DNA from: a virus
Virus record (IMG/VR): IMGVR_UViG_3300027608_000028
Span: 1 to 64,000 of that record
DNA: 64,000 nt
Direction: 5' to 3' (one strand)
The notes beneath the pieces were generated by a model that had not been told where the DNA came from, made no database searches, and saw only the letters and a program-made list of their open reading frames with translations. The translations under genes and the position numbers were made by a program. Shown piece by piece: positions 1 through 64,000 of this stretch. Positions within the stretch are counted from its first letter, which is position 1. Each line of letters starts with the position of its first letter.

Positions 1-184
1 CTTACCGGCCGCCTAGCCTGACCTCGAGCACGATGGATATCACTTGGGCTTGGTCCAGTACAGTCCCCATTACGGACCTCCGCAGTTGCCCGCGGGTGGG
101 AGTTGAACCCATTAACCTTCTACTGTTTTGGTCCTTCGAAGAAACCTAGACAGCGTGACTTCACTTGCTGACACTTACAAAACT
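1..184. other. Structured segment at the end of the tRNA array, no gene recognised
   Basis: No open reading frame or complete tRNA is seen. The minus strand has several short inverted repeats and one T-arm-like piece (GGGTTCAACTCCC, about 100-112) with no matching acceptor and anticodon arms. It may be a decayed tRNA or an unknown small RNA co-transcribed with the array. Confidence 0.3.
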
Positions 185-260
185 TGGTAGTAACGGTCGG
201 ACTCGAACCGACGATAAACACCGTATGAAGGTGGTGCATTAGCCACTATGCTACGTTACC
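185..260 (-). tRNA. tRNA-Met (CAT)
   Basis: Full cloverleaf on the minus strand with acceptor GGTAACG/CGTTACT, anticodon loop TTCATAC, T-loop TTCGAGT, A73 and encoded CCA. The anticodon arm differs from the Ile2 type, so elongator methionine is the better reading. Confidence 0.85.
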
Positions 261-266
261 ATATAG

Positions 267-329
267 AAACACACTATTGTGTACCTTGCCCTAACTCTTT
301 GTGTTAAGGATACGAAGGATAGTGTGTTT
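267..329 (-). other. Long hairpin spacer within the tRNA array
   Basis: An 11-bp outer stem (AAACACACTAT with ATAGTGTGTTT) encloses a CCTT/AAGG stem and a 7-bp stem with a 7-base loop. No ORF lies in it. It is probably transcribed with the tRNAs; whether it is a processing structure or a small RNA is unknown. Confidence 0.5.
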
Positions 330-334
330 TTATA

Positions 335-410
335 TGGTAGGACCGCCCGGACTCGAACCGGGAATTGGCAGATTAAAAGTCTGCTGTGATAACCATTTCA
401 CTACGATCCC
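335..410 (-). tRNA. tRNA-Lys (TTT)
   Basis: Cloverleaf with acceptor GGGATCG/CGGTCCT, anticodon stem GCAGA/TCTGC, loop CTTTTAA, T-loop TTCGAGT, A73 and CCA. The anticodon loop is identical to the loops of the two T-arm-less elements at 722-775 and 1707-1763. Confidence 0.88.
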
Positions 411-414
411 ATAT

Positions 415-489
415 TGGTCCACGCTCTGAGAATCGAACTCAGTTAGTCCGGTTAAGAGCCGGGTACTTCGCCACTAAAGTTTAGCGTGG
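415..489 (-). tRNA. tRNA-Lys (CTT)
   Basis: Cloverleaf with acceptor CCACGCT/AGCGTGG (C1-G72, uncommon), anticodon loop CTCTTAA, T-loop TTCGATT, A73 and CCA. It decodes AAG. Confidence 0.8.
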
Positions 490-571
490 GTTGTGTATTA
501 AATTGATTTAATGTGCCAACCCTAGACCAATACGGGATCTAGAGCGACACTAACGTTTAGCACGTTTCATA

Positions 572-700
572 TCATTCTCCTTTGTTGATATTTTTCTTTT
601 GGGCTTGGCGTTCTGATTTCCAGAACACTCGTTTCCAATCTTTCAAATGCTTCCACCATTGTGGAGGCGCTGTTAGGTTACCTTTTTTGACATTTGCCAT
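572..700 (-). CDS. Small basic Trp-rich protein inside the tRNA array (42 aa)
   Basis: An ATG follows an AAGGAA ribosome site. The product begins MANVKKGNLTAPPQWWKHLK and is rich in Lys and Trp with several Gln. A second possible microORF (550-570, six codons, MKRAKR) overlaps its stop as TGATATG and has its own AAGGAG site, so the pair looks translationally coupled. No family is recognised. A nucleic-acid-binding role fits the composition but is only inference. It is unusual for a coding gene to sit within a tRNA array. Confidence 0.6.
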   Translation of the reverse strand: MANVKKGNLTAPPQWWKHLKDWKRVFWKSERQAQKKNINKGE

Positions 701-721
701 TTGAGTTCCTTACTATAAAAC

Positions 722-775
722 AGGATGCTTATTTTTCAATTAAAAGTTGAATTTAAAATTTGCTGTTCGCATCCT
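722..775 (-). ncRNA. T-arm-less tRNA-Lys-like element, copy 1
   Basis: A 54-base minus-strand element. A perfect 7-bp terminal stem (AGGATGC/GCATCCT) matches acceptor-stem length. Inside, at 735-751, is a 5-bp stem TTCAA/TTGAA with loop CTTTTAA, the anticodon loop of tRNA-Lys(UUU). No T arm, no clear D stem and no CCA are present. Copy 2 at 1707-1763 keeps the architecture with compensatory stem changes. It could be a minimal tRNA mimic or a decayed tRNA gene. Confidence 0.6.
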
Positions 776-780
776 AAACT

Positions 781-854
781 TGGTGCCCCATGACAGAATC
801 GAACTGCCGTAACCTGATTACAAAACAGGTGTAATACCATTATACTAAAAGGGC
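781..854 (-). tRNA. tRNA-Thr (TGT)
   Basis: Cloverleaf with anticodon loop TTTGTAA (TGT), T-loop TTCGATT, A73 and CCA. The acceptor GCCCTTT/ATGGGGC has a T-T mismatch, and the last anticodon-stem pair is also T-T. Confidence 0.8.
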
Positions 855-859
855 AATAT

Positions 860-948
860 TGGAGGAAGGCTAGTAGAATCGAACTCTATGCGCTTTCGCG
901 CACCTTCTGTTTTCAAGACAGAGTCAGGCCCAGCCTGATTAACCTTCC
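860..948 (-). tRNA. tRNA-Ser (TGA)
   Basis: Class II tRNA with a long variable arm, acceptor GGAAGGT/GCCTTCC, anticodon loop CTTGAAA (TGA) and encoded CCA. Position 73 is T instead of the usual G of serine tRNAs. Its acceptor resembles that of the odd class II tRNA at 49795-49887. Confidence 0.82.
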
Positions 949-954
949 ATTGAT

Positions 955-1038
955 TGGCAGAAGACAACAGACTCGAACTGTTACCGTTTCCAGTAGACCG
1001 GTTTAGCAAACCAGCTTGCGTCCCACGCACTATCTTCT
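955..1038 (-). tRNA. tRNA-Ser (GCT)
   Basis: Class II tRNA with anticodon stem CTGGT/ACCGG, loop TTGCTAA (GCT), T-loop TTCGAGT, G73 and CCA. It decodes AGC and AGT. Confidence 0.85.
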
Positions 1039-1044
1039 ATAAAT

Positions 1045-1118
1045 TGGTACCTCGCTACAGAATCGAACTGTCATCTACGGTATGTAACACCGCGGTTCTA
1101 CCATTAAACTATCGAGGC
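1045..1118 (-). tRNA. tRNA-Val (TAC)
   Basis: Cloverleaf with anticodon loop GTTACAT (TAC), T-loop TTCGATT, A73 and CCA. The acceptor stem has one G-T pair and a weak seventh pair. Confidence 0.8.
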
Positions 1119-1125
1119 ATAAAAT

Positions 1126-1201
1126 TGGTCTCCCTACCTGGATTCGAACCAGGACCACACGGCCCCAAACCGCGGATGCAACCAGATAACACTTTAGAGA
1201 G
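1126..1201 (-). tRNA. tRNA-Pro (TGG)
   Basis: Cloverleaf with acceptor CTCTCTA/TAGGGAG, anticodon loop TTTGGGG (TGG), T-loop TTCGAAT, A73 and CCA. Confidence 0.85.
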
Positions 1202-1208
1202 ATAAACT

Positions 1209-1282
1209 TGGTGCGGGGTAAGAGAATCGAACTCTTGTCAAGACGTTGGCAACGTCCTATTTTACCATTAAACTAACCACGC
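1209..1282 (-). tRNA. tRNA-Gly (GCC)
   Basis: Cloverleaf with anticodon loop TTGCCAA (GCC), T-loop TTCGATT, A73 and CCA. There is one mismatch in the acceptor stem. Confidence 0.82.
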
Positions 1283-1289
1283 ATAAAAC

Positions 1290-1367
1290 TGGAATAGCGG
1301 GTGAGATTCGCACTCACGACTTTACGGATTTGCAATCCGTTGCATTTGACTACTCTGCCACCGCTAC
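1290..1367 (-). tRNA. tRNA-Cys (GCA)
   Basis: Cloverleaf with acceptor GTAGCGG/CCGCTAT, anticodon stem ACGGA/TCCGT, loop TTGCAAA (GCA), CCA and U73, the known CysRS identity base. The T-loop is TGCGAAT, with G at position 55 instead of the usual T. Confidence 0.83.
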
Positions 1368-1374
1368 ATTAAAT

Positions 1375-1448
1375 TGGTGCGGGATAAGGGAATCGAACCC
1401 TTGCCTACTGGGTGGAAGCCAATGATTCTGCCATTAAACTAATCACGC
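1375..1448 (-). tRNA. tRNA-Gly (TCC)
   Basis: Cloverleaf with anticodon loop CTTCCAC (TCC), T-loop TTCGATT, A73 and CCA. Its body resembles tRNA-Gly(GCC) at 1209-1282, suggesting duplication. Confidence 0.83.
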
Positions 1449-1456
1449 ACATAAAT

Positions 1457-1532
1457 TGGTGGACCGGTGGAGGATCGAACTCCAATCTGAGCATTGCAAG
1501 TGCCCCGTGTACCCCAGTATCACTACCAGCCC
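1457..1532 (-). tRNA. tRNA-Ala (TGC)
   Basis: Cloverleaf with acceptor GGGCTGG/CCGGTCC containing a G3-T70 pair, the alanine identity element, and anticodon loop CTTGCAA (TGC). A73 and CCA are present. Confidence 0.85.
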
Positions 1533-1543
1533 ATTAAATTGTT

Positions 1544-1618
1544 TGGCGCCGTAGATGGGACTCGAACCCACCTAATACTGATAGACAATCAGTTGCCCTC
1601 CCCGAGGACTACTACGGC
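1544..1618 (-). tRNA. tRNA-Asp (GTC), copy 1
   Basis: Cloverleaf with perfect acceptor GCCGTAG/CTACGGC, anticodon stem ACTGA/TCAGT, loop TTGTCTA (GTC), G73 (aspartate identity base) and CCA. Confidence 0.85.
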
Positions 1619-1622
1619 ATGT

Positions 1623-1697
1623 TGGTACTGTCGACGGGTATCGATCCCGCTTCTCCACCTTGAAAGGGTAGCGTCCTAGCCACTAGACGACGACAGT
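1623..1697 (-). tRNA. tRNA-Glu (TTC)
   Basis: Cloverleaf with anticodon stem CTACC/GGTGG, loop CTTTCAA (TTC), A73 and CCA. The T-loop is ATCGATA, with A at position 54. Confidence 0.82.
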
Positions 1698-1706
1698 GTA
1701 TAAAAC

Positions 1707-1763
1707 AGGATAGCATCTTTTTTCCATTAAAAGTAGAATTTTTGAGTTTGCTGTTGCTATCCT
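1707..1763 (-). ncRNA. T-arm-less tRNA-Lys-like element, copy 2
   Basis: A 57-base relative of 722-775. The terminal stem is AGGATAGC/GCTATCCT, different in sequence from copy 1 but still fully paired. The internal stem TTCTA/TGGAA (1722-1738) carries the same loop, CTTTTAA. Flanking bases (AAGTTT before, GTTTTATA after) are shared. No T arm or CCA. Conservation of the lysine loop while stems vary suggests the loop is under selection. Confidence 0.6.
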
Positions 1764-1768
1764 AAACT

Positions 1769-1842
1769 TGGTGCCCTAACGTAGAATCGAACTACGATTA
1801 CTGTCATACCAAGACAGAGTTCTTCCATTAAACTATAAGGGC
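1769..1842 (-). tRNA. tRNA-Thr (GGT)
   Basis: Cloverleaf with acceptor GCCCTTA, anticodon stem CTGTC/GACAG, loop TTGGTAT (GGT), T-loop TTCGATT, A73 and CCA. Confidence 0.84.
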
Positions 1843-1849
1843 AAATCAT

Positions 1850-1923
1850 TGGGGTGAAAGCGGGAATCGAACCCTGTCTAACTGTTTCACAGACAGTTGT
1901 GCAACCACTACACTACTAACACC
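1850..1923 (-). tRNA. tRNA-His (GTG)
   Basis: Anticodon stem ACTGT/ACAGT with loop CTGTGAA (GTG). C precedes the encoded CCA and can pair with an extra 5' G, as in histidine tRNAs. The T stem is weak. Confidence 0.78.
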
Positions 1924-1924
1924 A

Positions 1925-2083
1925 TTGAAAGGCGGGAGCCCAGCTATCCTGTTGTTAACAGGCCTCGCTGGATTGTCTCGAATAAGCAAGTTTATACTAC
2001 CTTATAGTCGTCTGCGGTGTCACATGGCCGACCTAAACCATGCTAGACTATCTGGGACTTTAACTTATCGTCTATCCCTAAAC
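1925..2083 (-). other. 160-base structured spacer in the tRNA array
   Basis: No complete tRNA or convincing ORF. The minus strand has a hairpin CCAGCGAG...CTGG around CCTGTTAACAACAGG (near 1948-1962) and a GGGATAG...GTCCC fold near the tRNA-Asn side. Other array spacers are about 5-10 bases, so a segment this long may be a small RNA or a remodelled pair of tRNA genes. Confidence 0.35.
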
Positions 2084-2159
2084 TGGCTCCTCAGGATGGG
2101 ATCGAACCACCGACATTCTGGTTAACAGCCAGACGCAACTACCGCTGTGCTACTGAGGA
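2084..2159 (-). tRNA. tRNA-Asn (GTT)
   Basis: Cloverleaf with perfect acceptor TCCTCAG/CTGAGGA, anticodon stem TCTGG/CCAGA, loop CTGTTAA (GTT), G73 and CCA. Confidence 0.86.
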
Positions 2160-2165
2160 ATAATT

Positions 2166-2240
2166 TGGTCCTCTCGACAAGAATCGAACTTGTAATGGCC
2201 GGTTATCAGCCGACTGTTATACCATTTAACTACAAGAGGA
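2166..2240 (-). tRNA. tRNA-Ile (GAT)
   Basis: Cloverleaf with anticodon stem GTCGG/CCGGC, loop CTGATAA (GAT), T-loop TTCGATT, A73 and CCA. Confidence 0.86.
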
Positions 2241-2244
2241 AATT

Positions 2245-2321
2245 TGGCGGTCCCAAGGGGATTCGAACCCCTGTCGACGGCGTGACAAGCCGCTATACTA
2301 ACCAGACTGTACTATGAGACC
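2245..2321 (-). tRNA. tRNA-Asp (GTC), copy 2
   Basis: Cloverleaf with acceptor GGTCTCA/TGGGACC, anticodon stem GCGGC/GCCGT, loop TTGTCAC (GTC), G73 and CCA. Its body differs clearly from copy 1 at 1544-1618, so the two probably have separate origins. Confidence 0.84.
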
Positions 2322-2326
2322 AAATT

Positions 2327-2413
2327 TGGTGGAAGCGGTTGGATTCGAACCAACGTGCTTTTTAGGGAACAGATTTACAGTCTGTCGGTTTCAGCCATCT
2401 CACCCACGCTTCC
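2327..2413 (-). tRNA. tRNA-Tyr (GTA)
   Basis: Class II tRNA with acceptor GGAAGCG/CGCTTCC, anticodon stem ACAGA/TCTGT, loop CTGTAAA (GTA), A73 and CCA. It is the promoter-proximal tRNA of the array as read on the minus strand. Confidence 0.87.
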
Positions 2414-2416
2414 AAA

Positions 2417-2497
2417 ACACACTCGTTAGAATGTGTGTATTAAAGCATACTAAGGCCAATGTAGTGGTCCATCCTTAATTTAGTAATATGCTTTAAT
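2417..2497 (-). other. Two hairpins upstream of the first tRNA
   Basis: A small hairpin (ACACAC/GTGTGT, 2417-2438) is followed by a long one (ATTAAAGCATA/TATGCTTTAAT, 2439-2497) with an inner CTAA/TTAG stem. The layout resembles the spacer hairpin at 267-329. They may guide processing of the tRNA precursor. No ORF lies between 2414 and 2609. Confidence 0.45.
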
Positions 2498-2609
2498 ACG
2501 AACTAATTTTTCCTCCCACAAAAGGGATTCCATCCTAGTCGCCGCCCGTTCGCTATATGTTTTAAGTGCATAGCAGAGTCCTCGTTACTCTATATTCACA
2601 CTTTGCGAT

Positions 2610-2762
2610 CTACGACTGCTCTTGAGCAATCTCTCGCTTGCTTACAACTCGGTGATACTGTTTAGCTCTTGTTATCTTGTTCAGTATCAATTGCTTGAAC
2701 TGTTCTTTAGTTAACTGGTGCTGTCTAGTCCACTCTGTTTCTAAAATTTGTTTCCTTACCAT
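2610..2762 (-). CDS. Small basic protein (50 aa) upstream of the tRNA array
   Basis: ATG follows a strong AGGAGAGAG ribosome site. The product starts MVRKQILETEWTRQHQLTKE, is charged and predicted helical, and has no signal or membrane segment. Not recognised. It sits between a terminator (2780-2811) and the tRNA array, so it may share the array transcript. Confidence 0.6.
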   Translation of the reverse strand: MVRKQILETEWTRQHQLTKEQFKQLILNKITRAKQYHRVVSKREIAQEQS

Positions 2763-2779
2763 CTCTCTCCTGCGAAAAA

Positions 2780-2811
2780 CAAAAAACCCCAGGAGTTTTA
2801 ATTCCTAGGGT
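2780..2811 (-). terminator. Rho-independent terminator
   Basis: Minus-strand stem CCCTAGGA/TCCTGGGG followed by a run of T. It ends a transcript entering from higher coordinates. No gene is seen at 2830-3190 on that strand, so a small RNA there is possible. Confidence 0.65.
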
Positions 2812-3204
2812 CCTTGAAGTTTGTAATGTAAACTTTACTTTACACTACTTTCTCCCGGACCCTGGTACCCCATTTTGTATCTCGTAAATTCTCAATACTA
2901 AACAGGCTACTCGGCATGCGTATATAGGAGGCTGATTGCCCCATACACGCCGTATGCTGGTAGTTGTTAGTTCTAAGATTTACGTTTAACATAAGGTTAT
3001 TATATATTAAAATTCATTTCCTGTCAATGCCATCATTGGCATTTAGTGTTGTATTTATACAACAGACTTATAAGCTATCACTTTGTATCTGTTGCTCCAT
3101 GTATGTATTATATATTAAAGCGAGTATCATGTCAACGGTTATTTTAGACAATTTTATCCAATCTTTCAATAAATATACGTACATTACGAAAGCATACCAT
3201 ATAT
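2812..3204. other. Intergenic region, no supported gene
   Basis: AT-rich with no ORF that has a ribosome site and plausible composition. It separates the minus-strand tRNA array from the plus-strand cassette and probably holds divergent promoters. A late-promoter-like AATAAATA lies about 30 bases before the next plus-strand start. Confidence 0.4.
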
Positions 3205-3486
3205 ATGGGCGAGATTTTTAAACTTATAGGTGATTTAGGAATGCCAATGGCCGCGGCGCTGGTTGGTGGTTATTTTGTATACCTTACTATTAAATTGTTA
3301 TTGCAAGGTGTTTTAAGTAGTATAAAAGGCATGGCTGGTATCATTACTGCACTAGATAACCGAGTAAAAACAATGAACCATGATGTTATAAGAATTGATA
3401 CCATTGTATCAAATGCTCTAGGCTTACGTCCTGACGTCGACCGCATAAGCAGATCAGACGGTAAAACGGATGCTAGGAGAGACTAA
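3205..3486 (+). CDS. Small membrane protein, paralogue A
   Basis: 93 aa with one N-terminal membrane segment (about residues 12-35) after MGEIFKLIGDLGMPMAA, then a helical soluble part with an ALDNRVKTMNHDVIRID stretch. It is a clear paralogue of the product at 3812-4147, sharing the MG-I-LI-G-P start and the AL(I)DR-D-IR helix. The cassette of short membrane proteins plus a lipoprotein could be a lysis (holin/spanin) or envelope module; the family is not recognised. Confidence 0.65.
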   Translation: MGEIFKLIGDLGMPMAAALVGGYFVYLTIKLLLQGVLSSIKGMAGIITALDNRVKTMNHDVIRIDTIVSNALGLRPDVDRISRSDGKTDARRD

Positions 3487-3669
3487 GTGCCACTAGCAAT
3501 AAAACGGTCAGTGTTAAAAAAGGCACTCGACTGCCCTGTAAAATTAAAAACATTTTGTAGTTGTCATCAAACATTAATGCGTATAGATATTAAAAAAACA
3601 AAACTTATCGCAATAACAATTCTTATTTGTGCATTTATAACAGTGCATTGTTATAAAGGAATAGTATGA
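3487..3669 (+). CDS. Small membrane protein (60 aa)
   Basis: Starts at GTG immediately after the previous stop, with AGGAGAG upstream. It has three Cys in a CPVKLKTFCSCHQ stretch and one membrane segment (about residues 39-56). Its stop overlaps the next ATG as ATGA. An internal ATG at 3577 would give a 30-aa membrane peptide. Function unknown. Confidence 0.5.
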   Translation: MPLAIKRSVLKKALDCPVKLKTFCSCHQTLMRIDIKKTKLIAITILICAFITVHCYKGIV

Positions 3670-3812
3670 ACAAATGGGAATCATGGTATGACGGTTTGCC
3701 TGAGCATACAAAACAATATTTAAAAGCACAACCATTATGGCATGATATAGACCTAGCTAAAGCATTGGGTATTGGGCTAGTTATCGGCTTTATTATAGGA
3801 TGGTTAACATAA
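3666..3812 (+). CDS. Small tail-anchored membrane protein (48 aa)
   Basis: Begins MNKWESWYDGLPEHTKQYLK and has a single C-terminal membrane segment (ALGIGLVIGFIIGWL). Coupled by ATGA to the gene before and TAATG to the gene after. The N-in, single-pass layout fits a small holin-like or anchor protein, but no family is assigned. Confidence 0.6.
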   Translation: MNKWESWYDGLPEHTKQYLKAQPLWHDIDLAKALGIGLVIGFIIGWLT

Positions 3813-4147
3813 TGGGTGATATAGTAGAATTAATTAACAAGTATGGCTTTCCAATTGTCATGGCAGTTGGAATGGGCTTTATTATCAAGTACGTATGGAC
3901 ATGGGCAACAGTAGAAGTTAAGCCAGTTATCAGTGAAGCAAACGGAGTTCTTATTGCACTCATTGACCGCATACGTATGTTGGACAATGACTTGATTCGT
4001 TTAAACCAAAAAGTTAATACTGTGTTGACCATTCGCGGTAAGATGATTGAAAGCGACCGTGTTATGGAAACGGCTGTGGTAGAAGCACAGGCCAATAAAA
4101 AGTTTCATGACGCAATAAATGAAGCTGATAAAATTAAAAACAAATGA
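3812..4147 (+). CDS. Small membrane protein, paralogue B
   Basis: 111 aa starting MGDIVELINKYGFPIVMAVG at the TAATG overlap; an in-frame ATG 12 bases upstream is less likely. One membrane segment (about residues 13-33), then a helical, probably coiled region. Paralogue of 3205-3486. Stop and next start overlap as ATGA. Confidence 0.65.
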   Translation: MGDIVELINKYGFPIVMAVGMGFIIKYVWTWATVEVKPVISEANGVLIALIDRIRMLDNDLIRLNQKVNTVLTIRGKMIESDRVMETAVVEAQANKKFHDAINEADKIKNK

Positions 4148-4506
4148 AAAAATTTATATTATTAATAGGTATCATATCACTGAGTGGTTGTTCAACTCTA
4201 CAGGACTTAAAACAGTACTGGCCACGTGATCATGATCCTGTAATGTTTAATCACTTGGTAACCACGGACATAGCAATTAAACGCATAGACTGTGAAAAAG
4301 CTGATTGGACAATTGCACATCGGAATGCTGAAGTATTATCACAGTATGCCGAATGGCGTAAAGATCCGCAGACTGCAAACATGAAAGGTTTGTATGCACA
4401 TACCGAACGTATGAGTAAAGGCGGCAGTAAAATGTTCTGTGAATTAGGTAAGAAAACTGCCGAACAACGAATAGAAGCCGCCAAATTGGCATGGCAAGGA
4501 AGATAA
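4144..4506 (+). CDS. Small lipoprotein
   Basis: 120 aa with a short signal peptide and lipobox LSGC (Cys about residue 16). The mature part has conserved-looking Trp and two further Cys that could form a disulfide. An o-spanin or Rz1-like role is conceivable because it follows small membrane proteins, but it is longer than most Rz1 proteins and not Pro-rich. Envelope location is well supported, function is not. Confidence 0.65.
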   Translation: MKKFILLIGIISLSGCSTLQDLKQYWPRDHDPVMFNHLVTTDIAIKRIDCEKADWTIAHRNAEVLSQYAEWRKDPQTANMKGLYAHTERMSKGGSKMFCELGKKTAEQRIEAAKLAWQGR

Positions 4507-4507
4507 T

Positions 4508-4696
4508 ATGCATCCACTAGAACACGAAATACAAGAAATTACAGAGCAATGTCAATTGGGTAATCTAACTGAAGATGAGCGTAATTATTTGTTAACTGAG
4601 ATAAGGGACATTCGTGCGGCCCAACAGTGTGCTGACAATGAAATTACATTTCGATATATTGTACAGGCCTGCAATGTTGCAATGTGCCTTGTTTAA
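4508..4696 (+). CDS. Small helical protein (62 aa), last of the plus-strand cassette
   Basis: Starts MHPLEHEIQEITEQCQLGNL one base after the lipoprotein stop. Predicted helical and acidic with no signal. The 3' end overlaps the convergent gene 4693-5319 by four bases. Not recognised. Confidence 0.55.
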   Translation: MHPLEHEIQEITEQCQLGNLTEDERNYLLTEIRDIRAAQQCADNEITFRYIVQACNVAMCLV

Positions 4697-5319
4697 TTAA
4701 ACTTATATCTATCCCACTCTAGACCAGTTTTATTGTAAACTTTTCCACTGTCAGCAGTTGTTAACCTGTCTATGATATTAAAGATCTGTGTTGCATCTTT
4801 AATTTCTTCTCCGGGAGGAAACCAACTAGGATTGATACAAAAAAATGTATGTGGATAGTGTTCGACAAATCCACGCATGATATGTATGTTTGTGCTTTTA
4901 ACAGCGGCGTATCCTGCATACTTCCACATGTCTTTTTGTTTACCATCTATTAATCCAGTTAACATCCAACCAATTTTTGCATTGTCTGATAATGTTAATA
5001 ACTTAATAGCATAATAAGGTAACTGACAATTAATCCAATAGTCTTGTTGCCACGCTTCTACTGGGAATGTGTGAGTGTTATTATACCATACATCATTTGG
5101 GCCGCCCCCTGCATTTTGATTAAAAAATACTAAGTCGTAGGACTTATGTTGCAACGGTGTTAGCGTATCAGTAAGTGTTTGTAAATTTGAATGTCTCCAA
5201 TCAAATTTAATATTTCCTGTTGAGCTAGATATCACATCTACATCGTGTCCTAGACTTTTAATATACGTTGTAAACACCGATCCCCATTTGGAGCCGCCGC
5301 CGAATATTAGTACGTTCAT
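4693..5319 (-). CDS. SDR-like NAD(P)-binding protein
   Basis: 208 aa. An N-terminal Rossmann start (NVLIFGGGSKWGSVF) and a Y-x3-K pair (YAAVK) near residue 140 match the short-chain dehydrogenase fold and catalytic dyad, though the glycine motif is not canonical and the protein is short. It is coupled by ATGA to the cyclase gene upstream. Similar short SDR-like proteins occur in large phages. Substrate unknown. Confidence 0.6.
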   Translation of the reverse strand: MNVLIFGGGSKWGSVFTTYIKSLGHDVDVISSSTGNIKFDWRHSNLQTLTDTLTPLQHKSYDLVFFNQNAGGGPNDVWYNNTHTFPVEAWQQDYWINCQLPYYAIKLLTLSDNAKIGWMLTGLIDGKQKDMWKYAGYAAVKSTNIHIMRGFVEHYPHTFFCINPSWFPPGEEIKDATQIFNIIDRLTTADSGKVYNKTGLEWDRYKFN

Positions 5320-7403
5320 TTACTAGTTGCCCTGTACACGCCATCCCAATCAGCTGGCAAGGTAGATTGTTTCATTTCCTTACAACGGTCAATCCATAGT
5401 TCATAATAATGATCCATTTGTCCGTTGAACTTACCCATTAGTTCTTTTGTCGAACGTATAGCCGCATCAAATTTTTGCTTACGATATAATTCAAGCATTG
5501 CATTATGTTTTGTTGTATCTTCTTCAGGAATACTTAATTCATTGGCATTGCCTAATAGTGTATAAACGTATACACCTTCTTTTTTGCCTTTAACTGCAAT
5601 ACAATCTAATTCTAAGCAATAGTACTCGTCTTTAATTAATTCTGCTGTACGTTGTCCTAAAACAATCTTGACGCCATACGGCTTAGACTGACCCTCGAGT
5701 CTGCTCGCCAAATTAACACCGTCGCCAAGACAAGTGTAATCAAAACGCTGATCGCTACCCATATTACCCACAACAACGGCGGCACTATTAATGCCAAGAC
5801 CCATACCAAAAGCTGGCACACCTTCTGCCACAACTTGTTTATTAAACTCATCTAAACTCCCCATCATTTCCAATGCTGTCTTTGCGGCCATGTGTGCATG
5901 TCTTGGTTCATCAACTGGTGCGTTCCAAAATGCCATCTGTGCATCACCGATATACTTGTCCAGTGTTCCGTTATTGTCAATGATCTTTTTAGTCATTGCT
6001 GTCATATAACGGTTCATGATTTTAGTAAGGCCTTGTACATCTTTACCATAGTGTTCGCTGATAGTAGTAAATCCTCGAACGTCAGTGAACATAATACTTA
6101 GTTCACGCTCGTCGCCGCCTAGTTGCAATAGCTCTGGATTCTTTTGTAATTTAGCAACTAATGCAGGACTTAGGTATGTGCCAAACTGTTTTGCAATTTG
6201 TTTCTTTAACGCATTTTCTTTGGCAAACTTATTGAATACAATGTAACTCCAAACTATGAATCCGGTTACAACTGGCCAACTATAATCCCATAACTGATGT
6301 AGTTCTGTAAATAGGTAATAACTGCTATAAGAATATAATCCAATAAAAACTACAATAATAGGTACTGTTAGTAACACACTGGCACGTGGCACAAAATAAA
6401 TTATTGCAATACCAATGGCAACAATACATAATAATTCTATAAAAGTAGACCATGCATAACGTTGAATATTATTTTTATCAACAATTGTTTGAATCATCGA
6501 GGCCTGCATATCATGTGACCACGCACTGCCAGTTGGTGTGGCAATAACTCCGCCAACACCTTCTAATGAAACACCCAAGATAACAACTTTATCTTTTACT
6601 CGTTTCTTAAAATCATCAGTTACACTAATTCTGTCAAACTCATAATTCCAGTTCATCCATACACTACCAGTGGGGTCAGTAGTTACTGCTCCATATTGTG
6701 GCACACGCACGGCTTCTATTCCTGCTTCGCTGGCCTTTACTTGATAACTGGGATCACCTGTGCTTACACGTAATGCTTCCATTGTTAAGCTAGGATAGAT
6801 ATTATCTTGGATGCGAACCAGCATTGGCATTCTACGGACAACACCGTCTGGCTCAGGGGCACTGGCAATAACTCCAACCCCGTCTGCATTATTTGCAAGT
6901 ATGTTAATTGGTTTCAATGCGCCAGGCCAAGCATATAAAAACGGAGCAGGATCTTCTCCGACTTTAGCAACTCCCCTACGTTGTGCATCTGGCTTTTTAG
7001 TTTGTGTAGTAACTGTTTGTGCAATTACTACACCATTCTCTTTAATTTTTTTAGCTAATACATCATCGCCCTTAGCCCTATCAGGTTCACTAAACACCGC
7101 TGGTATCACGATAATACCAGCCCCGCCGGCACGTAGTTTATCGATTATATCTGCAATGTCTTTTCTATCCCACGGCCATTGTCCGTATTTAGGCACTGAC
7201 TTTTCGTCAATCTCTACTATTACTACATCGTTACTATGTACTTTTGGTAAAGTAGTTTGGAGGAAGTCCCAACTCTTTAATCGTAGTACTTGTACAGGCC
7301 ATGGGTCATATACTCTTAATGATATTAACCCTAATAGGATCAATATTACGATACCGTTTCCAGTAAAGAAACGTTTCAAAATTTTAATAATTTTTTCAGT
7401 CAT
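5316..7403 (-). CDS. CHASE2-domain class III adenylate cyclase
   Basis: 695 aa. Membrane segment about 16-30, extracytoplasmic CHASE2 sensor about 35-310, three membrane helices about 318-395, cyclase domain about 425-600, helical tail. Catalytic residues are all visible: metal Asp441 (FTDVRGF) and Asp487 (YIGD), adenine-selecting Lys483 and Thr557 (the class IIIb Lys/Thr pair), Asn564 and Arg568. It should convert ATP to cAMP in response to a periplasmic signal. It ends the FecR/curlin/CsgG operon and has its own promoter-like site at 7410-7438. FecR-CHASE2 pairs are familiar from bacterial genomes but unexpected in a phage. Confidence 0.92.
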   Translation of the reverse strand: MTEKIIKILKRFFTGNGIVILILLGLISLRVYDPWPVQVLRLKSWDFLQTTLPKVHSNDVVIVEIDEKSVPKYGQWPWDRKDIADIIDKLRAGGAGIIVIPAVFSEPDRAKGDDVLAKKIKENGVVIAQTVTTQTKKPDAQRRGVAKVGEDPAPFLYAWPGALKPINILANNADGVGVIASAPEPDGVVRRMPMLVRIQDNIYPSLTMEALRVSTGDPSYQVKASEAGIEAVRVPQYGAVTTDPTGSVWMNWNYEFDRISVTDDFKKRVKDKVVILGVSLEGVGGVIATPTGSAWSHDMQASMIQTIVDKNNIQRYAWSTFIELLCIVAIGIAIIYFVPRASVLLTVPIIVVFIGLYSYSSYYLFTELHQLWDYSWPVVTGFIVWSYIVFNKFAKENALKKQIAKQFGTYLSPALVAKLQKNPELLQLGGDERELSIMFTDVRGFTTISEHYGKDVQGLTKIMNRYMTAMTKKIIDNNGTLDKYIGDAQMAFWNAPVDEPRHAHMAAKTALEMMGSLDEFNKQVVAEGVPAFGMGLGINSAAVVVGNMGSDQRFDYTCLGDGVNLASRLEGQSKPYGVKIVLGQRTAELIKDEYYCLELDCIAVKGKKEGVYVYTLLGNANELSIPEEDTTKHNAMLELYRKQKFDAAIRSTKELMGKFNGQMDHYYELWIDRCKEMKQSTLPADWDGVYRATSK

Positions 7404-7409
7404 AGAGTA

Positions 7410-7438
7410 ATTCTAACATAATTGTTTAAAAAAAGCAA
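7410..7438 (-). promoter_or_regulatory. Possible sigma70 promoter of the cyclase gene
   Basis: Minus strand TTGCTT, 17 bases, TAGAAT, ending six bases before the cyclase ATG region. A fair match in the 38-base gap after the curlin-repeat gene. Confidence 0.4.
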
Positions 7439-7441
7439 TCT

Positions 7442-8596
7442 TTAATTTTGTCGAATAATAACTGTTCCACATCCAGCTAGATTGGTACAGGTTTGTAATA
7501 AATTAATGCTAAGTGGATTGGTAGTTGAACTTTGTATTAGATCCAAATTGTTTGGACCTCCAAGTCCTCTAGTCATGTCGATTGTTGCTTTGTTTGGCTG
7601 AGTACCTTCTTGTACTATTACTGCATTATTTTGCGCCCCGTTCATTTTAAGATCTAAATAGTGCTGGCCAGTGCCTTTTTGCACAATGTCAGCAACATTA
7701 CTATTTCCACTAACATCGATGAACATTATTTTATTTCCGTTATCATTTTGCTTGGCTACTATAGAATTTTGGTTACCGTAAATAGAAGTTGACATAAAAT
7801 GGCCGCCCACACCGCCAGTGTTATTCTGCTGTAATGTCATTGAGTTGTTAGTACCCACCATATCTGTTTCTAAATAATGTCCATTTGAACCCTCAGGTGT
7901 ACCATTGACAGTTCTTCCTTGATTTACGTTAATAGTATTAGTATCTCCTAGTGTATTCATTTTAATTTGATTCTGGCCTATACCGATACCTCCTTGATTT
8001 ATATTAGTAGTATTGGTATTTCCTTGCATAGTTAAATTAATTTCTCCATGTCCTTTTTGATCAATTGTAATAACGTTATTGTCACCAATTTGATCTATAT
8101 AAATTAATTTATTAGGCGCCGTGTAATTTTGATGCAATGTTATTTTTGCTTGTTGTCCTTGTGTAATAACACTAGTGCCAGGCCCAGTTGTCATTGACAG
8201 TGAAGAGCCCTGAGAATTTGTTGTAGTTGTGACTGGCGGGCTACTAAAACTATAGTACCTGCCAGAATCTGGCCATGCTATGTTGCCATTGCCGTCGCTG
8301 GTATAAAGATACAAAAAGTCGCCGTTTAGTGTAGCATGGTCTACAATATAAGTTGTTCCTGAACATTCCGGACTTGTACAAGACGCTAGCCAGCCACTTA
8401 AATTATTAATTCCTATTGTGGCTAGTGCATCAAACTCTGCTGGGTTGTTACCTCGGTACACAAATATATAGTCACTACCCTGTCCACTGACATTCATTGC
8501 CGGGCCAATAGTTGTTGCGTCTGCTCTTAATGAAAATAAAACCGCTATTACAAAAATTACTATTGCAATAATATAATCGTTAATATAATCTTTCAT
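7442..8596 (-). CDS. Curlin-repeat secreted protein (CsgA/CsgB-like), long form
   Basis: 384 aa. N-terminal hydrophobic signal segment (about 8-26), a less repetitive domain to about 150, then some ten curlin-type repeats in which I-x-Q-x-G-x-x-N-x-x-x-I-x-Q spacing recurs (for example IYIDQIGDNNVITIDQKG). In CsgA such strands stack into an amyloid beta-solenoid. Lies nine bases after the FecR gene in the csgF-csgG cluster, so it is a likely export substrate. The unusual N-terminal domain could be an adhesion or cap module. Confidence 0.8.
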   Translation of the reverse strand: MKDYINDYIIAIVIFVIAVLFSLRADATTIGPAMNVSGQGSDYIFVYRGNNPAEFDALATIGINNLSGWLASCTSPECSGTTYIVDHATLNGDFLYLYTSDGNGNIAWPDSGRYYSFSSPPVTTTTNSQGSSLSMTTGPGTSVITQGQQAKITLHQNYTAPNKLIYIDQIGDNNVITIDQKGHGEINLTMQGNTNTTNINQGGIGIGQNQIKMNTLGDTNTINVNQGRTVNGTPEGSNGHYLETDMVGTNNSMTLQQNNTGGVGGHFMSTSIYGNQNSIVAKQNDNGNKIMFIDVSGNSNVADIVQKGTGQHYLDLKMNGAQNNAVIVQEGTQPNKATIDMTRGLGGPNNLDLIQSSTTNPLSINLLQTCTNLAGCGTVIIRQN

Positions 8597-8604
8597 AGTA
8601 CTAC

Positions 8605-9723
8605 TTATTTTTGTGTCAACGTAATAATAGTGTTATTCCCAGAGTTAACACGATTCTTAAATTCTAAACTTCCCTGCGTCTGATATATTATCGCACTTTG
8701 TGTTAATGGTATAGTTACACTTTGAATGTCACTGCCGTTATCTCTGTAAAGGGTTAATCCTAGTTCATCTTTAAATACTTGTATGCCGCTACTTCTTTTC
8801 CAATCTGGTAACTGACTATCTACGTCTTTTAGTAAGTCTTCGTTTAAGGCTCCGCCTACCATATCAAATATATTTTCTAAGAACGATGTTGTTGTTAGAT
8901 AATCCTGACTTAGCCTATTACCGAAAAACTCTTTCTGTGAAGCATCTAGCGCATTTTCCAAACCTTTTTCTTTAAGGAAGTCTATATCCAGTGCGCTCTT
9001 AAAGCCTCGGCTTTCTCGGGCGGCGGCTTGTAATTCTTTTGGTGCTGTAAATAACATCATGTTGTTCATTTGATCTTCACTAAAATTTAATATAACTGGT
9101 CTTGTGGGAGCATTCATTCTACTAGATATTCGTGTAGCTTGAAATGCTTTATTTAAAATTACTGTACCCATATCGCTGGTAACTATAATTTCTCCTACTA
9201 CACATTCATATTCAATATCTTTTACAGTCCTTCCCGTTCTTGGCGCTGGACAACTGGGTAGCAATACAACTGTACTTGCTCCTACTTCGTCAACTGTTGT
9301 TGTAAAATCTGTACCCCTAACACCAATAGTAGCTGTGGGTGTAGTTATTGCAACATTTTGCGGATTATTTTTAGCTACCTGGCCTGATGCATATCTTACT
9401 GTACCTAATGCTATCTTAACTGCCAGCTTACCACCCGATTTACTTTTAGGATCATATACAAAATCATCTATTACTAATTTACTGTTTTCAGTTATCTGTA
9501 CCTTAGTGTCATCTTCAAACGTAATACCAACTTTTCCTGATCCTGTTTTAATCGAATCATTCATTTCTATACCGGCTCCTTTGGTTCCTTCTACGGTGGA
9601 CTTTGCTCGCTGAATCTGAGACACGGCGGCAATTTGTTCCGTGACTTTTCCAACAAATGCGCCTGCGTCCAATGATATACTGGCCAATAGTATTATGGCT
9701 CCAAATAGTTTGTGCAATTTCAT
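8605..9723 (-). CDS. FecR-domain periplasmic protein
   Basis: 372 aa with signal peptide (about 1-22). Residues about 40-150 carry the FecR fold signature: a glycine-rich strand around the KTGSGKVGITFEDDT stretch, then TPTATIGVRGTDF. The C-terminal half is not recognised. In bacteria FecR domains bind ligands or sugars in the periplasm and often lie beside CHASE2 cyclases, which suggests the pair works as a sensing unit. Spacing to both flanking curlin-repeat genes is only about 9 bases. Confidence 0.85.
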   Translation of the reverse strand: MKLHKLFGAIILLASISLDAGAFVGKVTEQIAAVSQIQRAKSTVEGTKGAGIEMNDSIKTGSGKVGITFEDDTKVQITENSKLVIDDFVYDPKSKSGGKLAVKIALGTVRYASGQVAKNNPQNVAITTPTATIGVRGTDFTTTVDEVGASTVVLLPSCPAPRTGRTVKDIEYECVVGEIIVTSDMGTVILNKAFQATRISSRMNAPTRPVILNFSEDQMNNMMLFTAPKELQAAARESRGFKSALDIDFLKEKGLENALDASQKEFFGNRLSQDYLTTTSFLENIFDMVGGALNEDLLKDVDSQLPDWKRSSGIQVFKDELGLTLYRDNGSDIQSVTIPLTQSAIIYQTQGSLEFKNRVNSGNNTIITLTQK

Positions 9724-9732
9724 TTGCGTTCT

Positions 9733-10512
9733 TTAATTTCTGCTAGTCAGTGTAGTAACGTTTCCGTTACCAACGCTTTTTAAATTAATAGTAGAATCAA
9801 CAGTTCCAGACTGGTTAATTACCGTAGTATTACTAGATCCGGCAATATCAACTTTAGCATAATGTCCTAAAGTACTGCCACCACTTTGTGTTATTGTAGT
9901 ACTATTGCTGGCTCCTACTGTAACAATATCAACCTGGCCTTTGTCTCCGGTCATATTTAAAATTGTTGCGTTGGCTCCGCCTCCAGTTTGATTAATTGTT
10001 GCTATTACATCACTTGCATTTATATCTGCACTTAATGAATTATTGGCTCCGCCTGCTTGTATTGCGGTTAACGAATTATTAGTTCCTAGCATATTAATTG
10101 TTGCCAGTGAGTCATTACCATCTTGATCTATACTCAATGTTTGACTTGCGGCAAGTCCCAAGCCATCGCCATTAATGTTTATAGTAGCTATAGCATTATT
10201 GCCTTGTACTTTGTAAAATACATTAGTTGCATTGGATCCATTGGCCGTAGTAGTATCTACTCCCATGTTTAATATATTACCAGATCCTATTTGCTGGATA
10301 CTTAAAAGAAGGCCATCGCCTCGAAGTCTGCTGGGCGTTGTATTACCTGTGCCTACGCCCTGTACAGCTCGTACTCTGTTTGAGGCTCCGTCCTGGAGCA
10401 TCGTAATTGTTGCGTTATCTCCTGCTTGGTCAATAAAAATACTGTTGTCTGCCGCTTGTGACGCTTGACTCAGTAATATTAACCCTAACAAAAATATTTG
10501 TTTTGTTGTCAT
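9733..10512 (-). CDS. Curlin-repeat secreted protein (CsgA/CsgB-like), short form
   Basis: 259 aa with a clear signal peptide (MTTKQIFLLGLILLSQASQA). The mature part is almost wholly Gly/Asn/Gln/Thr-rich curlin-type repeats (for example IFIDQAGDNATITMLQDG). It follows csgG by 96 bases, which include a hairpin CACAAAT/ATTTGTG. Likely amyloid subunit or nucleator; which of the two curlin-like proteins is major cannot be told. Confidence 0.8.
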   Translation of the reverse strand: MTTKQIFLLGLILLSQASQAADNSIFIDQAGDNATITMLQDGASNRVRAVQGVGTGNTTPSRLRGDGLLLSIQQIGSGNILNMGVDTTTANGSNATNVFYKVQGNNAIATININGDGLGLAASQTLSIDQDGNDSLATINMLGTNNSLTAIQAGGANNSLSADINASDVIATINQTGGGANATILNMTGDKGQVDIVTVGASNSTTITQSGGSTLGHYAKVDIAGSSNTTVINQSGTVDSTINLKSVGNGNVTTLTSRN

Positions 10513-10608
10513 ATGTTATATATGATGTGATAGTTTAACACACCATACCCTTTTGGTACTTCCCTACCTTATCTCTGAATTCACAAATATTCTAATTTGT
10601 GTTTCTGT

Positions 10609-11967
10609 TCATTCCAACAGATCTATGTGTATCCATCCGCCTTTATATTCGCTGTCTGTAACTTTTAGCCAACCGTCAAAGCCCAGTTGTCTAATTGATA
10701 ATGTGGTTCCTTTAACGAACCACAACTTAGTTGCACTCTGTAAATTTGGTTCAGAATAGATGTGTCCTGATTCTTTAAGTTTCATTTTTCGGAATAATGT
10801 TATTCCTGCTAAACTAGTATTAGGTTTAACTCCAGTCGATATATCCACCGCTACGGGTTTGTTTTCTTTCTCGACTGGGGTTTCTTTAATGGGGGTACTT
10901 GCAGGCTCGGTAACTCCTCCAGCTGGCTTTGGTTCTTTGGGCCCGTCAATTTTGCTTCCTGCAGGTGCTTCTCTGCCATTGGACTCGAGTGATATGGGTG
11001 ATGGTGCGGTTTGGGTGCCGGGGGATTCTTCCTTGCCGCTCTTTTGAACCAACTCATTTTTCACCTCTGGAGGCACTACTACAACTGTCTTCGGTGCAGG
11101 TGTTTCCACTACTACGGGTGGTATTATTTTTTCTTCTTTTAGTATCACTGGAGGTGTTACTGATGTTATAGTTTTTCTGTATTCCCATACGCCTTTCCTT
11201 TCGCCTTCTTTAATCAATTCTACTACTGCCATTTCAATAGCTGATTTAACTGCGTATGTGCCAGGCTCATTTATAGTTAAACCTAATTCAGCTTCGAATG
11301 CTTGTGTGCCAGCATCAAAAAATTTCAGTGCTGTAGCGGAATCTGCTGTACTTAAAATAGTTTTTTGTACATTTACTGTCATTAAAACTTTTCCTGTGTT
11401 AACTGATATTGCACGTAAACTGACTGTTACTGTATCTGTGCTCCATTGAGTTTGTCTTCCAATTCCAAATATACGCATACCGGCGCCGCCGCTGGTAGTA
11501 CTAGAGTCATATCCAATGATTCCACCCTCGACTATCATTCCTGCAAATTGTAATGGCATTAACGGTTTAGCATTTGAACCTTCATAGGCTTCGCGCATCT
11601 GTCTAATTATTAAACGTTCCTTAGTAAGGTTATCTACGCCCACACGTTCTACTACTTCAAACCAATTACCAGCGCCAACGTCTTGTAATGCTTTAATTAA
11701 AAATGCTTCGGCGCCCTGTGTAACTGCCGAACTTAAACTGGCCACGTTAGCTTGTGGTCTACGTTGTCCAGTTTTATCTGCAAAACTGTATACTGCCACA
11801 CTTAGCGGTTTCGTACTTGCTGGCAACGGAATATTAGCAAATTCTTTTTTAACTGCTTCGCGTTGCGTAGTTACCGTTGGATCCGATTCTGTAATGCCGG
11901 CAAACTGCGACACCGCGCATCCGTTTAATATCACTAAGGTTGTAATATATAATAATCTTTTTATCAT
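10609..11967 (-). CDS. csgG: CsgG-family outer-membrane curli secretion channel with SH3-like tail
   Basis: 452 aa from the ATG at 11967; 11 upstream in-frame codons are rejected because they displace the lipoprotein signal (LNGC, Cys about 17). Residues about 40-280 match CsgG closely: SVAVYSFADKTGQRRP, the IMVEGSIIGYES-type strand as MIVEGGIIGYDSSTTSGG, RIFGIGRQTQW and SAIEMAVVELIKEG. CsgG is a nonameric lipid-anchored pore exporting curlin. Beyond the usual CsgG length lie a Pro/Lys/Glu linker and a C-terminal SH3-like domain (about 390-452). One base after csgF. Confidence 0.93.
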   Translation of the reverse strand: MIKRLLYITTLVILNGCAVSQFAGITESDPTVTTQREAVKKEFANIPLPASTKPLSVAVYSFADKTGQRRPQANVASLSSAVTQGAEAFLIKALQDVGAGNWFEVVERVGVDNLTKERLIIRQMREAYEGSNAKPLMPLQFAGMIVEGGIIGYDSSTTSGGAGMRIFGIGRQTQWSTDTVTVSLRAISVNTGKVLMTVNVQKTILSTADSATALKFFDAGTQAFEAELGLTINEPGTYAVKSAIEMAVVELIKEGERKGVWEYRKTITSVTPPVILKEEKIIPPVVVETPAPKTVVVVPPEVKNELVQKSGKEESPGTQTAPSPISLESNGREAPAGSKIDGPKEPKPAGGVTEPASTPIKETPVEKENKPVAVDISTGVKPNTSLAGITLFRKMKLKESGHIYSEPNLQSATKLWFVKGTTLSIRQLGFDGWLKVTDSEYKGGWIHIDLLE

Positions 11968-11968
11968 C

Positions 11969-12421
11969 TTAAAACTGGAACTGCCCCAATGGTATGACAA
12001 TCGTTGTCTGATTTCCTACTGTATCTGTTACGACCAATGTTACACTAGTTGTTCCGTCCTTAGTCCAAAAAATAGTATTACCTTCAAAATTTAAAGTACC
12101 ACTAGTAGCGCCACCATCTTTAAACATTGCTGTTGCAAGATTTTGTGATATTTGTGCGTAAATTCTAGATTCTAAATTGTTTAGAAACTTTTGTAGATTG
12201 GTATTCTTTTTGTCTGCCGCGGCCTTTTCTATTGCGGCTTGTATAGCATCACGGACAGACTTCTGACGAGTAAATTCTTGATTTTCTATCGTTAATACGT
12301 GACTACTGTAGCCAATGCCATTAAATGCAGGGCTTTTAAAGGAAAAATCCGATATCGGTGCGGCCACTAAGTTTAGTGGCATAGCTATTGCGATTAAAAA
12401 GTATTTTTGTAGTTTTGTCAT
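11969..12421 (-). CDS. csgF: CsgF-family curli assembly factor
   Basis: 150 aa with signal peptide (about 1-20) and a mature N-terminus SDFSFKSPAFNGIG. This matches the CsgF N-terminus (F-x-F-x-N/S-P-x-F-x-G), the part that binds inside the CsgG pore. The C-terminal strand TIVIPLGQFQF fits the family end. Gene order csgF-csgG with one base between them supports the call. Ribosome site is weak. Confidence 0.88.
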   Translation of the reverse strand: MTKLQKYFLIAIAMPLNLVAAPISDFSFKSPAFNGIGYSSHVLTIENQEFTRQKSVRDAIQAAIEKAAADKKNTNLQKFLNNLESRIYAQISQNLATAMFKDGGATSGTLNFEGNTIFWTKDGTTSVTLVVTDTVGNQTTIVIPLGQFQF

Positions 12422-12501
12422 ATTTCATGTTATAAGCCACAATCAGAGCTCTAATGTATTTACAGTAAATCTGGCTAGAGTTAAAGTGTATGTTATCAGT
12501 C

Positions 12502-12530
12502 AAAAAAATACCCGTATAAAACGGGTATTT
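12502..12530 (-). terminator. Terminator after tRNA-Ile2
   Basis: Minus-strand stem AATACCCGT/ACGGGTATT followed by T7, directly 3' of the tRNA at 12536-12610. It insulates csgF from the genes upstream, so the curli-like operon needs its own promoter at about 12422-12500. Confidence 0.8.
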
Positions 12531-12535
12531 TAATG

Positions 12536-12610
12536 TGGTGGGCCAAGTAAGAATTGAACTTACACTCAATCGATTATGAGTCGACTGCTTTACCATTAAG
12601 CTATTGGCCC
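12536..12610 (-). tRNA. tRNA with CAT anticodon, probably Ile2 (lysidine type)
   Basis: Cloverleaf with acceptor GGGCCAA/TTGGCCC, anticodon stem GTCGA/TCGAT, loop CTCATAA, A73 and CCA. The anticodon arm (GTCGACTCATAATCGAT) is very close to that of bacterial tRNA-Ile2, whose C34 is changed to lysidine by TilS, and unlike the array tRNA-Met at 185-260. Confidence 0.8.
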
Positions 12611-12616
12611 TTAACT

Positions 12617-13054
12617 TTATTGTCCTTTACGTAAACGTTCTTCTTTATGTCTAGTAAAAGCTTCTTCAAGAGCAGTATCCACTCTGACATTGCCAAATAC
12701 TCTTTCAATCATATCGGTTATCATAAAACTAAACTTATCTCCTATTTGGCCTGGATCAGAATGCTCAAACCAAGTATAGTCAATGTTATACTTGGTTCCA
12801 GTGAAAGTTTCTTTCATCTTTATGTCTTTTAAAGTAATATCGTTGCGCCAGCATCTAAGTAAGTAATCTCTGTTATTTTTCCAGAATTTATATTTCCATG
12901 TCTTGCGTTCTTTACGTGTACATAACTTAACTACGGCAGTTGCGTGGTCCAATCGATTGCCCAATTGTTCTAGTTGTGTATCACTATCTGCCCTATTACG
13001 CATAGTAGTGCTACTTAGAACAATTGCATTTAAATTATCTTTAAATAAATTCAT
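12617..13054 (-). CDS. Hypothetical protein (145 aa)
   Basis: Soluble, charged, Trp-containing. Mid-protein has KERKTWKYKFWKNNRDYLLR. No signal or known motif. It is the last gene of the coupled series running down from about 15.8 kb and precedes the tRNA-Ile2, with which it probably shares a transcript. Confidence 0.6.
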   Translation of the reverse strand: MNLFKDNLNAIVLSSTTMRNRADSDTQLEQLGNRLDHATAVVKLCTRKERKTWKYKFWKNNRDYLLRCWRNDITLKDIKMKETFTGTKYNIDYTWFEHSDPGQIGDKFSFMITDMIERVFGNVRVDTALEEAFTRHKEERLRKGQ

Positions 13055-13251
13055 TTGATGATTCCTAAACGATCTAAAATATATTTTTCTAGACTGGGCT
13101 CTGTACGTGTCTCACCAAATGCCCAGATACATTCTCGCACAATCAACTTGGCAAACTTTTCTTTATCAAAGTCCCAACACACCCCATCATGGGCCGAAGG
13201 ATCGATGTAGGTAGTAGCCTGTTCAGCAAGTTGTTTAATTCGTTCATTCAT
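13051..13251 (-). CDS. MNERI-family small protein, member 1
   Basis: 66 aa from the ATG at 13251, chosen because MNERIKQLAEQA is the shared start of this family and overlaps the previous stop. Pattern: MNERI-LAEQA, a variable part, F-K-FAKLIVRECIW, variable tail. This copy ends LDRLGIIK rather than HFGVEE. Function unknown; helical, possibly a small adaptor. Confidence 0.7.
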   Translation of the reverse strand: MNERIKQLAEQATTYIDPSAHDGVCWDFDKEKFAKLIVRECIWAFGETRTEPSLEKYILDRLGIIK

Positions 13252-13531
13252 CTTCAACTCCGAAATGATTTCTAAATCTAACAACCGCATCTACGATACC
13301 TTGATTATTGCCTGTCAGGTATTCCCTAATTAATGGATCTTTTTCCTGAGCAATTTCTTCATCGGCAACAATCTCATCCATAGATTCTTTCAAACATTCT
13401 TTCACAATTAACTCGGCGAACTTTGTCATAACAGTTGAGTCCAAGGTATTACCTGGATGATACATATACACAGCATCACCCCACACAGCAATACCAGCCT
13501 GTTCAGCCAGTTCTCTAATTCGTTCGTTCAT
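13244..13531 (-). CDS. MNERI-family small protein, member 2
   Basis: 95 aa. Starts MNERIRELAEQAGIAVWGDA, contains the family core FAELIVKEC and ends FRNHFGVEDE. Coupled at both ends with its neighbours (overlaps of 4-8 bases). Function unknown. Confidence 0.72.
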   Translation of the reverse strand: MNERIRELAEQAGIAVWGDAVYMYHPGNTLDSTVMTKFAELIVKECLKESMDEIVADEEIAQEKDPLIREYLTGNNQGIVDAVVRFRNHFGVEDE

Positions 13532-13743
13532 TTTCCAACTCCAAAATGTTGTTTAATCTTATCCGCATAGGTGCTTGCGGGTTCACAGTGATCTACTGCA
13601 TCCGTAACAATCTTAGCACATTCCCTAACAATCAACTCGGCGAACTTTTCCTGGTCTAATGCTTTGATTTCTGTATATCCACCATCAGTATATCCAACAA
13701 CTTTTTGAGCCTGTAGAGCAAGTTCTCGAATTCGTTCGTTCAT
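13528..13743 (-). CDS. MNERI-family small protein, member 3
   Basis: 71 aa. Starts MNERIRELALQAQKVVGYTD, core EKFAELIVRECAK, ends IKQHFGVGK. ATGA overlaps on both sides. Closest in design to members 2 and 5. Confidence 0.72.
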   Translation of the reverse strand: MNERIRELALQAQKVVGYTDGGYTEIKALDQEKFAELIVRECAKIVTDAVDHCEPASTYADKIKQHFGVGK

Positions 13744-13901
13744 TTTCCAACTCCGAAATGTATTTTAATCCACCGGTTAATCTCCGCTAATACCTCTTCG
13801 GTAACATCTTTGACCTCACCTGTTGGAACACAAGGTTCTTGTTCCCAAGTGCAGATTGTTTTACTTTTTCCATCTTGCTCGACCACAACCGATAGTTTCA
13901 T
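13740..13901 (-). CDS. Small protein with HFGV tail (53 aa)
   Basis: Starts MKLSVVVEQDGKSKTICTWE and ends INRWIKIHFGVGK, so it carries only the C-terminal tail of the MNERI family on an unrelated beta-type N-terminus. TAATG overlap with the gene before and ATGA with the gene after show it is translated. The shared tail suggests module swapping. Confidence 0.65.
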   Translation of the reverse strand: MKLSVVVEQDGKSKTICTWEQEPCVPTGEVKDVTEEVLAEINRWIKIHFGVGK

Positions 13902-14119
13902 TACTTACGCTCCTCAACTGCCCATGCCCAATGAACGGTGCACCAATCTTCTATGCATCGTTCACGACTAATTTCTGCTTTATGATTATTTTCAAGCATT
14001 TTAGTTGACCAATATGTGTAATATGATTTGATGATTTGATCTTCTGTCCATGTCTCTACAACATCTTGGCCGAATTCGCCAGGAAATGCTATAGACCAAT
14101 GTTTCATTTGTTCGTTCAT
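13901..14119 (-). CDS. Small hypothetical protein (72 aa)
   Basis: Starts MNEQMKHWSIAFPGEFGQDV, with several Trp and Cys. It shares only the MNE start with its neighbours. ATGA/TAATG coupling on both sides. Not recognised. Confidence 0.6.
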   Translation of the reverse strand: MNEQMKHWSIAFPGEFGQDVVETWTEDQIIKSYYTYWSTKMLENNHKAEISRERCIEDWCTVHWAWAVEERK

Positions 14120-14319
14120 TCTTCAACTCCGAAATGTTTCTGTGGGTAATAGTAATAACAATACGGCCTGTTGGTGTTCCAATCTCCCGCCATGCCAGCC
14201 AAATCCTGTAGGCTATCCACAGCGCGAGCTGTCATGCTGTCATGCACAATCCATGGTGTGTCACGCCTTGCCCGCAGGTATTGCCTAAGATAGATCCGGC
14301 TTTGTTCCAGTTGGTTCAT
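14116..14319 (-). CDS. Small protein with HFGVEE tail (67 aa)
   Basis: Start at MNQLEQSRIYLRQYLRARRD, where ATGA overlaps the small membrane ORF upstream; a 35-codon upstream extension is rejected because it overlaps that ORF out of frame. Ends PQKHFGVEE like the MNERI family, but the body (DSLQDLAGMAGDW) differs. Another tail-sharing fusion. Confidence 0.62.
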   Translation of the reverse strand: MNQLEQSRIYLRQYLRARRDTPWIVHDSMTARAVDSLQDLAGMAGDWNTNRPYCYYYYPQKHFGVEE

Positions 14320-14417
14320 TCTGTAGTTGTCCTGGAATCTATATTTGAACGGTATGCCATGTATAGCACACCCACTATGTATCCTGCCAAGAATCCCCAA
14401 AATAAATCCCAAGTCAT
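14316..14417 (-). CDS. Membrane microprotein (33 aa)
   Basis: MTWDLFWGFLAGYIVGVLYM forms a membrane segment, followed by a short polar tail. The start overlaps the previous stop as ATGA and the stop overlaps the next start as ATGA, strong signs that it is real despite its size. Confidence 0.55.
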   Translation of the reverse strand: MTWDLFWGFLAGYIVGVLYMAYRSNIDSRTTTE

Positions 14418-14644
14418 TCTTCAACTCCGAAATGTTCTTTAATCGCTACATAACTATCAACCCCGCACTGGACATAACCATCCCGATGCGTGTCCTTCAT
14501 CATAAGTTCATCTTCTAGCACGGGCAGATATTGTTCTCTTACTTGATTCATGCATTCCTTGACAATCAACTCGGCAAACTTTTTTGTCTCAATTGTAAGT
14601 TCTAATTCAGCCTCTGAGGCAAGTTGTTGAATTCGTTTGTTCAT
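14414..14644 (-). CDS. MNERI-family small protein, member 4
   Basis: 76 aa. Starts MNKRIQQLASEAELELTIET, core KKFAELIVKECMNQV, ends AIKEHFGVEE. The complete family layout. Confidence 0.72.
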   Translation of the reverse strand: MNKRIQQLASEAELELTIETKKFAELIVKECMNQVREQYLPVLEDELMMKDTHRDGYVQCGVDSYVAIKEHFGVEE

Positions 14645-14649
14645 GATAC

Positions 14650-14859
14650 TTACTTCTTTGGTTTAGTGGGCATAACGGGGAATGTGCCCCACGGTTGATT
14701 GTAGTATTGATCTAGGTCCTGGGGACCACCTTGGTCTACCCATAGCTTGGCGATAGTGATTACAGGATTACCGTCCACTATGCAATATCTAACCAAGTGG
14801 TCAGCATGTTCATAAGTACCATCTGGTACCCAGCCAAACATTCTAAACCGTTCGTTCAT
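14650..14859 (-). CDS. Small hypothetical protein (69 aa)
   Basis: Start set at MNERFRMFGWVPDGTYEHAD (ATGA overlap with the gene before); the eight upstream codons are unlikely. It keeps the MNER start only, then a different aromatic body ending PTKPKK. Function unknown. Confidence 0.6.
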   Translation of the reverse strand: MNERFRMFGWVPDGTYEHADHLVRYCIVDGNPVITIAKLWVDQGGPQDLDQYYNQPWGTFPVMPTKPKK

Positions 14860-15092
14860 AACTTTTCTCCACAATGTGGACACAGTTTGATATTAGCATT
14901 ACGCATTTCTTTTAGTGTCTTGTTTAGTTTCTTTGCATCAGCAGTAATCCTGCGTATGGCTTTACGGTCTCGTTCACCTTTGGCTTTGCTTAATTCTTCT
15001 TTAAGGTGTAGCTTCATTTTGTTAAGTCTACCCTCAAAGATTTCAATGAAGCCCGTTATTCCCGTACCACTGCTTGTGGGTGTACCGTTCAT
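14856..15092 (-). CDS. Small helical protein with a C-terminal CPHC zinc knuckle
   Basis: 78 aa from the ATG at 15092 (ATGA overlap). A long charged helix (about 25-68, likely coiled coil) leads to CPHCGEKL. Only one Cys pair is present, so a metal site would need a dimer. Not recognised. Confidence 0.6.
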   Translation of the reverse strand: MNGTPTSSGTGITGFIEIFEGRLNKMKLHLKEELSKAKGERDRKAIRRITADAKKLNKTLKEMRNANIKLCPHCGEKL

Positions 15093-15442
15093 TCTTCGAC
15101 TCCAAAATGTTTTGCAATTGCATAGCCGACCCAAGATATACCTAGTTTTTCTGCATCATCCTCGCACACTTCATCTACTTTATCAACCTGTGCTAGACAT
15201 TCTTGCACAATCAACTTGGCGAATTCTCTATAATCAAAATCACGCAACCCTTCATGATCACTACCGTAAGGAGCAATCAGGCCAGCTTGTATCGCAAGTT
15301 CTTTAATTCGCATTTGACCCAACGATTGATTGCGGCCTTTAACAAATTCGTCATACTTTTCTTTAGTGCCTATACTATAGCCGCCGTCGCCAGCGTGGAT
15401 GTCTGCACCTGCTTTAATAGTTGCTTTAATAGTTTCGTTCAT
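15089..15442 (-). CDS. MNERI-family protein with extra N-terminal segment, member 5
   Basis: 117 aa. After MNETIKATIKAGADIHAGDG comes an internal family unit: MRIKELAIQAGLIA, FAKLIVQEC, then AIAKHFGVEE. It looks like a fusion of a partial unit and a full unit. The start at 15442 overlaps the previous stop as ATGA. Confidence 0.7.
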   Translation of the reverse strand: MNETIKATIKAGADIHAGDGGYSIGTKEKYDEFVKGRNQSLGQMRIKELAIQAGLIAPYGSDHEGLRDFDYREFAKLIVQECLAQVDKVDEVCEDDAEKLGISWVGYAIAKHFGVEE

Positions 15443-15834
15443 CTGGATAATTCTCTGAGCACTCGATAAGTATTCCATGCTTCTTTAACTGCAACATTAG
15501 TTACAGAATCGCCGTCTGATGGAATTACGTCAAGCCAGACTTCGCGACTACGATGAGCACCGGCGCCAAATTTACGTGGTTGATGCAATTTGCCGTCATC
15601 CCATAGCATAATACTTACACTACGGAACTTAGATTCATCTTCTTCGGGGTAGTCATACCACTCGGGGTTACTGAGGCCATGGCGCCCACGATAGCCTTGC
15701 CAAATGCCACTCCACTGCTCGTCGTCGTGCGGATCGAAATCCGTGCGACTAATAACTACAAGGACATCGTCAATGCTTACTGTGCCGTCAACGATGTCCC
15801 TGACACATCGACTATAGCTTTGGCCGACCTTCAT
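15439..15834 (-). CDS. Hypothetical acidic protein (131 aa)
   Basis: Soluble, rich in Asp, Trp and Arg (FDPHDDEQWSGIWQGYRG). No known motif. Head of the coupled series of small genes down to 12.6 kb. Confidence 0.6.
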   Translation of the reverse strand: MKVGQSYSRCVRDIVDGTVSIDDVLVVISRTDFDPHDDEQWSGIWQGYRGRHGLSNPEWYDYPEEDESKFRSVSIMLWDDGKLHQPRKFGAGAHRSREVWLDVIPSDGDSVTNVAVKEAWNTYRVLRELSR

Positions 15835-15835
15835 G

Positions 15836-16051
15836 TTAGGCCGCTTTGCTAGTCAGCTCTACTACTCGGTACACGGCCGAGCTACTACGGTACAACCAAC
15901 TTGCGTCGATCTCCGCGTCTTTGCGGTCCTCATAAACACAACCGGGTTCAGCACCTGCATACGCACATGCAGGACCTTTATAGGCATCTTCTGCCACATA
16001 AACCGCATTGTGCGGTTGCTTTGTTTCTTTATAAATGATAAACATTATCAT
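15836..16051 (-). CDS. Small hypothetical protein (71 aa)
   Basis: AAAGGAAC lies before the ATG. Begins MIMFIIYKETKQPHNAVYVA; a YVAEDAYKGPACAYAG stretch with two Cys suggests a compact beta fold. Ends one base before the next gene. Not recognised. Confidence 0.58.
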   Translation of the reverse strand: MIMFIIYKETKQPHNAVYVAEDAYKGPACAYAGAEPGCVYEDRKDAEIDASWLYRSSSAVYRVVELTSKAA

Positions 16052-16115
16052 GTTCCTTTTCTTAAATTAAAATAAAACTGTACTATTTCGAAAACCTTAT
16101 TGTTTTTCTAATACT

Positions 16116-16796
16116 TCATTGCGCCTCCGAGAGTAGTTTAACATAATTTAAGTAAGTAGTTTTAAATCCATCTCTACTAACTTTTCGATCTTTAACACGG
16201 CACCGAATTTTTACATTTTTGCCGATATATGTAATTGGATCTGTTTTCATATAAAATCCAACTAAATTATTTTCCACAGTTTTTGCTGTCACCGTCCAAC
16301 AATTATACAACGGAAGCAAGGTACTTGTCAATATGTTGATGTCCAAAAGAAAGGTTGCTTTAGTCAAAGCCGTTGTAGAAATGTATTCGCTTCGGTTTCC
16401 CACACTTGAGATATTGTCGCGATCTTTTTCTCTTTTTATATCTGTGTTATACACTTTGCCGAGACTTGCAACGATACCGAATTCAAATCTAGACAATTCA
16501 TCTTTAACAATAAGTTGTGATATTGCTGTTTCAAAATTGTTAAGCCGATTTGTTATACCTTTAAACAAGATACCTTTAAAATGTTCATACATTTCATTTC
16601 CAATAGAAATGTCATCGGCATTAAATTCAATGTCGGACTGCAATGCAGTTTGCATTATGTCTTTATTGAGAATTTTTGATTTTTGTGTAGCCGGATCTTG
16701 TTCGTATCCGTTAACATAACCATTATTAATCCTATATGCCATAGCACTGGCAATGAATACGTTAACGGTCGGGTACTTGGGTTTCTTTGTGGCCAT
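16116..16796 (-). CDS. Hypothetical protein (226 aa)
   Basis: Start at MATKKPKYPTVNVFIASAMA; another ATG three codons upstream is possible. Contains KIRCRVKDRK near the C-terminus, basic and OB-like in feel, but no firm motif. It overlaps the upstream membrane-protein gene by about 35 bases. A nucleic-acid-binding role is only a guess. Confidence 0.6.
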   Translation of the reverse strand: MATKKPKYPTVNVFIASAMAYRINNGYVNGYEQDPATQKSKILNKDIMQTALQSDIEFNADDISIGNEMYEHFKGILFKGITNRLNNFETAISQLIVKDELSRFEFGIVASLGKVYNTDIKREKDRDNISSVGNRSEYISTTALTKATFLLDINILTSTLLPLYNCWTVTAKTVENNLVGFYMKTDPITYIGKNVKIRCRVKDRKVSRDGFKTTYLNYVKLLSEAQ

Positions 16797-16998
16797 CTGT
16801 TTCAATCTCTGTTAGTAGTCTGAAAATTCTTGCGTTACTGTACCATATGCTAGTGAGATCACAAGTTAAAGTTAATGCTATTACTATCCAAAAACCTGGA
16901 TGGGTTAATTGAATTCCGATTTGATGTAGAGTATACCCGATGGCTATGTAAGCAAGGCCTTTTATTGCTAGCCATAGCATTTCTTGTAATAGTGTCAT
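16762..16998 (-). CDS. Small membrane protein (78 aa)
   Basis: Two membrane segments (about 8-28 and 33-52) and a charged C-terminal tail ending HKETQVPDR. The 3' end overlaps the next gene out of frame. Not recognised. Confidence 0.55.
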   Translation of the reverse strand: MTLLQEMLWLAIKGLAYIAIGYTLHQIGIQLTHPGFWIVIALTLTCDLTSIWYSNARIFRLLTEIETDGHKETQVPDR

Positions 16999-17047
16999 TC
17001 ATATATTTACCCATATTAATTAATTCTTTTATTGCGATGCAATTTAA

Positions 17048-17326
17048 TTACATGCTCCAATAAGTTTCACTAGCAGGATTGCAACACCAAGGAGTGTCTG
17101 CATCGATTTCTACAGGCTTACCCGACATCAAATTCTTTACAGTAATTTTAGGTGCGGTGTAGGTAGCACGGTCCACAATGTTCAGTTGGTTTTCTGTCCA
17201 ACCTGCTTTGTTGCACAAACGAGTTCTAGTGGCCTTTGCGGCACCAAAAGTTTTGTAAGCACGGGTCTTGTTAGGACCATCTGTTACGATAAGACCAGTA
17301 CCTTTTGCAACGATTACATAACTCAT
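17048..17326 (-). CDS. Hypothetical protein (92 aa) with its own early promoter
   Basis: Starts MSYVIVAKGTGLIVTDGPNK after an AAAGGAAT ribosome site; preceded by a perfect TTGACA-17-TATAAT promoter (17355-17383). Small alpha/beta protein ending in WCCNPASETYWSM. Presumed early gene, function unknown. Confidence 0.68.
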   Translation of the reverse strand: MSYVIVAKGTGLIVTDGPNKTRAYKTFGAAKATRTRLCNKAGWTENQLNIVDRATYTAPKITVKNLMSGKPVEIDADTPWCCNPASETYWSM

Positions 17327-17354
17327 TGTGAATTCCTTTTGTTTCTAAGTATTA

Positions 17355-17383
17355 ATTATAACACCAAAACCAATTTATGTCAA
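17355..17383 (-). promoter_or_regulatory. Consensus sigma70 promoter
   Basis: TTGACA, 17 bases, TATAAT on the minus strand, just upstream of 17048-17326. Confidence 0.85.
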
Positions 17384-17776
17384 TTAAATTGATTCAACGG
17401 TGTAAGGCTTATTCCACTTGCCAATATTAACGTCAACATACCAACCCACATCAAAGTAGTCAGTTTGGATATCACTGTTATCGTGATTACCGTTATTCAT
17501 AGCAGGGATAACTTCGCTTAAGAAGTTTTTGGCATTGCCAACAAAATGACTTTTGTAGTGATAAGGGTTAACTTGAATGCCGAACTTTTTAGCATCAGCT
17601 CGGGATTCCGGAGTGTCACCGTAATCAGTAATAAAGTCAATTTTGCCGGACTTGACATTTAGCACAAGAGTCATATGATTGCGAACTGCAATACTGGCCT
17701 TGACACCATACTTTTTACAGATAGCCTTGATCTTAGGCGTCAGCTTTGACTTCAAATCCTGGGAAACGTATGCCAT
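17384..17776 (-). CDS. Conserved phage-type hypothetical protein (130 aa)
   Basis: Starts MAYVSQDLKSKLTPKIKAIC with an AGGAG ribosome site. Contains KYGVKASIAVRNHMTLVLNV and a C-terminal DVGWYVDVNIGKW. I recall similar proteins in phages and plasmids but not a function. It has its own consensus promoter at 17810-17838. Confidence 0.72.
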   Translation of the reverse strand: MAYVSQDLKSKLTPKIKAICKKYGVKASIAVRNHMTLVLNVKSGKIDFITDYGDTPESRADAKKFGIQVNPYHYKSHFVGNAKNFLSEVIPAMNNGNHDNSDIQTDYFDVGWYVDVNIGKWNKPYTVESI

Positions 17777-17809
17777 CTTTAACTCCTATTTGTTGCTGTC
17801 TATGTGTAT

Positions 17810-17838
17810 ATTATACAATTAATTGGATTTATTGTCAA
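17810..17838 (-). promoter_or_regulatory. Consensus sigma70 promoter, AATCCAATTAATTG spacer type
   Basis: TTGACA, 17 bases, TATAAT. The spacer contains AATCCAATTAATTG, shared with the promoter at 18605-18633 and nearly with 18177-18205. Confidence 0.88.
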
Positions 17839-17843
17839 CCAAT

Positions 17844-18170
17844 TTAATGGCTGTTCAATGCTGGATTATGCTTGCGAATCAATTCACGTTCCCTAGCATG
17901 GGCTGGCTTGCGGCCACGTAGGATTTCTACAAGACCGTAAGTATGAGCCAATGTGCCATGTTCACGAATTGACTTGCACAATTCCCAATCTTTGTTTTCT
18001 GTCAATGCACGACGAACGTGTTTTTGAATACGTACTTTCAATGATTTCTGTACTGTGTCTGACACCACAGTAATGCCAATATACTGTTGTTTTGTTACAA
18101 CATTCGTGATTACGTAGACTGCATGTTTGCGGTCCTGACGTCTTTTGCGGTATACTTTTTTACTGTCCAT
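17844..18170 (-). CDS. GIY-YIG-like nuclease domain protein
   Basis: 108 aa from MDSKKVYRKRRQDRKHAVYV; the longer reading to 18185 would begin inside the promoter. HAVYVITN...QQYIGITV is the VY/YIG start of the GIY-YIG fold, followed by an Arg-rich helix and a Glu in HARERELIRKHNP that fits the metal-binding position. These domains cut DNA. Its start codon lies only six bases from the -10 box, so the mRNA would be leaderless. Confidence 0.7.
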   Translation of the reverse strand: MDSKKVYRKRRQDRKHAVYVITNVVTKQQYIGITVVSDTVQKSLKVRIQKHVRRALTENKDWELCKSIREHGTLAHTYGLVEILRGRKPAHARERELIRKHNPALNSH

Positions 18171-18176
18171 GAGTAT

Positions 18177-18205
18177 ATTATACAATTAATCCAATTAATT
18201 GTCAA
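18177..18205 (-). promoter_or_regulatory. Consensus sigma70 promoter, leaderless configuration
   Basis: TTGACA, 17 bases (ATTAATTGGATTAATTG), TATAAT. The next start codon is six bases beyond the -10 box, at the expected transcription start. Confidence 0.87.
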
Positions 18206-18223
18206 CCAAAAAAACTGTTGTTT

Positions 18224-18595
18224 TTATGCAACAGATTCAGTATGCTTGCAATTACGGCGATAAGTGTACCCGGGACAACTGCATGATAAAGTACTACCTT
18301 TTAAAGTTACTGTATAAGTATTACCTTTTGACCCTGCAATAGTCCATACTTTTGATGGGTTATCGGCTAGTACTTCAGTATTAGTTATTTCGGGCTCTAA
18401 ATTGTAGTTAAAAGTATTAGCTACTTCTTCAAATTTTCTTCCCCTTGTCCCAAACCCAAAGGGCTTTGAAAACGTAAAAACAAAGTCGGTCCCATGCCTT
18501 ACGTACCCGTATGCTTTGCTTTTATCGTCCGACAGCAAGTATACGTGATTGGGAACAGAATCGGCCCACTTAGTTGTCTCTAGGTAAAATTTCAT
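18224..18595 (-). CDS. SWIM zinc-finger protein
   Basis: 123 aa from MKFYLETTKWADSVPNHVYL. The C-terminus has C-x-C-x(n)-C-x-H in LSCSCPGYTYRRNCKH, the SWIM zinc finger used for DNA or protein binding. The N-terminal 90 residues are a beta-rich domain not recognised. The start is nine bases from the -10 box at 18605, again giving almost no leader. Confidence 0.72.
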   Translation of the reverse strand: MKFYLETTKWADSVPNHVYLLSDDKSKAYGYVRHGTDFVFTFSKPFGFGTRGRKFEEVANTFNYNLEPEITNTEVLADNPSKVWTIAGSKGNTYTVTLKGSTLSCSCPGYTYRRNCKHTESVA

Positions 18596-18604
18596 AGTAT
18601 CCAC

Positions 18605-18633
18605 ATTATACAATTAATTGGATTTACTGTCAA
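18605..18633 (-). promoter_or_regulatory. Consensus sigma70 promoter, leaderless configuration
   Basis: TTGACA, 17 bases (GTAAATCCAATTAATTG), TATAAT. The spacer is nearly identical to that at 17810-17838. Confidence 0.87.
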
Positions 18634-18634
18634 C

Positions 18635-19237
18635 CTACATAGTGGGGCCGTTTCCGTTCTTGAATCCTACACTTCCGCCTTCTGCTTCAATACGTGCTAT
18701 AACGTCTTCAAACAAAATAGGTGCAAAGTCAGTTTGTTCAACACAAACGCAATGGTAACGTGGATCAATTTCATCACTGTACAAAATTTCTCCTGTACGT
18801 GCATCTACACCACGAGCTTTACGCACACGATTTGCGTGAGTATGTCCGTGAATGTTAGTACCAAAACGACCCATGCTATCACTGTGTAACGGAATATGAC
18901 TTAATATCATTCCATTCATCACGTGGTATGCACGTAATTCACGGAAGTACATTCGGTACTCATCATCACGAAAGATGTCATGGTTACCACGAATCAAAAC
19001 TTTGTCGCCGTTTAAGCGGCCTAATGTCTTTAAGGACTTGCGGTTAATAACTGCATCGCCTAAATGGTACACTTTATCTGTGGGCTTGACCTTGGCGTTC
19101 CATTTTGCAATCATATCTTCGTCCATTTCTTCGGGCGTGTCGTATGGTCGTAATTTGGTTACCCCGTCGTTACGGGTAAACTTACAGACACCCATGTGTC
19201 CAAAGTGTGTGTCACTGACTAAAAATACTGAGGGCAT
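18635..19237 (-). CDS. Calcineurin-like metallophosphoesterase
   Basis: 200 aa from MPSVFLVSDTHFGHMGVCKF, with GGAAGGAAAT before the ATG. Metal-binding motifs in order: D-x-H (SDTHFGH), GD (YHLGDAV), GNHD (IRGNHDIF), H (LSHIPLH) and GHTH (IHGHTH). Small phosphoesterases of this group act on nucleotides or RNA ends. One base after the small gene 19239-19427. Confidence 0.85.
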   Translation of the reverse strand: MPSVFLVSDTHFGHMGVCKFTRNDGVTKLRPYDTPEEMDEDMIAKWNAKVKPTDKVYHLGDAVINRKSLKTLGRLNGDKVLIRGNHDIFRDDEYRMYFRELRAYHVMNGMILSHIPLHSDSMGRFGTNIHGHTHANRVRKARGVDARTGEILYSDEIDPRYHCVCVEQTDFAPILFEDVIARIEAEGGSVGFKNGNGPTM

Positions 19238-19238
19238 A

Positions 19239-19427
19239 TTATTTCCTTCCAATTCTTTCTGCAATTTTCAGTTTGACCCACTCAAGATGTTCGTTAAACA
19301 TCTTAGGGCCATTCGGGTAATTAATTACTGCTAACTCAAACTGAGTACGGATAGCAATCAATTCTGTCATAGACTTTTTAGCATATTCTGCTTCTTGGTC
19401 ATACTGATTTCCATTGTTGTAAGCCAT
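19239..19427 (-). CDS. Small helical protein (62 aa)
   Basis: GGAGT ribosome site; starts MAYNNGNQYDQEAEYAKKSM. Predicted helical hairpin with a charged tail. In operon with the phosphoesterase. Not recognised. Confidence 0.6.
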   Translation of the reverse strand: MAYNNGNQYDQEAEYAKKSMTELIAIRTQFELAVINYPNGPKMFNEHLEWVKLKIAERIGRK

Positions 19428-19442
19428 ACCATACTCCTTTCT

Positions 19443-19616
19443 TTAATAAGTTTCTTTTACAATATTATACTCTTCGACTGGCCACGTGGCCTTGAACTCG
19501 TCCGACTTAACATATTCATTATATGCTTTGGCATCAAAAAACATCCTGTGAAACTCTGTTTTCATTGAACCAATTTTGGTTACTGTTAAGTAAATTGATT
19601 TTGCTTTGCCAGCCAT
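19443..19616 (-). CDS. Small hypothetical protein (57 aa)
   Basis: Starts MAGKAKSIYLTVTKIGSMKT after AAAAGG. Its promoter at 19644-19672 overlaps the end of the kinase gene upstream, so it is an independent early unit. Mixed alpha/beta, unknown function. Confidence 0.6.
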   Translation of the reverse strand: MAGKAKSIYLTVTKIGSMKTEFHRMFFDAKAYNEYVKSDEFKATWPVEEYNIVKETY

Positions 19617-19643
19617 ATGATACCTTTTATTGTTTAATGTGAT

Positions 19644-19672
19644 ATTATAACATCACTTTGCCATAATGTCAA
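19644..19672 (-). promoter_or_regulatory. Consensus sigma70 promoter
   Basis: TTGACA, 17 bases, TATAAT. The -35 box overlaps the stop region of the gene at 19669-20151. Confidence 0.85.
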
Positions 19673-20151
19673 ACGTACCAAATTTCTTTAAAGCCTTCTA
19701 ATAGAGTTGGTTCTTCCCAATTTGCAATCATATCGTCAATGACTATTTTTGGAATATGCTTGCCGGGACGGCTAGCCAAACGCACATCCAACTCGCTACG
19801 TTCCGGAGTCCGGAATACAACGGCGATATGCTCGTAGTTCAATGACTCTGGTAATGCGTTAAACTTTCGAGCACGACTTTTAACAGTAGTGCTAGTCTGA
19901 TCCCAAACAATATCCAATTGCAAGGCCGCGGCCATGTTAACATTAACCATCATTTGTTTGACCGCGGTGGGCATGTATTCTTCAAAGACTTCACTGTAGG
20001 TTTTGCCCTGATCCTCAGCATATCCTTCAACATGCTGGTCAGTACTAACATACTTGTGATCCTTTTTATCCTCGCCCAGCCAGCCCTGATTTTTATACCA
20101 AGTACTTTTGCCAGCGGCAGGAACTCCAATTAGTTGATAACACTTTGGCAC
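19669..20151 (-). CDS. P-loop kinase-like ATPase (polynucleotide-kinase type)
   Basis: 160 aa with GTG start after AAAGGA. Walker A GVPAAGKST at about residues 9-17; a later STTVKSRARKF arginine segment fits the lid of small P-loop kinases that phosphorylate nucleic-acid ends or nucleotides. No phosphatase domain, so shorter than T4 PseT. Its promoter is at 20175-20203. Substrate not determined. Confidence 0.75.
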   Translation of the reverse strand: MPKCYQLIGVPAAGKSTWYKNQGWLGEDKKDHKYVSTDQHVEGYAEDQGKTYSEVFEEYMPTAVKQMMVNVNMAAALQLDIVWDQTSTTVKSRARKFNALPESLNYEHIAVVFRTPERSELDVRLASRPGKHIPKIVIDDMIANWEEPTLLEGFKEIWYV

Positions 20152-20174
20152 AACAATCCTTTAAATGAATTGCT

Positions 20175-20203
20175 ATTATATAATTAAATGAATTAATTGT
20201 CAA
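20175..20203 (-). promoter_or_regulatory. Consensus sigma70 promoter
   Basis: TTGACA, 17 bases (ATTAATTCATTTAATTA), TATAAT, 23 bases before the GTG start of 19669-20151. Confidence 0.86.
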
Positions 20204-20207
20204 CCAA

Positions 20208-22484
20208 TTATTTTTTGCCCAATATACGGCGTGGGTATATGGCTCCTGACGCAGTAACCTGCGGCCAATATGCAGTATTGGCATCCGGCTGTCTAGTCAC
20301 TCTCAATGAAATATTTCTAGTAGAATTTGGCCAAAGAACTCCGGTAGTATTACGCTCGTACTTGTATGTTTGATAAAATTTCTGACTACCCCATAATGCA
20401 TTTCTGTAATTTGCAGAAGTAACCGGTGTAGTGTCTTCCATTGCTATGGTGGCAGTGGTTTGTAGATACTTCTTCAATTCATAATTAGTCCAATGTGGAT
20501 ACTGTTCTAAGATACAGGCCGACATACCGCAGACCATTGGACCTGCCATACTCGTTCCGCTTAACTTGTTAAGATAGAAAGCCGAGTTCCTTGGATCTGG
20601 AACCGCCGGTGTCACATAAGATGCATTTAAAAACGCACCCATTATCATACTGCCTGGACCCCATATATCTACGCCTGGACCAGTATCACTATAGTATGCT
20701 TTCTTTTCCAATGATCCGTGATCAATTGCGCCGATACAAACTCTAGTAGAATCAGTGCCAGCCGAATTAGGACTAGATCCTTGTTCATAATATATGTCTT
20801 GTCCGCCAATTGTAACAGTATTATTATAATCAGGGCCCGACACTAAATCGTGTCTCCACCCATTATTACCGGCACTGCCCATTGTTATTATGCCTTCTGC
20901 CATGGCATCTTCATAGTCGACATCAACGCTTATTACTTTGGCAGGAAAATTCTGACCTGTTATAAAATGCCAATTAAACAATTCAGCGGAAGTAAATCCA
21001 GAAGTATTTGATTGTACCTTGGCATTGATTCCTACCTTTAAATCTATTCGTGTGGGGAAATTTTTATAAAAAGTATATTCGTATATTTGATTCGGTGATC
21101 CAGTTGTCCCGGACCAACTACTAGTACCCTCGATATATATTCTATATGTTCTATCATTACTAGAACCTTCTTGTCCGTAATATATTCTTTGAACACTATT
21201 ATCGCCTGCGGTTAACATTATCTTCGGACCAGCTGGATTTGACGGAGAAAGATTAGTATATACCGTACTACCACTGCCAAAAGTAAGATACCCATTTGTT
21301 CCTACATATACTGATGTTTGGCCTGCGCCTAGAAAACTTATAATAAATGGTAAATCTATTCTCCAGTAACCATCATCATTATTGCCTACCGTAGGAGCAG
21401 TAGAAAAATATTGTAATCCTGCAGGACTACTTGGTAGATTATTATCAGTAAGAGCTTGCACTTGTATGCTGGCTCCGTCGCTGGTAATTGTTTGGCCGCT
21501 GTTAATAAACGATACTAATTCTGCAGACGGAGTACCGGTATTTCCGTATACTCCACTAACGCCAGTCGGTGCTGGAGGACCTGTAACAGGAGTATATGTT
21601 GTTCCCCTGTATATAACTCTACTGATCTGTGATGCACTACCACCGCCGCTATAATATCCCCAACTGTTATTAACAATAGTAGGATTTTTTCTTCCTGTTT
21701 CTGGATTAATAGGTTTATACTTATGAAACATCCTGACATAATCCATTGGTTCGTCAACTGTTGTGAAATCTAAATTGTATATATTTGCATCGCGGGCCCA
21801 GCCCATTGTATTGCCTGCTACTGTCGACGATGTATGCGTTGAATGTCCAGAACCCTGATATGCATAATTATATGTTGAATTGGCGCCGCGGCCAATTTCT
21901 GCATTATGTTGAAACCAATTATACCTAACTATTCTGGTGCCGCCTGTGCCGTCGGGATTCTTAGCAAATTCGGGGTGAGCTGAGTCAGGGTGACCTTCGT
22001 CGATTATAATCACATCAACATTTCTTCCTGAACTAGTAGTGTTCACAGTAGCAGTGACATTAGGATAATTAGCACTACCCCAAGCCGAAAGGCCTTGTGC
22101 TCCGTAATTTGTTCCATTAATTACTCTGAGCAAGCCCCATGGTTTCATATCATTGGTTGTTGTATCGCTTTTATTCCATTTAGTAGATGTCTGCGATGCA
22201 AGCCAATTTAATTTTTTTATTAGTCCACGCAAGTTAGGAGCCAAATCAATATTCATTACTCTCGGATCCAACGCAAGTTTGGCCACTTCTACACTATTAA
22301 GCATATAGTTCGTTGTCTTGCTGATTGATCGGCGGTTAACACATTCAACTATTCTATTAGGGCATACTCTATGCAACCCAGTTGTTAGTTGTTCCATGTC
22401 CTTATAAAACTGATCAAGGTCAGTTTTATCGTTGAGGGTAACTTCGTATTCTTCTAATATTTCGTGTGGTTGTAATTCAGACAT
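20208..22484 (-). CDS. Subtilisin-family serine protease with large insert, probably virion-associated
   Basis: 758 aa. S8 catalytic Asp in VIIIDEGHP (about 157), His in GHSTHTSST (about 213), oxyanion Asn in GSAGNNGW, Ser in GTSMAGPM (about 650). An insert of over 200 residues between His and Ser (about 290-520) is Gly/Thr/Ser-rich and beta-type. No export signal: it starts MSELQPHEILEEYEVTLNDK. Subtilase-like proteins of this size occur as structural proteins of large marine myoviruses; the fibre-like gene one base upstream fits that. Confidence 0.85.
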   Translation of the reverse strand: MSELQPHEILEEYEVTLNDKTDLDQFYKDMEQLTTGLHRVCPNRIVECVNRRSISKTTNYMLNSVEVAKLALDPRVMNIDLAPNLRGLIKKLNWLASQTSTKWNKSDTTTNDMKPWGLLRVINGTNYGAQGLSAWGSANYPNVTATVNTTSSGRNVDVIIIDEGHPDSAHPEFAKNPDGTGGTRIVRYNWFQHNAEIGRGANSTYNYAYQGSGHSTHTSSTVAGNTMGWARDANIYNLDFTTVDEPMDYVRMFHKYKPINPETGRKNPTIVNNSWGYYSGGGSASQISRVIYRGTTYTPVTGPPAPTGVSGVYGNTGTPSAELVSFINSGQTITSDGASIQVQALTDNNLPSSPAGLQYFSTAPTVGNNDDGYWRIDLPFIISFLGAGQTSVYVGTNGYLTFGSGSTVYTNLSPSNPAGPKIMLTAGDNSVQRIYYGQEGSSNDRTYRIYIEGTSSWSGTTGSPNQIYEYTFYKNFPTRIDLKVGINAKVQSNTSGFTSAELFNWHFITGQNFPAKVISVDVDYEDAMAEGIITMGSAGNNGWRHDLVSGPDYNNTVTIGGQDIYYEQGSSPNSAGTDSTRVCIGAIDHGSLEKKAYYSDTGPGVDIWGPGSMIMGAFLNASYVTPAVPDPRNSAFYLNKLSGTSMAGPMVCGMSACILEQYPHWTNYELKKYLQTTATIAMEDTTPVTSANYRNALWGSQKFYQTYKYERNTTGVLWPNSTRNISLRVTRQPDANTAYWPQVTASGAIYPRRILGKK

Positions 22485-22485
22485 G

Positions 22486-23898
22486 TTATGCTTCAGTTTG
22501 TAGTAAAGTTAAAGTAACGGTAAAGGCCTGTGAGCCGTTTGTGTTTGTTAAATTTTGAACTGTAATATATGTATTACTAGATACCACAAGATCGTTATTA
22601 TAACAGATAACTGCTGGACTAAAAGAAACAGTTTCGTTTATTGTAGTAGTAACTACTTCTGCTAATACGCCTGCGCTGGGACTTGGATCAGTTGATATCG
22701 ATCTGCCTAGTAAATTCCATCCAAGTCTAGTTTGGTCAGCAGTAGTATCTATTGCCTGTGCCACGGCACTAGAATACATTCTTACCCATGCAGGATTACT
22801 AACTGTAATTTTATATAGATTAAATCCTTTAAATGCAGGTATGGTTATATTTGTCATGCCACCATTGGTAATGGCCGCTGATGTTCCGGAAACAGTGGTT
22901 CTTGACGCCATTGATCCGCCGCCCCCACCACCTCCTGTTGCATCACTGCCATTGACCCATTGTGCTCCGTTGAATTTAATTACTTGTCCTACTACTGGCA
23001 CAGATATAGTAACATCTGTTAATTGCTGTAATGTTGTTGATGTCTGCGGAGCAGTTGAAAAGGTTAGATTGCCAGTACCGTCTGTAACTATCATTTGGCC
23101 TGGGGTTCCACCTGTGACTTTTACTTTGGAAATTGCTCCCAATATTACATTACCACTAGGGCTTAGTGTAATATTGCCGCTAGGACTAACGGCCACAGCC
23201 GTTCCACTTATAGTAACAGTACCGCTAGGATTAATCAATGTAGTGCCGTTTACTGCTATTGAAATGCCGCCGGGTGCGGCAGATCCGGACTTTAATGTCA
23301 ATGCGCCATTGGGGATAATTGACATGGCGCCGCCACTGGCCAACGACATTGTTGTAGCTGAATTAACTGCTACAATACCCGTCGATGAAATATTTAAAAC
23401 TGTGCCGCTATAATTTGTAAGAGTATTAACACCAAATTGTCCTAGTTTGTTTAACTGTGCCGCTACAATCGAGCTGTTACCACTTCTGACACCGAATTGC
23501 AATCCTCCGGATATATTACCGGTAGCAACGGAGCCATCGACTACTGCTTGGATAAAACTAACTGGTTGTGCAGTGATCCCATCATATCCTGCAAAGAGTA
23601 TTTTTCCTAAGACATCACCTGACAAAACTGCGCCCGGGGCGGCGGCGGTACCACGAGTTCTAACTGCTGTTAATGTGTTTCCTGAAAGCTGATTAGTATG
23701 CGACTGTTGATAATAATAACCGTTACTTAATGTAGTATCGTATGTAGTTCTTATAATTTCTACTTTACCTGCTACTAATTTTAATGTAGATGTTATATTG
23801 CTCCATGCCAATGCCGCATTAGATGCTACTATATCTGTACCTTGTACATTATAAAAAGGTATTCTGCCCGCCGCGCCTGCGCCAATAATATTTGCCAC
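22486..23898 (-). CDS. Tail-fibre-like structural protein
   Basis: 470 aa with GTG start after GGGAG. Low-complexity beta repeats such as SPSGNITLSPSGNVILG suggest a fibrous beta-prism shaft (about 160-290), then a poly-Gly hinge and a globular C-terminus (about 340-470), the probable receptor-binding or trimerisation head. N-terminal MANIIGAGAAGRIPFYN is typical of virion-attachment domains. A late-type AATAAATA box lies about 20 bases upstream of the ribosome site. Confidence 0.75.
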   Translation of the reverse strand: MANIIGAGAAGRIPFYNVQGTDIVASNAALAWSNITSTLKLVAGKVEIIRTTYDTTLSNGYYYQQSHTNQLSGNTLTAVRTRGTAAAPGAVLSGDVLGKILFAGYDGITAQPVSFIQAVVDGSVATGNISGGLQFGVRSGNSSIVAAQLNKLGQFGVNTLTNYSGTVLNISSTGIVAVNSATTMSLASGGAMSIIPNGALTLKSGSAAPGGISIAVNGTTLINPSGTVTISGTAVAVSPSGNITLSPSGNVILGAISKVKVTGGTPGQMIVTDGTGNLTFSTAPQTSTTLQQLTDVTISVPVVGQVIKFNGAQWVNGSDATGGGGGGGSMASRTTVSGTSAAITNGGMTNITIPAFKGFNLYKITVSNPAWVRMYSSAVAQAIDTTADQTRLGWNLLGRSISTDPSPSAGVLAEVVTTTINETVSFSPAVICYNNDLVVSSNTYITVQNLTNTNGSQAFTVTLTLLQTEA

Positions 23899-23942
23899 TA
23901 TAATTCTCCCGTATCCATTATTTATTGGATTTTGGGAGTAAA

Positions 23943-24740
23943 CTAAGTTAGGCTTCCTACCGAATGGCTAAAGCCGCCATCAACATAAGTTATCTCAGCA
24001 GTAATACCTGCCGCTAAATCACTCATTAAAAATGCCGCTACATTGCCCACGTCTTCAATTGTCACGTTGCGGCCAATTGGTGAGTTTTCTGCTACGACAT
24101 TAAGAATTTTACTAAAATCTTTAATTCCGCTAGCGGCCAGTGTTTTTATAGGACCAGAGCTAATACCATTGGCTCTGTACCCTTTTCCACGCGATCCCAA
24201 TGATTTTGCCAGGTAACGTACTGACGACTCGAGGCTCGCTTTAGCTAATCCCATTGTATTATAATTGGGTATTGCTCGAACGGAGCCGATATAAGTCAAT
24301 GTAAGAAATGAGGCATTATCGTTTAAGTATGGTAAACTAGCTTTAGCCAATGCTGGAAAGCTATATGCACTAATATCATGCGCTATACTAAATGAATCTC
24401 TAGAGAGTCCGTCTAAGAAATCTCCGGCAATTGATTCTCTTGTAGCAAATCCTATAGCATGTACTAGTCCATCAAAAGAAGTCCAGTGATGACTTAGATC
24501 TGTCATTAACTTGGCAATTTGCTCATCACTAGACACATCACATTCAAATACTAGGTTAGATCCAAAGTCAGATGCAAATTCTGTAATGCGATCCTTAAAC
24601 CTTTCGCCTACGTAACTAAATGCTAGTTCGGCGCCCTGAGCATGGCATGCCTTTGCAATGCCGTAGGCAATTGACCTAGTAGAAAGTACACCTGTAATTA
24701 GAAATTTCTTACCGGTTAAAAATCCGGTTTGGTCAATCAC
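23943..24740 (-). CDS. fabI: Enoyl-ACP reductase (FabI)
   Basis: 265 aa, full length for FabI. N-terminal LITGVLSTRSIAYGIA is the NAD-binding motif of this group; LTYIGSVRAIPNYNTMGLAK has both FabI tyrosines with the catalytic Y-x6-K spacing, and ANGISSGPIKTLAASGI is the substrate loop. It does the last reduction of fatty-acid elongation (NADH-dependent). It overlaps the small membrane gene upstream (ATGA) and belongs to the lipid set with the desaturases and the synthase at 37370-38584. Confidence 0.93.
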   Translation of the reverse strand: MIDQTGFLTGKKFLITGVLSTRSIAYGIAKACHAQGAELAFSYVGERFKDRITEFASDFGSNLVFECDVSSDEQIAKLMTDLSHHWTSFDGLVHAIGFATRESIAGDFLDGLSRDSFSIAHDISAYSFPALAKASLPYLNDNASFLTLTYIGSVRAIPNYNTMGLAKASLESSVRYLAKSLGSRGKGYRANGISSGPIKTLAASGIKDFSKILNVVAENSPIGRNVTIEDVGNVAAFLMSDLAAGITAEITYVDGGFSHSVGSLT

Positions 24741-25024
24741 TGAATTTTACTCTTAGAACTTTTACGGGCATCCATAGTACTATTATCTACAATAACGGGT
24801 TCAATTTTTTCCGAAGCCGCCAGTTTGTCTTGATATTCTTTATATTCTTCTAGAGTTACGTATCTTGGAGTTGATGCCCAACTATCTGCTGTAAATATTC
24901 TAACGGGCTTCCAGTATTTTGAAACTACGTTATTAATAGCAACAATAGTAGCCGCCACAATTATCATTCCCAAACCGGTAAGTATGCTTCCGGCTAAAAA
25001 AACTGCCGCTTGATCCATATCCAT
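24737..25024 (-). CDS. Small membrane protein (95 aa)
   Basis: One long hydrophobic segment (about 6-34), then a basic and acidic cytoplasmic tail. Between fabI and the GMP reductase gene with very short spacing. Function unknown. Confidence 0.6.
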   Translation of the reverse strand: MDMDQAAVFLAGSILTGLGMIIVAATIVAINNVVSKYWKPVRIFTADSWASTPRYVTLEEYKEYQDKLAASEKIEPVIVDNSTMDARKSSKSKIQ

Positions 25025-25033
25025 AATATTTCC

Positions 25034-26056
25034 TTACTTTAAAAATACGTCATTAATTTGACGATTGACTTTGACAAATGTAGTACACTTGCTCAACTGT
25101 TTAAGCGTAGGTGCACCAATATAAGTGCAGGTGCTACGCAATCCACCTAATATTTCATTTACGGTACTGGTTACTGTACCTCGAAATGGCATTGTAATTG
25201 CGCGGCCTTCGCTTGCTCTATAATCTTTAAATCCGCCATGTATTTCTTGTGCGTCTTTGCTACTCATCCCGTAAAATGTAACGTTACCATTTTCTATTGT
25301 GCCGCCGCCTTCCATGTGTCCAGCTAACATACCGCCCAACATAACAAAGTCTGCGCCGGCGCCAACTGCTTTAGCCACATCGCCTGGACAAGTGCAACCA
25401 CCATCAGCAATGATATGGGCGCCAAGACCATGTGCCGCATCAGCGCACTCAATAATCGCACTAAGTTGCGGGTAGCCAACCCCAGTTTGTATCCTAGTTG
25501 TACATACCGATCCCGGGCCAATTCCGACTTTGACAATGTCTGCTCCTCGTAATATTAATTCATGGGTCATATCAGCAGTAACAACATTACCTGCAATAAT
25601 TGTATGTGTGGGATACCGTGCTCTGACTTTGGCAACAAAGTCTCCAAAGTGTTCGCTGTATCCGTTAGCAATGTCAATGCAAATAAAATTCAGTTCAGGA
25701 AATGAATTTAAAATTTGTTGTAGCTTGGACCAGTCTTTGTCACTGGTGCCCGAGCTTACTGCAACATTGTTATTGTAGTGTAGCAAGTTGCCTGATTTTT
25801 GTACAAAGTCGTCAAGGTCGTAGCTTTTTGCAAAACAAGTAAACATACCATATTCATTTAACGCTCGGGCCATACTAAATGTACCAACGCCATCCATGTT
25901 TGCGGCCATAATTGGAACGCCGGTCCATACTGTGTTACTGTGTTTGAATTTAAACGTGCGATTTAAATCTACATCTTTTCTGCTTTTTAATACGCTACGT
26001 TTAGGTACGAACAGCACGTCTTTGAAATCAAGTTTAACGTCGTCGATTATTCTCAT
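25034..26056 (-). CDS. guaC: GMP reductase (IMPDH/GMPR family)
   Basis: 340 aa, the length of GuaC without a CBS insert. Active-site loop [19 protein letters not shown] with catalytic Cys, then [14 protein letters not shown] and [14 protein letters not shown] phosphate-binding segments. GuaC makes IMP from GMP with NADPH, feeding guanine into the adenine pool, which suits an AT-rich genome. IMPDH is less likely because of length and the GGCT motif. Confidence 0.9.
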
Positions 26057-26086
26057 TTTGTGTCTCTCTAATAGTTAATTATACTA

Positions 26087-26944
26087 TCAAGTATTAACTT
26101 TTGCAAGTCCTACTTTTGCCAACCAATTTATAATAGAAGCATTGTGTTCTATTTTTCCTTGCTGGCTATCTGGATGAAAATTCCAACGTTGCGGAAAGCA
26201 ATGATGTGTTCCATGATACTGTTCGCCGCGGCCAAACCACCAACCAGGCAAATCTACCGCTTTATGATTCTGTAGTCCTTGACTAGGATGTATATACTTC
26301 CAAAAATATAGTTTACTATTGGCAGGGTTATGGCCAAATGTATTAAGTACAGCGGCCGCAAAGATAGCCAACTGTGTTCCCATAACCCATATTAGGATTA
26401 ACTTATAATCAATTAGTGCAAGAACAAATGTAATTCCTAATACAAATTTCCAGTAATGTTGTGTTAACGTTTTCTGGCCGGGTCGTTTCATATGATTTAT
26501 AATTAGTTTCCACTGTGGCCATTCTAGTGGACCTGACTGATGCATGAAAGGAAACAACAATGCAGTAAGTCTATTTCGTCCATGTGTATCTTCGGGAGGA
26601 TGCGGATCACCTTCTCGGTCACTGTATTTGTGATGGGTGATGTGTATCAATACGTAACCAGTGTGATATCCTTGTAAAAATAAAGGACACAATGCAACAA
26701 TAGTTAGCTCTAACCAACGTGGCACACTAAAGTAACTGTGTGCATAAAATCTATGATTAACTAGTGTACCATATTGTCCTGCTATGCGTTGTATGACAAA
26801 TACCATTAACAGGAACCACCAGCTATAACCCAACCATTCCCTGAATGGTTCAACGAGTATAGCAGTCAATAACAAACCGATACCTAATAGGTAAAGAGTC
26901 TGAAGTCTAACTGCATCTACGTGATGTTCTTTTAGTTGATCCAT
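26087..26944 (-). CDS. Fatty-acid desaturase, paralogue 1
   Basis: 285 aa membrane di-iron desaturase of the acyl-CoA delta-9 type. Histidine boxes: HRFYAH (about 62), HITHHKY (about 100), HGTHH (about 245), with REGDPHPP after box 2. Four membrane helices. Last of three tandem paralogues; starts two bases after paralogue 2. The degree of divergence suggests different positional or chain specificity. Confidence 0.9.
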   Translation of the reverse strand: MDQLKEHHVDAVRLQTLYLLGIGLLLTAILVEPFREWLGYSWWFLLMVFVIQRIAGQYGTLVNHRFYAHSYFSVPRWLELTIVALCPLFLQGYHTGYVLIHITHHKYSDREGDPHPPEDTHGRNRLTALLFPFMHQSGPLEWPQWKLIINHMKRPGQKTLTQHYWKFVLGITFVLALIDYKLILIWVMGTQLAIFAAAVLNTFGHNPANSKLYFWKYIHPSQGLQNHKAVDLPGWWFGRGEQYHGTHHCFPQRWNFHPDSQQGKIEHNASIINWLAKVGLAKVNT

Positions 26945-26945
26945 G

Positions 26946-27818
26946 TTACGCTGGCGTTTTAACTTCTGCTATACCAAGTTTTACTAACTTGTCTATTATC
27001 CATGCATTTTGATCTAGCTTGCCTTGCTCTGCTTGGGGATGAAAATTCCAACGATTAGGATATGTATGATGCACATAGTGCCAATTTTCGCCGCGGCCTG
27101 GTAAACTCCAGCCTGGTAAATTAACTGCTTTATGTGTGCTATCAATATCACCACGATAATGTTTCCAGAAATATAATTTACTATCGGGCGGATTATGTCC
27201 GTAGGTGTTTAGCATATAACCCATAAAGATACCAAGTTGTGTACCAGCTAACCAAATAAACAATAGTTTATAATTTACAATACAGAATAACACAGTAATA
27301 AGTGCAACCATATGCCAGTAATACTTGGTAATAAATTTCTGCGCTGGCCTTCTCATGAATTTGATAATCAGTTTGAGTTCTAATTCTTTACTGTCGTGTA
27401 AAAAAGGAAACACTAGGTTAACCCAACGCTTACGGGTAGCACTAACTGGGGGATGCGGATCTCCTTCTTGGTCAGCATACTTGTGATGCATTAAGTGTAC
27501 AACAACATAACCTGCAGGATATCCTTGCAGGGCAAACGGACTCATTAATACAACTAATCGTTCAAACCAAGGTACAACTGTAAAGTGATTGTGTGCCAAC
27601 ATTCTGTGATAAAATAATGTAGAGTATTGGCCGCATACACGTTGTACAATGAATACTAATAATAAGAACCACCACCCAAATCCCAACCACTCTCTGAATG
27701 GTTCAATAAAAATACTACTCAATAAAATCAGCATACCGATGTGGTAAATGACTTGCAAACGGAATCCGGCCACATGTTGATTATTGTAGATTTTTTTATA
27801 GTAGTCCAAGAATATCAT
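26946..27818 (-). CDS. Fatty-acid desaturase, paralogue 2
   Basis: 290 aa. Boxes HRMLAH, HLMHHKY and HYVHH are all intact; QEGDPHPP follows box 2. Same membrane layout as paralogue 1. Overlaps paralogue 3 by four bases (ATGA). Confidence 0.9.
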   Translation of the reverse strand: MIFLDYYKKIYNNQHVAGFRLQVIYHIGMLILLSSIFIEPFREWLGFGWWFLLLVFIVQRVCGQYSTLFYHRMLAHNHFTVVPWFERLVVLMSPFALQGYPAGYVVVHLMHHKYADQEGDPHPPVSATRKRWVNLVFPFLHDSKELELKLIIKFMRRPAQKFITKYYWHMVALITVLFCIVNYKLLFIWLAGTQLGIFMGYMLNTYGHNPPDSKLYFWKHYRGDIDSTHKAVNLPGWSLPGRGENWHYVHHTYPNRWNFHPQAEQGKLDQNAWIIDKLVKLGIAEVKTPA

Positions 27819-28690
27819 ATTGGTGTTTTTACTTCTGCAATGCCAATTCTTACTAGCTTGTCAATTATCCATGCGTTCTGGTCTAGTTTGCCTTGATCAG
27901 ATTCAGGATGTAAATTCCAACGTCGAGGATATGTGTGATGCATGTAATGATATTTTTCACCACTACCACCTAATAAAACTGTCCATGAGTTCTTAAGATT
28001 AACTGCTGAATGAACTTGTGGATTTTTAATATGCATATCATCCATGGCCATTTTATCATTTTGATGTGCATAAGTGTTGAACCTTGCGCCACCAAACGTA
28101 GCTAACTGTGTACCCATTAGCCATATAAACAAAAACTTGTAACTGATTAATCCTATTAGGACAATATACAATATAGTAACAGGCCAATAGTATTTCATAA
28201 TCCATGTCTGTAATGGTCGTTTCATTAAAGGTAATACTAACTTGTATTCTACTGGGCCTGGTTCAGTTAAAAACGGAAACAGTAAATTATTCCAACGACG
28301 TCTATTTTTACTAACGGGAGGATGCGGGTCGCCTTCTTGGTCAGCGTACTTGTGATGACGTAAATGAAGCCATGAATAACCTGCAGGATAGCTTTGTAAT
28401 AGCAAGGGACTTATCAATACTAGTACACGTTCAAACCAAGGCTTGACAGTATATAAATTATGTGCAAATAATCTATGATAAACTACGGTGTCAAATTTAA
28501 TTGCAAAGTATTGTATTACATAAATCCACATCAGGAACCACCAACCAAATCCCAACCATTCCCTGAATGGTGCATATAAGATTGTAAATGGAATTAATCC
28601 CAGACCTATTAGGTATATAAATTGTAGTCTTTTTGAATCTGGATGGGCATGAGCCCATAAAGACTTTAAGTGAGAAACTGCTCTGTTCAT
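27815..28690 (-). CDS. Fatty-acid desaturase, paralogue 3
   Basis: 291 aa. Boxes HRLFAH, HLRHHKY and HYMHH are intact. First of the three in transcription order and overlaps the clpS stop as ATGA, so ClpS and desaturases share one message. It has a slightly longer loop before the third box. Confidence 0.9.
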   Translation of the reverse strand: MNRAVSHLKSLWAHAHPDSKRLQFIYLIGLGLIPFTILYAPFREWLGFGWWFLMWIYVIQYFAIKFDTVVYHRLFAHNLYTVKPWFERVLVLISPLLLQSYPAGYSWLHLRHHKYADQEGDPHPPVSKNRRRWNNLLFPFLTEPGPVEYKLVLPLMKRPLQTWIMKYYWPVTILYIVLIGLISYKFLFIWLMGTQLATFGGARFNTYAHQNDKMAMDDMHIKNPQVHSAVNLKNSWTVLLGGSGEKYHYMHHTYPRRWNLHPESDQGKLDQNAWIIDKLVRIGIAEVKTPI

Positions 28691-28992
28691 TCTGCTTCGA
28701 CGGTTACTGCCAACGGAAATCCATTCATTCTAGCAGACGTTACAGTTTCTCCTGCTTTTTGTTCTGCTATTTCATATGTATATAATCCAGCAACACCTTT
28801 GCCTTTTTCATGAATCTCTGTCATGATATGCGTTGCACTAGCCTGGTCGTGGTGATAAATTTTCATCAATACTTCCACAACAAACTCCATGGGAGTAGCA
28901 TTGTCATTCTCAAAAATAACCTTAAACATACTAGGTTTTTTAATAATAACTTTAGTTTCTTTTTTAGCTATGGTGGCGGTTTCAGTTGTCAT
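28687..28992 (-). CDS. clpS: ClpS-like N-degron adaptor
   Basis: 101 aa. SMFKVIFENDNATPMEFVVE matches the ClpS core; the N-degron pocket residues Asn-Asp, Met and His (TEIHEKG) are present, though the third acidic pocket position is Asn. ClpS delivers N-degron proteins to ClpA. No ClpA lies in this window, only ClpX, so it may redirect host ClpAP. A TATAAATA box sits six bases before the ATG. Confidence 0.9.
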   Translation of the reverse strand: MTTETATIAKKETKVIIKKPSMFKVIFENDNATPMEFVVEVLMKIYHHDQASATHIMTEIHEKGKGVAGLYTYEIAEQKAGETVTSARMNGFPLAVTVEAE

Positions 28993-28998
28993 ATATGA

Positions 28999-29006
28999 TA
29001 TTTATA
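28999..29006 (-). promoter_or_regulatory. T4-late-like TATAAATA box before clpS
   Basis: Exact TATAAATA on the minus strand, six bases before the clpS ATG; transcription would start at or next to the start codon. Confidence 0.55.
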
Positions 29007-29010
29007 ATTA

Positions 29011-29040
29011 AAGAAACACAGGGTTGCCCCTGTGTTATTA
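29011..29040 (-). terminator. Terminator after hsp20
   Basis: Stem ACACAGGG/CCCTGTGT followed by TTCTTT on the minus strand, directly after the small heat-shock protein gene. Confidence 0.7.
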
Positions 29041-29481
29041 TCAAATTGCCGAAATAGCAATTTTACGTGGTTTAAGTGCTTCAGGTAAAATACGTTGTAA
29101 GTTTACAAGTAAAATACCGTCTTTGATTTGAGCATTAGTAACTTCAACGTGATCAGCTAAAGTAAATTGACGAACAAAGTCCCTAAATGCTAGGCCACGA
29201 TGTAAGTATTCAACTCCCTCTTGCTCTCCACGATTATGTTTACCAGTGATAGTTAATTGGTTATTATTCAACTCAATGTCAATTTCTTCCATACTGAACC
29301 CGGCAACGGCTACTTCGATTGCGTAGTCATCTTCTCCAGTTTTAATTACATTGTATGGGGGATAATTTCCAGGGGTTGCGCCAGCGATGCGTTCGAAGTC
29401 TGTAAACATTCTGTCGAAGCCCACTAAAGCTCTATTCAACTGGCTAATTGCTGTTGTGTCAAAACGTGTTAATGCGTTCAT
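29041..29481 (-). CDS. Hsp20/IbpA-type small heat-shock protein
   Basis: 146 aa. Alpha-crystallin domain about 35-125 with the family segment GLAFRDFVRQFTLADHVEV and the LVNLQRILPE strand; the short C-terminal tail RKIAISAI carries the I-x-I anchor. Such proteins hold unfolded proteins and are common in T4-like marine phages, perhaps protecting virion assembly. AAGGAG precedes the ATG, and a long hairpin lies in the leader. Confidence 0.92.
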   Translation of the reverse strand: MNALTRFDTTAISQLNRALVGFDRMFTDFERIAGATPGNYPPYNVIKTGEDDYAIEVAVAGFSMEEIDIELNNNQLTITGKHNRGEQEGVEYLHRGLAFRDFVRQFTLADHVEVTNAQIKDGILLVNLQRILPEALKPRKIAISAI

Positions 29482-29506
29482 AGTTTTTCTCCTTATTAAG
29501 CGAGGT

Positions 29507-29547
29507 TAAATGTAAAACCCTAATGGCGTTTTACATTTATATTTATA
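29507..29547 (-). promoter_or_regulatory. Hairpin and TATAAATA box upstream of hsp20
   Basis: An 11-bp stem AAATGTAAAAC/GTTTTACATTT lies about 30-55 bases before the hsp20 start, with TATAAATA (29540-29547) directly upstream on the minus strand. It may end the infC message, start the hsp20 message, or act as a leader structure. Confidence 0.5.
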
Positions 29548-29566
29548 CATGGTTCTGTTGGTAAAG

Positions 29567-30148
29567 TCAAGGCCGTTTGCTCTTAATAATAGTAGCAATC
29601 ATCCTATTTCCATTCATATCTGGGCGGCCTTCAACTTGGGCAATATCTATTAGTTCGATAATTTTATTAATAATATCGTAGCCCTTACTAGTATCGCTCA
29701 TTTCTCTTCCTCTGAATCGAATAACAATTTTGCACTTATCTCCATCTTCTAAGAACTCTTTTATTTTCTTTATTTTAGTTTCAAAATCGTGTTCGTCAAT
29801 GCTGGGTCTAAATTGAATTTCCTTAACATCTACTCTGCTTTCGCGTTGTTTCTTTTCTACTTCTTGTTGACGTTTTTGTTCATTATAAATGAACTTACCA
29901 AAGTCAACAATCTTGCAAACAGGGGGTACGGCATTAGGCACCGTGCATACCAAATCTAATCCTTCGTCAGAGGCCATGTCTAATGCTTGATTAACATTTA
30001 CTACTCCAACAAGAGTACCATCGGAGTTATGTAATCGTACTTGGCTGTGTTTGTATTTTATCTGATCATTTGTTAAAAATGATTGTCTTAGTTCTGCTGT
30101 TGCGCTTAATCTTACAGGACGTGGTGGTCGTGATCTTTGGTTATACAT
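29567..30148 (-). CDS. infC: Translation initiation factor IF-3
   Basis: 193 aa, full length. N-domain LTNDQIKYKHSQVRLHNSDG, the linker helix KFIYNEQKRQQEVEKKQRES, and C-domain KEIQFRPSIDEHDFETKIKK with GDKCKIVIRFRGRE, all diagnostic. IF-3 binds the 30S subunit and controls start-site selection. It overlaps clpX by eight bases. A phage IF-3 could shift initiation towards phage messages, possibly the leaderless ones proposed here. Confidence 0.95.
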   Translation of the reverse strand: MYNQRSRPPRPVRLSATAELRQSFLTNDQIKYKHSQVRLHNSDGTLVGVVNVNQALDMASDEGLDLVCTVPNAVPPVCKIVDFGKFIYNEQKRQQEVEKKQRESRVDVKEIQFRPSIDEHDFETKIKKIKEFLEDGDKCKIVIRFRGREMSDTSKGYDIINKIIELIDIAQVEGRPDMNGNRMIATIIKSKRP

Positions 30149-31379
30149 GGTTGGTTTGCTCGTCTCCTTTGTAGACGTATATTGGTTGGCTGTGGTTAGC
30201 TATAGTATCGTCTGTCAATACTATTTTTATAACTCCCTGCTCTCGCAAAGAAGGTAATTCAAATTGTGTTAGTAACAAGGTCCGTTCCATTATATTACGT
30301 AGCCCACGTGCCCCTAACTTTTTATCTATGCACTCTTTAGCAATAGCACGTTTGGCACTGTCTGTGATTTCTAATTCAACTTTATCTAATAAAAATAGTT
30401 CCTGAAATTGTCGCTCTATGCTATTTTTAGGTTCAGTGATTGTTCTAATTAATTCATCTTCTGTTAATTCATCTAACGTTGCGTACACTGGTACTCTTCC
30501 GATAAACTCTGGTATAATGCCAAATTTAATAATGTCGTCGGGTTCTACTTTATTAAGTGGTACTGTGCTGTTATTATCTATTTTAGCATTAAACCCAATG
30601 GTGTTACCTATGTTTAATCTTTTAGCAATAATTTTATCTAAGCCAACAAATGCTCCGCCTAAGATAAACAAAATGTCTTTGGTGTTAATCATCTCAGCAG
30701 GTGCGCCCGGGTGCTTCCTGTTGCCAGTAGTGGGCACTTTACATTCCGTACCTTCTATTAATTTTAATAATGCTTGTTGCACACCTTCACCGCTAACGTC
30801 TCTAGTTATACTGCTACTTTCACTTTTACGACTCTTTTTATCTATTTCATCAATAAAGATTATGCCTTGTTCTGCTTTCTTAACATCATTACCTGCCGCG
30901 GTTAATAATCTAAAAATAACGTGTTCTACGTCATCGCCTACATAACCGCTTTCAGTCAGACTAGTTGCATCTGCAATAGCAAACGGAACATCCAGCATAC
31001 GGGCAATAGTTTTAGCTAATAATGTTTTACCGGATCCAGTTGGTCCAATTAACAAAACATTGCTTTTGTCTATTTCACATTTGATAGTTTCTTGACTGTA
31101 TATTCTTTTATAATGATTATACACTGCCACGCTTAATGTTAGTTTGGCCTGTTCTTGCCCTATTACATATTGGTCTAAAAATGCAAACATTTCTTTTGGG
31201 GTTTTAAGCCTAGTGTCGGCCATTGCATCAGTTAATGCGTGTTCGTGTACTAAGTCATGACATAGATTTATACATTCATCACATATATAAACATTGTCTC
31301 CGGCTATTAGCTTTTTTACTTCTTCTCTGCCTTTGGTGCAAAAACTGCATTGCAAATTATCATCTTTGTCTTTGACCAT
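30141..31379 (-). CDS. clpX: ATP-dependent unfoldase ClpX
   Basis: 412 aa. N-terminal zinc domain with Cys11, Cys14, Cys33 and Cys36 (CSFC...CDEC); Walker A GPTGSGKT (about 111), pore loop YVGDD, Walker B IIFIDEID, the RKHPGAPAEMINTKDILFIL region and sensor-2 GARGLR. With ClpP (phage copy at 35430-36008) it forms the ClpXP protease, the main consumer of tmRNA-tagged proteins. Confidence 0.96.
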   Translation of the reverse strand: MVKDKDDNLQCSFCTKGREEVKKLIAGDNVYICDECINLCHDLVHEHALTDAMADTRLKTPKEMFAFLDQYVIGQEQAKLTLSVAVYNHYKRIYSQETIKCEIDKSNVLLIGPTGSGKTLLAKTIARMLDVPFAIADATSLTESGYVGDDVEHVIFRLLTAAGNDVKKAEQGIIFIDEIDKKSRKSESSSITRDVSGEGVQQALLKLIEGTECKVPTTGNRKHPGAPAEMINTKDILFILGGAFVGLDKIIAKRLNIGNTIGFNAKIDNNSTVPLNKVEPDDIIKFGIIPEFIGRVPVYATLDELTEDELIRTITEPKNSIERQFQELFLLDKVELEITDSAKRAIAKECIDKKLGARGLRNIMERTLLLTQFELPSLREQGVIKIVLTDDTIANHSQPIYVYKGDEQTNHV

Positions 31380-31795
31380 TACATTCCTGCTCTAATTAAA
31401 CCTAAGAATTCTTCGATGTCTTCTGCGGTGCTTGCACTATGTAAATTTAACATAGATAAGAGTTTGACATCGGTGTCATCATAAGTAATCCAAAATATCT
31501 TTCGTTCCCTTACCAATGGTAAAAATATTTTAATATCAAATTCGGATGCCGAATCTAAGTCAACTATAACAAAGTCGCTGATCATTCCTTGTTGATATAG
31601 CCAACCCCAGTTGGCATCATCTGTAGATTCATACGCACTATAGAATACAACTGTTGTGCCTTTGAAATCTTCTTCAATTTGTTCTTGTGCATCCTCAAGC
31701 CAGGCTGGGTCTCGTGTTACTAGTGTGAATGAAAGGCCCGCAGGGGCAATGAATATATTTGGCGGAGTTACCAAATATGTTGAGTTATTGATCAT
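31379..31795 (-). CDS. Hypothetical protein (138 aa), receiver-like fold possible
   Basis: Soluble alpha/beta protein; SDFVIVDLDSASEFDIKIFL resembles a Rossmann or receiver strand with Asp. It overlaps clpX and the upstream membrane-protein gene, so the three are coupled. Not recognised; phosphorylation is not claimed. Confidence 0.55.
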   Translation of the reverse strand: MINNSTYLVTPPNIFIAPAGLSFTLVTRDPAWLEDAQEQIEEDFKGTTVVFYSAYESTDDANWGWLYQQGMISDFVIVDLDSASEFDIKIFLPLVRERKIFWITYDDTDVKLLSMLNLHSASTAEDIEEFLGLIRAGM

Positions 31796-33276
31796 GTATT
31801 TGAGTCTGTGTTTCTTTTAACATCAGGAAAGAATCCTGGCTTACGTCTGTATTTACTTTTTTTTTCAGTTTGTAGATCTTCCACAATCTCTTGGTATTTG
31901 TTAGCGAGATCTGACTGACTGCCTTCACGTGTAACTATGCTACTAGTATCACCTGTCTTTTTAGGGGCAGGTGTACTAGTTTCAATAAACTGTGTTAATA
32001 ATTCGCTTTGTTCCTGTTCACGTTGTTTATTACGTTTAGGATTAACGATTATTTTTTCTTCGGAGTTTTCTTCGGAGCCTTCTTGGGTGCTGGCTTTGAC
32101 GGGCTCTTCTTTGGAGCTGGGTTCTTGTGTACTTGATTCATTTTGTACTTTCTCTTTCTTTTTACGTACTTTGCGTACAGGTTCTGTGACTGCTGGTTCA
32201 GCCACTGGTTCTACATTATGTTCGGGATATGTAAACACAATGGGTTCTTCACCGTTTGTGTTATCCATAACATCACATTGTTTATTTGGACAGAAAAATC
32301 CAATGCCCGGAGCATCAACTAATTCAGTCCCGCACTTGTAACAGAAAAGAGGTTCTTGCCCGCCCGGCCATTTAACATATTCTTCGTCGGTGATTACTGC
32401 TTCCGGAATTACTTTAGCTACTTCTTGAGCTATGAATCCAGTCTGTTTAGTTTCTTCTTCAGGGATATATTCTTGCGGTTGAGGAACAAAATCGTTAATA
32501 CTCGCCGGCGCCGGCTCTTCGCGTTTCCAACCAAATGTCATTTGTGCGGCCAGCAACATGATAACTGCCAATGGATCAAACACAATAACAATGAGTACAA
32601 TGATCCATGTTACTGCTTTTTCCAACATGTTTTCATCTGCACCTTTTTCACCGTAGATGAATTTGGCAATGTATTTGATTGGTCCTACTTCGGCTTCTAC
32701 TTTACGTACTTCTGCTCGAATAGGTGCGGCCTGGTCATTAAGAGTAGCAATAAGCTTCTGGTTGGCTTCAATGTCTTTGGCCAACGCACTGCGATCACGA
32801 GACTGAGCTTTGCGTATTGAAACCGCTTTGTCGGCACCTTTTTCATCTTGACTGCGGCCCATGACTTGGTCAACCGCCTCATCCATTTGTTTAAGTTGCT
32901 TGCGGTTGGCTTCAATATTTTCTTTGGCTGTTTTAATTTTTTCATCATAGATTGCTATCTTACTTTGAACATCACCACTTACTAAATTTTGATCATTGTG
33001 TGCTTTACTTAAGAATCCGAAGATGCCCATTGAAGTAATAATCATTAATACTGTTACTGCGGTAATCATGTAATACTTCATGTACCTAGGAGCACGTTCC
33101 CAATTGGCTTTGAGCCAACTAGCACAGACTAATTTTGCAACTTCTAAACTAGTACCCATTAATATAATAGGAATAACGGCCGCACTAAAAATTGCAGTTA
33201 GGCCAACTACTGAATAGTAAATTGCAACTGCTGATAGTATCAGACCAGTTAATAAAAGTAACCAAGCTAGGATCAT
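31792..33276 (-). CDS. Large membrane protein with coiled coil and zinc ribbon
   Basis: 494 aa. Three to four membrane helices at the N-terminus (about 3-100), a long coiled coil (about 105-205), another membrane pair (about 222-250), then a polar tail with C-x2-C...C-x4-C (FCYKCGTEL and FFCPNKQCDV, about 312-340) and Lys/Glu-rich disorder. I recall similar proteins near structural or Clp genes in large marine phages. Role unknown; host-membrane anchoring is likely. Confidence 0.6.
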   Translation of the reverse strand: MILAWLLLLTGLILSAVAIYYSVVGLTAIFSAAVIPIILMGTSLEVAKLVCASWLKANWERAPRYMKYYMITAVTVLMIITSMGIFGFLSKAHNDQNLVSGDVQSKIAIYDEKIKTAKENIEANRKQLKQMDEAVDQVMGRSQDEKGADKAVSIRKAQSRDRSALAKDIEANQKLIATLNDQAAPIRAEVRKVEAEVGPIKYIAKFIYGEKGADENMLEKAVTWIIVLIVIVFDPLAVIMLLAAQMTFGWKREEPAPASINDFVPQPQEYIPEEETKQTGFIAQEVAKVIPEAVITDEEYVKWPGGQEPLFCYKCGTELVDAPGIGFFCPNKQCDVMDNTNGEEPIVFTYPEHNVEPVAEPAVTEPVRKVRKKKEKVQNESSTQEPSSKEEPVKASTQEGSEENSEEKIIVNPKRNKQREQEQSELLTQFIETSTPAPKKTGDTSSIVTREGSQSDLANKYQEIVEDLQTEKKSKYRRKPGFFPDVKRNTDSNT

Positions 33277-33306
33277 ATAATATTTATTATAACTTAAAGA
33301 GATATA

Positions 33307-33636
33307 TTAGTCAAGCTCATTGAACAATTTAACATAATTTTTTTCCAATAGTAAATCGTTGATATTGATGTCTTGTCTTCCGGACGAATTAATTGTCCAT
33401 AATGTTCCTAAGATGCGTCCGATCTTTCCTCGTTTGGTAAATTTGGTTTGAACGATAACGCCATCTTGGACCATTTCTGTTAACATTGTTTTGGCTGTAT
33501 AAGCAGAGGTATTAATTGGCATGACTCCCCACAATCTCACACGTTGTTTAGTGTAAAATTTGAACCCAAGGTCTATCTCAAGTTCAAATGTACTTGCGTC
33601 AATTATTTCTAATACCTTTGCTTTATACAAAAACAT
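33307..33636 (-). CDS. Staphylococcal-nuclease-like domain, probably inactive
   Basis: 109 aa. The barrel start (FLYKAKVLEIIDASTFELEI), QRVRLWGV and GRILGTLW match SNase strands with both arginines, but the catalytic Glu after the first Arg is missing (GVMPINTS replaces GIDAPE). It could bind nucleic acid without cutting. One base before the cell-wall hydrolase gene. Confidence 0.6.
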   Translation of the reverse strand: MFLYKAKVLEIIDASTFELEIDLGFKFYTKQRVRLWGVMPINTSAYTAKTMLTEMVQDGVIVQTKFTKRGKIGRILGTLWTINSSGRQDININDLLLEKNYVKLFNELD

Positions 33637-33637
33637 G

Positions 33638-34267
33638 TTACCTGTCTACATAAAAATAATGATTTTCAATCTTTGCTACCATTTTCTTTTGCTTACTCCA
33701 AAACGGACTAACTTGGTCGTTATGGTAAAACAATACGCCTTTCAGTGAATCATTAAAACTGTTATAGGCTAATAGCTGGTATGCTACACGTTTACTTTCT
33801 TCATACTTGTCGTTGTATGTAGACTTAGCGGGACCTTCGCACGTCCAACTAAATTGACAGGCTTCGCCAAATTTCTTTGACTGGCCATTTCGTGTACTAC
33901 CTTGATAAACAACATCACAAACTGATTTAGGAAATCTAGGATCGCGCATACGATTAAGTACGACTCGTCCTACTGCGATTTTTCCAATCACACTCTGTGA
34001 CGCGGCTTCATAATAGATATTATCGGTCATGCATTTCAGTTCATCTCTATTAACTGGTTTCGTACCAGGAGATTCATCTGCCATGGCAAACGCTTTGTTT
34101 GGGTCTCGTATTAAAGATACCACAGATGTCTTCACCGTAGTACCTGCTGTCTCGATCCCTGATGCTAATTTTTCTAAACCTCTTGGCATAAATGCCGAAG
34201 CAAAAACTAACATTAAACAGGCTATTACCACCATTGGTAGACCGAGGATATTTTCTGTTTTTACCAT
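33638..34267 (-). CDS. SleB-type cell-wall hydrolase (endolysin candidate)
   Basis: 209 aa from MVKTENILGLPMVVIACLML after AGGAGACGAT; the nine upstream codons are rejected. Membrane or signal-anchor segment about 5-30. Catalytic domain about 90-209 has NIYYEAASQSVIGKIAVGRV with the Glu expected for the SleB/lytic-transglycosylase fold and QFSWTCEG. Likely cleaves peptidoglycan at lysis or entry; the N-terminal anchor suggests a SAR-type endolysin. Confidence 0.85.
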   Translation of the reverse strand: MVKTENILGLPMVVIACLMLVFASAFMPRGLEKLASGIETAGTTVKTSVVSLIRDPNKAFAMADESPGTKPVNRDELKCMTDNIYYEAASQSVIGKIAVGRVVLNRMRDPRFPKSVCDVVYQGSTRNGQSKKFGEACQFSWTCEGPAKSTYNDKYEESKRVAYQLLAYNSFNDSLKGVLFYHNDQVSPFWSKQKKMVAKIENHYFYVDR

Positions 34268-34382
34268 ATCGTCTCCTATTAAAAACACTACCATGTGAGC
34301 GCGGGTTAGCTATTTAACCCATAAGTTCAACATGGACTTTTAAAATACATTGTTTTTAGCAATTAAAATAGTAGTTAACCTA
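34268..34382 (-). other. Intergenic region with two nested inverted repeats
   Basis: Minus strand has CCATG...CATGG and an inner GGGTTA/TAACCC hairpin upstream of the hydrolase gene. They could end the preceding transcript or control hydrolase translation. No ORF. Confidence 0.4.
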
Positions 34383-34772
34383 CTATTTTGATAATTCTAA
34401 CAGTAGTTTATACTGTTGGTATGCTTCTTGGACTGTTTTATTCGATAGACGAACTTTAGATTCCACCTTCTCTCGCTGGCGAATTTCGTCTGCTTCTTTT
34501 GTCCAAGTTCTTAAAATTTCTAATTCTTGTAAACTTCTTTGTAAAATTCTTACTTCATGTTGAGGTAGGATTATTACATATGAGTCATCGTGACCAGGAC
34601 ACATCCTATGCCTGATCTCGAACACCGGGGGAGGAGTAAACTCCCTGCGACCATCTAAGATTGAAGAATATCTATCCATCGTCACCATGGGTTCTGCTCC
34701 GGGAATAGACTGTAGCAGAATGCCGCCTATCTCTTTTAAAAACTCTTTGGCTTCTTCATGCCTGGTGATCAT
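34383..34772 (-). CDS. Hypothetical protein (129 aa), helical
   Basis: Starts MITRHEEAKEFLKEIGGILL; two helical parts around a PPPVFEIRHRMCPGHDD loop. Coupled by ATGA to the cupin-like gene upstream, which suggests a common process. Not recognised. Confidence 0.55.
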   Translation of the reverse strand: MITRHEEAKEFLKEIGGILLQSIPGAEPMVTMDRYSSILDGRREFTPPPVFEIRHRMCPGHDDSYVIILPQHEVRILQRSLQELEILRTWTKEADEIRQREKVESKVRLSNKTVQEAYQQYKLLLELSK

Positions 34773-35428
34773 TTTTGCACGTATGTTCTGTTTAACATAG
34801 TATGATTATGGTCAGTAGGACCCCAGTCTCCATCCGGGTGGAAAGCAAGAATTGTCATACTATTATCTTCTGTACGGAAGCGATGTCTTTCGTTTTCTTC
34901 TAAACAGAAAATATTTCCTTCAATCAACGGATTAATATTAACGTGTCCGTCGTCTCCTGCATCACTAAATCCTAATCCTTTTGCTACACATCCAAATCTT
35001 AAACTAGGATGTATGTGATAAGACTGATTGATGTTTTTAGGGAAATACAGTAAATTTAAACTACTGTCGCCCAAACGTGCAGGGAACACTAGCAAACTGT
35101 CAGTGCATCCATCAATATAAGTTAGTCGGCCTTGAGACTCTATCCAACCTGTTTGATCAGAGACTTTGTAGCCTAATCTAATTACAACAAACGCTGTAGT
35201 TGTTGTTTTGATTTTTGCTGACTCGGGAACAAAGAACGCAAAATATTGTCCTGCTTCTAGTTTCCTAACCTTGTCTCCTATTTTAATAGTAGTGTCACCA
35301 AAACAATATCCATATATGGAACTGTACATGGCATGCTTAGGCGTTGTAAATTGTTCTTCAGCTGTTACCAAATAAGCTGATGCCGGGTACATCGAATCCC
35401 ACTTTTCTATCTTGTTACCAAATATCAT
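34769..35428 (-). CDS. Cupin-fold protein
   Basis: 219 aa. Bicupin-like: an N-terminal barrel (about 25-100) and a C-terminal barrel with YHIHPSLRFGCVAKG and EGNIFCLEENERHRFRTEDN, whose His/Glu pattern fits metal binding. Cupins range from isomerases to dioxygenases. Two bases after clpP on the same strand. Confidence 0.7.
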   Translation of the reverse strand: MIFGNKIEKWDSMYPASAYLVTAEEQFTTPKHAMYSSIYGYCFGDTTIKIGDKVRKLEAGQYFAFFVPESAKIKTTTTAFVVIRLGYKVSDQTGWIESQGRLTYIDGCTDSLLVFPARLGDSSLNLLYFPKNINQSYHIHPSLRFGCVAKGLGFSDAGDDGHVNINPLIEGNIFCLEENERHRFRTEDNSMTILAFHPDGDWGPTDHNHTMLNRTYVQK

Positions 35429-35429
35429 A

Positions 35430-36008
35430 TTAATATGTCTCTTTTATTAAATCGCAGATACCCAACTCTAGAGCCTCTTCTGCCGACAACCACATGTCTT
35501 GTGGCGGCAATAAGAATTCTCTAATTTTATCATCTGGCAAACCTGTGCAATGACGATAATGGGCCAGCATCCTATCTCTTGTTAGGTTGAACTCTTTCAT
35601 AGCGGCGAACAACTCGTGTTCTTTGCCATCGCTATGCCAACTATATTGGTGACTCAATATACTTGTATTAGGAGTTAGTATTCTATTGCCGGGTTCGCCG
35701 GACATAAAAATACAAAGGGCGGCACTAGCAACCATTCCTATACCAATAGTTCTAATTGGTATTGCACTACCTTGCATAGTATCAATAATAGCAAAGCCGG
35801 CTTGCAAGTCACCGCCCTCGCTGTGAATAATTAATGTTAGTGATTTCTTTTTCCCACGTTTTACTAGATTCTCTTCAATGATCCATTTTACAACGTCATG
35901 GGCACTATCTGCATCAATGTCTTTCATTAATAAGAAATAACCATGATCTCTCATCACACTTATTTCAACATCCGCTTCTGTGGGTTTTTTCTCGGGGTAT
36001 CGAGCCAT
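35430..36008 (-). CDS. clpP: ATP-dependent Clp protease proteolytic subunit
   Basis: 192 aa from MARYPEKKPTEADVEISVMR with GAGGAAC upstream; the 22 codons upstream are rejected because they encode the promoter. Catalytic Ser95 (GMVASAA), His120 (LSHQYSW) and an Asp near 170 (QDMWLSAEEA) are present, and the handle region is complete. It should form the chamber for ClpX (30141-31379). Own consensus promoter at 36034-36062. Confidence 0.93.
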   Translation of the reverse strand: MARYPEKKPTEADVEISVMRDHGYFLLMKDIDADSAHDVVKWIIEENLVKRGKKKSLTLIIHSEGGDLQAGFAIIDTMQGSAIPIRTIGIGMVASAALCIFMSGEPGNRILTPNTSILSHQYSWHSDGKEHELFAAMKEFNLTRDRMLAHYRHCTGLPDDKIREFLLPPQDMWLSAEEALELGICDLIKETY

Positions 36009-36033
36009 GTCTAGTTCCTCTATGTACTGTGTA

Positions 36034-36062
36034 ATTATATACTCAGTTATTGTCTGAGTCAA
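36034..36062 (-). promoter_or_regulatory. Sigma70 promoter of clpP
   Basis: TTGACT, 17 bases, TATAAT on the minus strand. It lies inside the rejected N-terminal extension of clpP and so fixes the start codon. Confidence 0.85.
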
Positions 36063-36082
36063 GTATTTATTCAATCAAGTCA

Positions 36083-36114
36083 AATAAAAAGGCTATCTAT
36101 GTAGCCTTTTTATT
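36083..36114 (-). terminator. Terminator upstream of the clpP promoter
   Basis: Stem AAAAAGGCTA/TAGCCTTTTT with T-run, ending the message of 36113-36385. Confidence 0.75.
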
Positions 36115-36385
36115 ACGTAGTGCTTGTTTTGGATCTAGCCATTTCTACCGCTTTTTCCCTGGCTTGTGCAAGCCTTGCAAGAACATAGTCGGATAAATCG
36201 TTGTTATCATCTTCTAAGTCTTTTGAGTTACGGATTACATCAAGTTGATTTTTTCTAGCAAAGTAACCGGTTAAGATATCTTCGTCGTCGAATGGAATAT
36301 CAACTGGATCGTACTCACTATAACGTATTAAGGCTGATCTAGTCGGGTTACTTCGAAGTAGTTTCGGTTTTCTTATCCTTGGCAC
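36113..36385 (-). CDS. Acidic hypothetical protein (about 90 aa), start uncertain
   Basis: The last 75 residues (YSEYDPVDIPFDDEDILTGY onward, then LARLAQAREKAVEMAR) look like a genuine acidic helical protein. No ATG lies upstream of them in frame; the nearest starts are GTG codons inside the preceding gene in another frame (chosen here 36385, weak AGGTG upstream). A +1 frameshift at the preceding stop is another possibility. Confidence 0.5.
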   Translation of the reverse strand: MPRIRKPKLLRSNPTRSALIRYSEYDPVDIPFDDEDILTGYFARKNQLDVIRNSKDLEDDNNDLSDYVLARLAQAREKAVEMARSKTSTT

Positions 36386-36596
36386 TTGCACCTGCTGGTG
36401 CGCCACTTTTTTTAGGCTCAGCTTTCTGTGCGGCTTTCTTAGCCTTAGCTTCGTCTGCTTTCTTAGCCTTAGCTTCGTCTTTACATTCTTGCGTAACGCA
36501 ATGCTTTTTCTTAGGTGCTGGTTCTGTTTTGGCTGGTTCTGCGGCAAAGGCAGAAAGGGCAAATACTGTTGCAATAAGTGCGATAAATTGTTTCAT
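36348..36596 (-). CDS. Secreted Lys/Ala-rich low-complexity protein
   Basis: 82 aa from MKQFIALIATVFALSAFA, a Sec signal peptide. The mature part is AKKADEAKAKK-type repeats with a Cys pair (HCVTQECKDEA). Similar in style to the next gene upstream. Role unknown; a polybasic periplasmic protein could bind LPS, peptidoglycan or DNA. Confidence 0.68.
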   Translation of the reverse strand: MKQFIALIATVFALSAFAAEPAKTEPAPKKKHCVTQECKDEAKAKKADEAKAKKAAQKAEPKKSGAPAGASAKDKKTETTSK

Positions 36597-36664
36597 TGTA
36601 AACTCCAATTTTAAAAATATACTGGGACGTAATGTCCCAGTATTTACCAACTAATTTAGTTAAA

Positions 36665-36880
36665 TTACTTTTTAGCAGGAGCGGCAGGAGTTGCGGCGGC
36701 AGGAGCGGCTTTGGCTTCAGCTTTGCAATTCTTGTCTTTAGCAGGATCACATTTAGCGGCAGGAGCAGTTGCGGCTGGAGCAGTTGCGGCTGGCTTGGCT
36801 TCTTCTTTCTTAGCGGCAGGTGCTTGAGCAAATGCAGTAGAAGCGGCGACAGCAATAATAAGTGCGAAAATGGATTTCAT
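36665..36880 (-). CDS. Secreted Ala/Pro/Lys-rich protein with Cys pair
   Basis: 71 aa with signal peptide MKSIFALIIAVAASTAFA, then PAATAPAATAPAAK repeats around KCDPAKDKNCKAE. The two adjacent secreted proteins share layout and one Cys pair each, so they are probably diverged duplicates. Confidence 0.68.
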   Translation of the reverse strand: MKSIFALIIAVAASTAFAQAPAAKKEEAKPAATAPAATAPAAKCDPAKDKNCKAEAKAAPAAATPAAPAKK

Positions 36881-36983
36881 AAAATACCTTCTTTTGGTTA
36901 ATGCAGGAAGAAATTGTTCCCCTACATATATATAACGCGGTAGCCAGCAAGTCCGTTGACAAGCAGTTTATCCAAAATCAAAA

Positions 36984-37361
36984 TTAGTGTTTGGATTTGT
37001 AATCTGCTACTGCGGCTTTAATAGCATCTTCTGCCAAAATGCTACAATGTATTTTAACGGGTGGTAGAGCCAATTCTTCTGCAATTTCACTGTTCTTAAT
37101 ACTGCCTGCTTGGTCTAATGTCATGCCTTTGACCATTTCGGTGATAAGACTACTGCTGGCAATAGCTGATCCACATCCGTATGTTTTGAATCTGGCATCT
37201 GTGATGATACCATTTTCACCTACTTTGATTTGCAATTTCATCACATCACCGCAAGCAGGTGCACCAACCATACCAGTGCCTATGTCTTCATCGTCCTTGG
37301 AGAACGATCCTACATTACGAGGATTCTCGTAATGGTCAAGTACTTTTTCTGAATATGCCAT
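36984..37361 (-). CDS. iscU: IscU-type Fe-S cluster scaffold
   Basis: 125 aa, full length. Three cluster Cys: Cys37 (PACGDV), Cys63 (YGCGSA) and about Cys106 (KIHCSI). The LPPVK motif recognised by HscA is present (LALPPVKIHC). It builds Fe-S clusters handed to acceptor proteins; window acceptors include the Rieske oxygenase and the radical SAM protein. TATAAATA lies five bases before the ATG. Confidence 0.94.
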   Translation of the reverse strand: MAYSEKVLDHYENPRNVGSFSKDDEDIGTGMVGAPACGDVMKLQIKVGENGIITDARFKTYGCGSAIASSSLITEMVKGMTLDQAGSIKNSEIAEELALPPVKIHCSILAEDAIKAAVADYKSKH

Positions 37362-37366
37362 AATAC

Positions 37367-37374
37367 TATTTATA
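37367..37374 (-). promoter_or_regulatory. T4-late-like TATAAATA box before iscU
   Basis: Exact TATAAATA on the minus strand, five bases before the iscU ATG; no room for a ribosome site if used as a -10 box. Confidence 0.55.
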
Positions 37375-38584
37375 GGTTAGGATTTTTTAGGACCATACTA
37401 ACACAACGGCCACTGAATCCAAAACTATTTTTAAGGATATAACGCAGTGGCTTATCCATCGGTTTATGCATAACAAAATTAACGTCATCACGCAATGGAT
37501 CACGTAGATGTCCAGTATGTGGAATCATTCCGTGTTGCATTGCCATAATACTATACGCTGTTTCTAATAGGCCACTAGCGGCCATGGTATGACCAATGTG
37601 TCCTTTATTACTGCTGACTGGAGTATCGCTACCAAATACTGTGTGTATCGCTAACGCTTCCGCTTCATCACCTGCAGGTGTGCTTGTTCCGTGGGCATTA
37701 ATATAATCGATATCGCCGGCTTGAATACCTGCTCGCTTAATTGCCTGTGTCATTGTCTTAATACCGCCTACTGCATTAATATCAGGGTCTGTTGGGTGAT
37801 CTGCTTCTGTATATGCTCCGAAACTAGAGATTTCTGCTAGGATTGTTGCGTTTCTTGCTATGGCGTCTTTTTTACGTTCAACTACAAAGGCACAAGCGCC
37901 ATCGCCTAATATAAAACCGTTTCTTGCTTTATCAAAAGGTCTACTACAGTCATCACTGTCTTCCATACTCAATGCTCGTAGTTGTTGGAAATAGTAACGC
38001 CAAAATGCACTATCGCCAAAGTCACTACCGCCAGCAACACTATACTCTAAATCTGGATCTGTTTGCAATAACATAGCGGCATGCCTGATGCTTAATAGTC
38101 CGCTGGCACAGGCGCCGGTTGTACTAATACTTGGTCCGTGTAATTTAAAATATGTACTGAGGAATCCGTTAGTCCAATCCTTGCCGCCGTATAAAATTTT
38201 GAACGGATTCACATTTACTTTGCCATCAAACATACTTGCGGCTTGAAATTCTAATAGTTCTTGCGGGCCAGCCAAACTACCATATGTACATGTGGCATAG
38301 GCATTACCCGATAGGCCTGCCATATCTAATGCTAGTTGTATTGTATGAATACTTGCCTTTTGTACTATAGGCATTAAACGTTGCTCACGATCATTCAATC
38401 CCTCTATTCGGAATCCTTCTTCGCCGGGAACTTCAAATACACGTTTTTGTATGACACTGGGCCATTTAGGTTCTTGATTTACGGGCTGTGACTTGTCGTG
38501 TATTAAACTGTCCCAACATTGCGTTGGGGTAATACCGCAGGAATCAACCATCCCTATGCCTGTAATAACTACTTCATCTAGCAT
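37370..38584 (-). CDS. Beta-ketoacyl-ACP synthase (FabF/FabB type)
   Basis: 404 aa. Catalytic Cys in STTGACASGLLS, His in NAHGTSTPAGD, His in NKGHIGHTMAASG, and a final NSFGFSG segment: the complete Cys-His-His triad of condensing enzymes. FabB- or FabF-like specificity cannot be told by eye. It extends acyl-ACP chains and pairs with FabI (23943-24740). AAAGGAAAATT precedes the start. Confidence 0.92.
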   Translation of the reverse strand: MLDEVVITGIGMVDSCGITPTQCWDSLIHDKSQPVNQEPKWPSVIQKRVFEVPGEEGFRIEGLNDREQRLMPIVQKASIHTIQLALDMAGLSGNAYATCTYGSLAGPQELLEFQAASMFDGKVNVNPFKILYGGKDWTNGFLSTYFKLHGPSISTTGACASGLLSIRHAAMLLQTDPDLEYSVAGGSDFGDSAFWRYYFQQLRALSMEDSDDCSRPFDKARNGFILGDGACAFVVERKKDAIARNATILAEISSFGAYTEADHPTDPDINAVGGIKTMTQAIKRAGIQAGDIDYINAHGTSTPAGDEAEALAIHTVFGSDTPVSSNKGHIGHTMAASGLLETAYSIMAMQHGMIPHTGHLRDPLRDDVNFVMHKPMDKPLRYILKNSFGFSGRCVSMVLKNPNL

Positions 38585-38618
38585 AATTTTCCTTTACTCT
38601 GTGTACTATTATATATGC

Positions 38619-38650
38619 AAAAAAATAGGACAGCCAAGACTGTCCTATTC
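38619..38650 (-). terminator. Terminator
   Basis: Stem AATAGGACA/TGTCCTATT with a long T-run on the minus strand, after the gene at 38670-38939. Confidence 0.8.
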
Positions 38651-38669
38651 TGTTTATTCTAATTAAAGA

Positions 38670-38939
38670 TTAAACGATACCAAGTGCCATGGCTTTGTAA
38701 CCAGCGGCAACAAGTGCGCGGCTTGGCTTACCATGACGGTATTCAGTAACAGTAACACCGTTACCAGCAGTACGCTTGTTAGCGTAAATTGCAAAGCCAG
38801 CTTGGCGAAGACGACTAACTTCTGCGCGAAGATTGCCGATGCTAAAACGCTTACGTGCCTGCGATTCGGTAAGTGATTGGCCTTCTAGGACCATTGCTTT
38901 ATAAGCCTTACCAGTTTTTGTTTCAAGATTGATTGTCAT
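38670..38939 (-). CDS. Helix-turn-helix-like regulator (89 aa)
   Basis: Residues about 20-60 (ESQARKRFSIGNLRAEVSRL) resemble the small winged-helix proteins found in many marine myoviruses. Basic, no other domain. Own terminator downstream, so a single-gene unit. May regulate phage transcription. Confidence 0.65.
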   Translation of the reverse strand: MTINLETKTGKAYKAMVLEGQSLTESQARKRFSIGNLRAEVSRLRQAGFAIYANKRTAGNGVTVTEYRHGKPSRALVAAGYKAMALGIV

Positions 38940-39037
38940 ATATTAATTCTCTTAATTTAAATTAAGTTCTGCTCGAGCAGTAACATAAGACAAGTATATA
39001 GTATTAACGTAATAATAGCAAGAACTATTTCTACCGA

Positions 39038-39241
39038 TTAATACTTTTGGTTGATAAAGTTGTTTAATTCTGTTGCTTTGGCAGTTATTTCATCCAATGT
39101 ATAAATTACGGGATGTATGTATGCCTCTTTATTGATATCAGCAAGGCTTTTAGCGGCATTGCATTTTGATTCGTATTCTTTATCTAATACGTCTTTGGCC
39201 ATTTGTAATAGCTCTAGTCTTATTTCGTATCCGTTGCTCAC
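39038..39241 (-). CDS. Small helical protein (67 aa)
   Basis: Starts MSNGYEIRLELLQMAKDVLD with a GGAGTCC site. Two helices predicted, no signal. I recall similar short proteins in T4-like marine phages but no function. Confidence 0.6.
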   Translation of the reverse strand: MSNGYEIRLELLQMAKDVLDKEYESKCNAAKSLADINKEAYIHPVIYTLDEITAKATELNNFINQKY

Positions 39242-39296
39242 TGTGGACTCCTTGTTCTATCCAAATATTTAGCCAAAGTTTAATGTAGATTAAACT

Positions 39297-40568
39297 TTAC
39301 GACTTTAACATTGCGGCAGTTTCGGGTAATACTGCTTCCCAGTTAGTTTTACGGCTATAATCCAAGTATGTCATGAACTTTTTAAAGCGACGTAACTCGG
39401 TCAGATCTTCTACATCCAAATGTGAGGTTAAGAAGTTAACAATAAGGTCACTGACCATGTAGGTAGGTTTAGATGAATAATAATCGATTAATTGTTGTTT
39501 CATATGTCGTGGTAAACTAATTGTACTGTGCCACTTTGGACTGTCGACGAATCTGATGCTAAGTGGGATTCCTAGCTCATTGCACCATTCTTCAGTTTCT
39601 ATCATACTGTGACTTGTAGCTATTTGAAAACAACTTGTTAATCTAAATATTTTTATATGTGGATACTGTCGTTGATAACTTTTTACTAATTCAATATTAG
39701 ATACCATGTTATTCCATTTGCCACCGAAACGTATAAGTTCAAATTTATCTCCAATAGCATCTACACTTACTCGCAAGTCGATGTTTTTGAACTTTGTCCA
39801 TCTATCTAAGATACGAGGATTGATAACACTAAGGTTGCTATCGTATTCAAGTTTGATTTGGTCAGCTCTGCCCGAAGCTATGATAACATCCAGTAGTCTA
39901 TCATGTTGTTTTAACAACATTGGTTCACCGCCAGTTAGGTATAAATGTTCTAATGTTGGCAATAGTTTATCAAACTTCTCCCACCATATTTCATTCTCCC
40001 ACCATTTGACTTCATTGACATCTATCCATTTATCATTTTTATTTTTTGTTAGTAGAACTTTATTTGGACCAAATCCATTTTCATGCAAGTTATTACCAAA
40101 CCCATTGATTGCCGCCCATTCGTCATACCATTGATTACTGTATTGTGGACCGCATTGTATACATTTAAAATTACAAACGTTACCAAAGTGTACATCTAAG
40201 CTGACTGGTGACCATGGAACTTGTCCAGTCTTAGTATCATAAAATTTAATAGGAGCAGAGATTACCTTATTAACATACTGCCTTCTACTTTGATTTTGTA
40301 TAGTATCGCGTTCTGCATTTTCTCTGTTTTCGCAACAACTACATAACTCATGCCATTCTTCGCCCTGTTGTTCGCTTAACCTAACAGCTCGATGTTTGTC
40401 GGAATTAATACCCTGCTCAAACGAATGTGTAAGTATATTCATTACATTATTTTGATCATCGAAGCCTACACTTTCATTGAACTTAGGATCGTTGCTCAAA
40501 GAACATAATCTAAAGTCCCCGCGGGGAGTTAACGAAAGACTATTCCAAACTGTTTTGCAAACTGCCAT
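39297..40568 (-). CDS. Radical SAM protein (twitch-type)
   Basis: 423 aa from the ATG at 40568 (TAATG overlap). C-x3-C-x2-C as CNFKCIQC at about 150, the site of the 4Fe-4S cluster that cleaves S-adenosylmethionine; YLTGGEPML follows (the GGE motif). A Cys cluster near 75 (LCSCCENRENAE) may hold an auxiliary cluster. Related phage proteins exist; substrate unknown, peptide modification possible. Confidence 0.85.
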   Translation of the reverse strand: MAVCKTVWNSLSLTPRGDFRLCSLSNDPKFNESVGFDDQNNVMNILTHSFEQGINSDKHRAVRLSEQQGEEWHELCSCCENRENAERDTIQNQSRRQYVNKVISAPIKFYDTKTGQVPWSPVSLDVHFGNVCNFKCIQCGPQYSNQWYDEWAAINGFGNNLHENGFGPNKVLLTKNKNDKWIDVNEVKWWENEIWWEKFDKLLPTLEHLYLTGGEPMLLKQHDRLLDVIIASGRADQIKLEYDSNLSVINPRILDRWTKFKNIDLRVSVDAIGDKFELIRFGGKWNNMVSNIELVKSYQRQYPHIKIFRLTSCFQIATSHSMIETEEWCNELGIPLSIRFVDSPKWHSTISLPRHMKQQLIDYYSSKPTYMVSDLIVNFLTSHLDVEDLTELRRFKKFMTYLDYSRKTNWEAVLPETAAMLKS

Positions 40569-40759
40569 TACCAATGCCTTATTGTATTTGCTATAATAAA
40601 AAAGCAAGTTATAATATGAATTATAACCCAAAATGTTTTAAAGAATAACGCCCACCGGGCTTCTTTTAATGTTAGGATAGGAACGTCCGGCCTATCCTCA
40701 TCGGTGTGCCCCATTAAATGTCCAGTTGCCCTGGCCCATACTTTTTCTAAACTATTCAT
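40568..40759 (-). CDS. Small membrane protein (63 aa)
   Basis: MNSLEKVWARATGHLMGHTD, then a C-terminal membrane helix (ALFFKTFWVIIHIITCFFII). TATAAATA is seven bases before this ATG; a GTG two codons upstream is also possible. Coupled to the radical SAM gene. Confidence 0.6.
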   Translation of the reverse strand: MNSLEKVWARATGHLMGHTDEDRPDVPILTLKEARWALFFKTFWVIIHIITCFFIIANTIRHW

Positions 40760-40766
40760 ACACACC

Positions 40767-40774
40767 TATTTATA
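40767..40774 (-). promoter_or_regulatory. T4-late-like TATAAATA box
   Basis: Exact TATAAATA on the minus strand, seven bases before the ATG at 40759. Confidence 0.55.
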
Positions 40775-40777
40775 AAA

Positions 40778-40805
40778 CAAAAAAAGGGGCCTAAGCCCCT
40801 TTTTA
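40778..40805 (-). terminator. Terminator after the outer-membrane barrel gene
   Basis: Stem AAAGGGGC/GCCCCTTT with loop TTAG and T-run. Confidence 0.85.
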
Positions 40806-40820
40806 ACTAACACGCACTAA

Positions 40821-41369
40821 TTAAAATGCAAAGCCTAGTCCTACACCCATAGAATTTTCTTTGATGTCTTGATAACTTCTGCTTACATTTAGATTTGCAC
40901 TAATCTGTTTTGTAACAGGAATAGAGTAAGTTCCAAAAACAACAGTCTGTGCTGTTTCGGTTGCGGCAGTTGTACCAACACGAGTCTTAAGACCGGCTAA
41001 TGCAAAACCTGGACCAACTGGAACGCCGGCAGTAACACCAACTAAACCATAACGGTAGTCAGCATTTTTAGCACCATTGAATCCGTTGTCAAAACCAACG
41101 CCGATAAACGGAGTAATTGCTCCGAATTGTTTACCAACAGTAGTTTCAAGGCTGTTCAACATGCCACCGGATGTATTGTTAGTGCTTGTGCGGCTTTGTA
41201 GGCCAAACTGTAGTCCGGCAATTTGTTTGCCTGCACGAACATATTGTGCTGTGCTAACTTCGTTAGAAGTTCGATCAGTTACACGATCTACATCTACGCT
41301 GACATAGTCAGCGGCGCTAGCGACACCTGCAACGAGTGCAATTAAACTTGCAATTGCGATTTTTTTCAT
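40821..41369 (-). CDS. Outer-membrane beta-barrel protein
   Basis: 182 aa. Signal peptide MKKIAIASLIALVAGVASA, then alternating amphipathic strands with Gly/aromatic turns and a C-terminal GVGLGFAF ending in Phe, the BAM-recognised signal. Size fits an 8-strand OmpA/OmpW-like barrel. It could alter host surface receptors (superinfection exclusion) or permeability. Monocistronic, with terminator. Confidence 0.8.
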   Translation of the reverse strand: MKKIAIASLIALVAGVASAADYVSVDVDRVTDRTSNEVSTAQYVRAGKQIAGLQFGLQSRTSTNNTSGGMLNSLETTVGKQFGAITPFIGVGFDNGFNGAKNADYRYGLVGVTAGVPVGPGFALAGLKTRVGTTAATETAQTVVFGTYSIPVTKQISANLNVSRSYQDIKENSMGVGLGFAF

Positions 41370-41461
41370 ATATCATTTCCTTTTTGTTAACGTGACTTTC
41401 ATCACATTAGACTATTATATATGCCTAGCACCATAAAAGTCAATAGCCCGGTACACCAAAC

Positions 41462-42025
41462 TTATATCCAAAGGTATAATCCGTTTAGACTTAGTAGTAC
41501 CCCAACCCCTGCTACAACAAAACTGCCCCAGAACATGGCCACACTAACTGCCAAAATACTTGCTGATAGCACAACGATTGCCAATTGGTAGGCTGTGCTT
41601 GCATAGCCAATCCATGGACTAGACTTTTTAGCTTCTTCGCGAACAGCTTCCATTTCTTTTGCCTTAACAGCAATTTCTTTCTTGTCAGCATCCATGCGCT
41701 CTTTCTCAGCCATGAACTCTGCTTTGACCTTTGGATCACTTGTTGTTTTTGCCGCTATCTCGTAGCTAACGCCACGTCCTGCTTTGGCTTGATACTGTGC
41801 CCAAGTATTGTTCGCACCTAGTGTATTGTTTAATACTGTGCTGGATAACTTGCCGCCGTACCATGCGTTAACTGCTAGTAACAAAGCAAATACAGAAATA
41901 ACCATACCTGCTTTGTCTTTTAATTTTGCTTCACGTTCGCTACGTGATCCTACTGGAGGCTTAGGTGCGTCCAAGTCCTTTGGTTGTTTTGTAACTAAAT
42001 TTAATACTGAATCTATTAATGACAT
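41462..42025 (-). CDS. Membrane protein (187 aa) with periplasmic or cytoplasmic coiled coil
   Basis: One membrane helix (about 38-58), a helical Lys/Glu-rich region (about 85-135), then two helices at the C-terminus (about 140-185). Begins MSLIDSVLNLVTKQPKDLDA. Not recognised. Confidence 0.58.
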   Translation of the reverse strand: MSLIDSVLNLVTKQPKDLDAPKPPVGSRSEREAKLKDKAGMVISVFALLLAVNAWYGGKLSSTVLNNTLGANNTWAQYQAKAGRGVSYEIAAKTTSDPKVKAEFMAEKERMDADKKEIAVKAKEMEAVREEAKKSSPWIGYASTAYQLAIVVLSASILAVSVAMFWGSFVVAGVGVLLSLNGLYLWI

Positions 42026-42076
42026 ACTCTAATCCTTTATCTTAGTAATATATTTACCAAACTAATAAGTAGAATA

Positions 42077-42757
42077 TTACAGTTTAGGGTCTAATATCCA
42101 TCCGAGAGCCAATGGCTGAGTAGAGCACAATCTTATTGTTTGTAACTTATAGTATTCAATGACTTGTTCTTCAGTTAAACAATTTGCAATTTTTGTTTCT
42201 ATCTCTAATTCTATTAATTTTAATTTTTTTAATCTATTCATTAGCTCGTCTTTTTTAAATTGTGCTAATACACGGGCCTGTGCTCTGGGTATATTAAAAA
42301 TATCAGCATATATAATTGCGGCTTCTTCTATCGTCACGTGTTCACTTACTAAGGGATTATTATGAACATCTAGCTTTTCAGTCTGGACTTTAATTAAGTT
42401 CCATAAGCCTACTAACGCATAGCACTTTGCCCTTACTAACCTAATAGGGGTTACATATTCCGTTGGTACTGGCGCCAACGATAATGTTTCGGTTCCATCT
42501 GGCTTAACTAAATTGTATTTTAAAAACTCATGGTACCAGCCTGAGGGTATTTCATGTTTAGGGCTTGGGCCGTGATACAATTTAAAATCTACATCTCCCA
42601 CACAGGCAGGGACTCTCCTGATTATATTTTGTACTGGGTAAGGTTCTTGACAAACCCATACTACGTGTTGTGTTGGGTTAAACACCAGCATACGTATGTA
42701 CGTGTCTGTTGTAGTGACTGGTTTTGGTATGATTGCTTTTGCTTTTGGTGTTGTCAT
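42077..42757 (-). CDS. Hypothetical protein (226 aa)
   Basis: Soluble; N-terminal beta part with PTQHVVWVCQEPYPVQNIIR, C-terminal helical part. Overlaps the PP-loop gene by four bases and so probably works with it. Not recognised. Confidence 0.58.
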   Translation of the reverse strand: MTTPKAKAIIPKPVTTTDTYIRMLVFNPTQHVVWVCQEPYPVQNIIRRVPACVGDVDFKLYHGPSPKHEIPSGWYHEFLKYNLVKPDGTETLSLAPVPTEYVTPIRLVRAKCYALVGLWNLIKVQTEKLDVHNNPLVSEHVTIEEAAIIYADIFNIPRAQARVLAQFKKDELMNRLKKLKLIELEIETKIANCLTEEQVIEYYKLQTIRLCSTQPLALGWILDPKL

Positions 42758-43818
42758 GTTGCTCTTTTATCTGACTTAAATTCCCATGTCCCGTCTTCGT
42801 AGACTGTAGTCTTACATATCTCTCTCCACAGTAAACGTTGACTGAAGATTTTAATTTTATTCAGATAGGAATCATGTTTTGTATAATCAACTATATATTC
42901 CTTAGGGAATCGACGCACACTATTAAAGTCGGTATAGTACGGGTCCACACTGGCATATTCAAAACTAAATGTCATAAATGGCTGACTTAAAAAGAATCTA
43001 TATACTTTATTAAACGTAGGCACTTCGGATAAATCTTGGATATTAGACCATATAAACGGATAGTGCATTTCTCCCTGATGTACAAATGCTTGGCCTATCC
43101 ACCAATATGCTTGATTTACACTTACAATATCAAACGGAGCTTTCTTACAAATTTCTTTAAAAAAGTGTACAAACAATCCTGTTTTATTAATGTCATTTAA
43201 ATATGGCCAAAGAATTTCTTTAGGTTTATTTAATATTTCCGTGGTGCCTTCATGATAAAATACTGGAGTGTCGGTGTTACCAATAACATAGTCACCACTG
43301 TCTCCTGTGACTACCAATATGTTTGGGTCACACATCAGTGCGTTATAATCAACAGGAACAATTGGAATTTCAGGAAGTATGCGTTGGTAGAAAAATTCCG
43401 GATACTCTTGAATACTTCCTGAACTCATTGAAACTACAAAATTACCAGAGTCGAGAAATTCTTTGTATTTTAGATGTTTCATTAACGCTATTAACACTGA
43501 TGTGCTGTCAATTCCGCCACTGTACATTACTGCAATCTTTTTTCCCTTTGCTTTAACATATACATCGTTTGCTACTTCGTCATACAAAGAGAAAAATCTA
43601 TCGCGCCAACTGCTACTGTTGCTAGATGGGAGATTTGTTAAATTATAAATTGGTTCCGGAACAATATTATTAAATTGGATAAGTTGTGGGTCAATGTCAT
43701 CTAGTAAATTAAATCTATCAACTGGACAGGGGCCTGTTCCGTATATTGATTTATAATATTGTCTAAACGAATTTTCGCTGTAACTTTGATTAAATGTATT
43801 AAAAAATTGAAGTCTCAT
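42754..43818 (-). CDS. PP-loop ATP pyrophosphatase (asparagine-synthetase-like)
   Basis: 354 aa. MYSGGIDSTSVLIAL at about 98 is the SGG-x-DS PP-loop that adenylates a substrate. The flanking domain lacks a clear N-terminal glutaminase Cys, so it may use free ammonia or modify a peptide, nucleotide or tRNA. A TAATAAATA box lies eight bases before the ATG. Confidence 0.78.
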   Translation of the reverse strand: MRLQFFNTFNQSYSENSFRQYYKSIYGTGPCPVDRFNLLDDIDPQLIQFNNIVPEPIYNLTNLPSSNSSSWRDRFFSLYDEVANDVYVKAKGKKIAVMYSGGIDSTSVLIALMKHLKYKEFLDSGNFVVSMSSGSIQEYPEFFYQRILPEIPIVPVDYNALMCDPNILVVTGDSGDYVIGNTDTPVFYHEGTTEILNKPKEILWPYLNDINKTGLFVHFFKEICKKAPFDIVSVNQAYWWIGQAFVHQGEMHYPFIWSNIQDLSEVPTFNKVYRFFLSQPFMTFSFEYASVDPYYTDFNSVRRFPKEYIVDYTKHDSYLNKIKIFSQRLLWREICKTTVYEDGTWEFKSDKRAT

Positions 43819-43852
43819 TATAGTAGTATTTATTATTTTATTTTTATAGGAT

Positions 43853-44002
43853 CTATCGTTTTTCTCTTTTACGCCATTCTAAACATATTACATGTCGATT
43901 ATAAACGTCTCCGGTCCATGTCCATCGCACACACTCCCACTCAGGCCATTTTTTAATATCTGGTTCCTTGGCCAAAGCAAATATTAAGATCCATTCAAAC
44001 AT
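43853..44002 (-). CDS. Small Trp-rich protein (49 aa)
   Basis: MFEWILIFALAKEPDIKKWP, then WECVRWTWTGDVY. TAATG overlap with the membrane microprotein upstream supports translation. Not recognised. Confidence 0.5.
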   Translation of the reverse strand: MFEWILIFALAKEPDIKKWPEWECVRWTWTGDVYNRHVICLEWRKREKR

Positions 44003-44115
44003 TATTTTCTATCTTTTAACCAGTCTTTAAACATCACGCAGAACACAGCAACTAGCGGCATCATGCATAAGAAGAATACGAGATCGTTTGTTGTAATGAT
44101 TATATTAAAATACAT
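44002..44115 (-). CDS. Membrane microprotein (37 aa)
   Basis: MYFNIIITTNDLVFFLCMMP with one membrane helix and a basic tail (KDWLKDRK). Begins four bases after the gene at 44119 ends. Coupled to 43853-44002. Confidence 0.5.
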   Translation of the reverse strand: MYFNIIITTNDLVFFLCMMPLVAVFCVMFKDWLKDRK

Positions 44116-44118
44116 AAG

Positions 44119-44733
44119 TTAGCCTCCAATTGCTTTGTCTCTTTCTGCACGTTCTTTTATGTCACGTTCTTTTTGTTGTTGTCGTATAATTAAATTTCGT
44201 TTAGCAACTTTTTCTTCATAGATTCTTTTTTCTTCCATGGCCCCATATATCCCAACACCGGCCATAACAAAACAAAATAAAAACGCACTGAATGCTATGA
44301 AATACATAGCAAATATGAATTGGTCTGCCATTTTCTTTTTATGCGCTAATTGGCGCTTGTCTTCTTCTAGCTCAGCTTCTGCACGTTCTTTGAATAAACG
44401 TGTGCGTTCCTTAATCATGTGTTCCCACATCTCTGGCTTGTTTAACGTCCACAGAATCATGTCTTTAAGTTCACGTTCTGCTTGTCTTAGTGCGTCACTG
44501 TGCATAGCGATTTGAAGTGCTTCGTGGCCTAATTCTGCATCAGTTTTGCCAAGACGCATGCCTTTGGCTTTTACTTTGGTTTTTTCACGGTGAATTGCGT
44601 CAGAAGATTCGAAGAATTTACTAAACTGTCCGGCCAAACTGTTGATATCTTTGCCCAGAGCTATGGCTTGCTTTATGTGACCAACCGCTGATTGGGCGGC
44701 CGCAAATGCAAGCCCTATAGTAATTGGGTCCAT
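44119..44733 (-). CDS. Membrane-anchored coiled-coil protein (204 aa)
   Basis: Starts MDPITIGLAFAAAQSAVGHI; long charged helix (about 85-135), one membrane helix (about 138-165), then a basic helix. AGGAG site before the ATG. I recall similar proteins near structural genes in marine myoviruses; function unknown, perhaps lysis or internal virion. Confidence 0.6.
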   Translation of the reverse strand: MDPITIGLAFAAAQSAVGHIKQAIALGKDINSLAGQFSKFFESSDAIHREKTKVKAKGMRLGKTDAELGHEALQIAMHSDALRQAERELKDMILWTLNKPEMWEHMIKERTRLFKERAEAELEEDKRQLAHKKKMADQFIFAMYFIAFSAFLFCFVMAGVGIYGAMEEKRIYEEKVAKRNLIIRQQQKERDIKERAERDKAIGG

Positions 44734-44792
44734 GTGTATATCTCCTGACTCTTACCAATATTTACCAAAATTTTGGATAACATTTAGGTCGT

Positions 44793-44838
44793 AAAAAAAG
44801 AGCTAACAGCCCTTTAGTGCTGGTTACGAGATCCAGCG
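44793..44838 (-). terminator. Tandem hairpins and T-run after the glycosyltransferase gene
   Basis: Hairpin GCTGG/CCAGC followed by GGGCT/AGCTC and T7 on the minus strand. Confidence 0.6.
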
Positions 44839-44861
44839 TCCACCCTATTTTGTGGCCGGTT

Positions 44862-45578
44862 TCAACTCCAATATCTAGATGAATCTAAACTGTCCCAATA
44901 TGCTTTATTGTTACGATTAGCAAAATTCTTGACTAGATATTTGGCCATGCCCATATATCCCATCTTCTTAAATCTACGTGAATCTTGCCCAAAGTGGTGC
45001 CGAACAATTTTAAACTTTTTAGGACTGTATTTCCTGGATAAAAAGAAGTCCTCACTTGTTGAGAAGTTTTCAGGAAACCCGCCATACTCTTCAAATTTAT
45101 CTGTACGTGTTAGCATGAAGGCTCCCACGGCAAATGGTGAGAAGAATTTCAATGTGTGATTAATCAGGTTAAAGGCAGTAAACCCAATCTTAGCACGTAG
45201 GTCCTTGTCATAGCACTTGATGTTTAAGCCGATAAGGTCCAAGTTCTTTAATTCCATTGCGTTGACAGTATCTTGAATAACAGTATTCTTGAAGAAGCGA
45301 ACATCCGCATCGATGAATAATATATATGGTGTGGCGACTAAACGTGCTCCGTTATTCTTGGCAATACTAACAGGCCCACCATCAATGATTTCAACATTCA
45401 ATCCATGGCTGTTATCTTGTATTACTTGTCTAGTATTGTCAGTACTACAGTCAGCAATAATAACTCTGGTATTGCCGATGTTTTGTCCACGCAGTGAATC
45501 CAACAAATGATGAATGTAATTTTCTTCATTCTTGCAGGGCACTACTATAGTAATCTTATCGCTTATTGTCGTTTGCAT
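44862..45578 (-). CDS. Family 2 glycosyltransferase (GT-A)
   Basis: 238 aa. ITIVVPCKNEENYIHHLLDS start, donor-site IIADCSTDNT and FIDADVRF (D-x-D-type metal motif) at about 95. A C-terminal basic helix suggests membrane association. Would add a sugar to a surface glycan. Adjacent LpxH-like gene points to LPS alteration. Confidence 0.88.
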   Translation of the reverse strand: MQTTISDKITIVVPCKNEENYIHHLLDSLRGQNIGNTRVIIADCSTDNTRQVIQDNSHGLNVEIIDGGPVSIAKNNGARLVATPYILFIDADVRFFKNTVIQDTVNAMELKNLDLIGLNIKCYDKDLRAKIGFTAFNLINHTLKFFSPFAVGAFMLTRTDKFEEYGGFPENFSTSEDFFLSRKYSPKKFKIVRHHFGQDSRRFKKMGYMGMAKYLVKNFANRNNKAYWDSLDSSRYWS

Positions 45579-45599
45579 ACGCCTTCTACCTTAAAACTA

Positions 45600-46484
45600 T
45601 TAAACTTTAACTGCCATTTCATTGACGTCAGAGCTACTTCGCAACTTAGTTGATCTTTGAATGTTAGTTCTATTCTTCCTGGAACGTCCTGTGGATTGTT
45701 CACGTGAACTGCTATCAGTATTAGTATCCACATCGTCTTTCTCCTTGGTCCAAGTTATAATTTCCCACTGTCCGCTATGATGTTCTACCAGTGCAGTACA
45801 TGACTCAACCCAATCACCGTCATTCATGTATGTAACACCGTTGATTTCTTTTATCTCTGCGTGGTGTATGTGTCCACAGATCACTCCATCAAAGCCACGT
45901 TTCTTGCAATAGTTAGCCAAGTTCTCTTCAAACTTGAACACAAAGTCTACAGCTTTCTTAACTCTATGTTTAAGGTACTGACTTAAACTCCAATAACCAA
46001 AACCCATCTTATGACGTATCCAGTTAAACTTACCATTAAGGTATAGTACTAAGTCGTAGGCTTTGTCTCCGAGAAATGCTAGCCACGGAGCAAGACGTGT
46101 AATGCCGTCAAACAAATCGCCATGTGTAACTAGATAGTGTTTACCGTCTGCACCTATATGTTCTATCTGATTGTGTATCTCTACTAGACCGAAACTAAAA
46201 CCATATGGTATCATAGGTCTTAGAAATTCATCGTGATTGCCTGCTATGAATATAACGCGGGTACCTCGCTTGGCGTGTCCTAGTACACGACGAACAACAT
46301 TAGTGTGGCTTTGTTTCCATCGCCATTTGTTTTGTTGTATTTTCCAGGCGTCGATTATATCGCCTACAAGATATAGTGTGTCACAACTATTATGCTTGAG
46401 AAAATTATTGAGCTGTTCCGCCTTGCAGTCTGTTGTACCTAAGTGGACATCGCTCACAAAAATACTTCTGTAAGTTTTCTGCAT
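45600..46484 (-). CDS. LpxH-like metallophosphoesterase
   Basis: 294 aa. Motifs FVSDVHLGTTDC, LVGDIIDAWK, IAGNHDEFL, VTHGDLFDG and GHIHHAE match the UDP-2,3-diacylglucosamine pyrophosphatase group that works in lipid A synthesis. The C-terminal tail after about 235 is basic and Ser-rich, longer than usual. Divergent from the amidotransferase-like gene at 46563; TAAATA lies four bases before the ATG. Confidence 0.82.
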   Translation of the reverse strand: MQKTYRSIFVSDVHLGTTDCKAEQLNNFLKHNSCDTLYLVGDIIDAWKIQQNKWRWKQSHTNVVRRVLGHAKRGTRVIFIAGNHDEFLRPMIPYGFSFGLVEIHNQIEHIGADGKHYLVTHGDLFDGITRLAPWLAFLGDKAYDLVLYLNGKFNWIRHKMGFGYWSLSQYLKHRVKKAVDFVFKFEENLANYCKKRGFDGVICGHIHHAEIKEINGVTYMNDGDWVESCTALVEHHSGQWEIITWTKEKDDVDTNTDSSSREQSTGRSRKNRTNIQRSTKLRSSSDVNEMAVKV

Positions 46485-46562
46485 TAAGTATTTAATGAAA
46501 AACCGATTACAAACAGATTACAAAACCAATATTGAGCAATTATTTTTATCGGTAAATACACA

Positions 46563-47210
46563 GTGGCCAAGACAATCGCATTATTCTTACACGACCCTAA
46601 ATGTTCTGTGCAAAGCGGTAACGGGATCATCAGGGCGCTTTCGCCACATTATAATTTTAAAATATTCGGAAAAAATACATTAGAAGATTGCTTCTTTGAC
46701 GACGTCGACATGATTGCAATACCTGGAGGAGTAGGAGATGCAGATACATTTTCTTACTTGCTGACAAACAATGGACAACGAATTAGACAATTTATTAAAC
46801 ATGGTGGGAAATATCTAGGCATCTGCATGGGCGGTTACTGGGCAGGGAAACACTATCTTAATATCTTAGAGGGAGTAGATACTGTTCAATATATTACTCG
46901 TCCAGATACAGATACTCGCAGACCACATGCCAAGGGTCAATCAGTGCTATGGAAAGGCCAAGAAGAGAACATGTTTTTTTATGACGGGTGTGCAGTAGTT
47001 GGCCCGAATATTGATACTTGTGATATCTGGTCGTTATACCCCAATGGCGATCCCATGGCAATTATACAAAATAACATAGGGATCATCGGCTGTCATCCTG
47101 AAAGTGAAAAATTTTGGTATGACGGCTGGACTTGGATGGCACCGCATTGGCACGAAGATAGACATCACCGCTTGCTGTTAGAGTTTACCGACACGCTGAT
47201 GTCGAAGTAA
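46563..47210 (+). CDS. Class I glutamine-amidotransferase-like protein (BPL_N type)
   Basis: 215 aa with GTG start. IPGGVGDADTF and LGICMGGYWAG (nucleophile Cys in the elbow), with His in GCHPESEKF, match the N-terminal domain seen with biotin-protein ligases. No ligase domain. It is the only plus-strand gene between 4.7 and 64 kb. GGTAAATA lies four bases before the GTG. Confidence 0.78.
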   Translation: MAKTIALFLHDPKCSVQSGNGIIRALSPHYNFKIFGKNTLEDCFFDDVDMIAIPGGVGDADTFSYLLTNNGQRIRQFIKHGGKYLGICMGGYWAGKHYLNILEGVDTVQYITRPDTDTRRPHAKGQSVLWKGQEENMFFYDGCAVVGPNIDTCDIWSLYPNGDPMAIIQNNIGIIGCHPESEKFWYDGWTWMAPHWHEDRHHRLLLEFTDTLMSK

Positions 47211-47211
47211 C

Positions 47212-47775
47212 TTATTCCCACTTTAAAAAATTAGCAAATAGCTCTTGTGCTCGTTGAAAGGTTATGCCTTCCATGTTACTTGCGTCTAACAAATCAAAAC
47301 TCATACATAGTCTAGACTTGGATCCGTTTGTTATATTGTGTGGTACACCAGTTTGGCAAACACTGGGGCTCTTAACTAGATGTGAGTATATTACTTGACA
47401 TTTGTCGTCAGGAAAAGTAATATAAGGTGTATTTGCATTTGATACTCCAGCAACTGTTTGAAATGCAGGATCAAAATCAAACCAGTTCATCATACTATTA
47501 TCGTCTTGCCCATATATCCAGTTCATTTTAACTTTGTCGCCCAGGCCTCTGTCAACATGAATTTCCCCTACGTGATGTGCAGGTCGAAATATTATTTCAA
47601 CCATATTAATTTTAACGCCTACTTCTTTTAGCCATTCATATAACGCAGGATTTATATATCTAAATCTATCAATTTTAGTATGTCTGTATTCTGCAGATTT
47701 AAGTATGTTAGCAGGAAACATAGGATCCTTAAATGGCTCAACTGGGCAGTCTACGTGGAAACAATAATTGTTCAT
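47212..47775 (-). CDS. Possible 2-oxoglutarate/Fe(II) oxygenase-like protein
   Basis: 187 aa. GEIHVDRG (H-x-D) and, about 85 residues on, GVPHNITNGSKSRLCMSFD (His then Arg) follow the facial-triad order of the Fe(II)/2OG fold. Overlaps the desaturase gene by ATGA and ends convergent with 47210. Substrate unknown; the operon suggests lipid or surface oxidation. Confidence 0.6.
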   Translation of the reverse strand: MNNYCFHVDCPVEPFKDPMFPANILKSAEYRHTKIDRFRYINPALYEWLKEVGVKINMVEIIFRPAHHVGEIHVDRGLGDKVKMNWIYGQDDNSMMNWFDFDPAFQTVAGVSNANTPYITFPDDKCQVIYSHLVKSPSVCQTGVPHNITNGSKSRLCMSFDLLDASNMEGITFQRAQELFANFLKWE

Positions 47776-48476
47776 GATCTTATCTTTGCAAGTCTTACTA
47801 ACCTAAATAAACTTAACCACATCCACCCTGCATCAAACTCAAACCAACGACGACTTAGTCGAGGGTTAGCAGGATCCAAATGATGGTTATTATGCAGGCA
47901 TTCGCCGCCAACAATAATATCCCAAGGAACAATGTTTCTACTGTGATCTTTAGTTTCGCCATTTCGATATCCTATCCAATGTCCTACACCGTTGATGACT
48001 CCTGCGGCCCAGAAAGGAATCCAAATCATTTGGATGCCCCATATTAACAATCCCCACCAGCCAAAACAAAGTAGATTTACAAGCAATAACAAAGTAATTC
48101 CTAGTTTGCTGTGTTTGGTATATACGTTTTTCTCCATCCAGTCGTTGGGTGTGCCTTGCCCGTATGTGGCAACCATTGCAGAGTCTTTGCTGGCTGTGTG
48201 ATACAAGAATGCTCCACGAAACAGCACATGCCATATGCCGTATACGTGTGGACTGTGTGGGTCGCCGTCCTGCTCGGTAAATCTATGATGTTTGCGGTGT
48301 ACTGCTACCCATTGCTTAGTGATCATGCCGGTTGTAAGCCAAAGCCAGGCTCGCATAAAGTGTTCTAGTATAGGATGGAATTGGATTCCTTTGTGTGCTT
48401 GTCCTCTGTGTAAAAACAGAGTAACACATATGATAGTGATATGTGTTACTACAAGAGTGTATATAATTATGTTCAT
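47772..48476 (-). CDS. Fatty-acid desaturase, paralogue 4 (divergent)
   Basis: 234 aa from MNIIIYTLVVTHITIICVTL; an ATG six codons upstream is also possible. Boxes HRGQAH, HRKHHRF and HNNHH with EQDGDPHSPH. It is shorter and clearly more distant than the three tandem paralogues, with a conserved RNGETKDHSRN segment before box 3, like bacterial delta-9 enzymes. Sits between a 2OG-oxygenase-like and a Rieske gene. Confidence 0.9.
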   Translation of the reverse strand: MNIIIYTLVVTHITIICVTLFLHRGQAHKGIQFHPILEHFMRAWLWLTTGMITKQWVAVHRKHHRFTEQDGDPHSPHVYGIWHVLFRGAFLYHTASKDSAMVATYGQGTPNDWMEKNVYTKHSKLGITLLLLVNLLCFGWWGLLIWGIQMIWIPFWAAGVINGVGHWIGYRNGETKDHSRNIVPWDIIVGGECLHNNHHLDPANPRLSRRWFEFDAGWMWLSLFRLVRLAKIRS

Positions 48477-48483
48477 AACATAC

Positions 48484-49374
48484 TTATCTTGCAAGACATT
48501 GTCTATAGTTACGTTTTTCCGGGTCTAAATGTAAAGGGTTACAGTCTCTCCAACTAGGTTCCATATTTTCTGCTTGGTCTTTATCTTGGGCCCACGCAGT
48601 TTCCCATACTTGTTCATTGACTGCCCAATTTTCTTCTGGGTAATTAAAATCTCTGTATTTAAAAATATGACTAATTGTTTCTGTGTCTGACTTTGGTTCA
48701 TTAATCATTACAAAAACTGCACCAGGTTGCCATTCAAACATTGTTCCTGGATATTGTGCTAGCCATACTGCATTGTACGCTAATCCTTTACCTTTAATAA
48801 ATTTAGTAAAATCTGTTTCTTCAGTCATTGACCCGACGACATATTGTGCGCTTCCACCATCCCACCGCTTCCATGTTATTTCTTCTACATTAGGTACATT
48901 AATTTTAGCATATACTCCGGGGTGAACTAACGGTATATGATCTATGTCTAAAAATAAATCCATAATTGGAACATAATTAGATTTAATTACGTCTTGTCGA
49001 TATTCTACTAATTTATAGTCGCCGACGATATTTCTATCCAATGGTACAGGATCTGTGAATAAGAACCCACTCCATTCAAATACAGGCTCTGTTGTTAAAG
49101 GATGATTATTTTTGCAAGGCATGGATCCTGTACTGTGTCCCACAGTGCCGCTACCTTTTGGTGTTCCATTCTTATCCCAACTCCAGCCATGGTATGGACA
49201 AACTGCATGTAGGTTTGTTCCTGCACCTTTTCGTATACGACTACCTTGATGCGTACAAATATTGCTTTGTAATGTAAAGTTACCTTCAACATTTAGCAAT
49301 GTTTTTTTAGACTGAAATTGTTCTAGAACTTTCCAACTTCCCTGAGGGATATCATTGATGTGTGCTAAAAACAT
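48484..49374 (-). CDS. Rieske-type mononuclear iron oxygenase
   Basis: 296 aa. Rieske ligands C-x-H...C-x2-H in CTHQGS and CPYHGWSWD (about 37-60). The catalytic iron site is D-x2-H-x4-H in DIDHIPLVHPG (about 150-160), as in ring-hydroxylating and related oxygenases. It needs a reductase, not seen nearby. Start codon is six bases from a TATAAATA box. Confidence 0.9.
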   Translation of the reverse strand: MFLAHINDIPQGSWKVLEQFQSKKTLLNVEGNFTLQSNICTHQGSRIRKGAGTNLHAVCPYHGWSWDKNGTPKGSGTVGHSTGSMPCKNNHPLTTEPVFEWSGFLFTDPVPLDRNIVGDYKLVEYRQDVIKSNYVPIMDLFLDIDHIPLVHPGVYAKINVPNVEEITWKRWDGGSAQYVVGSMTEETDFTKFIKGKGLAYNAVWLAQYPGTMFEWQPGAVFVMINEPKSDTETISHIFKYRDFNYPEENWAVNEQVWETAWAQDKDQAENMEPSWRDCNPLHLDPEKRNYRQCLAR

Positions 49375-49380
49375 ATAGTA

Positions 49381-49388
49381 TATTTATA
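49381..49388 (-). promoter_or_regulatory. T4-late-like TATAAATA box before the Rieske gene
   Basis: Exact TATAAATA on the minus strand between the tmRNA terminator and the Rieske ATG, six bases before the start codon. Confidence 0.55.
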
Positions 49389-49393
49389 TATAA

Positions 49394-49415
49394 GAAACCC
49401 GCCGAAGCGGGTTTC
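49394..49415 (-). terminator. Terminator of the tmRNA gene
   Basis: Perfect 9-bp stem GAAACCCGC/GCGGGTTTC with CGAA-type loop at the end of the tmRNA coding piece. Confidence 0.85.
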
Positions 49416-49587
49416 TGGTGGTTTCTGTTACGAGGCATTTCCTGCCCTAAGTGGCTGTTAGGCCGCTAATGCGAACTGTGAGTCGTTTGCGGTTACTTTT
49501 GTTTAGTTTTTACGACTATCGCTGTCGTGCTGTCCACTCTGTTACTTGTTGCCCTGTCGAATCTAGGTCAGGCCCATCAAAAGAAAA

Positions 49588-49695
49588 TTACACATCTTTT
49601 TTGTGATGCGGTTTGATATTGAGACCGTATAGATAACTAACACCGCACACTGACAACACTATCATCACTGCGACAAATACTATTACCTCGATCAT
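49588..49695 (-). CDS. Membrane microprotein ORF inside the tmRNA intervening segment (35 aa)
   Basis: ATG with AAAGGA eight bases upstream. MIEVIVFVAVMIVLSVCGVS is a membrane helix, followed by a basic tail KPHHKKDV. It fills the segment between the two tmRNA halves (49576-49707), starting 12 bases after the CCA end. Could be a real gene using the spacer or a chance ORF; the ribosome site favours real. Confidence 0.5.
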   Translation of the reverse strand: MIEVIVFVAVMIVLSVCGVSYLYGLNIKPHHKKDV

Positions 49696-49794
49696 TTAAT
49701 TTCCTTTTGGTGGACCTGGGGGGATTCGCACCCCCGTCCAGAACACTTTTCTCTTTGCTTCATACAGCAATAACTCTTACTACATATCATACGG

Positions 49795-49887
49795 AAGAAG
49801 GTAGGGGATTCGGACCCCTGGGAGGTGTTGTTAAGAACCTTCGCTAGTTTCGGAAACTAGTACTTTAAGCCACTCAGTCAACCTTCC
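49795..49887 (-). tRNA. Class II tRNA with apparent CCG anticodon, possibly degenerate
   Basis: Long variable arm and serine-type D arm, acceptor GGAAGGT/ACCTTCT. Anticodon stem CTAGT/ACTAG encloses TTCCGAA, so U33 is followed by CCG, an arginine anticodon on a serine-type body. The T-loop is TCCGAAT (C at 55), position 73 is T and no CCA is encoded (CCG follows). It resembles tRNA-Ser(TGA) of the array. Either a decayed or a recoding tRNA. Lies directly before the tmRNA 3' half. Confidence 0.65.
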
Positions 49888-49891
49888 GTCG

Positions 49892-50056
49892 TTACTCTCT
49901 AATTACCTTCTTTACTTCAAAACTTGAAGTGTCGCTTTTATTAGGATCATGTTCATTGATCCAGTCTCTTGCTACTTGAAATGGATCGGCTGTTCCTTTA
50001 ATTACTTCTGCAACTTTTTCTTTGTTTACATATATTTCAAAAACTACTGTTGACAT
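49892..50056 (-). CDS. Small hypothetical protein (54 aa)
   Basis: MSTVVFEIYVNKEKVAEVIK, beta-alpha layout, acidic. ATG lies within the end of the previous gene (20-base overlap). Not recognised. Confidence 0.58.
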   Translation of the reverse strand: MSTVVFEIYVNKEKVAEVIKGTADPFQVARDWINEHDPNKSDTSSFEVKKVIRE

Positions 50057-50246
50057 TTGATTTTCCTTCAATTATAAATTTTACAATGCCGGATTGTTTT
50101 TCAAAAACAATACGATTATCATGTCCTACTCTAACACTAAACACATCTCCGTTAGAAACACCTATTTGTTCTGGTGTAAGTTCCGGGTCCATTGCTATAC
50201 TTCCGCTAGGGAGTAAGTTAAAATTGTAGTCGACAAACATAGTCAT
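50037..50246 (-). CDS. Small hypothetical protein (69 aa)
   Basis: Starts MTMFVDYNFNLLPSGSIAMD; contains PEQIGVSNGDVFSVRVG, a small beta-barrel pattern. Near-late-type AGTAAATA upstream. Function unknown. Confidence 0.58.
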   Translation of the reverse strand: MTMFVDYNFNLLPSGSIAMDPELTPEQIGVSNGDVFSVRVGHDNRIVFEKQSGIVKFIIEGKSNVNSSF

Positions 50247-50256
50247 AGTACACTAT

Positions 50257-50556
50257 TTACTCACTGGCCATGTTCTGGTCTACAACTATAAACGCAATAT
50301 TGGGGAAGGCTTGCTTTAATTTGAGTTTAAGCTCATCTTCTGATACTGCTTGTGCAATAAACTGAGATGTTGTTTTGTTATATAAAAACAACCCTTCGTT
50401 ATGTTTCTCTAACCATGCTATTACTACGTTATTTTTTATTTCTTTCCTAACTTCTGCTCGAAGTTCGGCTCGTCGGGAAGATACCAAAATAGCACGGTAT
50501 ACAAACCAGCAACAAAATACTATAATTAGATAGTCATAAAAAGAAAAGTTTTCCAT
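50257..50556 (-). CDS. Small membrane-anchored protein (99 aa)
   Basis: N-terminal membrane helix (about 9-27, YLIIVFCCWFVYRAILV), then a soluble alpha/beta part. Ends just before 50246. Not recognised. Confidence 0.58.
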   Translation of the reverse strand: MENFSFYDYLIIVFCCWFVYRAILVSSRRAELRAEVRKEIKNNVVIAWLEKHNEGLFLYNKTTSQFIAQAVSEDELKLKLKQAFPNIAFIVVDQNMASE

Positions 50557-50564
50557 ATTCTTAT

Positions 50565-50975
50565 TTAATCTTGTTTGGTGATTTCAAGTGGACCTGATAA
50601 CCAGGCTTCGGTTTCGTCATTGTACCAATCATTCTCTTCCAGGAATTCATAATAGTCATCGGCTTCTTCTAACTCTGTAGTAAATGCTTGAAGTTCATCA
50701 TCTTCAAACCCATCGTACTCATAATCGCCGTACCAACCATCGTCCATTGAGTCTAGTTCGATTTGTTCAATGTTGTCACCGCTGTGATCATACATGTTAA
50801 TGCCGTCGTCATTTTCAGCAGTGATACCATCTGGCGGATTGTCATCGGTAGTTTCTACGTTAAATGTTCCCCAACGGAATCCATTAATGCGAGTAACTGT
50901 CTTACCGTCTTTGGTCCAAATCTCACGCTCTTCACATGATTTCTTTTCTGTAGTTGATACTTTCCACCAAGCCAT
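50565..50975 (-). CDS. Very acidic hypothetical protein (136 aa)
   Basis: N-terminal basic part (KVSTTEKKSCEEREIWTKDG), then a strongly acidic half with DDGWYGDYEYDGFEDDE. Acidic phage proteins can mimic DNA, but no family is identified. Confidence 0.58.
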   Translation of the reverse strand: MAWWKVSTTEKKSCEEREIWTKDGKTVTRINGFRWGTFNVETTDDNPPDGITAENDDGINMYDHSGDNIEQIELDSMDDGWYGDYEYDGFEDDELQAFTTELEEADDYYEFLEENDWYNDETEAWLSGPLEITKQD

Positions 50976-50987
50976 GTTAGTTCCTTA

Positions 50988-51116
50988 TTAAAGTAATTCG
51001 TATTCGTCTTTGCCGCAACCGCACTCAGGACACAAGAAATCTTCAGCTAGATCTTCCCACTTGCCTTCTATTTCTTCATCATGGACATGTCCACAAACTA
51101 TACATACGTGTTCCAT
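50988..51116 (-). CDS. Rubredoxin-type small iron protein (42 aa)
   Basis: MEHVCIVCGHVHDEEIEGKW then FLCPECGCGKDEYEL. Cys5, Cys8, Cys29 and Cys32 give the C-x2-C...C-x2-C FeS4 site. It corresponds to the C-terminal rubredoxin domain of rubrerythrin split off as its own gene, directly downstream of the di-iron domain. Works as electron donor to it. Confidence 0.85.
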   Translation of the reverse strand: MEHVCIVCGHVHDEEIEGKWEDLAEDFLCPECGCGKDEYELL

Positions 51117-51117
51117 A

Positions 51118-51606
51118 TTACAATCCTCCTGCTTCCTGAGCCCATTGCTCTTTGTTTTTTAAATCGTTTAATTTATTTTGGTATGCTTCTGCATGACGCT
51201 TTTCAATCTTAGACAATGCCGCAAAACGTTTACTAGCTTTTTCTAATACTGCTTTAAACTCTTGTGCATGTTGTTGACTTTCGCGCCCTTGCTCGTTGAA
51301 TTCTTTCACTGCTTCAATGTTATGTTCGGCTTTTGCACGATATTCAAACTCCGGATACATTGTAGTGAACTCATATGTTTCACCTTCAATGGCCATTTCC
51401 AAACATTTTTCAGTTGTTGGCTTACCAACAAGTAATTCCAAATGTCCCCATGCATGTAATAGTTCTTGATCTGCGGTGTGCTCAAAATGTTTTGCAACAT
51501 CTTCAAAACCTTCTGCACGAGCAATCTTTGCAAAGTATCGATACTTGATGTGTGCTTGACTTTCTCCGGCCAATGCACTTGCTAAATTATCTAATGTTAA
51601 TGACAT
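51118..51606 (-). CDS. Rubrerythrin-type di-iron protein (no rubredoxin domain)
   Basis: 162 aa. Four-helix bundle with carboxylate/His ligands in LAGESQAHIKYR, FEHTADQELLHAWGH and further E-x2-H pairs. Reduces peroxide. The missing rubredoxin domain is the neighbouring gene 50988-51116. Confidence 0.87.
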   Translation of the reverse strand: MSLTLDNLASALAGESQAHIKYRYFAKIARAEGFEDVAKHFEHTADQELLHAWGHLELLVGKPTTEKCLEMAIEGETYEFTTMYPEFEYRAKAEHNIEAVKEFNEQGRESQQHAQEFKAVLEKASKRFAALSKIEKRHAEAYQNKLNDLKNKEQWAQEAGGL

Positions 51607-51615
51607 GTTTATCCT

Positions 51616-51828
51616 TTAGACGTCCCTGTCCATTTCGCCTGCTTCGCGCACTAGGCCTACAACTTCGTCTAAGGTGTTACACAAGATTTTGGCGTTGACA
51701 TAGTCGCCTTTCTTGTTACGGCCACCTGCTTCTACCATATATCCGTTGTCGTACATGTTAACTGTAAATGATTCATTTACTTTAGTCAGCTTATCGCTGA
51801 GTTTATTCACTGTCTTTGCTGTCGCCAT
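51616..51828 (-). CDS. Small hypothetical protein (70 aa)
   Basis: MATAKTVNKLSDKLTKVNES, then NMYDNGYMVEAGGRNKKGDY, a beta-rich core common among phage small proteins. Overlaps the end of the next gene upstream by 26 bases. Function unknown. Confidence 0.62.
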   Translation of the reverse strand: MATAKTVNKLSDKLTKVNESFTVNMYDNGYMVEAGGRNKKGDYVNAKILCNTLDEVVGLVREAGEMDRDV

Positions 51829-52159
51829 GATCTAATTCCTTAATTGCTTTGTTAATTGTGCCTGATAAATTGTAAGCACTTTGTTTGTTTAAAATTATAT
51901 GATGCTCTTGCTTCATTACTCCTTTAAACAAAATATTGTAAGCCGCTTTAAAGCGACTAAAATTGTGATCCCAAAATGGTGTCCACGTATCAATGTAAAA
52001 TGATAATTGCACAGATTGTAATTCATTATCACCTTCAACTTCTATCCACATATTAAGTTGATGTTCTGGATCCGTACATTCACAGGATACAACGTATGTT
52101 TTTGCGTCTGACCACTCGTTGGTTTGCATAATACCTTGTGCCGGAGTTTGTAATTTCAT
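51803..52159 (-). CDS. Hypothetical protein (118 aa)
   Basis: MKLQTPAQGIMQTNEWSDAK; beta-sandwich-like with SCECTDPEHQLNMWIEVEGD. Linked by overlap at both ends. Not recognised. Confidence 0.58.
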   Translation of the reverse strand: MKLQTPAQGIMQTNEWSDAKTYVVSCECTDPEHQLNMWIEVEGDNELQSVQLSFYIDTWTPFWDHNFSRFKAAYNILFKGVMKQEHHIILNKQSAYNLSGTINKAIKELDHGDSKDSE

Positions 52160-52398
52160 ACTAGTAAACCTTTAATCCATTCATCAGCAGTCTTATCTGC
52201 ATCAGTTGCACTTACTGCCCATACTTTTATTTCTGCAATTTGATATCCTTCTCTGCTAAAGATAAACAAATCAAATGGTACTCGTCCGTTAAGCACAAAT
52301 TCTTCGGGTAAAGTTTTTGTTACTATAAATTGTTCTAGTTTTCCTGACTTAACTCTTGATATTAAATCATTCGCCATTTCAGCTGAATTTTTTTCCAT
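52156..52398 (-). CDS. Hypothetical protein (80 aa)
   Basis: MEKNSAEMANDLISRVKSGK; ends EWIKGLLV. Coupled by ATGA to the following gene. Not recognised. Confidence 0.55.
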   Translation of the reverse strand: MEKNSAEMANDLISRVKSGKLEQFIVTKTLPEEFVLNGRVPFDLFIFSREGYQIAEIKVWAVSATDADKTADEWIKGLLV

Positions 52399-52594
52399 TG
52401 TGTGTCCTGTATTCGCTCTTTATCCACCACTTGTATGTTTTCCAGTATTGTTGCATTGTAACCGTGTCTTCTTTATAAACACGGCGCTCTTCACAGTTTT
52501 CTATCCAAAGGTTCTGTACCCACATCCTGAATGGGCTTGCAGTCTGAAGGCTTAGGAGGTCTAGTACAGCAGTATTCACATGTTGGGTCATCAC
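52379..52594 (-). CDS. Possible small Trp/Lys-rich protein, reading uncertain
   Basis: Open frame ending WWIKSEYRTHNGKKFS. The upstream half overlaps the Cys-rich gene 52491-52697 out of frame, so only the last 25-35 residues may be real (internal ATG at MQQYWKTYKWW). No good ribosome site. Confidence 0.3.
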   Translation of the reverse strand: MMTQHVNTAVLDLLSLQTASPFRMWVQNLWIENCEERRVYKEDTVTMQQYWKTYKWWIKSEYRTHNGKKFS

Positions 52595-52697
52595 ATTTAT
52601 CCTCTAACCATAGGTTACAATTACTACAATAAAAACAGTCATGCTCTTCTGAGTACGATTTTGTTTTTCGACAACAGAGTGAAGCAGTTACGTCCAC
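52491..52697 (-). CDS. Cys-rich zinc-binding-type protein (68 aa)
   Basis: MDVTASLCCRKTKSYSEEHD, then CFYCSNCNLW and CDDPTCEYCC: at least three C-x2-C pairs, fitting two zinc ribbons. Pro-rich C-terminus. Overlaps the end of the gene upstream by ten bases. Confidence 0.65.
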   Translation of the reverse strand: MDVTASLCCRKTKSYSEEHDCFYCSNCNLWLEDKCDDPTCEYCCTRPPKPSDCKPIQDVGTEPLDRKL

Positions 52698-53533
52698 AAA
52701 CTATCACGAGCTTTGATCAATCTAATCATCATTGCTTCGTCTTCTTTTTCGTAGGCCGCTTCGATTTTTTGCAATAGCTTGTGGGCCTTAGTACTCATCT
52801 TTTTCATTTCGGGTGTCTTGTCACCGCTGAAACTTAATTTGCCGCCATTGGCAATTCTGCTAGTTTCACAATATTCAGTCCAGCCACTGGCATCATAAGG
52901 ATCAGGACGATTGCGATAAGTTACAGTCCACCAAGTGTAAAGCTCTTTGAGTTCTTTGGCACGGATAGCTTGTCCAGTAGGCTTGTCAAAGTTTTCACTA
53001 CCTTCTTCCACGCCCATATCGTTGCCAAATTTAAGTGTCATTGCCCAGTCAAGATGATCAATACCTGCTTGAGGACAACGCCAAGTTCTCCAACGCCACC
53101 AGCCACTTGCATAGAATGGAGGATTGTACTTTGCACGGTCTTCTTTACTGCCCCAGGCAATATGACTCCAAGCTGATTCTATCTCAACAAAATCAACCAG
53201 CTCATTGAATAAGCAAGGCAAAAAGCGGTTCCCCACGTCTTGCCACTGGCCAGGCTTAATATCCCGGGGATGAGCGGTAAGACTATGAGTCCGACTAACC
53301 CAACGGTTGTTAATGTAGTACTTGATAGCATGAATTTTCCTTATAGGCCATGTTACAAAATCTTGGATGTGACCAAGTGCTTCTTCCGCAAGCCAATATC
53401 GGAAGTTATGCTTCATCTGCGCCGCAGTTGTCCAGTCGTCCCATTCTTCACTTGTGCCGGCGCTGAGCTTTTTGGTGCCGCGAAGCCAATCTGCGAAAGG
53501 AGTACAACTCCAGTAGTTAGTATGTTGTGCCAT
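52688..53533 (-). CDS. Conserved phage-type hypothetical protein (281 aa)
   Basis: Trp-rich protein (WWRWRTWRCPQAGIDHLDWA) with no motif that gives a function. I recall similar proteins in large phages. Own promoter at 53586-53614 shows it heads the operon down to about 50 kb. Confidence 0.7.
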   Translation of the reverse strand: MAQHTNYWSCTPFADWLRGTKKLSAGTSEEWDDWTTAAQMKHNFRYWLAEEALGHIQDFVTWPIRKIHAIKYYINNRWVSRTHSLTAHPRDIKPGQWQDVGNRFLPCLFNELVDFVEIESAWSHIAWGSKEDRAKYNPPFYASGWWRWRTWRCPQAGIDHLDWAMTLKFGNDMGVEEGSENFDKPTGQAIRAKELKELYTWWTVTYRNRPDPYDASGWTEYCETSRIANGGKLSFSGDKTPEMKKMSTKAHKLLQKIEAAYEKEDEAMMIRLIKARDSLWT

Positions 53534-53585
53534 TTATGTTCTATTATCCAATTAACGGTTTATTCATTACTGTTATTCTTTTTAC

Positions 53586-53614
53586 ATTGTACATTATAAA
53601 GGTATCTTTGTCAA
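53586..53614 (-). promoter_or_regulatory. Sigma70 promoter
   Basis: TTGACA, 17 bases, TACAAT on the minus strand, upstream of 52688-53533. Confidence 0.8.
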
Positions 53615-53620
53615 CTTAAA

Positions 53621-54079
53621 TTACTGTCGTTGTTGTTTCATATTTACCAAATATTTTTCATTATGTACCCAGTTATTTTTAACCAAAAATCCCCATTCAC
53701 GTTTGTGTGGGCCTGGCATAAACAATGTCCATGCAGTTACACTAGGATCTAGTTCAATACGATGGTAACTGGTAGCACTACACGTACGGAAATGACCTGG
53801 GCCGCGCCAATGTGCTATTTCTCCAAACTTTTTACCATCTTTGTCAAACTGTGGAATCCATTCCCAATATCCGCCTTTTAGAATAAGCGTGGCATAGGGC
53901 CATGGATGATCATGTACATCGTCTGGATCTGATTTTAGAAATTTGTGTATGAATATATTGAATGGAAACCAATTGCGTTCCTTGAGGAAAATATAATAAC
54001 GCTCTAGATAGGGTTCGTGATCAACCCTATCCATAATAATACGTTTACGACCCAATTTATCTAGAAGTTTTAGTAACAT
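53621..54079 (-). CDS. Cupin-domain protein (152 aa)
   Basis: Single beta-barrel with HDHPWPYATLILKGGYWEW (H-x-H...E metal motif, about 57-75) and a later His in SYHRIEL. Common type in marine T4-like phages; cysteine-dioxygenase-like in outline, but substrate unknown. Own promoter at 54100-54128. Confidence 0.78.
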   Translation of the reverse strand: MLLKLLDKLGRKRIIMDRVDHEPYLERYYIFLKERNWFPFNIFIHKFLKSDPDDVHDHPWPYATLILKGGYWEWIPQFDKDGKKFGEIAHWRGPGHFRTCSATSYHRIELDPSVTAWTLFMPGPHKREWGFLVKNNWVHNEKYLVNMKQQRQ

Positions 54080-54099
54080 AAAAAAATCCCTATACTATT

Positions 54100-54128
54100 A
54101 TTTTAGCATAGAGATCAGTTTATGTCAA
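54100..54128 (-). promoter_or_regulatory. Sigma70 promoter
   Basis: TTGACA, 17 bases, TAAAAT, about 20 bases before the cupin gene start. Confidence 0.78.
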
Positions 54129-54144
54129 TTATAAATTTGTCCAA

Positions 54145-55041
54145 TTATAAAGATCCAGAAAGATCGTATAAACCTGTAACACCTGGACCTTTGACATTTA
54201 AATCGTTCATAAATGTGCAAACTTGTCTGCGATTATTGGCTTTGTTAAAACTTAAATGTAACCATGCCGTTTTGCGTGGTGTATTTTTATATTCCAATAA
54301 GAACTGATCATATACTGTGTTATCTTTGACCCATTGTGCTCTTGTAAAATAGTCCGGAAGACTTGCTTTAGAGAATTGAATATCACAGGCCATGCCCAAG
54401 GGGTGCTGGCTAGTAGGACTTCCTACTCCTCGTTTCCTAAATGAACAAGTCATAAAGGCATCAGGATATTGTTTTTTAATTTTATCAAATGAATTTATAA
54501 TTAACAATCTGAGGTTGTCACATACTGCTTGAACTGTGGTGCCATTTGGTTGAGCAAGACTGGCTACATCGTAGGGATATATAACGTTTGGTTGTTTGGT
54601 AACTGTTTTGACATAATATTTAATACCAGTTAACGGGCTATCATATAATAATATGTTGTCAACGTCAGAACTAAGTTGTACTGACCCTGCGGTGTTGGCA
54701 GGTACATTCGACGGTCCGGTAGTATCATCTCTGCTCGAAGTAGCATTTCTGCCTGCCGCAATTGCGGCGGCATCTAACGTACCGTTTGCAATTAATTTAT
54801 TTTGTTCGGCAATAACATCTGCTGGACTATCAGCATCGCCTTCTGTGTGCTCACTTGATACTGTTTCTTTAACATAAGAAGGAAGAGAAATTGCTGATAA
54901 GATTGCCGCTTCTGTTCCTTGTGGATCTTGCCACAATGCAATAGGAACGAAATTAGCACGAACGTTACCGCTATGGAAAACATCTAAAACTTCTGGTGAT
55001 CCGGCATCAGCCTGTGGCCCGCCTCCTGCTACGTATGGCAT
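54145..55041 (-). CDS. Peptidase M15-type domain protein, probably virion- or lysis-associated
   Basis: 298 aa. The C-terminal domain (about 150-298) has SQHPLGMACDIQF (S-x-H-x3-G-x-A-x-D) and WLHLSF (W-x-H), the zinc site of D-Ala-D-Ala carboxypeptidase/endolysin VanY types. The N-terminal part (AGGGPQADAGSPEVLDVFHS) is like phage baseplate or hub proteins. Likely cuts peptidoglycan peptides at infection or lysis. Confidence 0.82.
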   Translation of the reverse strand: MPYVAGGGPQADAGSPEVLDVFHSGNVRANFVPIALWQDPQGTEAAILSAISLPSYVKETVSSEHTEGDADSPADVIAEQNKLIANGTLDAAAIAAGRNATSSRDDTTGPSNVPANTAGSVQLSSDVDNILLYDSPLTGIKYYVKTVTKQPNVIYPYDVASLAQPNGTTVQAVCDNLRLLIINSFDKIKKQYPDAFMTCSFRKRGVGSPTSQHPLGMACDIQFSKASLPDYFTRAQWVKDNTVYDQFLLEYKNTPRKTAWLHLSFNKANNRRQVCTFMNDLNVKGPGVTGLYDLSGSL

Positions 55042-55064
55042 ATTATATCTCCTAGTATTACTAT

Positions 55065-55355
55065 TTAACTTAATGCAATACCGGTAGTTGCTTGCAGATA
55101 ATTATCACTCATTTGTTTGGCGCTTGCGGCCATGGCAACTACGTGTGTACGTTTGTACGTAACTAGGCCAGCATCATTGGCTGTAATCATATATGGCGCA
55201 AGGCTCATTCCTTGTGGGCCTGCCGCAAGTACTAATGGGCGATGGATAGTTACACTATCAGTTCCGTCATCGTCTAGTTTTCCTACAACTTCTTCACCTG
55301 TAACTAGTTTCATACTAACTACATCTCCTGTTTTATAAGGTACATTAAGTAACAT
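55065..55355 (-). CDS. Small beta-barrel protein, virion-type (96 aa)
   Basis: YKTGDVVSMKLVTGEEVVGK and TIHRPLVLAAGPQGMSLAPY match an Sm/SH3-like small protein frequent beside tail genes of marine myoviruses. Function unproven. Confidence 0.68.
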   Translation of the reverse strand: MLLNVPYKTGDVVSMKLVTGEEVVGKLDDDGTDSVTIHRPLVLAAGPQGMSLAPYMITANDAGLVTYKRTHVVAMAASAKQMSDNYLQATTGIALS

Positions 55356-55376
55356 TTTTCTCTCCGTGTATTCAGA

Positions 55377-55610
55377 TTATATCTGATTATTGTCGATCCA
55401 TTCGACTAATTTGTCATATCCACCAATATATTGATCGTTAATAAAAATTTGTGGTATAGTTCTGGCAGTGGGTACTGCTTCTAATAATTGTTCTTTAGTC
55501 CAATCCTTGCTTACATTTCTCTCTTCAAATTCAATTTCTTTCATCTTTAACAATGCTTTTGCTTGGTCGCAAAACGGACATTGATTCTTACTCCATACTA
55601 CTGCTTTCAT
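55377..55610 (-). CDS. Glutaredoxin
   Basis: 77 aa from MKAVVWSKNQCPFCDQAKAL; the 16 upstream codons are rejected. Active site Cys11-Pro-Phe-Cys14, then TIPQIFINDQYIGGYDKL with the cis-Pro and glutathione-binding Gly. Likely electron donor to the phage ribonucleotide reductase beside it. Confidence 0.92.
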   Translation of the reverse strand: MKAVVWSKNQCPFCDQAKALLKMKEIEFEERNVSKDWTKEQLLEAVPTARTIPQIFINDQYIGGYDKLVEWIDNNQI

Positions 55611-55626
55611 GATTATTCCCTTATGT

Positions 55627-56730
55627 TTATAATAGCACAGGCAACTCGTTATAGTCAATGCTTTCGCTCATAATACCAATAACATAGTTTGTCGATTCGT
55701 TTTCTTGAAGTGCTGTTTGTTTTTTACTGGTGTCAACGTGTTTGTTAAACCATGGAATAGGAGTACTGCGTGGTGCGGCTTGTTGATATTTGATACCAAT
55801 ATCTTTAAGCGCAGACACTGCTGTGTAATCAACGAAGTCACGCAGGATGTTAGCGTTGAGTCCAATAACTGGGCCCATTTTAAACAAATAAGTTGCCCAA
55901 TCTTTTTCTTCGCGAATAACATCCATATATAGTTCGTACACTTCTTGTTCACATTCTCCTTTTACTTCAGCAAAACGTGTGTCTTCCTTGACTACCTGAT
56001 TAATCAAGTAAGCAGTCCAACCTTTGTGTAGTAACTCGTCTTGTAAAATTAAACTGATAATGTTTCCATTACCCATAAAGATTCGATTCTCTACCATTGC
56101 AAGACTTGTGGCAAATGATACCATGAAGCGAAATGCTTCTAGTGCATAGCTGGCGTTTAGTGCCATCCAAATTGCTCTAATATGCGCTTCTTCATTAACT
56201 GATCCGTCTATTTCTTTCATGCAGTTAATTCTGTGCAACTCGTCATAATACTTGCCTACACTTGATGCCATATCAACAATTTCTTTAGTGTCGTGAATAG
56301 TGTTGAATACATCTTTGGGCACATTGTAAATATTGCGAATGATATGGCTGTAGCTCTTGCTGTGAATGTTAGTTTCAAAGAAAGTCCAGTTATACACTAG
56401 TGCTTCTAGTTCGGGCAAACTTATAACAGGTGTGAAGATTTGGCTTGGGCCGCGGCCTTGTAAACTATCCAATGCTGTTTGACGTAGCAAGTTACTAGTA
56501 AAGATGTGCTTAACTGCTTCACTAGCATCCTTGAAGTCATTACTATCTTTAGTCAAACTAATCTCTTCTGGTTGCCAAAAGAAACCACGTGCTGTTTCTT
56601 CAAACTTGGCAATCTTTGGATACTTCACTTCCTCAAAGCGTTGAATGGTAACTGGACCTGCTGGATCCAGAAACATCTTGCGATTAAGATAGTCTGTCTT
56701 GGTGTTTAAATTATATTGTTGTTTTGACAT
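55627..56730 (-). CDS. nrdB: Class Ia ribonucleotide reductase small subunit
   Basis: 367 aa from MSKQQYNLNTKTDYLNRKMF. Radical Tyr in HSKSYSHI; metal ligands in LTKDSNDF, LEAFRFMVSF and QDELLHKG are in place. The first helix reads FFETNIHS where the family has F-x-ET-I-H, moving the Glu one position. C-terminal tail NYVIGIMSESIDYNELPVLL is the peptide that docks on NrdA. Two bases after the aldolase gene. Confidence 0.93.
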   Translation of the reverse strand: MSKQQYNLNTKTDYLNRKMFLDPAGPVTIQRFEEVKYPKIAKFEETARGFFWQPEEISLTKDSNDFKDASEAVKHIFTSNLLRQTALDSLQGRGPSQIFTPVISLPELEALVYNWTFFETNIHSKSYSHIIRNIYNVPKDVFNTIHDTKEIVDMASSVGKYYDELHRINCMKEIDGSVNEEAHIRAIWMALNASYALEAFRFMVSFATSLAMVENRIFMGNGNIISLILQDELLHKGWTAYLINQVVKEDTRFAEVKGECEQEVYELYMDVIREEKDWATYLFKMGPVIGLNANILRDFVDYTAVSALKDIGIKYQQAAPRSTPIPWFNKHVDTSKKQTALQENESTNYVIGIMSESIDYNELPVLL

Positions 56731-56731
56731 T

Positions 56732-57382
56732 TTAATATTTTCCTGATGCAAGTACTATCTTGCAAATGTGTTCTAATCTTTCTATATGTTCGTATGCTCG
56801 CCATGGACTTGTATCAATGGCAACAACTCCGTGTCCGTTGATACCCACTATGTCAAAAGCAATGTTGCCGTCATTGTCTAGTTGTAATTGTTTATGGCAT
56901 TGATCCGCAAGCTCTTGGCTAATAGGAGGCACATCACCCACATTAGGTGCTACCTTGGTATAACGGTTCAGTTCTGGAAAAGCTGTGCTTACAGTGCTTA
57001 GATCAATACCGGCATGCATGGCCGCAATACAGTAAGTGGGATGAACGTGTACAACTACACGAACTTCACCGGTGTGCTGTCCCATTTCTCGTTGTAGGCC
57101 AAAGTGTAAAGGAAGCTCTCCACTGGGCTTTAGGTTGGCACTGATCTCAGTATACTCCAGCTCTTTGATTGCATGATACAATCGGGGAGGTTGATCATAG
57201 TAGCCTTTTTCAATGCCAATCTTCTTAAACTGATCAGGCTGTAGTGTTTGTTTACGCACACCACTTGGTGTAATGTAAAAATGGTCACGATCATGATGTC
57301 GTATGCTAACATTACCATCACGACTAGTAATCCAGTTACGCTTATAAGCGTCTACCATTATGTCACATATTGTTTCTAACAT
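56732..57382 (-). CDS. Class II aldolase/adducin-family protein
   Basis: 216 aa. SGELPLHF (catalytic Glu), VVHVHPTY (two zinc His) and GINGHGVVAID (third His) form the complete zinc aldolase site of the fuculose/ribulose-phosphate aldolase family. It sits between nrdA and nrdB. It could split or epimerise a pentose or deoxysugar phosphate. Confidence 0.87.
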   Translation of the reverse strand: MLETICDIMVDAYKRNWITSRDGNVSIRHHDRDHFYITPSGVRKQTLQPDQFKKIGIEKGYYDQPPRLYHAIKELEYTEISANLKPSGELPLHFGLQREMGQHTGEVRVVVHVHPTYCIAAMHAGIDLSTVSTAFPELNRYTKVAPNVGDVPPISQELADQCHKQLQLDNDGNIAFDIVGINGHGVVAIDTSPWRAYEHIERLEHICKIVLASGKY

Positions 57383-57579
57383 TACGCATGACCCTTGTGA
57401 ATTAATTGATTAACCATATTAAGATCAAATTCTAATTTAGAAATGTTATCTCGTGCCCGTTGATACTCTATGCTATGAACATCACCGTCATTGGTAACAA
57501 TGTCCAAATACATATTTGAGGCACGGTCGTGTGCCTCTTTGAGATCGTGTTCTAATAATACTCTTCTATCTTTTAACAT
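57382..57579 (-). CDS. Small coiled-coil protein (65 aa)
   Basis: MLKDRRVLLEHDLKEAHDRA...; heptad pattern throughout. Overlaps the aldolase start by one base and follows nrdA by nine. Unknown role. Confidence 0.62.
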   Translation of the reverse strand: MLKDRRVLLEHDLKEAHDRASNMYLDIVTNDGDVHSIEYQRARDNISKLEFDLNMVNQLIHKGHA

Positions 57580-57588
57580 ATCGATTCC

Positions 57589-59913
57589 TTATAGTTTACA
57601 ACTTTCACAGGATTCTTCGTCGTCGAAGTCGATAGGTTCTAACATTGTAGGAGCTTCTTCTGCATCTGCTTTACTACCAGCTTTGTTAATCAAACTATAG
57701 TAGAATGTTTTCAATCCCCACATGTGCGCTTGCATCAAATTCTTGGCAATCAATGTAGTTGGTACTTTACGATCCGCCCAATGTGCTGGATTATAGAATG
57801 TGTTAGTACTAATGCTTTGGTCAACATAGGCGGCGAGAACAGATGCCGTCTTTAAATATCCATCGCAGTCCTTTTGTTCCCACATTAATTGATATTTGTT
57901 CTTCAACTTGTGATATTCAGGAACAACTTGTACAAAAGATCCAGCTTTACTTTCTTTAGTACTGATTAGGCTCATGGGCATTTCAATGCCATTAGTACTA
58001 TTGATTACTACGCTACTAGATTCAACTGGCGCTACTGCCATTAGTGTAGCATTACGTACACCGTACTGTTTCATATTAGTACGTAGAGTTTCCCAATCGA
58101 GTTCTGGAGTAAAGTCTGCCAATTCGTTAACGCCCGTTGCACGTAGTTCCCACGGGAATGTGCCCTGGCCATAACGTGTCTTATCGCTGTGTGTGCATGG
58201 TCCACGTTCTTTGGCCAATTCAACAGTTGCTTCTGTTAGGTAAAACGCTTGATGCTCCATCCATGCTTTAACATCTTGTAGTGCATCCTTCTCGCCGTAC
58301 CTGAGTCCACGCTTGGCGTGCCAGTAGGCAAGATTTGTAATGCCAATGCCCAATGGTTGAATTTCATCGTTGCTTAGTTTGCTTTGAATACTTAAAAAGT
58401 CTTGGTAATCAAGTATGTTACATAGGCTACGTTGTAATATACGGCAAGCACGGCGCATGTCTTCGGGATTCCTGAAAGCTCCCCAGTTGATACTTCCCAG
58501 TGTACATAACGCTATGCGGCCATCTGCATCGTCAAGACGCTTGAACGATTTAGTTGGTAATAGAATCTCGCAACATAGATTGCTTTGATAAATTGTATGG
58601 TATTCGGGATCGAACGGTCCTTGCTTCATTACGTTGTCAATGAACACTAGATAGATGCGGCCAGTGTCAGTACGTTCTTTTAGTATTCCACTTTTAAATA
58701 CTTCTTCAGCTGACATTGTCTTAGTACGTAGATCTTTACGTTTTTCGTATTCACAATATAATTGTTCAAACCGTTTTGTGTTAGTGTAGAAGGCTTCGTA
58801 TAAGTCAGGCACTTCATTAGGATCAAAGAATGTTATGTTTTCTTTGTTTTTGAATCGTCTCCAGAAGAAAGCACTAAGCACAACCCCATAATCCATATGA
58901 CGGACTCGGGTTTCTTCTGTTCCTTGGTTGTTCTTAAGTACAATAAGATCATCAAACTGATGATGCCAAATAGGATAAAATACAGTAGCACTTGCATTAC
59001 GAATACCTCCTTGACTGCAACTACGCAGGTCGCCAAACCACTTCTTCAAGAAAGGTATCATACCTGTGTGCATGATCTCACCGCCTCTGATAGGAGATCC
59101 TAATGGACGCAATCGTCCAATTTCCAAACCAATGCCAGCACGTTTACTGGCATACTTGGCCATCATCTCGCCACTAGCGAAAATACTATCCAAGTCATCA
59201 TCACTGCGAATAAGTACGCACGAACTGAATTGCTTAGTAGGGGTACCGAGACCAGCAAGGACGGGAGTAGCAAGGGTAAATAATCCATCACTTGCGGCAT
59301 TGTAGTATTCCTTTATGTAACGCATACGGGCCGTGTTAGGTTCTTCTTTATGAAACACCGTAGCGGCCGCTATCATGTATCTAATCTGCGGTGTCTCATA
59401 TGTTTGTTTTGTGCTACGATTTTTAACTAGGTATTTTTCAATCAGTTGTTCAATAGCCGCATATCCATATTGTTCATCTTTTTCATGATCCAACATGTCG
59501 TTCATTCGATTCCAGTCTTCTTCAGTATACCATTCAAGAAGTTCTGCGGTATACAATCCAGTGGCTACGTTTGTTTTTACTATTTCATATAAGTGAGGAA
59601 CAGTATAACTGCCATATACATCTTTGCGTAGCATACTTAAACGTTGCTTACCTGCCACGTATTGATAGTTAACATGTCCAATGTCTGGGTTTGATTCAAC
59701 GTCAATCAAATCGACAATAGCACGTAAGGTGACGCCGTCAATTTCTTTAGTAGTAATGCCATCATAAAAATGCAGTTGCGCTTTGATCTCAATCATGCTT
59801 TGGCTAACATCTGCAATGCCGGCGCATACTTTTGCTACCTGTGCCTGCCATTTTTCTACTGCCAAAGGCTCAACGCTTCCGTCTCTTTTTGTTACATATA
59901 TATTTTTTGTCAT
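57589..59913 (-). CDS. nrdA: Class Ia ribonucleotide reductase large subunit
   Basis: 774 aa. N-terminal ATP-cone (KRDGSVEPLAVEKWQAQVAK), FSSCVLIRSDD (first active-site Cys), SNLCCEILL (N-x-C-x-E thiyl radical site), ALCTLGSINWG (second Cys), and the C-terminal CESCKL redox pair. Reduces ribonucleoside diphosphates with NrdB and the glutaredoxin in the same operon. Confidence 0.96.
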   Translation of the reverse strand: MTKNIYVTKRDGSVEPLAVEKWQAQVAKVCAGIADVSQSMIEIKAQLHFYDGITTKEIDGVTLRAIVDLIDVESNPDIGHVNYQYVAGKQRLSMLRKDVYGSYTVPHLYEIVKTNVATGLYTAELLEWYTEEDWNRMNDMLDHEKDEQYGYAAIEQLIEKYLVKNRSTKQTYETPQIRYMIAAATVFHKEEPNTARMRYIKEYYNAASDGLFTLATPVLAGLGTPTKQFSSCVLIRSDDDLDSIFASGEMMAKYASKRAGIGLEIGRLRPLGSPIRGGEIMHTGMIPFLKKWFGDLRSCSQGGIRNASATVFYPIWHHQFDDLIVLKNNQGTEETRVRHMDYGVVLSAFFWRRFKNKENITFFDPNEVPDLYEAFYTNTKRFEQLYCEYEKRKDLRTKTMSAEEVFKSGILKERTDTGRIYLVFIDNVMKQGPFDPEYHTIYQSNLCCEILLPTKSFKRLDDADGRIALCTLGSINWGAFRNPEDMRRACRILQRSLCNILDYQDFLSIQSKLSNDEIQPLGIGITNLAYWHAKRGLRYGEKDALQDVKAWMEHQAFYLTEATVELAKERGPCTHSDKTRYGQGTFPWELRATGVNELADFTPELDWETLRTNMKQYGVRNATLMAVAPVESSSVVINSTNGIEMPMSLISTKESKAGSFVQVVPEYHKLKNKYQLMWEQKDCDGYLKTASVLAAYVDQSISTNTFYNPAHWADRKVPTTLIAKNLMQAHMWGLKTFYYSLINKAGSKADAEEAPTMLEPIDFDDEESCESCKL

Positions 59914-59985
59914 TAATTATTCCGGGTGTTATTGTTTTAGTGGTTTGATATTTAAGCCAGACTCCAACTAGTTAAAAGCTAGTAT

Positions 59986-60432
59986 TTAAAATAATTTTTC
60001 TAATTCATCGGACTCAAATATTTTTAATATTTCAATTTCCGGTGAGTCGTATGCTAGATGCTTATTATAAAGGAATACCGTTTGATTGTCAACGTTAATT
60101 GCCAAACAATTATGCCTTTGTTCTTTATCGTTAACTATACAAAGGCTTATATTGTTTATATCAATATCAGCAAGTTTAAGTGAGTAGTAAATTCCTAATA
60201 TAATACTGTTTGGACAAAAATCAGGAGAATATAAAAGATTCCATGGGTTGGGCCAAGTATCAATTTTCCATGGGTCAAATGTCCTACGAATTGCAGGTGC
60301 TTGTGTCCACCAAGTGTATGCAGTACTAAGGTGGTTAGAAGAAAGTTCCTCTAATCCTATTCTTAATTTGCGCCACTCTCGTAGTCGGCCGGCGGCGCTT
60401 AACGACCAAATTTGCTTTATGCTGATTTCCAC
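59986..60432 (-). CDS. Hypothetical protein (148 aa)
   Basis: MEISIKQIWSLSAAGRLREW, then Trp-rich LSTAYTWWTQAPAIRRTFDP. The start overlaps the virion-type gene upstream by 16 bases. Possibly virion-associated by position. Confidence 0.55.
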   Translation of the reverse strand: MEISIKQIWSLSAAGRLREWRKLRIGLEELSSNHLSTAYTWWTQAPAIRRTFDPWKIDTWPNPWNLLYSPDFCPNSIILGIYYSLKLADIDINNISLCIVNDKEQRHNCLAINVDNQTVFLYNKHLAYDSPEIEILKIFESDELEKLF

Positions 60433-61112
60433 ACTCTGGCTGTATAATAAAAATTAAAAGGATTGGAAGTTTCGTTTACATAATCAATACTTACATATTT
60501 TCCTTCAGTATTGGAATCTAGTAATCTTGCAGACAAGTAACAAGGTTGTAATACACCTAAACTATTAACAGTACTGTTCATTTCAACATCTACACCGTCT
60601 GTTAAGTAATTAAAAGTTCCTAACATTATTGTATTGCCGGATCGTAATGTAAAATCGAATATACCAGTGTTGGCGTGTTCCCAGTTAACTAAAATGCCTG
60701 TAGGACGTGGGGGATTAAGAGCAGGTGCAGTGGGCTTAGGCTCTAGTCTGACTAAGTCGACATTTTGTGCTTGGCCTATCATTGATACTTCGCTGTTGTA
60801 ACCTACAATAATTTGCTGTCCTTCCAATGGAGGATCATTGAACACTAGACGTGCTCCTGATACACTATATTCTATCTGTGGTTGTTTTTGTATTTCATCA
60901 ATAAAAACAAAAATAGGTGCACCTGGTCTGATAAAACGTAAATCTAATTGGAATTCGGCTGTGTCGCCTGTTCCTACATATACTGACCTAGGATTACCTA
61001 AAAATAACCTGCCGGTATCTAATGCATAGCCGAACTCACCTTCTTGTAACATGGGTAAGTCAATATAGTCACCGCGTCTAATTTGTATTTTTGCTAAAAT
61101 TGTATCTGCCAT
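60417..61112 (-). CDS. Tail-fibre-type structural protein (231 aa)
   Basis: N-terminal AKIQIRRGDYIDLPMLQEGE and GYALDTGRLFLGN match the attachment module of many phage fibre and hub proteins (RRG...LPxLxEGE...DT). The rest is beta-rich. GGAG ribosome site and a GATAAATA box upstream. Confidence 0.75.
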   Translation of the reverse strand: MADTILAKIQIRRGDYIDLPMLQEGEFGYALDTGRLFLGNPRSVYVGTGDTAEFQLDLRFIRPGAPIFVFIDEIQKQPQIEYSVSGARLVFNDPPLEGQQIIVGYNSEVSMIGQAQNVDLVRLEPKPTAPALNPPRPTGILVNWEHANTGIFDFTLRSGNTIMLGTFNYLTDGVDVEMNSTVNSLGVLQPCYLSARLLDSNTEGKYVSIDYVNETSNPFNFYYTARVWKSA

Positions 61113-61136
61113 TGTGGGCTCCTGATATCTTATTTA

Positions 61137-61814
61137 TCAAGCGAACTTGGCATAATACTCCTGTACACGATTAGCCCACTTCTCACTCATGGTGTCAAAC
61201 TTATCTAATTCGAGCTCAAAACATTGCCATTCTAAGTCTCTAGACACCATAAAGATTACAGATTTCCTTATATCTGTGTCATATAATTTATTGTGTGCAT
61301 GAGCATAGGCACAACATTGTAAGTAATAATCTTCCACCCATTCTTCTTTTTTAGGCTTTTTTGTTGTTTTATAATCAATGATTGCAGGTACACCTTTGTA
61401 TCGTCCAATTAAATCGGTTGTACCTGCATATAAATCTGGATAATATAGTCCTACTTCTTGACCCCATACTTCGGTTACATCGCATAGTCCTTTGGTTATA
61501 ATAACTTCGCTCATATCTCTAGCAAGCTGATGTACTAGGTTATTACCACTAGGTCTTTCTTTACCAATGATCCAGTTTTCTAAATGTGTATGTAGTAGTG
61601 TTCCTAGGCCGGCGGCTTCTGTACTAATACGAGTTGCTTCGGCATCGCCTACTCGTTTACGCCATTCAATTAAGAATGTTTTGTCTTTTGTTTTATCTAG
61701 GATTGTTGTTACGCTGGGCAATTTATTACCGTCAGGAGTTGCGTATAGTCTTTTGCCGTTTAGTTCAGCACGTGATAAAGGTTTATATTCTACAGGAGGA
61801 TTAATTGGTATCAT
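61137..61814 (-). CDS. PD-(D/E)XK nuclease (MGME1/Cas4-like exonuclease)
   Basis: 225 aa from MIPINPPVEYKPLSRAELNG. GTLLHTHLENW (His/Glu helix), AGTTDLIG (Asp) and AIIDYKTTKKP (D-x-K) form the nuclease core, with CCAYAHAHN after. No Cas4-type Cys cluster is obvious. DNA end processing in phage replication or recombination. Confidence 0.85.
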   Translation of the reverse strand: MIPINPPVEYKPLSRAELNGKRLYATPDGNKLPSVTTILDKTKDKTFLIEWRKRVGDAEATRISTEAAGLGTLLHTHLENWIIGKERPSGNNLVHQLARDMSEVIITKGLCDVTEVWGQEVGLYYPDLYAGTTDLIGRYKGVPAIIDYKTTKKPKKEEWVEDYYLQCCAYAHAHNKLYDTDIRKSVIFMVSRDLEWQCFELELDKFDTMSEKWANRVQEYYAKFA

Positions 61815-61850
61815 TGTATATTGTAGCAAACTAACTACAATATGTCAACC

Positions 61851-62162
61851 TTACCAACTTATTTGCCAAATAAACGTATTAGCTGATTGAGCAGTCAATT
61901 GCTCAATGCTATAGTTCAAGTTTTCAAAATATTTAATAACTTGATCCATTTGGTCTTGGAACGTATAATTTGTGGAATTTCCTTGCCAAACATTCCAATA
62001 AATTTCATCGTCGGGACCAGATGTCATTACACTTGTGGTAACGGCAACTGTTAATAACCCGTTATCAACTGCAACAAGAATTGCCGATTCGATAGCCGAA
62101 ATTTCACTATGAATAGTTGTATTATCTCTGGCCCTTAGTCTTGCTTCTTTTGCTGTTAACAT
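61851..62162 (-). CDS. Hypothetical protein (103 aa)
   Basis: MLTAKEARLRARDNTTIHSE; helix then beta part. TAATG-type overlap with the gene upstream. In the virion-type gene run at the end of the window. Confidence 0.6.
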   Translation of the reverse strand: MLTAKEARLRARDNTTIHSEISAIESAILVAVDNGLLTVAVTTSVMTSGPDDEIYWNVWQGNSTNYTFQDQMDQVIKYFENLNYSIEQLTAQSANTFIWQISW

Positions 62163-62500
62163 TATTGAATACCTTGTTGCGCTTGTTTTTGTGCCATATC
62201 GGCTACTGTGTCTGCCGCGGCATCCTTTTGGTCAGCACCCGATGCCATTTCATCTCCAGTATCGTTAATGCCGTCGTCGATTTCTATTTCCTTTGCATTA
62301 ACAGTCTTAATACTAGGAGCGCCGTCTAGCAACTGAATTATATCGCGAGGGCTAACGTAGTAGCCATCGTTGCTTAAATCAGATACCATGTCGTGCATAT
62401 CTACTGTAGTCTGCCCGTTTGCACTTGCAGTATACAATAGATTCAAGACAGCATCTTTAAGTTCATTGACATACGAGCTGTTTAACTCAAACAGTTTCAT
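62162..62500 (-). CDS. Virion-region protein (112 aa)
   Basis: MKLFELNSSYVNELKDAVLN with a folded N-terminal domain (about 1-70) and an acidic, Ala/Asp/Gln-rich tail. One-base overlap at both ends. I recall such proteins beside structural genes of marine myoviruses. Confidence 0.6.
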   Translation of the reverse strand: MKLFELNSSYVNELKDAVLNLLYTASANGQTTVDMHDMVSDLSNDGYYVSPRDIIQLLDGAPSIKTVNAKEIEIDDGINDTGDEMASGADQKDAAADTVADMAQKQAQQGIQ

Positions 62501-63225
62501 TACTTTAACTCGCGGCCTATTGCTTCTTCTTCTGGACCGGCCGCGGCTGGTGCGCCAGCCATTTCGTCGCCCATTGGTTGCTCAACACCCATATCGTCAG
62601 CTGGTACTGCGCCAGCGTCAGCGGCCATATCAGGTTGTTCTTCGCCACTTAGAACTGCTACGGCATTACCTAGGCTTTCATGATTTTGTTTTAGTGTATC
62701 TAGCACTTGTTGTAATCCACCTTCAACTGAACTGTTAAATGCTTCTGCTTCTGCTGTGCCAAATACTTCTTTAATGCGTTCAGTTAAAGCCATTAATGTT
62801 TCGGTTTGTAACTTAGCAATTTTTTCAGCCATGTCTTGTAAATCACCAACCATACTTTTAGCGGCAAGTAAAACTTCCGCTTGTTGTAGATCTTGTTCCA
62901 TTAACATTTTTAGGCCGCGAATGCTTTCGTCTACACGCTTAGGACGTACATTTCGACTGTCGCTACGCTTAGGAGCGATTTCGCTTAACATAATCTTAAT
63001 GCTTTCGCCGACCATTACACTTTTAATATAGCGTGGGTCATTCTGATAGTTTCTAATAGAACAACTAATGTCCCATTGTTGGCGCTCTACTTGCTGTAAA
63101 ATGTTGCGTAGTTTAGTACTATCAACATTGCCTTGCTTTAAGCTATAGCCAAACTGCTCTTTAAGATAAGAGCTAAGTTGTTGCAGTTTAGTCTGCGGTT
63201 TTACTGAAAAATCTGTTAATTTCAT
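62500..63225 (-). CDS. Virion-region helical protein with acidic Ala/Gly/Pro tail (241 aa)
   Basis: MKLTDFSVKPQTKLQQLSSY; helical to about 190, then low-complexity acidic PADDMGVEQPMGDEMAGAPA. Composition recalls scaffold or prohead-core proteins, but this is inference. Confidence 0.6.
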   Translation of the reverse strand: MKLTDFSVKPQTKLQQLSSYLKEQFGYSLKQGNVDSTKLRNILQQVERQQWDISCSIRNYQNDPRYIKSVMVGESIKIMLSEIAPKRSDSRNVRPKRVDESIRGLKMLMEQDLQQAEVLLAAKSMVGDLQDMAEKIAKLQTETLMALTERIKEVFGTAEAEAFNSSVEGGLQQVLDTLKQNHESLGNAVAVLSGEEQPDMAADAGAVPADDMGVEQPMGDEMAGAPAAAGPEEEAIGRELK

Positions 63226-63259
63226 GGTGTTCTTCCATATTATGAACTATTTAGCCAAG

Positions 63260-63904
63260 TTAGTAGCTCTTTAGTATTCTAGTCCTAGCATCTTTAGCTA
63301 GGCTACGGCTTTGTGTATATCTGCTTTCGTAAATAGACCTTTTATCTAGGTCAGATGTACGTTTAATTTTGCTGGTATACACGCTTGCTTCATACAAATG
63401 ATTAGCATACGTTTTATCAGCTTCGTATATTTCTTTACATTTAGATGATGAGCCAGAATTTGATATAAGTTGTTTGGTAATTGCGGCGGCACTTTCGAAT
63501 AGTGCTAGATCTTGATATAATACTTCGTTGGTCTTTAAATCAACAATATCATATACATTCTTGTGCTTGCCCGGTGCCCATTCAGTTTCTTTAATTAAAA
63601 CATGATAGTCGGCTATTCTAACGCCTGTATTTGTTTTTTCTGTATTGAGTAACTGGCGGGTTCGTACATTTGTCTTGCTTTCTTCTTGCAATGTCTCTTT
63701 GGTATCCAATGTTACTTTTTGGAATTTACTTAATATATTGGCCATTGCCTGGACACTTGGATCTGAATGTTTGCTGACTGAATTGGTTTCTAAGGCTGTA
63801 GAACTTTCCGTAATCATTTTGTTAACGGTAGTAGAACGATCCTCAACATTATTCAGTTGAGCCATTACCTTTTTCATTGCATCAATTGAGTTTCTATCTA
63901 GCAT
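63260..63904 (-). CDS. Virion-region hypothetical protein (214 aa)
   Basis: Helical N-terminus (MLDRNSIDAMKKVMAQLNNV), middle beta part with GVRIADYHVLIKETEWAPGK, and a basic helical C-terminus. I recall the pattern from T4-like marine phages; no function known. Confidence 0.6.
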   Translation of the reverse strand: MLDRNSIDAMKKVMAQLNNVEDRSTTVNKMITESSTALETNSVSKHSDPSVQAMANILSKFQKVTLDTKETLQEESKTNVRTRQLLNTEKTNTGVRIADYHVLIKETEWAPGKHKNVYDIVDLKTNEVLYQDLALFESAAAITKQLISNSGSSSKCKEIYEADKTYANHLYEASVYTSKIKRTSDLDKRSIYESRYTQSRSLAKDARTRILKSY

Positions 63905-63921
63905 TGTTTTTCCTTTGTGTA

Positions 63922-64000
63922 TTACTTAGTATTATAAATCTTACTATTCTTTTTTACAAAAGATTCTTCCAAACTGGATAGATCTGCAACTTGCTGTTTA
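63922..64000 (-). CDS. C-terminal end of a further minus-strand gene (partial)
   Basis: Open to the window edge; the visible end reads QQVADLSSLEESFVKKNSKI and stops at TAA. AAAGG then leads to the next gene. Identity cannot be told. Confidence 0.5.
   Translation of the reverse strand, partial: KQQVADLSSLEESFVKKNSKIYNTK

Follow-up and report, generated by a model that had tools for sequence, protein, structure and literature searches.

What might a phage do with a membrane-bound adenylate cyclase and a FecR-domain protein that are encoded among genes for a curli-type export pore and its fibre? The window analysed here, a 64,000-nucleotide stretch of viral DNA (positions 1 to 64,000 of IMG/VR record IMGVR_UViG_3300027608_000028), contains a gene run on one strand in the order csgF-csgG-curlin-FecR-curlin-cyclase, with the FecR, second curlin and cyclase genes making up its 3' half:

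12610-12536, minus strand: tRNA-Met, upstream of csgF
12501..12530, minus strand: intrinsic-terminator-like hairpin and T-run, from direct reading of the sequence
11969..12421, minus strand: csgF (150 aa), first gene of the module (Pfam CsgF, 5.9e-12)
10609..12000, minus strand: csgG, outer-membrane pore lipoprotein (Pfam CsgG, 8.8e-47)
9733..10512, minus strand: curlin-repeat protein 1 (Curlin_rpt, E=0.0024, three stretches, under the Pfam cut-off)
8605..9723, minus strand: FecR-domain periplasmic protein (372 aa; Pfam FecR, 7.7e-11)
7442..8596, minus strand: curlin-repeat protein 2 (384 aa; Curlin_rpt, E=0.041, under the cut-off)
5316..7403, minus strand: CHASE2 plus class III nucleotidyl cyclase, predicted adenylate cyclase (695 aa; Pfam CHASE2 and Guanylate_cyc)
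4693..5319, minus strand: 208-aa protein with an N-terminal GGGSKWG motif (no Pfam or PHROG match)

The hairpin separates tRNA-Met from csgF and marks the start of the module; it was not among the sites returned by a terminator scan. The region upstream of csgF contains tRNA-Met and a 145-aa ORF without a Pfam match, and the histidine kinase that precedes csgF in the podophage version was not seen there; the myophage version of the type VIII secretion (T8SS), FecR and adenylate cyclase module does not require one. The listed TTG start of csgG (12000) overlaps csgF, an internal ATG start yields the lipobox LNGC, and the CsgG C-terminus is extra long (463 aa, versus 258-395 in measured relatives). 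Curlin-repeat protein 1 occupies the position of the annotated curlin genes in phages Melnitz and HTVC008M, and curlin-repeat protein 2 matches the curlin profiles of relatives. At the other end, the 208-aa ORF overlaps the cyclase stop codon by 4 nt and is translationally coupled to the cyclase; it stands outside the module as found in relatives and was absent from all other surveyed loci.

The preliminary description placed a FecR protein near the cyclase in a phage genome, and both points were borne out: the genes (FecR 9723-8605, cyclase 7403-5316) share the minus strand, and the window has 47 ORFs in common with a 134.8-kb viral contig containing a gp23-type capsid gene, on which ground bacterial contamination was rejected as its source. 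The accompanying view that a phage membrane cyclase is very unusual does not hold, since the cyclase is encoded at ≥591 IMG/VR loci and is annotated in the cultured phages HTVC008M and Melnitz, and a curli module with FecR and cyclase genes was published in 2022 (PMC9599517). Co-occurrence within the module is near-obligate, with the cyclase present in 49/49 loci of a CsgG-anchored survey and 55/56 loci of a FecR-anchored one. Contigs with the full module that are assigned to bacterial MAGs (L090, L095, L096, L098, L100, L104, L109) were considered as bacterial donors, but the cyclases tested from them fall inside the phage clade, and gp23 is likewise present on each of the two L098 contigs that bear such FecR genes; therefore, these are probably phage contigs, although this is not established for every one, and gp23 was not found in the L095 and L084 genomes.

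It had also been proposed that a promoter-like site before the cyclase gives it timing apart from the curli genes. Sigma-70-like sites are as frequent in the window as chance predicts (31 found, 31.3 expected), and the 38-nt gap before the cyclase has none of the listed sites on its minus strand. By eye, this gap contains a weak TTGCTT-17-TAGAAT with an extended -10, ending 6 nt before the ATG and unconvincing because it lies too near the start codon. A T4 late-promoter octamer, TATAAATA, is not enriched and is absent from the module. A separate cyclase promoter was therefore rejected and, since most relatives have FecR, curlin and cyclase genes that touch or overlap one another, the proposed separate timing was dropped as well.

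The cyclase itself appears equipped to signal across the inner membrane. Pfam places a CHASE2 domain at residues 23-334 (PF05226, 1.4e-42) and a catalytic domain at residues 434-616 (PF00211 Guanylate_cyc, 3.6e-20), while hydropathy and AlphaFold helices (16-32, 319-340, 343-368, 375-407) predict one transmembrane helix N-terminal of CHASE2 and further membrane helices after it. This arrangement agrees with the periplasmic sensor described earlier, CHASE2 being predicted to face the periplasm and the output domain the cytoplasm with sidedness assumed. All six catalytic residues reported for the window cyclase are indeed present, namely the metal-binding D441 and D487, the base-selecting K483 and T557, and N564 and R568. 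In a first survey D441, K483, D487 and R568 were invariant in 84/84 cyclase ORFs, T557 was found in 82/84 and N564 in 83/84. K483 is shared with Pseudomonas aeruginosa CyaB, while the guanylyl cyclase Cya2 has Glu at that position, so the window protein combines the ATP-selecting pair K483 and T557 with the lack of the guanylyl-cyclase Glu; T557 in place of Asp would fit class IIIb. The predicted fold matches CyaB, Cya2 and CyaC (Foldseek to CyaB, 2.7e-16). Judged from these residues, catalysis is likely and ATP is strongly suggested as the substrate, which leaves a role in host cAMP, as first proposed, plausible.

Losses in some relatives favour reading the cyclase as an inactive remnant that persists as a passenger of the operon: the catalytic set is DKDTNR in the window, DKDSNR in HTVC008M and DKDDSR in Melnitz, Melnitz-type cyclases lack both T557 and N564 yet retain the module, and HTVC008M-type cyclases lack the C-terminal tail. 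Without the catalytic Asn, the Melnitz enzyme would be expected to have weak activity or none. However, purifying selection is strong (median dN/dS of 0.048 for the catalytic domain and 0.094 for CHASE2 across 141 pairs), and the metal and Arg residues are invariant in the lineage of the window, so decay of this kind is the least probable of the explanations considered here. The window phage belongs to a lineage apart from HTVC008M and Melnitz, its nearest contig (L004) having 63% cyclase identity, and two phage lineages contributed to its cyclase, which is a mosaic. Relatives also contain a previously undescribed mini-gene matching the cyclase C-terminus; the idea that this is a common cyanophage gene was dropped after PHROG and cultured-phage comparisons gave no match.

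The FecR protein consists of a signal peptide (6-24), a FecR domain (57-153), a helical middle and a beta-rich C-terminus that ends in the window with the curlin-type strand NTIITLTQK. Such a strand is present at the C-terminus of 60/60 FecR proteins in a first set (background 2.9%), and a broader pattern finds it in 101/105 distinct sequences of a second set (background 5.5%). These one or two strands are not matched by Pfam Curlin_rpt, an HMMER profile of the FecR C-terminus had no significant match among curlin ORFs, and profile comparison with curlins gave probabilities of 48-60% (controls 0.2-6%), which is suggestive only. The FecR model locally matches the anchoring domain of an RTX adhesin, 5ix9 (TMt 0.74, 64 columns, rmsd 1.2 A, 28% identity); by sequence the phage FecR alone matches it weakly (E=0.21), and a bacterial FecR-RTX protein (L160) does so at 4.7e-6. 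A LapG-type cleavage motif is absent from 58/60 FecR proteins and in the other two occurs only in the signal-peptide region. The phage FecR has the look of a relative of bacterial adhesin anchors that is tied to the fibre, a likeness that hints that the cyclase monitors fibre export.

The name of the domain, a fold match to the PupR periplasmic signalling domain and a published proposal (PMC9599517) would instead make FecR a sigma-factor regulator of iron or curli genes, with cAMP acting through a CsgD-like route. This is very improbable, given that the signal peptide at its start is the only hydrophobic segment of the protein, that neither a cytoplasmic anti-sigma part nor an internal transmembrane helix was found, and that sigma region 2 (PF04542) had no match in the window's record (a 70 kb fragment) or in the L004 contig and lies far from the module where it occurs in other phages.

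Bacterial genomes provide a second line of evidence on what the cyclase may sense. In a tree, the phage cyclases form one clade that is sister to CHASE2 cyclases of Hyphomicrobiales, and in bacteria a FecR gene lies within ≤6 kb of a CHASE2 cyclase at 34/84 loci (chance ~1%). Several of the closest Hyphomicrobiales cyclases adjoin FecR-domain RTX adhesins, type I secretion genes are near many of them, and no curli module was seen at the bacterial CHASE2-cyclase loci with FecR genes. From this gene company in phages and bacteria, the broader earlier statement that the phage reads the envelope state can be narrowed: what is monitored may be a fibre or adhesin secreted to the cell surface.

A different reading of the same genes is that FecR is a structural part of the fibre, an anchor or nucleator like CsgB, while the cyclase responds to something else in the periplasm (an osmotic, redox or small-molecule cue), the two sharing a module only since both serve curli production. 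The curlin-like tail by itself would account for the FecR gene, CHASE2 is only 38-53% identical to the window in most phages whereas the catalytic domain is 73-89% conserved, as varied cues predict, and several relatives have their cyclase gene past the module and in the opposite orientation. Nevertheless, the bacterial pairing of FecR with CHASE2 outside curli modules is hard to account for unless both work together, and we consider independent cues unlikely, if a serious competitor.

We favour, tentatively and at a little under an even chance, a phage export module of the curli type (type VIII) that includes a dedicated signalling branch, in which CHASE2 reads a fibre-linked periplasmic FecR protein and host cAMP changes as a result. 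In this model the pore in the outer membrane would consist of CsgG and CsgF, and the fibre of the curlin-repeat proteins; FecR would be exported to the periplasm, where its FecR-type domain may serve as anchor or plug while the curlin-like strands at its C-terminus may bind curlin subunits or the growing fibre. The CHASE2 domain of the inner-membrane cyclase would then detect whether FecR is loaded or not and switch the homodimeric class III adenylate cyclase, so that host cAMP follows fibre export. We infer the FecR-CHASE2 and FecR-curlin contacts, the sign of the response and a cAMP receptor in the host; a cNMP-binding domain was found in 0/16 phage records, so the cAMP effector must be host-derived. 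Counting against this model, no cell clumping was seen with Melnitz (PMC9004378).

The structural argument published for Melnitz (PMC9004378) can be extended to a CsgGF pore repurposed for timed lysis, with the cyclase and FecR setting the timing, and the fact that no CsgE gene was recognised within the module favours this. That paper reported curlin-repeat genes to be missing (PMC9004378), but two of them occur in almost every module, indicating that fibre subunits are present, and a lysis role is accordingly improbable.

More generally, FecR and the CHASE2 cyclase may constitute an export-and-anchoring checkpoint, in which the FecR domain would be the periplasmic end of an exported polymer (an RTX adhesin with type I secretion in bacteria, curlin with CsgG in phages) and the cyclase would report its state as cAMP; phages would have acquired it from an alphaproteobacterial lineage and given FecR a new tail of curlin strands, which would tie cAMP production in infected cells to fibre export. 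We regard this generalisation as rather doubtful.

Operons of this type have been described before and are common in aquatic phages, and published ideas on their function (sibling capture, superinfection block, lysis timing, uptake pore) are built around csgGF and the fibre genes and leave the cyclase unexplained. What is new here is the single phage cyclase clade with its Hyphomicrobiales sisters, several of them beside FecR-RTX adhesins and type I secretion genes; a phage FecR without an anti-sigma part, with FecR-family and RTX-anchor likeness and nearly always a curlin-like strand at its end; and the mosaic window cyclase and the mini-gene of its relatives. The FecR-RTX/CHASE2 link and the curlin-like FecR tail provide a concrete, testable role for two unexplained phage genes, and the same link suggests a function for bacterial FecR-CHASE2 pairs.

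Among known systems, the pelagiphage T8SS module (PMC9599517; HTVC008M gp014-gp019; Melnitz gp99-gp104) has the same gene order as the window, whose cyclase is 42-45% identical to that of the pelagiphage module over 84-95% of its length; the window differs in its full DKDTNR set, long CsgG C-terminus and lack of a recognised histidine kinase before csgF. In Sinorhizobium meliloti, the CHASE2 cyclases CyaD1, CyaD2 and CyaK (the last ~31% identical to the window cyclase) raise cAMP in a response that runs through the outer-membrane barrel NsrA, and they drive Clr (PMC13001267), and the Clr target SMc02177 has a FecR domain and is dispensable for signal perception (PMC5498481); in contrast to the phage module, that system senses plant signals and its receptor, Clr, is a bacterial gene product (PMC13001267, PMC5498481). 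Compared with the 5ix9 anchoring and retention domain of the Marinomonas primoryensis RTX adhesin, the phage FecR is small and without adhesin repeats. The Hyphomicrobiales cyclases (for example L160, L156, L158 and L162) likewise combine CHASE2 with a class III domain in ~740 aa, end in W(D/N)G...K in most cases, and have a FecR-domain exported protein upstream and, at many loci, a dedicated secretion system nearby; the secreted partner there is an RTX adhesin of 0.9-1.8 thousand residues exported by type I secretion, whereas in the phages it would be a curlin fibre exported through CsgG.

The curli (T8SS) module of the window comprises six adjacent genes, among them those for a FecR-domain protein and a CHASE2 class III cyclase:

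csgF: 12421-11969, minus strand, Pfam CsgF (5.9e-12)
csgG: 12000-10609, minus strand, Pfam CsgG (8.8e-47)
curlin-repeat gene 1: 10512-9733, minus strand, Curlin_rpt (0.0024, below cut-off)
FecR: 9723-8605, minus strand, Pfam FecR (7.7e-11)
curlin-repeat gene 2: 8596-7442, minus strand, Curlin_rpt (0.041, below cut-off)
cyclase: 7403-5316, minus strand, Pfam CHASE2 (1.4e-42) and Guanylate_cyc (3.6e-20)

Both curlin genes occupy the same position as the annotated curlin genes of the cultured phages Melnitz and HTVC008M. The last 4 nt of the cyclase gene, including its stop, also belong to a 208-aa ORF, and a terminator-like hairpin, read from the sequence, lies between a tRNA gene and the module (12530-12501). 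The window CsgG (10609-12000) has a Pro-rich C-terminal extension of ~190 residues with an SH3-like stretch at its end; CsgG is 258-324 aa long in most relatives measured, and a distinct set of relatives (for example, loci L181-L184) matches the window protein over its full length.

Gene content marks the record, of which the window represents 64,000 of 70,305 bases, as that of a phage. It has 47 ORFs in common (BLASTP, 1e-8), in a largely conserved order, with a 134.8-kb contig of IMG/VR (G207, locus L004) that contains a gp23-type capsid gene; no gp23 match was found in the record itself, which is a fragment. In addition, the ribonucleotide reductase genes match phage families, and the window encodes 21 tRNAs plus a permuted tmRNA. 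The tmRNA (49367-49887, tag ANDSQFALAA, followed by a tRNA-Arg gene) also matches a betaproteobacterial tmRNA family, a weak hint at the host. A tRNA-Sec family match at 864-948 (49.6 bits; cut-off, 47), within a cluster of ~19 tRNA genes (185-2413), may be an odd ordinary tRNA.

The sequence features claimed in the preliminary description, an intact cyclase site, a CHASE2 domain and a nearby FecR protein, are all present. The cyclase retains 6 of 6 class III adenylate cyclase residues (D441, K483, D487, T557, N564, R568); among 84 cyclase ORFs, one of which duplicates the window's own, D441, K483, D487 and R568 are invariant, T557 is found in 82 and N564 in 83. The nearest solved catalytic domains are those of CyaB, Cya2, CyaC and photo-regulated cyclases. 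ATP is the predicted substrate, since position 483 has the Lys of CyaB and not the Glu found in the guanylyl cyclase Cya2. An AlphaFold2 model (mean pLDDT 90) places an N-terminal helix, CHASE2, three helices and the catalytic fold in succession. Median dN/dS, for 141 pairs of 80-98.5% identity, was 0.085 overall, 0.094 for CHASE2 and 0.048 for the catalytic domain; in the window lineage the protein is, to all appearances, a maintained enzyme and no relic. Melnitz-type cyclases (L002:11932-13983 in Melnitz; also L090, L096, L109) keep the module and have Asp in place of T557 and Ser in place of the catalytic Asn, N564, and they may be inactive or altered; HTVC008M-type cyclases (L003, L095, L098, L100) have Ser in place of T557 and lack the C-terminal tail, and they too may differ in activity.

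A phage membrane cyclase had been called very unusual, yet a sequence scan found at least 591 relatives in IMG/VR. Among 80 of these, the maximum per scan, the order csgF-csgG-curlin-FecR-(curlin)-cyclase is conserved in nearly all kept loci with enough upstream DNA. When searches were instead seeded by CsgG or FecR, so that the cyclase was not the anchor, it was present in 49/49 and 55/56 loci with enough downstream DNA, respectively, these surveys being biased toward relatives of the seeds; modules without FecR or cyclase have also been described (PMC9599517). A separate cyclase promoter, also suggested earlier, is not supported: promoter-like sites in the region are no more frequent than in shuffled sequences, and module genes abut or overlap in most relatives, frequently by 4 nt. 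In several relatives (L236, L272, L288, L326, L327) the cyclase lies past the module on the opposite strand, so it is retained even without co-transcription. Module transcripts have been reported in ocean metatranscriptomes (PMC9599517). The anatomy, conservation and linkage of the module are direct observations.

Some loci carry additional sequences. The second curlin gene at L045:2676-4589 encodes 637 aa, with an F5/8 type C (carbohydrate-binding-type) domain preceding the curlin repeats, and at L004:5840-7912 a 690-aa Ser/Thr-rich, secreted-looking protein separates the second curlin gene from the cyclase; insertions of 2.7-4.4 kb at this position also occur in L036, L043, L045, L046, L050 and L051. 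Of 144 loci that have csgF plus 1.5 kb of sequence before it, 24 (L193:7183-7482, L195:6461-6847, L283:4433-4756, L288:4221-4574 and ~20 others) contain a small ORF (~100-130 aa) homologous to the last ~110 cyclase residues (positions 574-682 of the profile; up to 65 bits), mostly 8-109 nt and at times 0.7-1.4 kb upstream of csgF. The ORF is absent from the window, has no Pfam or PHROG family or cultured-phage match, and may be either a regulator of the cyclase or a piece split off from it.

The phage cyclases, those of full modules on MAG contigs among them, form one group (SH-aLRT 100) in a 57-row tree. This group adjoins Hyphomicrobiales CHASE2 cyclases, and the two together are supported at 98; an alphaproteobacterial origin had already been concluded (PMC9599517). 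The window CHASE2 domain is 71% identical to that of L004, the nearest viral contig, and only 46-49% identical to those of L045/L036 and kin; for the catalytic domain, identity is 86-89% to the L045/L036 group and 62% to L004. Trees of the two domains agree, the catalytic tree without starred support. By these comparisons the window cyclase (5316-7403) is a domain-boundary mosaic of two phage lineages, which suggests that sensor and output domains have been exchanged among phages.

In the phage FecR the signal peptide is the sole hydrophobic segment, so the protein has neither the cytoplasmic nor the membrane part that FecR-type sigma regulators possess. The model of this protein (pLDDT 83) matches structures of the FecR family (PupR signalling domain, 3.2e-4) and superimposes on 5ix9, an RTX-adhesin cell-surface anchoring domain, over 64 columns (1.2 A, 28% identity); 5ix9 is also the sole, weak PDB sequence match of the FecR profile (E=0.21). 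A strand, [VILYF]x[VIL]xQ, lies in the last 15 residues of 60/60 FecR proteins in the first survey (background, 2.9% of sequence windows; none in 84 cyclases or 53 CsgG proteins). Of the 105 distinct sequences that make up a second set, 89 fit it and 101 fit a broader pattern (background, 5.5%). As a motif, this matches the strand pattern of curlin repeats. A plain profile search of FecR against curlins of the same phages gave no significant match; profile-profile comparison gave suggestive probabilities of 60% and 48% (controls: CsgG 0.6, CsgF 6.1, cyclase 0.2), each hhalign value referring to one single comparison.

A bacterial counterpart exists. In the one order tested, that of Microvirga (72 genomes), a Pfam FecR gene lies less than 6 kb away at no fewer than 34 of 84 CHASE2-cyclase loci, against a chance of ~1% per locus. 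Next to the cyclases nearest the phage clade, the FecR domain belongs to a very large exported protein that also has cadherin/Ig, VWA or RTX domains (L156, L158, L160, L162, L164, L093), often close to genes for HlyD and a type I secretion ATPase, and one such protein matches the 5ix9 anchoring domain (4.7e-6). What keeps RTX adhesins on the cell surface is a periplasmic retention domain at their N-terminus (PMC12077191; PMC13090378). In the literature searched, FecR domains, adenylate cyclases, adhesins and cAMP were not found treated together.

Both settings are most simply read as a checkpoint in which the FecR domain would be the periplasmic part of an exported surface polymer, read by the neighboring CHASE2 cyclase; in phages the polymer would be curli, with FecR bearing a curlin-like tail. 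We infer every contact in this model, as well as the direction of the signal. No cNMP-binding domain was found in 16 phage records, so any cAMP response would have to use a host receptor. In S. meliloti, CHASE2 cyclases act with the outer-membrane barrel protein NsrA and the cAMP receptor Clr (PMC13001267), and this pathway provides a precedent for pairing CHASE2 cyclases with an outer-membrane barrel protein.

Follow-up and report, generated by a model that had tools for sequence, protein, structure and literature searches.

Results

A permuted tmRNA gene on the minus strand

The window analysed here (64,000 nucleotides, positions 1 to 64,000 of the IMG/VR virus record IMGVR_UViG_3300027608_000028, itself 70,305 bp long) carries a tmRNA gene in which the 3' tRNA-like half lies upstream of the 5' half, both being placed on the minus strand by ARAGORN and Rfam. 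The original prediction of a circularly permuted phage tmRNA of the two-piece type with the tag ANDSQFALAA, made from the sequence by eye, is borne out by agreement between ARAGORN, which called a permuted gene (tmRNA*) at 49367-49800 on the minus strand with that tag, and two Rfam models. The covariance-model search proposed as a check accepted the fold, with both scores above cut-off: RF01850 (beta_tmRNA) gave 133.2 bits against a cut-off of 84 at 49827-49391, and RF04321 (tmRNA_permuted) gave 121.4 bits against 47 at 49769-49458. By its score the tmRNA is of the beta type. Its parts are as follows.

49764..49769, minus strand: upstream strand TGCTGT of a distal inter-half helix (Rfam alignment)
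49708..49746, minus strand: 3' tRNA-like half, or acceptor piece (ARAGORN 3' tRNA domain, 55-93 of the gene; Rfam)
49576..49707, minus strand: intervening sequence (IVS), 132 nt, separating CCA from the 5' half (ARAGORN gene offsets)
49549..49575, minus strand: 5' tRNA-like half GGGCCTGACCTAGATTCGACAGGGCAA, containing GATTCGAC (ARAGORN 5' tRNA domain, 226-252)
49458..49490, minus strand: tag frame ANDSQFALAA with resume codon GCA and stop TAA (ARAGORN)
49393..49416, minus strand: hairpin 3' of the coding half, a possible terminator (Rfam 3' hairpin)

The 3' half comprises, in order, a helix-2 strand, GGAC, the T arm, the acceptor strand CAGGTCC and ACCA, and the partner of TGCTGT is ACAGCA at 49528-49533 (counted on the ARAGORN sequence). 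A resume codon is present and the tag ends in a degradation-type sequence. The 7-bp acceptor stem was read correctly (GGGCCTG/CAGGTCC) and includes a G3-U70 pair, the alanine identity element. Helix 2, described as having seven base pairs, in fact has six standard pairs and one G-A (GTGTTCT/AGGGCAA). As to the proposed terminator, the hairpin at 49393-49416 is there, but the scan rated it terminator-like only on the plus strand, its T run being weak on the minus side. A promoter scan found no sigma-70-like promoter on the minus strand between 49300 and 50100.

An open reading frame inside the intervening sequence

Permuted phage tmRNAs are already known, and the new observation at this locus, missed in the first reading, is that the IVS holds an open reading frame (ORF) led by a Shine-Dalgarno (SD) sequence. 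Directly after CCA comes AAAGGAAATTAAATG, followed by an open frame of 35 codons. Three features lie within the IVS.

49697..49707, minus strand: 5' strand of an 11-bp IVS terminal helix, with the SD AAAGGA right after CCA (ViennaRNA fold of the IVS, helix search)
49588..49695, minus strand: IVS ORF of 35 aa, MIEVIVFVAVMIVLSVCGVSYLYGLNIKPHHKKDV (SD-led open frame)
49580..49590, minus strand: 3' strand of the terminal helix, with the ORF's TAA stop; TGAT and then the 5' half follow (ViennaRNA)

The predicted terminal helix pairs the SD region with the stretch that holds the ORF's TAA. The peptide has one hydrophobic stretch (maximum Kyte-Doolittle value 2.78) and is membrane-like. Within the IVS, a terminator scan also marked a terminator-like hairpin at 49610-49591 (minus strand), overlapping the end of the ORF; such a site could attenuate the precursor or cut it short.

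The intervening sequence as a cargo slot across phages

We extracted 173 unique phage IVSs from 233 of 366 loci (some loci were repeat stretches of the same contigs; each unique IVS counts once). A length of 80 nt or more was reached by 106 of the 173, and 63 of these 106 carried AGG in their first nine bases. An SD together with an ORF that encodes 20 aa or more and takes up at least half of the IVS was found in 57 of the 173, which is not a prevalence because one of the scans feeding the set demanded AAGG after CCA. These 57 fall into 30 sequence families, with representatives of 23 to 151 aa, and a few singletons among them may be chance. Of the 57, 26 have a stop codon that ends one base short of the 5' half. 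When all scans were pooled, the start codons of ORFs covering at least 60% of the IVS lay at nt 9-15 in 35 of 45 cases and at nt 23-24 in eight. Terminal helices of at least 6 bp were present in 71 of 74 unique phage IVSs, against 13% of shuffles. The window IVS, which is also the IVS of locus L063, has the SD after CCA, a start near nt 9-25 and an ORF filling the IVS. Over 420 bases the sequence of L063 matches the window exactly, and the two may come from one virus population.

Of 38 unique IVSs of 84 nt or more from a scan on the T-arm pattern, which did not select on the IVS, 17 hold an ORF with its start at nt 8-25 and a coverage of at least 70%, against a mean of 2.06 and a maximum of 7 in shuffles. 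Such filling ORFs occurred in 15 of the 17 IVSs with AGG in the first 9 nt and in 2 of the 21 without it. The scan restricted to the ANDSQFALAA tag gave four filling ORFs among 17 IVSs of at least 84 nt, which is not significant alone (shuffles: mean 1.59, maximum 6), and these were distributed as 4/6 SD-bearing IVSs and 0/11 others. The ORF survey of phage rows covered tagged rows, with 12 phage rows lacking a tag left out.

Some of the larger cargo ORFs (those of L033, L390, L352, L348 and L369) start at nt 24 and begin with MRIK, MRIQ, MQIN or MRIN, and an ATAAATA(C/T) motif precedes the start in L033, L390, L352 and L348, the four in which the start of the IVS was inspected. This motif is perhaps a late-type promoter inside the IVS.

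Intervening sequences measured in the bacterial beta lineage are short

The IVS of permuted tmRNA is discarded in bacteria. In 27 further beta loci, taken from the best-scoring matches, it measured 23-36 nt, and in an earlier bacterial sample 24-42 nt in 11 of 12 loci, the twelfth (L322) having an IVS of 5 nt and an odd tag. Terminal IVS helices exist in bacteria too, and AAGG begins 4 of the 12 IVSs of the earlier sample, so that the SD of the phage ORFs may have been taken over from a processing helix.

For a counter-check on long bacterial IVSs, six long-span loci were fetched, five Rfam alignments inspected and three loci scanned for ORFs of at least 25 aa. Long alphaproteobacterial IVSs did not supply a counter-example, as there was no such ORF just after CCA in L568 or L569 (two alpha loci only); the IVS of L568 is repetitive by eye. 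The long span of L570 is mostly a long tag region, and the fit of RF04321 to L572, a beta locus, is doubtful.

Selection on the cargo and its movement between tmRNA genes

Ratios of nonsynonymous to synonymous change were low in several cargo families: dN/dS was 0.06 for L011/L035, 0.15 for L033/L390 and 0.25 for L360/L395; against L375 it was 0.12 for L064 and 0.10 for L366; and within the L115 group ten pairs ranged from 0.14 to 0.40. A comparison of the first L118 ORF with L064 gave 0.08 (dS 1.74, dN 0.14). The nearly identical pairs L038/L386 and L044/L386 gave 0.89 and 0.66, on few changes. Judged by these substitution patterns, several cargo families are under purifying selection and the cargo appears to be protein. 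Among the ten cargo peptides searched against Pfam, two exceeded the cut-off: that of L035 (CxxCxxCC, 26.6 against 23) and that of L352 (GNAT acetyltransferase, 28.5 against 27 and 26.6 against 20.7). The window peptide and seven of the nine others had no match over the cut-off.

The window ORF has three relatives, one of them identical. Its homologs in L118 and L574 (the L118 contig ends inside the tmRNA) are each the second of two ORFs in their IVSs; the window lacks that first cistron, so that its helix SD stands before an ORF that is second elsewhere. These comparisons bear on a simpler reading of the locus, namely that it is an ordinary phage two-piece tmRNA with a spacer for an IVS, the ORF being there by chance or as a decaying remnant. 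Such a reading would sit well with the many phage IVSs that have neither SD nor such an ORF, including those of four cultured phages with permuted tmRNAs (the IVS of Xanthomonas phage Rb1 has a 29-codon TTG frame without an SD), and with the comparison to L118, where all changes are nonsynonymous (four, against no synonymous change). It is at odds with the comparison to L574 (7 synonymous changes over 22 sites, 8 nonsynonymous over 83 sites; dN/dS 0.25, Fisher p 0.015), with the occurrence of the ORF in three distinct tmRNA genes and two arrangements, with the spacing of SD and start, and with the slot-wide statistics given above. On balance we consider a mere spacer unlikely.

Cargo also appears in different tmRNA contexts. 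The cargo of L498 and L500 is identical (identity 1.00) in tmRNA genes whose acceptor pieces are 0.80 and whose coding halves are 0.76 identical, which implies recombination. A 122-aa cargo has 16 relatives, of which 13 complete and two cut copies lie in tmRNA IVSs with several different tags; a 67% relative at 1495-1851 of L502 lies inside a larger protein frame with GVAEGS repeats on its flanks. For the two cargo families searched, no homologs were found in named phages.

The tmRNA itself is maintained

Stem pairing was examined in 29 unique phage stem sets, after 16 of 124 permuted rows had been dropped because their anchors were not matched. All seven acceptor pairs are formed in 29/29. 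The two positions left free by the search pattern, 4-69 and 5-68, are paired in 29/29 with compensatory changes (shuffle means 18.3 and 11.6), a result equalled in none of 1000 shuffles. In helix 2, pairs 5 and 6 covary and are formed in 28/29 and 26/29 sets (shuffle means 19.0 and 18.6); these stem-pairing statistics are not fully independent of the finder, because ARAGORN itself selects for pairing. The window tmRNA is neither a chance fold nor a decayed gene.

These data also bear on the idea that the tmRNA is vestigial, its tRNA-like halves serving only as processing signals that release an IVS mRNA. IVS ORFs that fill the slot would be expected on this account, as would the failure to find SmpB in the record (see below); the gene has nonetheless kept its tag frame, the acceptor G3-U70 and the compensatory changes in the acceptor stem and helix 2, and most tags end in A-A. 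We give this idea very little credence.

Distribution, lineage and tag

That a permuted phage tmRNA would be without precedent, as had been supposed, does not hold: IMG/VR contains others, and two-piece phage tmRNAs were described in a 2022 paper (PMC9004378), the accessible part of which reports one in Melnitz, a cultured marine phage, and gives a count of 133 unique tmRNA structures, 53 of them two-piece, from 402 of 18,146 phage genomes. Our T-arm pattern hit at least 119 loci in IMG/VR; among the matches listed, ARAGORN called 101 permuted and 2 standard tmRNAs and no tmRNA in 16. Permuted tmRNAs not annotated as such are also present in the cultured Xanthomonas phages Rb1 and X1, Alcaligenes phage vB_Af_QDWS595 and Stenotrophomonas phage vB_Sm_QDWS359 (accessions of the four: PQ569993, OK149171, ON331942 and OQ427096). 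The one alpha-type tmRNA sequence searched had no match in named phages. Among bacteria, a sample of 300 genomes from the order that includes Undibacterium squillarum yielded permuted genes in 13; in the family of one of those thirteen, 114 of the 297 genomes sampled had them.

A tmRNA tree was built from 128 of 203 rows over 192 columns, with duplicates removed and standard bacterial rows limited to 30; L140, L218 and L322, as well as rows beyond the limits on length or motif, had been left out beforehand. With bootstraps that had not settled, permuted rows separate from standard ones (100/100), except for L319, a long-branched permuted bacterial row that falls among the standard rows. The window groups with phages alone, in a set of 34 rows (95/98) nested inside a broader one of 68 phage rows (88/83). 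Only 12 permuted rows from bacteria were included, and the 11 besides L319 are placed outside this phage grouping.

The exact codon pattern of ANDSQFALAA, which does not cover synonymous Asn and Ser codons, had no match in the genome collection and was present in 24 of 239 collected loci; with AAY allowed, the pattern occurred in at least 119 viral stretches. A broader ANDS/ANDT-type pattern, the only one to reach AGY-type serine codings, hit at least 117 loci in genomes, among which were 100 standard tmRNA calls, none tagged ANDSQFALAA. Two permuted calls from it were judged false (tags GRAAAA and AAYQGLVLQFGRSRCPGTPA), and 17 loci gave no call. The absence of the exact pattern from the genome collection, together with the viral stretches that match once AAY is allowed, suggests that phages carry their own tags. 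Contamination by a host ssrA gene was rejected, given the phage genes among the neighbours and the absence of the exact tag codon pattern from the genome collection.

Clp proteins on the same record

The original prediction had also listed ClpX, ClpP and ClpS on this phage and proposed that it may control both tagging and destruction. All three proteins are real by domain searches and PDB alignments.

28687..28992, minus strand: ClpS ORF (PF02617, 96.7 bits at 28702-28941)
29567-30148, minus strand: translation initiation factor IF-3, full length, adjoining ClpX (both Pfam domains)
30141..31379, minus strand: full-length ClpX (zinc-binding, AAA and small domains; 467 bits against a PDB ClpX)
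35430..36074, minus strand: ClpP-family protease (PF00574, 111 bits; catalytic Ser/His/Asp kept in the PDB alignment)

ClpX, IF-3, Hsp20 and ClpS are consecutive on the minus strand. The three Clp proteins in one record would fit a phage-controlled module for tagging and degradation, as would the permuted tmRNAs in 12 of the 40 ClpX-bearing IMG/VR records examined (40 of 65), 11 of the 12 records being longer than 100 kb. Such a module is harder to reconcile with the distance of the Clp genes from the tmRNA (about 13-21 kb), with the rarity of the ClpX zinc domain among records with permuted tmRNAs (4 of the 43 examined, from at least 119 loci; all four exceed 320 kb, and many of the others are fragments), and with SmpB not being found in the 70.3-kb record, which may itself be a fragment. 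With no SmpB found there, SmpB of the host would probably be needed. We regard the module as possible yet rather doubtful; it is compatible with the dual use of the tmRNA gene set out in the Discussion. As ClpX and permuted tmRNA occur together mainly in large records, the virus is likely to be a large phage.

Other genes of the record

Near the tmRNA, PHROGs matches identify phage genes for an exonuclease, a virion structural protein, an endolysin and a tail fibre. One tRNA gene adjoins it.

49793..49887, minus strand: Arg(CCG) tRNA with a long variable arm, immediately upstream of the tmRNA (ARAGORN; RF00005, 46.5 bits)

A long variable arm is typical of Ser and Leu tRNAs, and CGG is a rare codon here (8 of 10,783 codons in 35 genes checked); this tRNA may be a misfit Ser-type scaffold or a candidate for recoding. 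A candidate selenocysteine tRNA at 864-948 on the minus strand (Rfam, 49.6 bits against a cut-off of 47; missed by ARAGORN) was rejected: its loop, CUUGAAA, gives the anticodon UGA, and it is therefore probably a tRNA-Ser with a long arm. Nor is a T4-type late promoter, TATAAATA, enriched: the minus strand has six sites where base composition predicts 5.6; five of the six are followed by ATG within 7 nt.

Elsewhere, on the minus strand at 5316-7403 and 7442-12421, a protein with CHASE2 and adenylate/guanylate cyclase domains adjoins a curli-like set that consists of CsgG (PF03783, 159.6 bits) and two repeat proteins, curlin-like by eye. Four histidine-box proteins resembling fatty acid desaturases (26087-28690 and 47772-48494, minus strand), a FabI-like protein (23943-24740) and a ketosynthase-like protein (37370-38584) were read from the sequence, and this set suggests that the phage may modify lipids.

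Discussion

Taken as a whole, these observations make it quite probable, in our assessment, that the locus is a phage gene with two products: the precursor of a permuted tmRNA, and an IVS that acts as a small mRNA. The transcript would be a permuted precursor consisting of acceptor half, IVS and coding half, folding into a tRNA-like domain, a fold supported by covariation. Enzymes of tRNA processing would make cuts behind CCA and in front of the 5' half, leaving a two-piece tmRNA as in the bacterial two-piece tmRNAs, and this RNA, together with host SmpB, would tag stalled products with ANDSQFALAA for ClpXP. The IVS would meanwhile serve as a small mRNA: from an SD in the 5' strand of the helix, a membrane-like peptide of 35 aa would be read, ending at a stop codon in the 3' strand. 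Since the SD is paired with the ORF's end in the terminal helix, translation probably competes with folding or processing of the precursor. In related phages the same slot holds about 30 ORF families, the cargo having been moved between tmRNA backbones by recombination.

More generally, it seems likely that phages have made a throw-away IVS into an exchangeable protein-coding cassette, so that one transcript yields both a rescue RNA and a small mRNA. Maturation of the tmRNA would be coupled to translation of the cargo, as the SD would be the pre-existing AAGG of the processing helix and the stop often ends a single base short of the 5' cut site. With a stop in that position, the cargo may even be targeted by its own tmRNA.

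Few bacterial RNAs are as widely conserved as tmRNA, and what we describe would be a new architecture of gene within a known RNA family. If our explanation is true, a large and diverse set of phage tmRNAs has turned the discarded segment to protein coding. This would offer a mapped site for the systematic finding of small uncharacterised phage proteins, many of them membrane-like, as well as a testable case of RNA processing coupled to translation. Our search of the open-access literature, judged on titles and the opening lines of abstracts, returned no description of a permuted tmRNA with an ORF in its IVS.

Three known systems invite comparison. Extra genetic content inside a tmRNA gene is shared with the tmRNAs that contain group I introns: the accessible part of PMC11915505 describes homing endonucleases in such introns, one IVS with a tRNA-Ala gene and one IVS with a repetitive element, but the intron ORFs are in T-loop introns and that part mentions no protein-coding IVS. 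Melnitz and other marine phages resemble our case in encoding a permuted tmRNA, and the phage also has curli-type and ribonucleotide reductase genes; unlike the window's tmRNA, which scores as beta type, that of Melnitz is of the alphaproteobacterial type and is linked to a glutamine riboswitch, and the portion of the paper available to us reports no ORF in the IVS (PMC9004378). The third system is that of the betaproteobacterial permuted tmRNAs (RF01850, RF04321), which share with the window the gene order, the acceptor stem and helix 2, the terminal helix of the IVS and, in some, the AAGG at its start, and which differ in having IVSs of mostly 23-42 nt, against 132 nt in the window, and in their tags, which among the bacterial permuted tmRNAs seen are mostly of the ANDE type.
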